From: a virus
IMG/VR virus record: IMGVR_UViG_3300006737_000258
Coordinates: 1-21,972 of that record
Strand: one strand, 5' to 3'
DNA length: 21,972 nucleotides
Numbering within the stretch: the first letter of the stretch is position 1; each line of letters opens with the position of its first letter. A model generated the notes under the pieces. That model saw only the letters and a program-made list of their open reading frames with translations, searched no databases and was not told the DNA's origin. The translations under genes were made by a program, and so were the position numbers. Of the stretch, positions 1 through 21,972 are shown piece by piece.

Positions 1-603
1 ATAGATGAACAACAAAAAGGTAACATTCCTTATGATTTGGTTTTCTTTTGGGATTCTGTTGGTTCAGTACCTTGTAAAATGACTTTTGAAGGTAAAGGTG
101 GAAAAATGCATAACGCAAGTACCTTAGCCGATAAGATAGGAATGGGTATTAATCAAAGAATCACGGGATCAAGAAAGGAGAGTTCAAAATTTACGAATAC
201 TCTAATAATTGTTAACCAACCATGGGTTGAATTACCAGATAATCCTTTTAGTCAACCAAGAATTAAGATGAAAGGAGGGGAGGCTATATTCCTTAATTCG
301 ACACTCGTATTCTTATTTGGTAATCAGAAGAATAGTGGAACATCAAAAATTAACGCCACTAAAAATGGTAGAAAAGTGGCTTTTGCGACACGAACAAAAG
401 TATCGATACTCAAAAATCATGTTAATGGTATTGGTTTTTCCGATGGAAGGGTAATTGTAACCCCACACAATTTCATAAGTGATGATGCTAATGAAATTAA
501 AAAATACAAAGAATCACACTCAAGTTATTGGGTTGAACAATTTGAAAAAGCTGGAGAAAAAGTAGAAGACGACGGCTTTGAGTTAATAGAAGAAAATGTT
601 TAA
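1..603 (+). CDS. RecA/UvsX-like recombinase, C-terminal part (5' end outside window)
   Basis: The reading frame is open from base 1 and ends at TAA 601-603, so the window holds about the last 200 residues. It reads as the C-terminal half of a RecA-superfamily strand-exchange ATPase. A Walker B-like beta strand (VFFWDSVGS) lies near the left edge. It is followed by an NQPW segment in the place of the RecA 'NQ' motif, a KGGEA turn like the RecA GG before loop L2, and a TRTKVSILKN stretch matching the basic strand after L2. The Walker A part must lie upstream. The acidic C-terminal tail (EKVEDDGFELIEENV) resembles the acidic tails of RecA and UvsX. Next to an exonuclease and a replicative helicase, a role in recombination-dependent replication and repair is the natural reading. 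A RecA-like ATPase with another job cannot be excluded without the N-terminus. A TTG at 37 is internal, not the start. Confidence 0.84.
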   Translation: MDEQQKGNIPYDLVFFWDSVGSVPCKMTFEGKGGKMHNASTLADKIGMGINQRITGSRKESSKFTNTLIIVNQPWVELPDNPFSQPRIKMKGGEAIFLNSTLVFLFGNQKNSGTSKINATKNGRKVAFATRTKVSILKNHVNGIGFSDGRVIVTPHNFISDDANEIKKYKESHSSYWVEQFEKAGEKVEDDGFELIEENV

Positions 604-621
604 CCTTTTAATTATGATGAG

Positions 622-1653
622 TTGAGACCAAGAAATAAACAAAAAAAATTCGAAACCCTAGTAGTTGATGGAGATGCTCTATTAAAAAGAGCTTTCTTCG
701 GAGCTAAAAACGTTTTTAATGACAAAAAAGAACATATAGGGGGAATATTCCAATTTCTTAATATACTAAGACGAACATTATCTCAAAAACATTACAATAA
801 AGTAGTAGTTTTTTGGGATGGTAGATATGGTAATAGAGCTCGTCGAAAAATCTATCCTAACTATAAAACTAAACGTAGAAAATCTTCTAGTTATGACGCA
901 GAGTCGTTTCTTAAACAGAAACTAAGGGCTCAACAATATTTAGAAGAGTTATATGTAAGACAATACGTACAGGAAAATATGGAGGCAGACGATTTAATTG
1001 CACATTATTGTATAAAAAAGAATGGTAATGAAATAATTACTATCTACACCTCAGATAGGGATATTGTACAATTAGTTAATGAGAAAGTTAGAGTATATCT
1101 TTTAGATAAGAAAGAATTAATAAAAGAAGATTCAGTTCTAGTCACCAGAGAATTGGAGTATCTTCCTAAAAATGTATGTTTAATTAAAATGTTAATCGGA
1201 GATCCCTCAGATAATATTTTAGGAATTAAAGGATTATCACCTAAAAGATTAGGTGAGTTAGTACCAGAGTTAAAGACTAGAAAAGTTTCTCTAGAAGAAG
1301 TTAAATCACTAGAATATGAGGGGGACAACTGGAGAATAACCAAAGTACTTAATAACATCAAAACAGGAACCAGTAATGGAGGAGTTTTTGGTGACGAATT
1401 ATATGAAATAAATAAAAAAATAATTAACTTAAAGGAGCCTTTTATGGATGAAGGGGCTAGGAAAAATGTAGAAGATTTAGTAAACTTGGAACTAGATCCA
1501 TCTGGAAGAGATTACAAAAATGTAATTAAAATGATGATAGAGGATGGAATAGTAAATGTAATACCAGCGTCTTATGAAGATCAGTCTGAATTTTTAATAC
1601 CTTTTATAACACTAAAAAAAAATGAAACAAAAAATGGAAAAAAAAGTAAGTAA
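622..1653 (+). CDS. 5'-3' exonuclease / flap endonuclease (T4 RNase H / Pol I N-terminal domain type)
   Basis: This 343-residue protein has the ordered motifs of the FEN/5'-nuclease family. These are an N-terminal VVDGDA (D16, D18), FWDGR (D66) followed by a YPNYKTKR basic stretch, the metal-binding EADD (E121-D124), TSDRD (D145, D147), and the helix-three-turn-helix GDPSDNILGIKG (193-204). These acids bind the two catalytic metals. In T4 the equivalent enzyme (RNase H, 305 residues) removes lagging-strand primers and trims flaps, and the same is inferred here. The start is unusual. No ATG is in frame between the previous stop and residue 120, so TTG 622 is the only conventional start. ATGs at 614 and 617 are out of frame and meet TGA at 623, overlapping that TTG. 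The 3' end overlaps the next gene by 32 bases. Confidence 0.9.
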   Translation: MRPRNKQKKFETLVVDGDALLKRAFFGAKNVFNDKKEHIGGIFQFLNILRRTLSQKHYNKVVVFWDGRYGNRARRKIYPNYKTKRRKSSSYDAESFLKQKLRAQQYLEELYVRQYVQENMEADDLIAHYCIKKNGNEIITIYTSDRDIVQLVNEKVRVYLLDKKELIKEDSVLVTRELEYLPKNVCLIKMLIGDPSDNILGIKGLSPKRLGELVPELKTRKVSLEEVKSLEYEGDNWRITKVLNNIKTGTSNGGVFGDELYEINKKIINLKEPFMDEGARKNVEDLVNLELDPSGRDYKNVIKMMIEDGIVNVIPASYEDQSEFLIPFITLKKNETKNGKKSK

Positions 1654-2089
1654 ATATAGCGATAAATTTGAGTTTATTTTAAGAATTAATGAAAACATAG
1701 TTTGCCAAAGATATTTTAACATAAGGGGGTATAACAATAATGCGAAAAATTCATTAGAACTTAGATGGGAATTAGACGACATTACACAAACAATACAAAG
1801 TTATTTGAAGGGACTTAGCGAAGATTTTCTTTGGGCTAATTACAATCCCTTCTCTAATAAAAACTCCGTAGTTAACGATAACCAAAAAGAGGGTGAAGAC
1901 TACTTTACCTTTGAAATACGTGTAGATGGTAAGATAATAATAATCGAAAGATTCACAGCAATGGACTTCCCACCTAAAGTAAGGTACTCAGTCAATATAA
2001 AATCTTTGATACCGAGTATAATTTCAAAGATTCAAAGGTGTTTGAGTAAGAAAAGATACAACAGTGTGGAAAAACATTATGGGTATTAA
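1622..2089 (+). CDS. hypothetical protein with an internal two-fold repeat
   Basis: I do not recognise this 155-residue protein. It begins inside the end of the exonuclease gene in another frame (32-base overlap), after a run of A residues and no Shine-Dalgarno. An ATG four codons later is an alternative start. The two halves align without gaps over 47 residues (16-62 and 95-141). Shared positions include F-x-F, R at repeat position 6, hydrophobic I-V/I at 11-12, F at 17, S at 29 and a closing I-x-x-x-I-Q-x-x-L. The pattern suggests two copies of a strand-strand-helix unit. Residues 63-94 form a polar linker. There is no signal peptide or membrane segment. Its place between an exonuclease and a helicase points to a replication or recombination accessory role, which is only inference. 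Confidence 0.76.
   Translation: MKQKMEKKVSKYSDKFEFILRINENIVCQRYFNIRGYNNNAKNSLELRWELDDITQTIQSYLKGLSEDFLWANYNPFSNKNSVVNDNQKEGEDYFTFEIRVDGKIIIIERFTAMDFPPKVRYSVNIKSLIPSIISKIQRCLSKKRYNSVEKHYGY
1667..2044 (+). repeat. diverged tandem duplication inside the 155-residue protein
   Basis: Two protein-level copies of 47 residues (residues 16-62 and 95-141 of the host gene) align with no gaps, with 10 identities and many conservative pairs (I/V, N/D, Y/F, R/K, L/I). The similarity is not obvious at DNA level, so the duplication would be old. Profile-profile comparison of the halves would decide it. Confidence 0.55.
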
Positions 2090-2114
2090 AACCAGTAAGA
2101 TTAAGATAGAGAAT

Positions 2115-2135
2115 ATATTTATAGATAAATCAATT
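2115..2135 (+). promoter_or_regulatory. putative phage promoter motif before the helicase gene
   Basis: ATATTTATA followed by GATAAAT sits in the 54-base gap between the stop of the 155-residue gene and the helicase ATG. The core ends about 21 bases before the start codon. The same arrangement, ATATTTAT then 2-3 bases then ATAAA, occurs in the other two long gaps. Short AT-rich words also occur by chance inside genes, so the assignment rests on presence in all three gaps. Confidence 0.45.
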
Positions 2136-2143
2136 ATAAAAGA

Positions 2144-3517
2144 ATGACAGATAGAAATTTCGGATATTTAGGGGATAAATTCCAATTAAAATTACTTTCA
2201 TTATTAATCGTAGATACCAAATTCGCAGATAATATTGTTGACGCAATAGAACCTACTTATTTTGACGACCAATATTGTAGATTATTAATGCAATTAATAA
2301 AGGAATATTATGGAAAGTATGAGGCAGTACCAACTTATGATGCGTTAGACCAACTCATTAGAATAGAGGTATCAAATGAAACGGCGAAAGATGTCTTAAA
2401 AGACACATTAAAAAAATTAAAAGAACAGGATTTTTCAGACGCCGATTTTACACAACAAACAGCGTTAAAATTTTGTAAACAACAGGAAATTAAAAAGGCG
2501 ATAAGTAATTCTGAAAAAATTATGTCTAGTGGTAATTTTGAAGATTATGATAAAATTGAAGAATTATTTAGAAAGGCACTTAGTGTAGGAAATGATAAAG
2601 AAGATGGGATTGATGTCTTTAGTGCACTTGAAGAGGTTTTAGCAGATGATTTTAGACACCCAGTTGCCACAGGTATAAGTGGAATAGATAATATAACAGA
2701 CGGGGGATTGTCTAAAGGAGAATTAGGAGTAGTTTTAGCACCTTTTGGTGTTGGTAAGTCAACAGTACTTACAAAGTTCGCAAATACCGCCTATAATCTT
2801 GGACATAATGTAGTACAAATAATTTTTGAAGATAACCCAAAGGTTATACAAAGAAAACATATATCATGTTGGACAGGAATTGAATTAAATCAGTTATCTG
2901 AAAGAAAAGAAGAAGTAAAAGAAAAATTACAAGGTTTCAAAACAGATAGAGGTAAACTTATAATTAAGAAGATGGCTTCAGATGGTACTACAGTTAATAA
3001 GATGAAACATTACATTAGAAAGTTGATAACTCGAGGAGTAAAACCTGATGTTTTATTATTAGATTATATTGATTGTGTTGTACCTAGTCGACAGTTTACT
3101 GATGAATATGCAGGTGAAGGGAATGTAATGAGGGAATTTGAGACCTTAGTTCATGAATTTGATATGGTAGGTTGGACAGCAGTACAAGGTAATAGAAGCT
3201 CAATAGGAGCGGATGTTGTAGAAGCACATCAAATTGGTGGATCAATTAAAAAAGGACAAATAGGACATTTTATTATGTCTATAGCAAAAACTTTAGAACA
3301 AAAAGAAAGTGGTAGAGCAACAATTGCGGTATTAAAATCAAGATTTGGTAAGGATGGTGTAATATTTGAAGATTGTGTATTCGATAATGGAAAAGTTCAT
3401 ATCGACACAGATGACCAAGTATCATTCTTAGGATTTGAAGACGTTAAAAAAGAGAAGAAAGCCAACAGAGTTTTGGATGCCATTAAAAAAAGGCAAGAAA
3501 AGTTAAATAATAATTAA
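2144..3517 (+). CDS. DnaB-like replicative helicase (T4 gp41 type)
   Basis: This 457-residue protein is close in size to T4 gp41 (475). Residues 1 to about 165 form a helical N-terminal domain like that of DnaB, followed by a RecA-type ATPase domain. The latter opens with a TGISGIDNITDGGLSKGE segment, a form typical of this superfamily. Walker A is APFGVGKST (199-207, with Ala replacing the first Gly). Walker B is DVLLLDY (302-308). An AVQGNRS segment gives the sensor Gln, and KSRFGKDG near the C-terminus is the likely arginine-finger or KxR region. It should be a hexameric 5'-3' helicase that unwinds the fork and works with a primase, which is not in this window. It begins a new transcription unit after a 54-base gap with no Shine-Dalgarno. 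The Lys-rich tail may be an interaction surface. Confidence 0.93.
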   Translation: MTDRNFGYLGDKFQLKLLSLLIVDTKFADNIVDAIEPTYFDDQYCRLLMQLIKEYYGKYEAVPTYDALDQLIRIEVSNETAKDVLKDTLKKLKEQDFSDADFTQQTALKFCKQQEIKKAISNSEKIMSSGNFEDYDKIEELFRKALSVGNDKEDGIDVFSALEEVLADDFRHPVATGISGIDNITDGGLSKGELGVVLAPFGVGKSTVLTKFANTAYNLGHNVVQIIFEDNPKVIQRKHISCWTGIELNQLSERKEEVKEKLQGFKTDRGKLIIKKMASDGTTVNKMKHYIRKLITRGVKPDVLLLDYIDCVVPSRQFTDEYAGEGNVMREFETLVHEFDMVGWTAVQGNRSSIGADVVEAHQIGGSIKKGQIGHFIMSIAKTLEQKESGRATIAVLKSRFGKDGVIFEDCVFDNGKVHIDTDDQVSFLGFEDVKKEKKANRVLDAIKKRQEKLNNN

Positions 3518-3534
3518 TAAAAATTTAGTAAAAA

Positions 3535-5445
3535 ATGGATGTATCAAATAGAATTTTGTCGGATATTACTGTGTATATGAAATATGCCAAATATATTCCG
3601 GAATTAAACAGAAGAGAAACATGGGACGAATTAGTTACCAGAAATAAAAATATGCATATTAAACACTATCCTCATTTGAAGGAAGAAATTGAAGACAAGT
3701 ACAAGTTTGTATATGATAAAAAAGTTTTACCATCAATGAGAAGTATGCAATTTGGAGGGAAACCAATTGAAATATCTCCTAATAGAATTTATAATTGTGC
3801 TTATATGCCAATTGATAATATAGATTCTTTTAGTGAGTGTATGTTTTTATTATTAGGTGGGACAGGTGTAGGATATTCGGTACAAAGACATCACGTAGCA
3901 AAACTACCAATTATACAAAAACCTTACCCTAAAAAGAAAAGAAGATTCTTAATTGGAGATTCTATTGAAGGTTGGGCAGATTCTATTAAAGTTCTAATGA
4001 AATCATATATGAATGGTGGTGGGAGTAGAGTAGAATTTGATTTTTCTGACATTAGACCAAAAGGAGCTAGATTAATAACATCAGGTGGTAAAGCACCAGG
4101 ACCTCAACCACTAAAAGAATGTTTGGTTAAGATAGAAGGTCTATTAAATCAAAAAGAAAATGGAGAACAACTTACAACAATTGAAGTACACGATATTGTC
4201 TGTCATATTGCGGACGCAGTCTTGGCCGGTGGTATTCGTAGAGCTGCTCTTATTAGTCTGTTTAGTGCTGACGACGACGCAATGATCGGATGTAAAGCCG
4301 GTAACTGGTGGGAAGTAAACCCACAACGTGGTAGAGCTAATAACTCAGCTGTTTTAATGAGACACAAAATTACAAAAGACTTTTTTATGGACTTATGGAA
4401 ACGTGTAGAATTATCAGGAGCAGGAGAACCTGGTATATATCTTAATAATGACAAAGACTGGGGAACTAATCCTTGTTGTGAGATAGCATTAAGACCTTAT
4501 CAGTTTTGTAACCTTTGTGAGGTTAACGTTTCAAACATAGAATCACAAGAAGACTTAAATGAAAGAGTGAAAGTCGCATCATTTATAGGAACATTACAAG
4601 CAGGATACACTTCATTTCATTATTTAAGGGATGTCTGGAGAGAAACTACAGAAAAAGATGCTCTTATAGGAGTGTCAATGACAGGTATCGGTTCTGGTAA
4701 AGTACTTAAATACGACATGTCTAAGGCAGCTAGTTTAGTGAAAAGAGAAAACACTAGAGTATCTAAATTATTAGGGATTAACCCAGCGGCTAGAACAACT
4801 ACAGTTAAACCAGCTGGAACGACATCATTAACATTAGGAACATCTTCTGGTATCCATGCATGGCATAATGATTATTACATTAGAAGAATTAGAGTTGGTA
4901 AAAATGAAGCTATATACACATATTTAACAATTAATCACCCAGAATTGGTGGAAGATGAATACTTTAGACCACATGACACGGCAGTAATTAGTATACCACA
5001 AAAATCACCAGAAGGTTCCATCCTAAGAACAGAATCACCATTCCAACTACTAGAAAGAGTAAAAAAAGTTGCAACTGAATGGGTAAATGCTGGACATAGA
5101 AAAGGTTCAAATAGTCATAATGTATCGGCAACTATATCATTAAGAGAACATGAATGGGATCCAGCAGGTGAATGGATGTGGGAGAATAGAAAGTTCTACA
5201 ATGGTTTATCAGTATTACCTTATAATGGAGGTACTTACAAACAAGCACCATTCGAAGACATTACAAAAGAAAAATATGAGGAAATGTTAGAATCTCTAAC
5301 CAATGTTGATCTATCTAATGTTGTTGAATTGGACGACAATACTGATTTATCGGGTGAATTAGCATGTGCAGGAGGAAATTGTGAGATCGATGTTGATATG
5401 AAATCTATAGAAGAGAAGAAAGAGGTAGAATTAAATGACGCATAA
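3535..5445 (+). CDS. nrdJ: adenosylcobalamin-dependent (class II) ribonucleoside-triphosphate reductase
   Basis: This 636-residue protein has the residues expected of the monomeric B12-dependent reductase, which reduces ribonucleotides to deoxyribonucleotides with a cobalamin-generated thiyl radical. N312-x-C314-x-E316 is the catalytic Asn/Cys/Glu set, and C325 lies 11 residues after C314. In the Lactobacillus leichmannii enzyme C408 and C419 have the same spacing. C88 (YNCAY) matches C119, the other active-site disulfide partner. The C-terminal shuttle pair C611-x4-C616 has the same spacing as C731/C736. GGTGVGYSVQ (108-117), a GGIRRAA loop and KPAGTTS (425-431) are also typical. It is about 100 residues shorter than the Lactobacillus enzyme (739). 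The phage would rely on host cobalamin, and no second subunit is needed. The 3' end overlaps the zinc-ribbon gene by 11 bases, suggesting coupled translation. Confidence 0.95.
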   Translation: MDVSNRILSDITVYMKYAKYIPELNRRETWDELVTRNKNMHIKHYPHLKEEIEDKYKFVYDKKVLPSMRSMQFGGKPIEISPNRIYNCAYMPIDNIDSFSECMFLLLGGTGVGYSVQRHHVAKLPIIQKPYPKKKRRFLIGDSIEGWADSIKVLMKSYMNGGGSRVEFDFSDIRPKGARLITSGGKAPGPQPLKECLVKIEGLLNQKENGEQLTTIEVHDIVCHIADAVLAGGIRRAALISLFSADDDAMIGCKAGNWWEVNPQRGRANNSAVLMRHKITKDFFMDLWKRVELSGAGEPGIYLNNDKDWGTNPCCEIALRPYQFCNLCEVNVSNIESQEDLNERVKVASFIGTLQAGYTSFHYLRDVWRETTEKDALIGVSMTGIGSGKVLKYDMSKAASLVKRENTRVSKLLGINPAARTTTVKPAGTTSLTLGTSSGIHAWHNDYYIRRIRVGKNEAIYTYLTINHPELVEDEYFRPHDTAVISIPQKSPEGSILRTESPFQLLERVKKVATEWVNAGHRKGSNSHNVSATISLREHEWDPAGEWMWENRKFYNGLSVLPYNGGTYKQAPFEDITKEKYEEMLESLTNVDLSNVVELDDNTDLSGELACAGGNCEIDVDMKSIEEKKEVELNDA

Positions 5446-5629
5446 ATTTAGTAAGGAAATACTGTATCATTTTAATTGTGGTAAATGTAATAAATGGTGG
5501 TCAATTGCTGACTACCATTTGTTTTCTAATAATGTACCAGAAAATGAAAAAAAGGTACCTATGTTAATAACATGTCCCCACTGTGGACATAATGAAGAAA
5601 TAAAAGAAGTGAAAAATGAGGAGAAGTGA
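5435..5629 (+). CDS. small zinc-ribbon protein
   Basis: This 64-residue protein has two Cys pairs, C15-x2-C18 (CGKC) and C47-x2-C50 (CPHC followed by GH), separated by 28 residues. That is the layout of a four-cysteine zinc ribbon. Aromatic residues WW (21-22) follow the first pair, and the C-terminus is charged. It starts 11 bases before the end of the reductase gene and its own end overlaps the next gene by 14 bases, so the three are probably translated together. A GAGGT about 8 bases upstream of the ATG is the best Shine-Dalgarno-like match in the window, but it also encodes part of the reductase. Function is unknown. Such ribbons often bind nucleic acid or a protein partner. A thioredoxin-like role through CPHC is less likely because the fold is far too small. 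Confidence 0.8.
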   Translation: MTHKFSKEILYHFNCGKCNKWWSIADYHLFSNNVPENEKKVPMLITCPHCGHNEEIKEVKNEEK

Positions 5630-5834
5630 TGATTGGATTAGTGAACTACACTATAAAGAATTTATTAAACCTAAATTACAACCCCAAGACTTTTATTGGG
5701 ATAAGGGTAATATGGTAATGACAGAAGAGTATCATAAAAAAAGAGGAACTTGTTGCGGTAGTGGGTGTAGACACTGTCCTTTTTCACCACCACACATTAA
5801 AATGAATAGAATACTTAGAGACGATATTATATAA
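5616..5834 (+). CDS. small DUF5522-like Cys-motif protein
   Basis: This 72-residue protein has a central block with MTEEYHKKRG followed by TCCGSGCRHCPF (C46, C47, C51, C54, plus H40 and H53). The combination of a YHxxRG segment with CCGxGCRHCP matches the signature I know from DUF5522, a family of very small proteins of unknown function common in Bacteroidota chromosomes. The Cys set probably binds a metal or iron-sulfur cluster. The N-terminal part (residues 1-30) and the basic C-terminal extension (61-72) go beyond the motif core. It overlaps the zinc-ribbon gene by 14 bases and is the last gene of the reductase cluster. Its role in a phage is unknown. The family name is from memory of the motif, so a profile search is needed to fix it. 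Confidence 0.78.
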   Translation: MRRSDDWISELHYKEFIKPKLQPQDFYWDKGNMVMTEEYHKKRGTCCGSGCRHCPFSPPHIKMNRILRDDII

Positions 5835-5860
5835 CAAGTCTTTACAAATTGAATAGAATG

Positions 5861-5874
5861 ATATTTATAATAAA
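5861..5874 (+). promoter_or_regulatory. putative phage promoter motif before the gp25-like gene
   Basis: ATATTTATAATAAA lies in the 49-base gap between the reductase cluster and the baseplate genes. It contains a perfect TATAAT at 5866-5871. A TTTACA lies 19 bases upstream of that (5841-5846), a loose sigma70-like -35. Its 5' flank resembles the flank of the motif before the first giant gene (CAAAT, then TTGA, then an A-rich stretch). If the TATAAT works as a -10 box, the transcript would start within about 10 bases of the ATG at 5884. Confidence 0.5.
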
Positions 5875-5883
5875 GAATTATAT

Positions 5884-6264
5884 ATGGCAGTTAAAACTAT
5901 TAATATTGACTTTCCTTTTCAAAAATCACCAATTGGTAATTTTTTGAGACTTAATCGTACTTCACAACGTGCGATAAAGTCAGATTTAATACATTTACTC
6001 TTAACAAAAAAAGGGGATAGACTTTATAATAACGAATTCGGATCAGGACTCTATAATTTTCTTTTTGAACAAATAGATGAAAAAACAACCTCCGATATTA
6101 AATTAGAGTTAAACACTTCCATAGGTAGGTATATACCAAATTTAACTATAAATGAATTAATAATAACTGCAAATGATGACGCTAATCATATTAAAGTAAA
6201 TATAGATTACACCGTTGTAGAAGCTTCTTTTGAGCAAAGTGATAGTATCGAAATTATATTATAA
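5884..6264 (+). CDS. 25: baseplate wedge protein, T4 gp25-like
   Basis: This 126-residue protein is near the length of T4 gp25 (132). It contains the family core: TKKGDRLYN (41-49, the T-x-x-GER position), EFGSGL (51-56) and NFLFEQID (58-65). A C-terminal beta-strand region typical of the GPW/gp25 lysozyme-like family follows. In contractile tails and related injection systems this protein sits in the inner baseplate, where it nucleates sheath assembly and binds the gp6-type wedge protein. That protein is encoded immediately downstream here, as in T4. The ATG has no Shine-Dalgarno. The stop codon is followed by AA and then the ATG of the next gene. No key residue appears to be missing. Confidence 0.95.
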   Translation: MAVKTINIDFPFQKSPIGNFLRLNRTSQRAIKSDLIHLLLTKKGDRLYNNEFGSGLYNFLFEQIDEKTTSDIKLELNTSIGRYIPNLTINELIITANDDANHIKVNIDYTVVEASFEQSDSIEIIL

Positions 6265-6266
6265 AA

Positions 6267-8084
6267 ATGTCAAAAAATAATAGTATTAATTATAATGCCC
6301 GTACATTCGTTGAAATACGAACAGAATTAATAAATTTTGTTAAACAATATTATCCAGATTTATTTAGTGATTTTAATGATGCTTCTGTAGGACAAATGTT
6401 GTTAGAATTAAATGCTGCAGTTGCGGATATGTTATCATTTAATACCGATAGAACTTTCCAAGAGACACAAATAGAGTATGCTCAGGAAAGGTCATCAATA
6501 TTATCTATGGGTAGAACATTAGGGTTAAAAATACCTGGTGTAAGACCAAGTATGTGTCTAGTCGATTTTAGAGTTACCGTCCCTCCACAAGGAGATTCTT
6601 TTAATAATGGTTATGCGCCAACATTAAGGTATGGATCGGAAGTTGAAGGAGGAGGACAAATATTTCAAGTAGAACAAGATATTGATTTTTCTTCTCCACT
6701 TTCTGCAGGAGGGGTACCAAATAGATTAGTAATACCAAATAAAGATAGTAACGATCTTATAATTTCATACGATTTAGTAAAACGAGAGGCTGTAGTTAAT
6801 GGTAAAACCAAAATACTAAAACGTAATATTAGACCACAAGACTTAAACCCTTTTATGGAGATAATTCTACCGGAGACTAATGTTATAAGTGTAGAACAGG
6901 TAAAAATGGTGATAGGTATAAACGGAGCAGAACCAACACTAAATGAATTTCTTGAGTTTGAAAATCGTTTTTACGAGGTAGATTCGTTGGCAGAATCCCA
7001 AGTCTTTATTGAAGATAAAGTTAGAAGTTCCGATAACTCGTCAATTAAACCAGGAAAATGGGTAGAGGTTACAAAAAGATTTGTTGCAGACTATACCGAC
7101 AGAGGTTTTTGTAGATTAACTTTTGGTAGTGGTACCGCTAACGCAGAACCAATTAACGATTATATTAGTAACGCTTTCTCAAGGTCACAAGTCCAAACTC
7201 TAATTAATAATACAAGTTTAGGTGAATTACCGACAGCTAATTCAACACTCTATGTTAGATATACAGTGGGAGGGGGACAACAATCTAATATAGGTCCTAA
7301 TGTCTTACAAAATAAAGGATTGATTAATATGTTAGTGACTGGTACTGATGCCACTAATAATGCTTTAGTTGAAACTTCTTTAAGAATAAATAATGTAACT
7401 CCAGCTATTGGGGGGACCGACGCCCCTTCTGTAGAAGAATTAAGAAATTTAATTAAATATAATTTTGCATCACAAAATAGAGCAGTAACAGTAAGAGATT
7501 ATTTAGCTTTAATTAAAAAAATGAGTAGTAAATTTGGAGTTCCTTTCAAAACAAATGTGGGTGAAAGACAAAATAAAATTGAAATATCTACATTAAGTCT
7601 AGGACCAAATAGAAAATTAACCACAACGTCTACTCAGACCTTACGAGAAAATATGTCTAGGTATTTAGCAAATTATAGGATGATTAATGATTATGTGACT
7701 ATCACTAATGGGGTTATAATTAATTTAGCTGTTGAGGTAATGTGTTATATTAATAAAGATTATAATAAATCATTGGTAATAACTGAAATAATAACAAAAG
7801 TTAGGGAATATTTTGATGTTACCTCCCAAACCATGGGACAAAATATATATTTATCAGATTTATCTAAGGAATTAAATTTAATTGATGGGGTATTAAACAT
7901 CATTGAAATGAAAATTTATAATCGTGTGGGTGGACAATATGGATTAGGTCAAGTAACACAACCATATGTAGACGATGAGACTTATGAAATTGACACAAGT
8001 GGGAACCTTACACTTTTCGGAAACTTCAATACAATGTTTGAAATAAAATACCCAAACACCGACATCCAAGTAATAGTTAATTAA
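6267..8084 (+). CDS. 6: baseplate wedge protein, T4 gp6-like (baseplate J family)
   Basis: This 605-residue protein is similar in size to T4 gp6 (660). The N-terminal block (residues about 10-60) has the strong gp6 signature: FVEIRTELINFVKQYYP, then NDASVGQMLLELNAAVADML. A middle beta-rich part has a LTFGSGTA turn and a VRYTVGGG strand. The C-terminal third has VRDYLALIKKMSS, a common feature of baseplate J proteins. gp6 forms the ring that joins neighbouring baseplate wedges and changes shape when the tail contracts. Gene order 25-6 is the T4 order. The start is separated from the upstream stop by two bases (TAA-AA-ATG), which suggests translational coupling. Confidence 0.93.
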   Translation: MSKNNSINYNARTFVEIRTELINFVKQYYPDLFSDFNDASVGQMLLELNAAVADMLSFNTDRTFQETQIEYAQERSSILSMGRTLGLKIPGVRPSMCLVDFRVTVPPQGDSFNNGYAPTLRYGSEVEGGGQIFQVEQDIDFSSPLSAGGVPNRLVIPNKDSNDLIISYDLVKREAVVNGKTKILKRNIRPQDLNPFMEIILPETNVISVEQVKMVIGINGAEPTLNEFLEFENRFYEVDSLAESQVFIEDKVRSSDNSSIKPGKWVEVTKRFVADYTDRGFCRLTFGSGTANAEPINDYISNAFSRSQVQTLINNTSLGELPTANSTLYVRYTVGGGQQSNIGPNVLQNKGLINMLVTGTDATNNALVETSLRINNVTPAIGGTDAPSVEELRNLIKYNFASQNRAVTVRDYLALIKKMSSKFGVPFKTNVGERQNKIEISTLSLGPNRKLTTTSTQTLRENMSRYLANYRMINDYVTITNGVIINLAVEVMCYINKDYNKSLVITEIITKVREYFDVTSQTMGQNIYLSDLSKELNLIDGVLNIIEMKIYNRVGGQYGLGQVTQPYVDDETYEIDTSGNLTLFGNFNTMFEIKYPNTDIQVIVN

Positions 8085-8118
8085 ACTCGTTTACTTTTCA
8101 CAAATAATTGATAAAATA

Positions 8119-8134
8119 ATATTTATTTATAAAT
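8119..8134 (+). promoter_or_regulatory. putative phage promoter motif before the first giant structural gene
   Basis: ATATTTATTTATAAAT occupies the 56-base gap between the gp6-like gene and the 1474-residue gene, ending 6 bases before the ATG at 8141. It shares ATATTTAT plus a nearby ATAAA with the other two gaps. Its 5' flank (CAAATAATTGATAAAATA) resembles that of the motif at 5861. Bases 8125-8134 form a perfect 10-base palindrome, which could be a protein-binding site or chance in AT-rich DNA. Confidence 0.48.
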
Positions 8135-8140
8135 GAATCA

Positions 8141-11100
8141 ATGGGAGAAAATCGAGTAATACGTATAACACCAAAACCAGGGGAACAAAAAGTCAATCTA
8201 AACCTAGAACAAGATTTTGATTTTTTAGAAATTTTGAGCCTAAAAATAACTCAAGCAGAAACATATAGAATATTCTGTTCTAATTATGGTGTTGTTGTAG
8301 GTAAGGTAACTTCTAACGGTGGATTTCCCATAAAAAACGCAAAATTATCGATTTTTATTCCCATAGATAATGAAGACGCAAAAAACTCTTTAGTCACATC
8401 TTTATATCCTTTTAGTTCTCCTCATGATATGTTAGTATCTGGTAAAAGGTATAATTTATTACCACGAGATAAACAAATTAATACTCCTGGTGACCATACA
8501 CCTGTTGGTACATTTCCCTCAAAATATGATATAATGTCAAATAAGACATTAAAGTATATACACGAAAAATATTACAAATATACAACAACAACTAATGAAA
8601 ATGGTGATTATATGTTTTTTGGAATTCCAGGAGGTACTCATATTATTCATATGGATGTTGATTTAAGTGATATTGGTAGTAATTCTGTAATCCCACAAGA
8701 CTTAATAAACATGGGTTACTCAGAAACGCTATTTGAGGGTCCAGACAAGTTTAGAGATTCTAATGATTTAGATCAATTAGCACAAATAGTTGGTATAAAT
8801 AAAACAGTCTTTATAAGACCTTTTTGGGGAGACGCTGATGAATGTGAGTTTGGTATCACTAGACTCGATTTTGATACCGCTCGTTTTGTTTCACCTAAAG
8901 CTTTTTTAATAGGTAGTTTTTTTACTGATGGTGACACTGACACAGTAGACGCCGCATTTATTCCTAGATCCTGTCAAGGTAATGATATCTATAATAATTT
9001 TCCTGGTGGTAATAAAGCTGGTGTTTCTAGAATGGTTAGTGCAAAAGATTTACGTACACCTGGAGAAGTGGCAAATTCAGGAGCAAAAGTTGGTGGTAGG
9101 GGAGTAATTGAGGCAGTTAGAATTACAGAATTTAATGAAAACGTTGAATACGTAGGAAAATGGTTTAGTAGACCAGACGGAACTTTCCAAGTGGCACTAC
9201 CCCTGAATAAAGGTAAAAAAAGTTGGGATGAGAATGAACAAGCATTCGTAGATGACGAAGATGGGTTTCCAACCTATGCTGACTACCGTTTTATGTTTTA
9301 TTTTGAAGGACAAGGGCCAGATGATTTTGAGGATGACTCAATACTAGGAATACAAAGTGAATTGGTTGCTTCGGCTCATGGGTATGAAGGAAATGGAACA
9401 AATTTTGCATGGGGTGACCCAGGAGCCATATGGTCGCCATTAAATGGTGCTTATACTGATGATTATTTTGTTGACAAATACACTTATAAAGGTAAAAAAG
9501 AAGCAAAAGAAAATAGAGGAGTTATTTTTGCACCTAATCCTGTAATACCAGGAGATAATATAGATAATGAAGTTGAAAATAATAGGTATACATTTTGGGC
9601 AGCGCCAGAATTAGAATGGAATACAGATATACCCGCTTTTAATATGGATGACCAATTTGGTAATAACGCCACTTATTATCGAAATTATTCTAGGATTAGA
9701 CTAAGTGGATATTATACCACTTCACAAATTTTTAACTTAATTGGGGATTATGATATTGCAGTAAGTGGTAAACAACCAGAAGGTTTTGATGGTGCTGGTG
9801 TTAATGGAGAATGGTGGAATGGAGATGGAGACTTAACTTATCCAGATAATACTTCACCTCCAGATTGGTTTGGTAAGAGTATTGGTACAAACCCATGGAT
9901 AATTTCTAGAGCAAAAATAGCACCAACAAATACAGAAAGAAGACAATTCCCAGCAAATTATATATTTGATAGATACTATAGAAAAGACCCAAGACAAAGA
10001 GGAAGATTTACTGATGGTTCCGAAGAAGTGGTAGGTAATGTATTAAGTAAAGGAGGATTTGTATCAAATTATTATATGGTTCATACGGGTGTTTTGGCCG
10101 AATGGAACGCTACAATACCAATGCCACTTCAAGATGAATTTGGGGGTTGTGCAGATGCGGTTAATGGATATGACCCATCCACTGGTTACGATTGGAATGT
10201 TATAGCTAATGTAACAAAAACTGGTCTAAGAGATACACCAGTACCACAATCGGCATCAAATAGTTATGTTGGTGACAACTGTGAATGTAGTGGTTTCCCT
10301 AATGGAACTAATGGTAATTGTCATCATATGAAAATATGCGGCACAAGACCTTATTACTACAATGGACAAGGTGATGGTCTTTCAACCAATTCAGGGGAGA
10401 ATACAATTGGTTGTAATTACATGCAACTGGGTAGTGCTGGTACAGGAAGTTATACTCCATATACAGGTTGTGAATTTGGAGTGTATGGACAATCTTGGGG
10501 AGATACAGCTTGTTGGGGATATAATCATTTTAATAGAGTAGGAACAGAATTTGGAGGTACTGCTAGACCATTAGACGGTTGTAAAGGATGTATTAATTTC
10601 TCAGGTATGCAAACAGATCTTTCAGGATATGTCGGAAGAAATAGGGCAGCTAATATTTTTAATCAAAACGCAACTCCATACGGATTTTCCCAAGATTGGA
10701 GTATTATAAATGGTGGGTCACTACCAGAAAATAATTATGGGTATGGTCTTGGAAATATCCAAGTACCAGATACAGCCAACCAAGGAGCAAACAGAACTAC
10801 AATAGCGGCTGGAAACAACTGTATATTAGGTAACTCTATGAAAGGAGGATTTATAGCACCAACTTGGGGAAATTATAAATTTAAGGCAAGATTAAATTAT
10901 ATTGGCGCTGCTGGTGTGTGGTGGGTTGGGGCAGGAATACACTACTGTGATACTACACAAGATGATTGTGACAGTGATGCTAATTGGAAATATTCGGCAG
11001 CAACAACGAATTTTGGATATACCCCGAGAGCTCGAGAATCTGCAGGTCAGGTCGCTTGGGCGGGTAAAGGAGGAGATGTAGGGGCTTACGATTTTACCTA

Positions 11101-12565
11101 CTCAACTAATTTCTGTCCGGATGAGTTTACAACCGCTGAAGAAATCGAAAGTCATTGTTTACAGCTTGATAAAAATGCTCTTTTATGGGGAAATGGTCCA
11201 ATAATGGGTATCGCACAACATGATTGGGATAGTGGTGGAGGTTGGCTTTCTTGGAATTTAGAACTTAAAGAAGGGATGGCGGTTAGGTTAGGTATGGTAC
11301 CAGCTAATGACTGTACTTCTGGTACGTTTCCAACAAATACTTGTACAACTACTCCTTGTGGTAATACAGGTGATATTGGTATTTGTGCTTATTGTCACGA
11401 AACGGATACTTATGCAAATGACTGGGGTGGAGAAAGAATAGCCCAATTTTTTATTTATAGTTTCACACCTAGACCAATTAAAGTAATCGATAATAGTAGA
11501 GAACTAGGTACACATGGAGGAGAAGGATTACACGGAGGATTATACTTTCCACAATTCTTTATTGGTCGTGACGAAAGTGATTGTTGTAGTAGGTCTAATA
11601 AGGATTGGGAGGCATATGCGATAACTTCTCAATCAGAGGTACATAAAGCAAGACTCTGGGAAAGATACTCTTTAATATTTGCGGGGCAATACCAAGAAGC
11701 AGATGGAGAAGTAAAGTTCCAAACATATACAGCGGGATATGGTGACCCAAAAGGTGGTACAATAATAAATAATGGACGTTATTATAATACTAGAACAATT
11801 GGAGGAACGTCAATTGTTGATATAACCAAAAATTATCCAGAGTTTAGAGGAGGACCAAACCAATGGGCAACAATAGATATGAATCTTCCCAACTCTTCTG
11901 TTAATACAGATGCTAACTTTTCGTATGAATATACACTAGCTAAATTTGACTATGGAAGGGCATCATTCCAAAATCCGTCAGCCATAGATGATGGAACAGG
12001 AGGTTTAGAATTTTTACAAAACAAATATTTTGCATTATATGATAATTTAGAGTTCAGAACAAACCAACAATATCCTAGAGAAACATTAGGTAATGATTAT
12101 AATGGGTTTTTTCCAAATACAAGTAATTATATCAATAGTTGGGACTGGACTTCTTCAAACTGGACTTGGTATGGATGGAGTTACCCAATGACTGCTCAAT
12201 TATTGACTACTTCGGTACCTGGAAATCCAGTAGAGTCTAGATATCATATTTATAGAAGAGATAACGGTCCAAATAATTACGCTTATCCTAGGTGGTTAGC
12301 TTGGGAAAGAGGAGTACCAATTAAATGGTATAATGATAATACTTTTTGGTGGAGAGATGTTATTCCAGAATCACATCCCGATCCGGCATCACCCGGAAAC
12401 AGTACAAACCCATGGCTTACTACACCTTATAACCCCGATATGTCCACAAGTGACAATACAGTCTTAAATGCTTACCCAATAAGAAAGTATTACTTTTTTG
12501 GAATGGATAAATCTCAACCTACAGCGTTAGATAGATTAAAATTAACAATACCAACAATTGAGTAA
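8141..12565 (+). CDS. giant baseplate/tail structural protein with carboxypeptidase-regulatory-like N-terminal domain
   Basis: I do not recognise this 1474-residue protein as a whole. Residues about 49-77 (YGVVVGKVTSNGGFPIKNAK) and 152-172 (NENGDYMFFGIPGGTH) have the hallmarks of a transthyretin-like, carboxypeptidase-regulatory domain: a V.G.V opening, a 'NGDY.F.GIP.G.H' closing strand, and an unusually long insert between them. The rest is rich in Gly, Asn, Tyr, Trp and Thr, with no coiled coil, signal peptide or membrane segment. Cysteines cluster at about residues 669-822 and 944-1151. The gene follows gp25 and gp6, where T4 has gp7, so a wedge or peripheral baseplate role is likely by position only. 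The ATG at 8133 is out of frame and stops after eight codons, so 8141 is preferred. The next gene follows after two bases. Confidence 0.83.
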   Translation: MGENRVIRITPKPGEQKVNLNLEQDFDFLEILSLKITQAETYRIFCSNYGVVVGKVTSNGGFPIKNAKLSIFIPIDNEDAKNSLVTSLYPFSSPHDMLVSGKRYNLLPRDKQINTPGDHTPVGTFPSKYDIMSNKTLKYIHEKYYKYTTTTNENGDYMFFGIPGGTHIIHMDVDLSDIGSNSVIPQDLINMGYSETLFEGPDKFRDSNDLDQLAQIVGINKTVFIRPFWGDADECEFGITRLDFDTARFVSPKAFLIGSFFTDGDTDTVDAAFIPRSCQGNDIYNNFPGGNKAGVSRMVSAKDLRTPGEVANSGAKVGGRGVIEAVRITEFNENVEYVGKWFSRPDGTFQVALPLNKGKKSWDENEQAFVDDEDGFPTYADYRFMFYFEGQGPDDFEDDSILGIQSELVASAHGYEGNGTNFAWGDPGAIWSPLNGAYTDDYFVDKYTYKGKKEAKENRGVIFAPNPVIPGDNIDNEVENNRYTFWAAPELEWNTDIPAFNMDDQFGNNATYYRNYSRIRLSGYYTTSQIFNLIGDYDIAVSGKQPEGFDGAGVNGEWWNGDGDLTYPDNTSPPDWFGKSIGTNPWIISRAKIAPTNTERRQFPANYIFDRYYRKDPRQRGRFTDGSEEVVGNVLSKGGFVSNYYMVHTGVLAEWNATIPMPLQDEFGGCADAVNGYDPSTGYDWNVIANVTKTGLRDTPVPQSASNSYVGDNCECSGFPNGTNGNCHHMKICGTRPYYYNGQGDGLSTNSGENTIGCNYMQLGSAGTGSYTPYTGCEFGVYGQSWGDTACWGYNHFNRVGTEFGGTARPLDGCKGCINFSGMQTDLSGYVGRNRAANIFNQNATPYGFSQDWSIINGGSLPENNYGYGLGNIQVPDTANQGANRTTIAAGNNCILGNSMKGGFIAPTWGNYKFKARLNYIGAAGVWWVGAGIHYCDTTQDDCDSDANWKYSAATTNFGYTPRARESAGQVAWAGKGGDVGAYDFTYSTNFCPDEFTTAEEIESHCLQLDKNALLWGNGPIMGIAQHDWDSGGGWLSWNLELKEGMAVRLGMVPANDCTSGTFPTNTCTTTPCGNTGDIGICAYCHETDTYANDWGGERIAQFFIYSFTPRPIKVIDNSRELGTHGGEGLHGGLYFPQFFIGRDESDCCSRSNKDWEAYAITSQSEVHKARLWERYSLIFAGQYQEADGEVKFQTYTAGYGDPKGGTIINNGRYYNTRTIGGTSIVDITKNYPEFRGGPNQWATIDMNLPNSSVNTDANFSYEYTLAKFDYGRASFQNPSAIDDGTGGLEFLQNKYFALYDNLEFRTNQQYPRETLGNDYNGFFPNTSNYINSWDWTSSNWTWYGWSYPMTAQLLTTSVPGNPVESRYHIYRRDNGPNNYAYPRWLAWERGVPIKWYNDNTFWWRDVIPESHPDPASPGNSTNPWLTTPYNPDMSTSDNTVLNAYPIRKYYFFGMDKSQPTALDRLKLTIPTIE
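10144..10605 (+). other. first Cys-rich segment of the 1474-residue protein
   Basis: About 154 residues contain 10 cysteines, including C-E-C, N-C-H-H, G-C-N-Y and G-C-K-G-C groups. The mix of CxC, C-HH and CxxC resembles metal sites more than a known repeat. Phage structural proteins fold in the reducing cytoplasm, so metal binding or late disulfide formation are both open. No family is recognised. Confidence 0.5.
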
Positions 12566-12567
12566 AA

Positions 12568-15500
12568 ATGGGAATGGATAGGAAAAAAATAATAAGAACA
12601 GAAGATCGTAAAGCTGACGCTATAGGAATAGGATATAATGTTAATGTTACCACTAATAACAGTAATAAACCTTTACCTACTGGTGAAGTTATAAAAGTAG
12701 TTGGTGCGGAAGAACAATTTCAAAAAGAAAGAAAAGAATCTACCAATTATAGATTAACAGCAACGATAAATACCACTATGTATTATCCACAGGATTATCA
12801 TTGGATAGGAACATGGAATAGTTCATATGAATTACAAGAAGATGTTGATGAAACCTTTGAAACAGATATCTTCAAAGACTGGAACTACCTTTTACCTAAT
12901 ATTCTTAGTCCAGACTCAATTAATCCTACAGAAGAAGATTTTAGAATTGATAAAATAATTAATTGGGTAGGACATGTTGTTTATCCATATGAAAATGACT
13001 ATCTTAAATTATATGAATTACCCTCATTTAGTGTTAATGTTGATTTCTTACCAAGTAATGAAGACGGAGTTTTAAGTATAGACACTGGTATAACTAATAT
13101 ACTATATAATGACATTCTTATTTATTTAGATGAATATGTAACAATATGGCCTGGTGTTAATGTGGGTAACACACCAATAGAAAACTATTTTGACCCATCT
13201 AAACCAGTAATCGCTCCTTTAATGACAGATGCGTCAACAACACTAAAGATTTCAAATAAAGAAATTAAGGGATATACCCAAGACGGAGTGCCATTTTTAT
13301 TTACAGTACCAGTACCAACAGAAAATGGTTGGAAAACAGCATTATATGTTCCATTCAAACATAATTTTGAGGAAGGGGATTATATATTTATAAAACCTAT
13401 AGCTTCTGATGAAGTTGGAGACGAATATAGTAATTGTGACCCTACACTTTATGGTTTCAAAAGAGTATTGGAAACTTCCTGGCGTGCTTTAAGTGAAGCC
13501 ACTTCCCTTAATTATATAATAATTGACCATAAAACAGAATATCATTGGGATTGGACAACTCTAGTACAAGGGGAAAATACAGAGGGAGAAGATTATCCTT
13601 GGACAGTAACTTCTTCACAAGGATTTATTAAAAGAGTCATCAATTATTCAGACTCTAGCACATTACCAATTACTATTGAAGACTTAAATAACGGACATTT
13701 TTCCCCATCCGTAAATGACCCACTAAATGCAATAACGGTAACTCTATTAGTACCACATAACTTAAAGGTAAATGATTTTACTTTAATTACTCTTTCAGAA
13801 GATGCTTTAGGAACAGACTTTAATAATGATAAAAAACCAACCCTTTTTAATTTAAGTGGGATATACACAGTAATAGATGTGTTAGACAACTATTCATTTG
13901 ATATAAGGGCCAAGTCACAACAAGACTTAATTGCTTTTTTTAATGGAGCTTATACCGATTCACAATTAGTAGCAAGTCCAACCAATTATTATATAGAATG
14001 TTATAAGTTATTAAGTGTTCCCTCTGAATATTATTTACGAAAAGGTAAAATTATTAATTCTATAAATAATTTTGATGTGAGCGACTTACCGATGAGTAAT
14101 AGTATTTTTATGGATAAAAATTATAATGCTGTTATAGACGAAGATATAAACACAAAAGGTTTAGTAGATAATTGGGGATTACCAATTACACAGTTATATG
14201 TTTTATTAACAAAAAGAGCGGGTCAACTACCTTACGACTTTACGGATGTTGAGACTTTTTTTAGTTGGAAATTTAATTATAGAGTTTTATTGTCTAAAAC
14301 AGGTGATGGTTTAGATGTAGTTTCTAGAAGAAGTAATACTGATAACAGAGGAGGGTATGTAAAAGATTCGGGTGGTGGATACATGGATGAATTTGATGAA
14401 TATTTAGGTGACTGGTACTATATAGATTTTAGTGAATTTAATAATAATCTTTTATTAGAAAAACAAGTAACCACATTATCAAATCGATTTAATGGGGCGC
14501 AACGTGAATGTGGTGGATTGGGAGATTGTAACTATGAGGTATATGCTAATGATTTTGATGGAATTATGTATAACGCTTGGTCAATCTATACAAGTTATAA
14601 TACTAGTAATTTAACGGTTTCACAAGTTGCAGGTAAGGCAAAATTAGTTTCAACCACTTCTTGGGTTTCACCTAATGCTCAAGCTAACTACGGAGGTAAT
14701 TACATTAGAACAACATTTATGGTTACTCCGGATCTAGTAGGTGAAACACTGGTCTTAAAAGTTAATTATGAACAAGAATCATCAACAGGAATGATAAGAA
14801 TATTTAACCCAGGAGGTAATCAAATGATATTAGGTAATGGGTCTTATGGAAAACCGGTTGGTAACGCGGCTAATTTAACCGTACCTTCAACAAACTCTGC
14901 TAATGATTATACAGTTTCTTTTATACCTACAGTAGTTGGAAATCATACAATTGCTTTAGGTTTAATGAATTATGTGGGCGGTTTAGTTGGTTACGGTGAC
15001 TTTATTGGGTATTATGATAATTTAGAAATAATAAAATATTATGGTACTCCACAATATGCTGGTTGGGTTTACGATCCTCTAACAGAATATCAATTACAAG
15101 TGTGGTCTAGTTATATAGAAACGGCAGACCCTAATGTATTGGGGATACCTTATTGGGCTAAATACATTGATGGGTTGTATTTTTGGAGAGATTTATTAAG
15201 TGTTGGTTATTTTGAGGATGTTGACCAAACAATTGGAGTGGATTACCCATTTTTGAATGGAAGTCATTATATAAATAAAGATAAAAATTTAATGGTTTCT
15301 TTAAGCCCTTATAAGTTAAACGAGTCTGGTACATCACAAATTATATTCGGATGTATGGATATTAACGCAACAAATTACAATACTGTGGCAACTTATGCTT
15401 GTGGAAATATTGTGGACCAAGGGGGACCTTGTGTTGTAGATGCTTTAGGAATTTTACAAACTGATACACCAGGAGTAGGGAATTATAACGCAAATGGGTG

Positions 15501-17754
15501 TTGTTGTCAATATGATGGAGGTAACGCTGTTGTTAATGTTTTAACTGAAGGGGATAAATTTGTGGCACGTACAAAAAAAATACAGAATAGTTATAATAAT
15601 GTTTCAGGGCCAACTCCAGCATATGATGTTGGTGACCAAATGATAGGGTGGAATATTTGTAGAGGTATTTATCCTTTTTGGAAAGACGCAACCTATTGGG
15701 GTACTGGTTTTGCCGATTATATTCCTTCAGAAACTTATCCTACCGTTAAATTACCTACATTAACAAAACTTGCGGGAGTTATGGTAGGGGAGGACAATCC
15801 AGCATTTAATGTATCTATAATTAATGGTAGTGCTACCTATGATGTATTTAGATATGAGAATTACACAGCCGACCCAAACTTTAGTTATCTCTATGGAGAT
15901 TTAGGAGATGGGACAGGATCACCACTATTTACTGCAGAAACAGGGAGATACCAAGAGTTATTTGATTTAGGTCAAGGAAGTTATGGGTTAGCAGACGTAC
16001 CACCCTCAGGAAATTGGACAACACAATACGATAATGGATTATCCACTTGGAATACTACCATAACTGATACAAATGGAGACTCTATTTCACCAGAATACTT
16101 TTCTCATAATTTATTTGAATTTTATAAGTTCGATACCAGTCAGTGTAAAACATGTTTTAATCAAGGATCAACACTTTCTACAGGTGACTATTTGGCACCT
16201 AGACATGGATGGCCAGTTGATGTAAACTCAGACAATATCCCAACAGCAACCGATATAAACGGAAACGGAATACCACATTTTCAAACATTACCCTTACCAG
16301 GTAATCAAATTGCGAGATCAACAGGAACTGGTAGTGATTTAGAAGGTTACGCCGGGATAGTTTCAAATACAGTAGTTGGTTCTGAAACAGTAAATATTGC
16401 GGCACATAGAATACCTTCCGATCCTAATAACTGGAGAATGTTTTATGGTACATGTGTATCTACTTGGGCGTGTATGGTGGATGCAGAAAAAGGAATATGG
16501 CCTACAGGTAGTTCCTATCCGACTTGTGCAGACCCTTCTTGTACAAATGAGGCAGATTGTATAAGTCCATTGGGCTGTAATTCAACATGGGGACCATTAC
16601 CAACACAAACTTGGACAACTGACGAATTAATTAATAATTGTAAAGGTGGTACAAATTGTCAAAGACAATGTAGTTGTGTAAATCCGGCGGGTGGTTCACT
16701 TTTTGAAAATTATTATGGTACTTCTTCTTCGGCTATAGGAGGACCGATATTGCCTTTAGAACAACCTACACAATTTTTTCCTAACGTACCCCCTAATATG
16801 GTTAATAATTATGAATTTAGAGGAAGAGTTAATATTGAAATGGGTATTAATTACGATGGTTATGAAAAATATTATAATGCTGGTTCTTTAGACCAGGGAT
16901 GGGCAGTTGCGGGACCAAATACTGGGGGCCCACCCATCACATATAATAACCCTTGGATGGATTTAGGTTTTTCTTGTGCAGACCCCACATGTTTAACAGA
17001 GGCAGACTGTGTAGGGACTGGTGCTGGACAATGTAGTTCTACATGGTCAGCAACCTTACCAAGTACAACAACTTCAAGTATTTCACAAACTTTAGCAGCT
17101 TCTATGGCTGTTACAGATGGATATAAAAAATACACAAGACTTTACTCCGGATTTTGGATTGGTATTGTTTCTGAAAAATGTGGTGTGGCGGGTCCTGGAA
17201 GTGGAACTGAAAAATGTACCTATATTTATGACCCAGATGATGGTACTGAAGGCGGTGGTGCGGGAGCCCCAATATACCAATCAGATGGATGGGGAGGTGC
17301 ATTTACAAATGTTAAATGGAATCACGGATGTGGTGGATGGAAAATGGATGGAATTACTGAAGCAGTTAATAAAATGGCATATTCACCTTGTAGAGACAAT
17401 AGTAATGGTTACGCTGATTGTAATGTTGGAGACCCAACAGCAACAAATTATGATGTTATCAATTACCAAAGTCCTACATATCTACCTAGTTGTGGTGAAA
17501 ATGGATCAACATCTTCCAAATCAGATTTCCAAAAAATATGGTCACAAAGTTTTAAGTCAGAATCCATTCCAATGCATGAAGGAGATAAGGCATTTATATT
17601 TATTCGTTCTGTAGGTGGGGCACTTAGACCGAATAACAGCGCAGTCGATGCTTATGGTTCACAAAATGTAACAATAAACGGTTCATCAGTTCAGGTAGAA
17701 ACTTACCTACCTACTTATTGGGGAGCGAGACTAATTAATAGTGAAGTAGCTTAA
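12568..17754 (+). CDS. giant multidomain structural protein with carbohydrate-binding-like domain and Cys repeats
   Basis: This 1728-residue protein is not recognised as a whole. From the N-terminus, two similar beta units begin at residues about 264 (KHNFEEGDYIFI) and 396 (PHNLKVNDFTLI), each ending in a 'G..V' strand. Next comes GLVDNWGLPITQLYVLLTKR (531-550), a form I associate with large phage tail proteins. A jelly-roll-like region at about 655-823 ends in YYDNLEI, the usual last strand of CBM4/9-type domains. A GC-x-D-x-x-A-x-NYN unit lies at 928-982, and two CADP-x-C-x-x-EADC repeats lie near 1320 and 1470. A second NYD-type unit is near 1618. It is probably a tail or baseplate-rim protein that contacts the cell surface, inferred from domains and position. 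It begins two bases after the previous stop. Alternative-frame ORFs near its 3' end are shadows. Confidence 0.83.
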   Translation: MGMDRKKIIRTEDRKADAIGIGYNVNVTTNNSNKPLPTGEVIKVVGAEEQFQKERKESTNYRLTATINTTMYYPQDYHWIGTWNSSYELQEDVDETFETDIFKDWNYLLPNILSPDSINPTEEDFRIDKIINWVGHVVYPYENDYLKLYELPSFSVNVDFLPSNEDGVLSIDTGITNILYNDILIYLDEYVTIWPGVNVGNTPIENYFDPSKPVIAPLMTDASTTLKISNKEIKGYTQDGVPFLFTVPVPTENGWKTALYVPFKHNFEEGDYIFIKPIASDEVGDEYSNCDPTLYGFKRVLETSWRALSEATSLNYIIIDHKTEYHWDWTTLVQGENTEGEDYPWTVTSSQGFIKRVINYSDSSTLPITIEDLNNGHFSPSVNDPLNAITVTLLVPHNLKVNDFTLITLSEDALGTDFNNDKKPTLFNLSGIYTVIDVLDNYSFDIRAKSQQDLIAFFNGAYTDSQLVASPTNYYIECYKLLSVPSEYYLRKGKIINSINNFDVSDLPMSNSIFMDKNYNAVIDEDINTKGLVDNWGLPITQLYVLLTKRAGQLPYDFTDVETFFSWKFNYRVLLSKTGDGLDVVSRRSNTDNRGGYVKDSGGGYMDEFDEYLGDWYYIDFSEFNNNLLLEKQVTTLSNRFNGAQRECGGLGDCNYEVYANDFDGIMYNAWSIYTSYNTSNLTVSQVAGKAKLVSTTSWVSPNAQANYGGNYIRTTFMVTPDLVGETLVLKVNYEQESSTGMIRIFNPGGNQMILGNGSYGKPVGNAANLTVPSTNSANDYTVSFIPTVVGNHTIALGLMNYVGGLVGYGDFIGYYDNLEIIKYYGTPQYAGWVYDPLTEYQLQVWSSYIETADPNVLGIPYWAKYIDGLYFWRDLLSVGYFEDVDQTIGVDYPFLNGSHYINKDKNLMVSLSPYKLNESGTSQIIFGCMDINATNYNTVATYACGNIVDQGGPCVVDALGILQTDTPGVGNYNANGCCCQYDGGNAVVNVLTEGDKFVARTKKIQNSYNNVSGPTPAYDVGDQMIGWNICRGIYPFWKDATYWGTGFADYIPSETYPTVKLPTLTKLAGVMVGEDNPAFNVSIINGSATYDVFRYENYTADPNFSYLYGDLGDGTGSPLFTAETGRYQELFDLGQGSYGLADVPPSGNWTTQYDNGLSTWNTTITDTNGDSISPEYFSHNLFEFYKFDTSQCKTCFNQGSTLSTGDYLAPRHGWPVDVNSDNIPTATDINGNGIPHFQTLPLPGNQIARSTGTGSDLEGYAGIVSNTVVGSETVNIAAHRIPSDPNNWRMFYGTCVSTWACMVDAEKGIWPTGSSYPTCADPSCTNEADCISPLGCNSTWGPLPTQTWTTDELINNCKGGTNCQRQCSCVNPAGGSLFENYYGTSSSAIGGPILPLEQPTQFFPNVPPNMVNNYEFRGRVNIEMGINYDGYEKYYNAGSLDQGWAVAGPNTGGPPITYNNPWMDLGFSCADPTCLTEADCVGTGAGQCSSTWSATLPSTTTSSISQTLAASMAVTDGYKKYTRLYSGFWIGIVSEKCGVAGPGSGTEKCTYIYDPDDGTEGGGAGAPIYQSDGWGGAFTNVKWNHGCGGWKMDGITEAVNKMAYSPCRDNSNGYADCNVGDPTATNYDVINYQSPTYLPSCGENGSTSSKSDFQKIWSQSFKSESIPMHEGDKAFIFIRSVGGALRPNNSAVDAYGSQNVTINGSSVQVETYLPTYWGARLINSEVA
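15349..15513 (+). repeat. GC-x-D-x-x-A-x-NYN Cys unit (copy 1, insertion-bearing)
   Basis: Residues 928-938 read GCMDINATNYN, then A-T about three residues later, ending in CCCQY at 978-982. This matches the short Cys unit GC-x-D-P-x-A-x-NYN-x-x-A-T-x-D-D-G-S-C frequent in secreted proteins of marine Bacteroidota, but with roughly 30 extra residues before the closing Cys-rich end. Confidence 0.65.
16525..16590 (+). repeat. CADP-x-C-x-x-EADC Cys repeat, copy 1
   Basis: Residues 1320-1341 of the 1728-residue protein read CADPSCTNEADC, a 5-residue spacer, then C-N-S-T-W. The second copy lies 150 residues downstream in the same protein with the same order of Cys, acidic residues and closing S-T-W. 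Confidence 0.75.
16975..17046 (+). repeat. CADP-x-C-x-x-EADC Cys repeat, copy 2
   Basis: Residues 1470-1493 read CADPTCLTEADC, a 7-residue spacer, then C-S-S-T-W. It matches copy 1 at every Cys and at CADP, EAD and STW. The DNA copies also share wording (TGTGCAGACCC at each start), consistent with a fairly recent duplication or exchange. Confidence 0.75.
17419..17493 (+). repeat. degenerate NYN-type Cys unit (copy 2)
   Basis: Residues 1618-1642 read C-N-V-GDPTATNYD, then about 13 residues to a closing S-C. The D-P-T-A-T-N-Y core and final S-C match the GC-x-D-P-x-A-x-NYN unit, but the first Cys is displaced by three residues. Confidence 0.55.
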
Positions 17755-17755
17755 T

Positions 17756-18607
17756 ATGGAAGAAAATAACAAATATTATTTCACACCTTCTCCAACACAA
17801 AGAGAGATTATAGTCCCAATTACAGAAGACATCTTTCCGGTTGATAATACAGAATTGGTGGATAAAAGAGCCGACCAAAAAGCACAATTAGCAATAAATA
17901 ATATAGATGATTGGGAAAAATCAAGATATAAATTAGCTTGTAACTCTACACAACAAAATGAAAATAGTTGTTTTGATATCTATTTACATTTTTTTAAGTT
18001 TTCACCACCAGCAGGACAAACAATAAATTGGGTTGATGCAGAAATGTTTACTGAACAAGATATATATCTAAAAACAAACAGATTTGTTGGTAGTTTTATA
18101 AGAATATCATACTATACTACACCACATAGAGAAACACAAAAACTAATAGGGTATAGTAGTTTACAACTAGAGGAAACACCAATATCAAAAATATCCATTT
18201 GTCCAAATCAACCAGGTAGTTTTTTATATCATTGGAAATCAAAGAAAAAATTAAATATTACAAATAATAAATTATATATGAAAGTTGAATTTTTTAATTC
18301 GGCTAATGGTAAAGTTTATGTTTTGGGTAGTGCATTACCTGTATGGTCATATGCCCCAGAATATTATATCGATTTTTGGAATGAAGAAATGGATTACACA
18401 GTAATTTCCTTAAATGACAATACAAGAACTTTTACACCACAACCTCAAACTTGGGATTTTGAGGCAATGGATTGGTACATGGAGTTTTTGGCTGGAAATA
18501 ATCCAGTCGCAGAAAACTTTGTAAAGATTAGAAATTACGATGTGGGATGTGAGATGGATTTGTATTATAAAGAATTAATAACATGTCCAGCTCCGTTCTG
18601 TACTTAA
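17756..18607 (+). CDS. hypothetical structural protein (283 residues)
   Basis: I do not recognise this protein. The ATG is one base after the previous stop (TAA-T-ATG), with no Shine-Dalgarno. The first 60 residues are polar and charged. The middle (about 72-210) alternates hydrophobic and polar residues in strands (FDIYLHFFKFS, FVGSFIRISYY, NKLYMKVEFFNS, GKVYVLGSALPVW), which suggests a beta-sandwich or jelly roll. The last part is rich in Trp, Tyr and acidic residues (DFEAMDWYMEFLAG) and ends with two cysteines in CPAPFC. There is no signal peptide or membrane segment. Lying between two giant tail genes, it is most simply a baseplate or tail component, perhaps an adaptor between larger proteins, but this rests on position only. 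Confidence 0.78.
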   Translation: MEENNKYYFTPSPTQREIIVPITEDIFPVDNTELVDKRADQKAQLAINNIDDWEKSRYKLACNSTQQNENSCFDIYLHFFKFSPPAGQTINWVDAEMFTEQDIYLKTNRFVGSFIRISYYTTPHRETQKLIGYSSLQLEETPISKISICPNQPGSFLYHWKSKKKLNITNNKLYMKVEFFNSANGKVYVLGSALPVWSYAPEYYIDFWNEEMDYTVISLNDNTRTFTPQPQTWDFEAMDWYMEFLAGNNPVAENFVKIRNYDVGCEMDLYYKELITCPAPFCT

Positions 18608-18620
18608 AAATAAAATAATT

Positions 18621-18881
18621 ATGGTAAACACAGGAACAACAAAAAATTATCAAGTACCACCTTTCCCAAGGTTACAAGCGGCGAGAGTTTTAGAAATAGA
18701 ACCACAACCTCAAGACGCTAAAATACCCGCTGATTATTTTAGTGAGGGTGTAAGAATGAGTATAGAAAGAACAAGAAGGATAAGACCTAAATATTTAGGT
18801 AAAAATGAATTTGTAAAACAATATACAGGTGGTGTTATAAACGAATTACCAGATACACCAATAATTAGTGGAAGAACATAA
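18621..18881 (+). CDS. hypothetical small protein (86 residues)
   Basis: This small protein is not recognised. It starts 13 bases after the previous stop at an ATG with an A-rich leader, and its stop is two bases before the next ATG. It has a Pro-rich N-terminal half (VPPFPRLQ, EIEPQPQDAKIP) and an Arg/Lys-rich middle (SIERTRRIRPKYLGK), followed by a short C-terminal tail. There is no Cys, membrane segment or signal peptide. Low complexity and small size suggest a largely extended protein. In this context it could be a linker or a chaperone for a neighbouring giant protein, or a minor baseplate part, but nothing in the sequence decides. Its spacing and coding bias match its neighbours, so it is probably real. 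Confidence 0.7.
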   Translation: MVNTGTTKNYQVPPFPRLQAARVLEIEPQPQDAKIPADYFSEGVRMSIERTRRIRPKYLGKNEFVKQYTGGVINELPDTPIISGRT

Positions 18882-18883
18882 AA

Positions 18884-21800
18884 ATGGAAAAGATAATTAG
18901 AAAAATATCAAGAGAAAATTTATTAGGTGATAAACTTAATTTAACACCTCCTGCGTTAAATCCTGAACCATTATTTCTTAATAATATTAATCCGTATCAG
19001 TGCACAGATCCAGATATGTCTTTTGAAGATTGTGAAACTACAATACTCGATCCACTCTTTATTATGGATGGTATCGATGGAATGATAGCCCAAGAGTATA
19101 CCAATTTTATTTCTAAAGTATTCATAGATAACTTCCAACTAGGGACTTTTAATTGGGAACATTTTAGTAGTGAGTTTACTACAGGGATGTATTGGGATAC
19201 TACACCACCTTGGGTAGAAAGTGCTGGTGACTATAGTATGAGAATACAACTTACAGACGCTTTCCAACCAACAGGATTTGTTTATGTGGGAACAAAAGGA
19301 AAAACAGTACTTGAGGCAGGTGCTAATTATAGAGTTTCTTTTACTCTTAGTACCGATGTACAATACATTAAAGACCAAATAACAGCAAGTATAAGTTCTA
19401 CTTCAGTAATGTTATGGATAGAGAATCCAGAGTCTAATCTATTCTCTCTCTTGACCTGGTCAACTTTAGAAACTCCAGTATTTCCAGAACGTGATATATT
19501 AACCACAACTTTTACAGCCCCTGATGGGGGTGCTTACGACTTTACCTTTTGGTTATACACAGGATGGTCAGTTTTAGGTTCTCAGGCACAAACTGGAGAT
19601 TTTTGGTTATTTGATGATATTACCATATCTCTAGAAGATACCCAGTCTACTGAAAATAGTTTTACTAGTGTAAAAAGAGATGTCTTCGGCTTTTTTAAGT
19701 CATTCAATATTGAAGCAACCGAATATAATTTAAGATTATATGAAAATAATATAAATAATTACCTTTTTATTGAACCTTTAGATGTTGATGAATTGGCTCT
19801 TGGTGCATACGGCAATCAACAAATAGATGAAGATACAGGATTACAAACAGGTGTCTATACTCTTTCATCTCCACCTGAAGGAGTGGTACCTTTTTACTAT
19901 CTAAGTTATAATTTATATGGTGCTTTGGTAACTAATGTACAGGGTACAACAACAACTAACGATGGGTTTTTATATTGCCAAGCTCCTGATTTAGGACCAT
20001 GGGATCCTAATGAAACATATTCACTAGGAGATGTAGTAGAGGATAGTGACGGTAAGATATGGTATTGTTCAGACATACCACAAAATAGTTGTGACCTTGA
20101 TCCTCTTGACCCATCTTGTAGTTTAGGACAATGTGGTTGGATATCATGTCTTAATATAGTTTCATATAAAACAAGAAATATAAACCTGACTTTTCCTTTA
20201 TACCAAGACATTAAAGATATGGGTATTTATACAGATTTAATTTATCCAGGAATTGCGGAAGAGTGTAGTGGGTCAACAGAAACTTTAACTAAAGATTATA
20301 AATGTCCAGTACCTTATTTTATTAGTGATGGAGGTGAAGTTATTTTTTATGACAATCAAACAACTAGTGAAGTAAGAGTAGAAAGAAAATGTTGTGAAGA
20401 TTATAGTGAATATGGGTTTGTGTGGTTTGAAGGTAAGTGCTATAAAGATTACGGATTACCAGGGGTCGGAGTAGGACTAGAACTATTCAATTTTACATAC
20501 CCAACTTTATTTATAGGAAGAGGTGATAACCAACAACTATTTGATGATGGACCCGTCCAAGTTATGGATGAAATCAGCTTAAATACTAGTAATTTAGGTA
20601 CTATACTTAATTACGTAGGGGGGAGAAACTTAATATACACTCCATTAGTTAGTGGACTAATCAATGGGGAAAAATATGTTATGAAGGCTAACCTAATAAT
20701 GGATTATTATGATAATTCTACTTTAGCTGTTATAAAGTTAAGTGCAACAGGACAACTAGACCCTAATTGGGGATATGTTTGGTATCAAAATTTTGATTTA
20801 GGTAGTTCAGATATTTTACCACCTGTTACAGAAGGTCCACCTTGTATTGGAGGTAATGTGACACAGACAGTGCAGTACCTTTCTGCAAACAATCCAAATG
20901 GAGTTTTATTTACAACCACAACCAACTGTAACTCCGCAAATATGTCTAAATATGTCCAATTAGACCAAGGAGTAGAATATAGAATTCGTTTTGGATATAT
21001 AGGATTAACTAACGGAAGTTCACCAGTCAGTGTCGCTAATCAATTAGGTAATAATGATATGTTTTTTGAAATAGAAGATATTGCTAATTCTACCTCTATG
21101 TTATTTGATACTTTTGGAGGTCCAGGATTTTATGATAAAGAGTATCTATTTACCCCAATAGCTAGTGGAACCTATGCACTACAAATCGGTGTAACCAACC
21201 CAATGCCACCAGGAAATGGTCCTTTCGGTGATTATGGTTTTGGTTTAGATTATTGGGCTTTAGACGAAAGACCATTTAGTTACACACAAGAAGAAAATGT
21301 AATTGTAGATGCGGTAAAAACATGGTCTAGTAATTCTGGAGACGTTGCAGACGGTACAACATCTATTCAGTTAGAAAGTATATTTACCCTAACCAACGCG
21401 TCTAATTTAAGTTTAAGATTAGTTTGTGATGTAAAAGAAGCTATAATAACAAATCCTTTATCTTTTGGTTTAACTATATCTGACATAAGTCTTAAAAAAT
21501 ATACAACACCTAATTTTTTAGGTTGTGAAAAAACTAACTTTCTTAATGAAGTTTCCAAAAACCTAGTTCTTACCGGTCAAACCATGTTTGACCCAGACGG
21601 TAATCCAAATACTCTTAATAGTTATTTGGCTGATATACAATTTGACCAAGGTCAAGAAATCATAACTACTTCAGTTCCGTATGTTACAACAGTTAGTAAT
21701 ACAGATACTAGAATTTTTCCAGCCGCTGGTGCAGAAACTAGTGCTTTATGTGAACCTTCACAACTTGTAGTAGGGTGGCATTGTGTTCCCGAATATCCTT

Positions 21801-21972
21801 ACCTAACTGGAGGAGTGGTACAAGTAGGTAATCCAGTAGCGGCTTGTGTGGCTTCAACGGTTATAATACCAGGTGTTACAATGTATGCTTCGGCACAACA
21901 ATGTCTAAATAATAGTACTTGTAATTGGACCGCAGGGTGTACAGACTCAATAGCATATAATTATAATGAAGA
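18884..21972 (+). CDS. giant tail/adhesin-like protein with carbohydrate-binding-like domains (3' end outside window)
   Basis: An uninterrupted frame runs from ATG 18884 to the right edge, giving at least 1029 residues with no stop. It is not recognised as a whole. Residues about 80-250 form a jelly-roll-like region with WVESAGDYSMRI, YRVSFTLS and a closing FWLFDDITISL, the layout of CBM4/9-type galactose-binding folds. Residues 371-419 (PWDPNETYSLGDVV, then IWYC, ending C-G-W) resemble the small chitin-binding CBM5/12 fold. Two further beta regions (about 560-640 and 660-800) contain 'Y.M.A.L' and 'Y.IRFGYIGL' strands. The last residues carry a Cys unit, CNW-x3-GCTDSIAYNYN. A host-binding fibre or baseplate-rim protein is the likely role, inferred from domains and position. 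The start follows the 86-residue gene by two bases (TAA-AA-ATG). Confidence 0.84.
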   Translation, partial: MEKIIRKISRENLLGDKLNLTPPALNPEPLFLNNINPYQCTDPDMSFEDCETTILDPLFIMDGIDGMIAQEYTNFISKVFIDNFQLGTFNWEHFSSEFTTGMYWDTTPPWVESAGDYSMRIQLTDAFQPTGFVYVGTKGKTVLEAGANYRVSFTLSTDVQYIKDQITASISSTSVMLWIENPESNLFSLLTWSTLETPVFPERDILTTTFTAPDGGAYDFTFWLYTGWSVLGSQAQTGDFWLFDDITISLEDTQSTENSFTSVKRDVFGFFKSFNIEATEYNLRLYENNINNYLFIEPLDVDELALGAYGNQQIDEDTGLQTGVYTLSSPPEGVVPFYYLSYNLYGALVTNVQGTTTTNDGFLYCQAPDLGPWDPNETYSLGDVVEDSDGKIWYCSDIPQNSCDLDPLDPSCSLGQCGWISCLNIVSYKTRNINLTFPLYQDIKDMGIYTDLIYPGIAEECSGSTETLTKDYKCPVPYFISDGGEVIFYDNQTTSEVRVERKCCEDYSEYGFVWFEGKCYKDYGLPGVGVGLELFNFTYPTLFIGRGDNQQLFDDGPVQVMDEISLNTSNLGTILNYVGGRNLIYTPLVSGLINGEKYVMKANLIMDYYDNSTLAVIKLSATGQLDPNWGYVWYQNFDLGSSDILPPVTEGPPCIGGNVTQTVQYLSANNPNGVLFTTTTNCNSANMSKYVQLDQGVEYRIRFGYIGLTNGSSPVSVANQLGNNDMFFEIEDIANSTSMLFDTFGGPGFYDKEYLFTPIASGTYALQIGVTNPMPPGNGPFGDYGFGLDYWALDERPFSYTQEENVIVDAVKTWSSNSGDVADGTTSIQLESIFTLTNASNLSLRLVCDVKEAIITNPLSFGLTISDISLKKYTTPNFLGCEKTNFLNEVSKNLVLTGQTMFDPDGNPNTLNSYLADIQFDQGQEIITTSVPYVTTVSNTDTRIFPAAGAETSALCEPSQLVVGWHCVPEYPYLTGGVVQVGNPVAACVASTVIIPGVTMYASAQQCLNNSTCNWTAGCTDSIAYNYNE
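19994..20149 (+). other. possible CBM5/12-like (chitin-binding) domain
   Basis: Residues 371-422 of the last gene have W-x5-Y-x2-GD-V-V (W373, Y379, GDVV), then an aromatic IWYC strand and a final CGW about 35 residues on. CBM5/12 modules have the order W...Y..GD.V...G..Y.C....P...W. This copy has four extra cysteines (CDLDPLDPSC and CGWISC) in the last loop, so it may be a variant or only similar by chance. Confidence 0.45.
21902..21972 (+). repeat. GC-x-D-x-x-A-x-NYN Cys unit at the right edge (partial)
   Basis: The final codons read C-L-N-N-S-T-C-N-W-T-A, then GCTDSIAYNYNE. This is the same unit as in the 1728-residue protein and closer to the canonical form (GCTD, A, NYN). Its closing D-G-S-C half would lie beyond the window. 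Confidence 0.7.

Follow-up and report, generated by a model that had tools for sequence, protein, structure and literature searches.

A two-cysteine module at domain junctions of phage tail-region proteins, with a structural precedent in perforin-2

A small cysteine module of about 24 residues was found at domain junctions of phage tail-region proteins, with homologues in cyanophages, bacteria and archaea and a counterpart in vertebrate MPEG1/perforin-2. It is best read as a long-resident phage spacer or hinge module, rather than as a recent capture or mimic of a host protein, and we hold with moderate confidence that it acts as a cysteine-closed bead serving as joint, spacer or hinge between phage tail domains. 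The window, meaning the whole stretch of DNA analysed here, comprises 21,972 bases of a marine phage (virus record IMGVR_UViG_3300006737_000258, positions 1 to 21,972). Its right edge was read past using the 79,143-base IMG/VR contig 3300006735_000023, on which all sequence beyond 21972 rests, and which shows 7 differences from the window in the 17,405 positions from 4568 to 21972. The first 535 positions of the window (1-535, a UvsX-like gene) show 61 differences from L011 of the longer contig, and this divergence beside the near-identity from 4568 on may reflect mosaicism.

The window encodes a B12-dependent ribonucleotide reductase and holds a series of very large tail-region proteins that are rich in cysteine and lack annotation. 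The features considered here were the following:

5884-6264, + strand: gp25-like baseplate wedge gene (PHROG 261, E 5e-24)
6267-8084, + strand: gp6-like baseplate wedge gene (PHROG 219, E 5.9e-21)
12568-17754, + strand: open reading frame of a 1728-aa tail/baseplate protein carrying unit 1, with 33 cysteines (1.9%)
12568-15312, + strand: its conserved core, about aa 1-915
14530-15042, + strand: probable jelly-roll (CBM4/CBM22-like) domain inserted in the core, from a structure model and Foldseek
15349-15513, + strand: unit 1, a six-cysteine long form, aa 928-982, from a profile match and orthologue conservation
15565-17751, + strand: lineage-specific C-terminal extension, about aa 1000-1728, restricted to the four long orthologues
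16522-16590, + strand: 4-Cys insertion copy A, CADPSCTNEADC...CNSTW, a gap in all three orthologues
16972-17046, + strand: 4-Cys insertion copy B, CADPTCLTEADC...CSSTW, a clean insertion relative to the three orthologues
17419-17493, + strand: claimed unit 2, rejected; no unit in the orthologues
18884-21972, + strand: open reading frame of a second large protein of the tail region, running past the window edge and 1258 aa on the longer contig
21935-21972, + strand: unit 3, cut by the edge; a long form, GCTDSIAYNYNEDANTPC...GDCCIYP, on the longer contig

The unit-carrying genes adjoin the gp25 and gp6 homologues just upstream, a neighbourhood that supports the claim of the initial annotation that the units lie in phage tail proteins and that corresponds to a myovirus baseplate/tail region. 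Homologues of gp25 or gp6 were also found on the strand of the unit gene in at least 14 further, pattern-matched viral loci. The gp6-like protein was 25-27% identical to those of Flavobacterium phage immuto and Microcystis phage Mel-JY01, which were about equally close. The two wedge genes are of the T4 type. The unit-bearing proteins matched no PHROG family, and searches of the carriers against Pfam, PHROGs and NCBIfam returned nothing usable. Cysteine content was 1.9-5.7% in the unit-bearing proteins of both records and about 0.4-1.0% in gp6, UvsX and the other downstream tail proteins examined. A further large protein (1426 aa; L011:2259-6539) contained five tandem (D/E)(Q/E)FDSTGG-like repeats.

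Three copies of a Bacteroidota-type cysteine unit had been claimed in the window, and these were investigated using a profile built from units of bacterial and archaeal genome contigs only, mostly Bacteroidota. Run against the phage proteome, this profile did find similarity. Unit 1 matched at E 2.8e-5 (18.0 bits) and is kept in the four known orthologues, and unit 3 reached 14.2 bits from its 12 in-window residues and opens a run of units on the longer contig, so both are real. The second claimed copy is not a unit: it scored 5.8 bits (i-E 0.18) and, since the orthologues read ADCNIGNINSYEYD or PGCNITDQDSPNYD at its place, the GDPTATNYD at 17419 is a local coincidence next to a pair of conserved cysteines. 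For this one site, the explanation holds that phage proteins rich in cysteine and Asn/Tyr resemble the unit by chance. For units 1 and 3 that explanation is refuted, and overall we give it a negligible probability, since the unit is conserved in orthologues and the strict pattern GC.D..A.NYN, which occurs twice in the three large proteins, was absent from 20,000 shuffles (a looser unit pattern was seen twice against 0.02 expected by shuffling of the three proteins). Profile E-values also went down to 3.5e-56, a value reached by the host-trained profile on a 578-aa protein encoded by a later gene of the longer contig (L002:19084-20820), which carries a tandem array of seven copies and had been overlooked, as had an unrelated 4-Cys insertion.

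The 1728-aa protein has three other full-length orthologues in IMG/VR, at 45-51% identity, and none of full length in the phage collection. Unit 1 follows the pattern GC..D..A.NY...AT..C...QGGPC..D..G..Q...GCCC.Y, and all six of its cysteines are invariant in the four known orthologues. The more distant orthologues in L127, L044 and L104 are shorter (597-648 aa): they terminate right behind the conserved core, at the point corresponding to the start of unit 1. Unit 1 thus lies where this core meets an extension of about 750 residues that is specific to the lineage. Cysteine is the final residue in each of these three short orthologues (L127:9644-11488, L044:657-2447 and L104:2620-4563). An AlphaFold model of the core with unit 1 was poor (pLDDT 41) except in part of aa 650-825. 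The region 14530-15042 reached pLDDT 70-79 in parts and gave Foldseek matches to CBM4/CBM22 at E about 2e-4; it has no Pfam match and is an alignment gap in the short orthologues. This probable jelly-roll is a candidate glycan-binding domain. Within the extension, the 4-Cys insertions follow the pattern CADP[ST]C..E.DC.....C[NS]S.W, of which a third copy lies at L002:20287-20361. This mini-module is distinct from the GCTD unit, and among viral contigs its pattern was found on this contig only.

The second large protein carries four units at its C-terminus on the longer contig, as detected with the host-trained profile, the first being the one truncated at the right end of the window. The seven-unit array in the 578-aa protein was modelled with AlphaFold2 at a mean pLDDT of 80 and a pTM of 0.36, as expected for well-formed beads whose mutual orientation is uncertain. 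By eye, a possible third cysteine module, CC-x4/5-G[FY]xW-x4-C, was noted in about three copies in neighbouring genes, with sites at aa 503-519 of the 18884 reading frame and at L002:18105-19076.

The phage units align as GCT[D]xxAxN[YF]NxxAxxDDGSC, in which G, C, N, G and C are invariant, and the short two-cysteine form reads G-C-x-[DN]-x2-A-x-N-[YF]-x3-A-x2-D-D-G-S-C. A phage-built profile, which included the units and array of this contig together with cyanophage units, matched residues 331-353 of human MPEG1/perforin-2 in the PDB at E 1.4e-6, with the two cysteines in register. A Foldseek search of the array model gave one match of solved structure, MPEG1, aligned over 28 residues at 46% identity and an rmsd of 1.1, with an E of 2.7 that alone would not count. 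In BFVD, 13 viral models have E below 1e-3. The truncated EGF-like module of MPEG1 joins the MACPF and P2 domains and has been proposed as a hinge point (PMC6989145, PMC7593815, PMC9418332). The likeness to the phage units consists of the 23-residue pattern (PDB 6U2J, 6U23, 6SB3) and the position between two larger domains (PMC6989145, PMC7593815). Judged by sequence, the phage units are the same module as this truncated EGF-like domain, and MPEG1 is the single structural precedent for the unit. The settings differ, as MPEG1 is a secreted vertebrate pore former with a single copy, whereas the phage units are single or in tandem, include six-cysteine long forms and lie in carriers with no evident export signal.

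Pfam EGF families gave no match at E 1 for the array, the carriers or the unit consensus, and no Pfam or NCBIfam entry for the unit itself was found. An approximate unit consensus exceeded the gathering cut-off set for the Pfam model PsaN (PF05479). Kinship with photosystem I was rejected, and the match was read as a unit lying within some sequence behind that model. Searches of a literature library, by motif sequence among others, found no paper describing the unit. The structure of the module is already known from MPEG1, but the six-cysteine long form of phages and the use at tail-domain junctions look new.

Isolated Synechococcus myophages carry the unit in genes annotated as virion structural protein, mostly beside tail-fibre/tail-collar genes. 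Among Kyanoviridae, the carriers were S-H9-2, S-CAM3, S-CAM4 and S-RIM44, together with the hub protein of S-CAM1. As in the window, the unit sits at a domain junction, here in tail-region genes annotated as virion genes; unlike the window, the carrier proteins are unrelated to those described above, and only short units were seen. The parts after the unit align in every pair of cyanophage carriers (31-48% identity, E 2e-43 or better), and the parts before it sort into groups that resemble one another little or not at all. These alignments place the cyanophage unit between N-terminal domains that are exchangeable and a C-terminal part that is conserved. The carriers of S-CAM4 and S-RIM44 have two cysteines in all, both in the unit.

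Viral arrays reach 17 units among the matches listed and the cyanophage unit sits in or near the tail-fibre gene cluster, both of which would suit arrays that are themselves ligand-binding adhesins, for example glycan or peptide receptors on the tips of fibres. Among the viral matches listed, however, runs of a single unit at a junction are the commonest arrangement (292 of 507 runs), and by inspection the variable positions form no evident hypervariable face, so that we regard a receptor role as very unlikely and prefer a bead that joins or spaces domains.

The surveys of viral and genome contigs were DNA pattern scans; counts refer to the matches listed, and no prevalence follows from them. 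Genome matches listed were mostly from marine Flavobacteriales, and included Neomarinimicrobiota, marine archaea, Nanoarchaeota and candidate phyla. In the phylum of one unit-bearing Flavobacteriales genome, the unit was present at E 1e-6 in 9 of 99 sampled genomes (that genome included), two of which held 43 and 85 or more copies. The GCTDPxAxNYDPxAxxDDGSC repeats of Flavobacteriales and the phage units gave reciprocal profile matches, which upholds the claim that the units are shared with large secreted proteins of Bacteroidota. The label 'Bacteroidota-type' is therefore sound as a description of resemblance; as a name it is too narrow, given the cyanophages, archaea, Neomarinimicrobiota and vertebrate MPEG1. 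Flavobacteriales carriers differ from the phage proteins in having signal peptides and T9SS-like tails (seen in many of the host carriers inspected) and often a third cysteine at position 7. By inspection, the window reading frames start with MGMDRKKIIRTEDRK and MEKIIRKISRENLL, without a hydrophobic leader, and the T9SS sorting model did not match the phage carriers.

The initial annotation raised the capture of a host surface module, used for adhesion or mimicry, and several observations are in keeping with units taken recently from a Bacteroidota host. The unit is abundant in some marine Flavobacteriales, whose unit proteins have the export features just described, and the phage host is likely to be a member of Bacteroidota. 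The latter rests on a thioredoxin-like protein of the longer contig (L013:11521-12177), which combines a WCGPC motif and an N-terminal leader with a tail weakly resembling the T9SS sorting model (12.3 bits, cut-off 23). Its best relative among 61 genomes sits in the unit-richest genome and has a T9SS-like tail, and the phage protein is possibly a secreted redox enzyme made during infection. Canonical array units scored slightly higher with host-trained than with virus-trained profiles, although overall the phage units scored about equally with both, and such scores do not tell the direction of transfer.

Against this, unit 1 is conserved in four phages as divergent as the orthologues described above, the cyanophages have the unit as well, and the cysteine patterns of the two groups differ. 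Among the matches listed, 129 of 322 canonical host units have the third cysteine at position 7, which viral units seldom show (32 of 464; P 6e-30). In long units, defined as those without a cysteine at the usual closing position, a terminal CC accompanied an extra loop cysteine in 24 of 30 viral cases and occurred in 31 of 104 viral units without one (odds ratio 9.4, P 1.3e-6). Long units combining the loop cysteine with the CC were exclusively viral among the matches listed (24 of 622 against 0 of 381 in hosts, P 1.4e-5); these association tests count related units as independent, so that all their P-values are optimistic. A recent capture for adhesion or mimicry is thus unlikely. That the units are phage-borne and shared both ways, the other suggestion made at the outset, fits better than recent capture, with the profile scores giving no direction, and the module is best taken as long resident in phages.

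The cysteine counts also bear on how the unit is held together. Extra cysteines showed no excess of even numbers per cluster, with crude cluster borders, in hosts (96 even, 119 odd) or in viruses (98 even, 119 odd), which argues against simple full pairing. In host units the position-7 cysteine co-varies with a linker cysteine (P 3e-5); in viral units this was not significant (P 0.25), and no argument for phages follows from it. The missing even-number excess would agree with metal binding, in which either the DDGSC segment, rich in Asp/Asn, would hold Ca2+ or the cysteines themselves a metal, with no need for cytoplasmic oxidation. The invariant acidic and Asn positions and the synthesis of the carriers in the cytoplasm point the same way. 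However, the settings in which the unit is used are extracellular, a usual zinc site needs more than two lone cysteines, and calcium is not mentioned in the MPEG1 passages searched (PMC6989145), so that we consider metal binding an improbable account and return to a bead closed by its cysteines.

In the proposed mechanism, the unit would be a small two-cysteine extracellular module forming a covalently closed bead at junctions between baseplate/tail protein domains. Unit 1 would represent a single bead at a fusion point, and the arrays at the C-terminus of the 18884 protein and in the 578-aa protein would act as spacers. The point made at the outset, that cysteines of a protein assembled in the cytoplasm would not normally be oxidised, is a fair one. 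The carriers would be incorporated into virions; because they have no evident export signal, their cysteines would pair, and so lock the joint, only after the particle has left the reducing conditions of the cytoplasm. On this basis the unit is probably closed by disulfides after lysis, by oxidation outside the cell, and may then work as a spacer or hinge.

More tentatively, and as a possibility that we would not yet favour, a single disulfide-closed hinge may circulate among the tails of phages, animal perforin-2 and the proteins that marine bacteria and archaea secrete, serving phages as a standard joint for tail-domain swaps that is open in the cytoplasm and locked by post-lysis oxidation. 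If so, part of virion maturation would happen outside the cell. The finding raises the question of how virions assembled in the cytoplasm gain cysteine-stapled parts, and the link to a solved structure opens a first way into the structure of thousands of marine proteins that lack annotation. If the unit is indeed a standard joint, it would mark the sites of tail-domain exchange, with relevance to the ways in which marine phages alter their binding targets.
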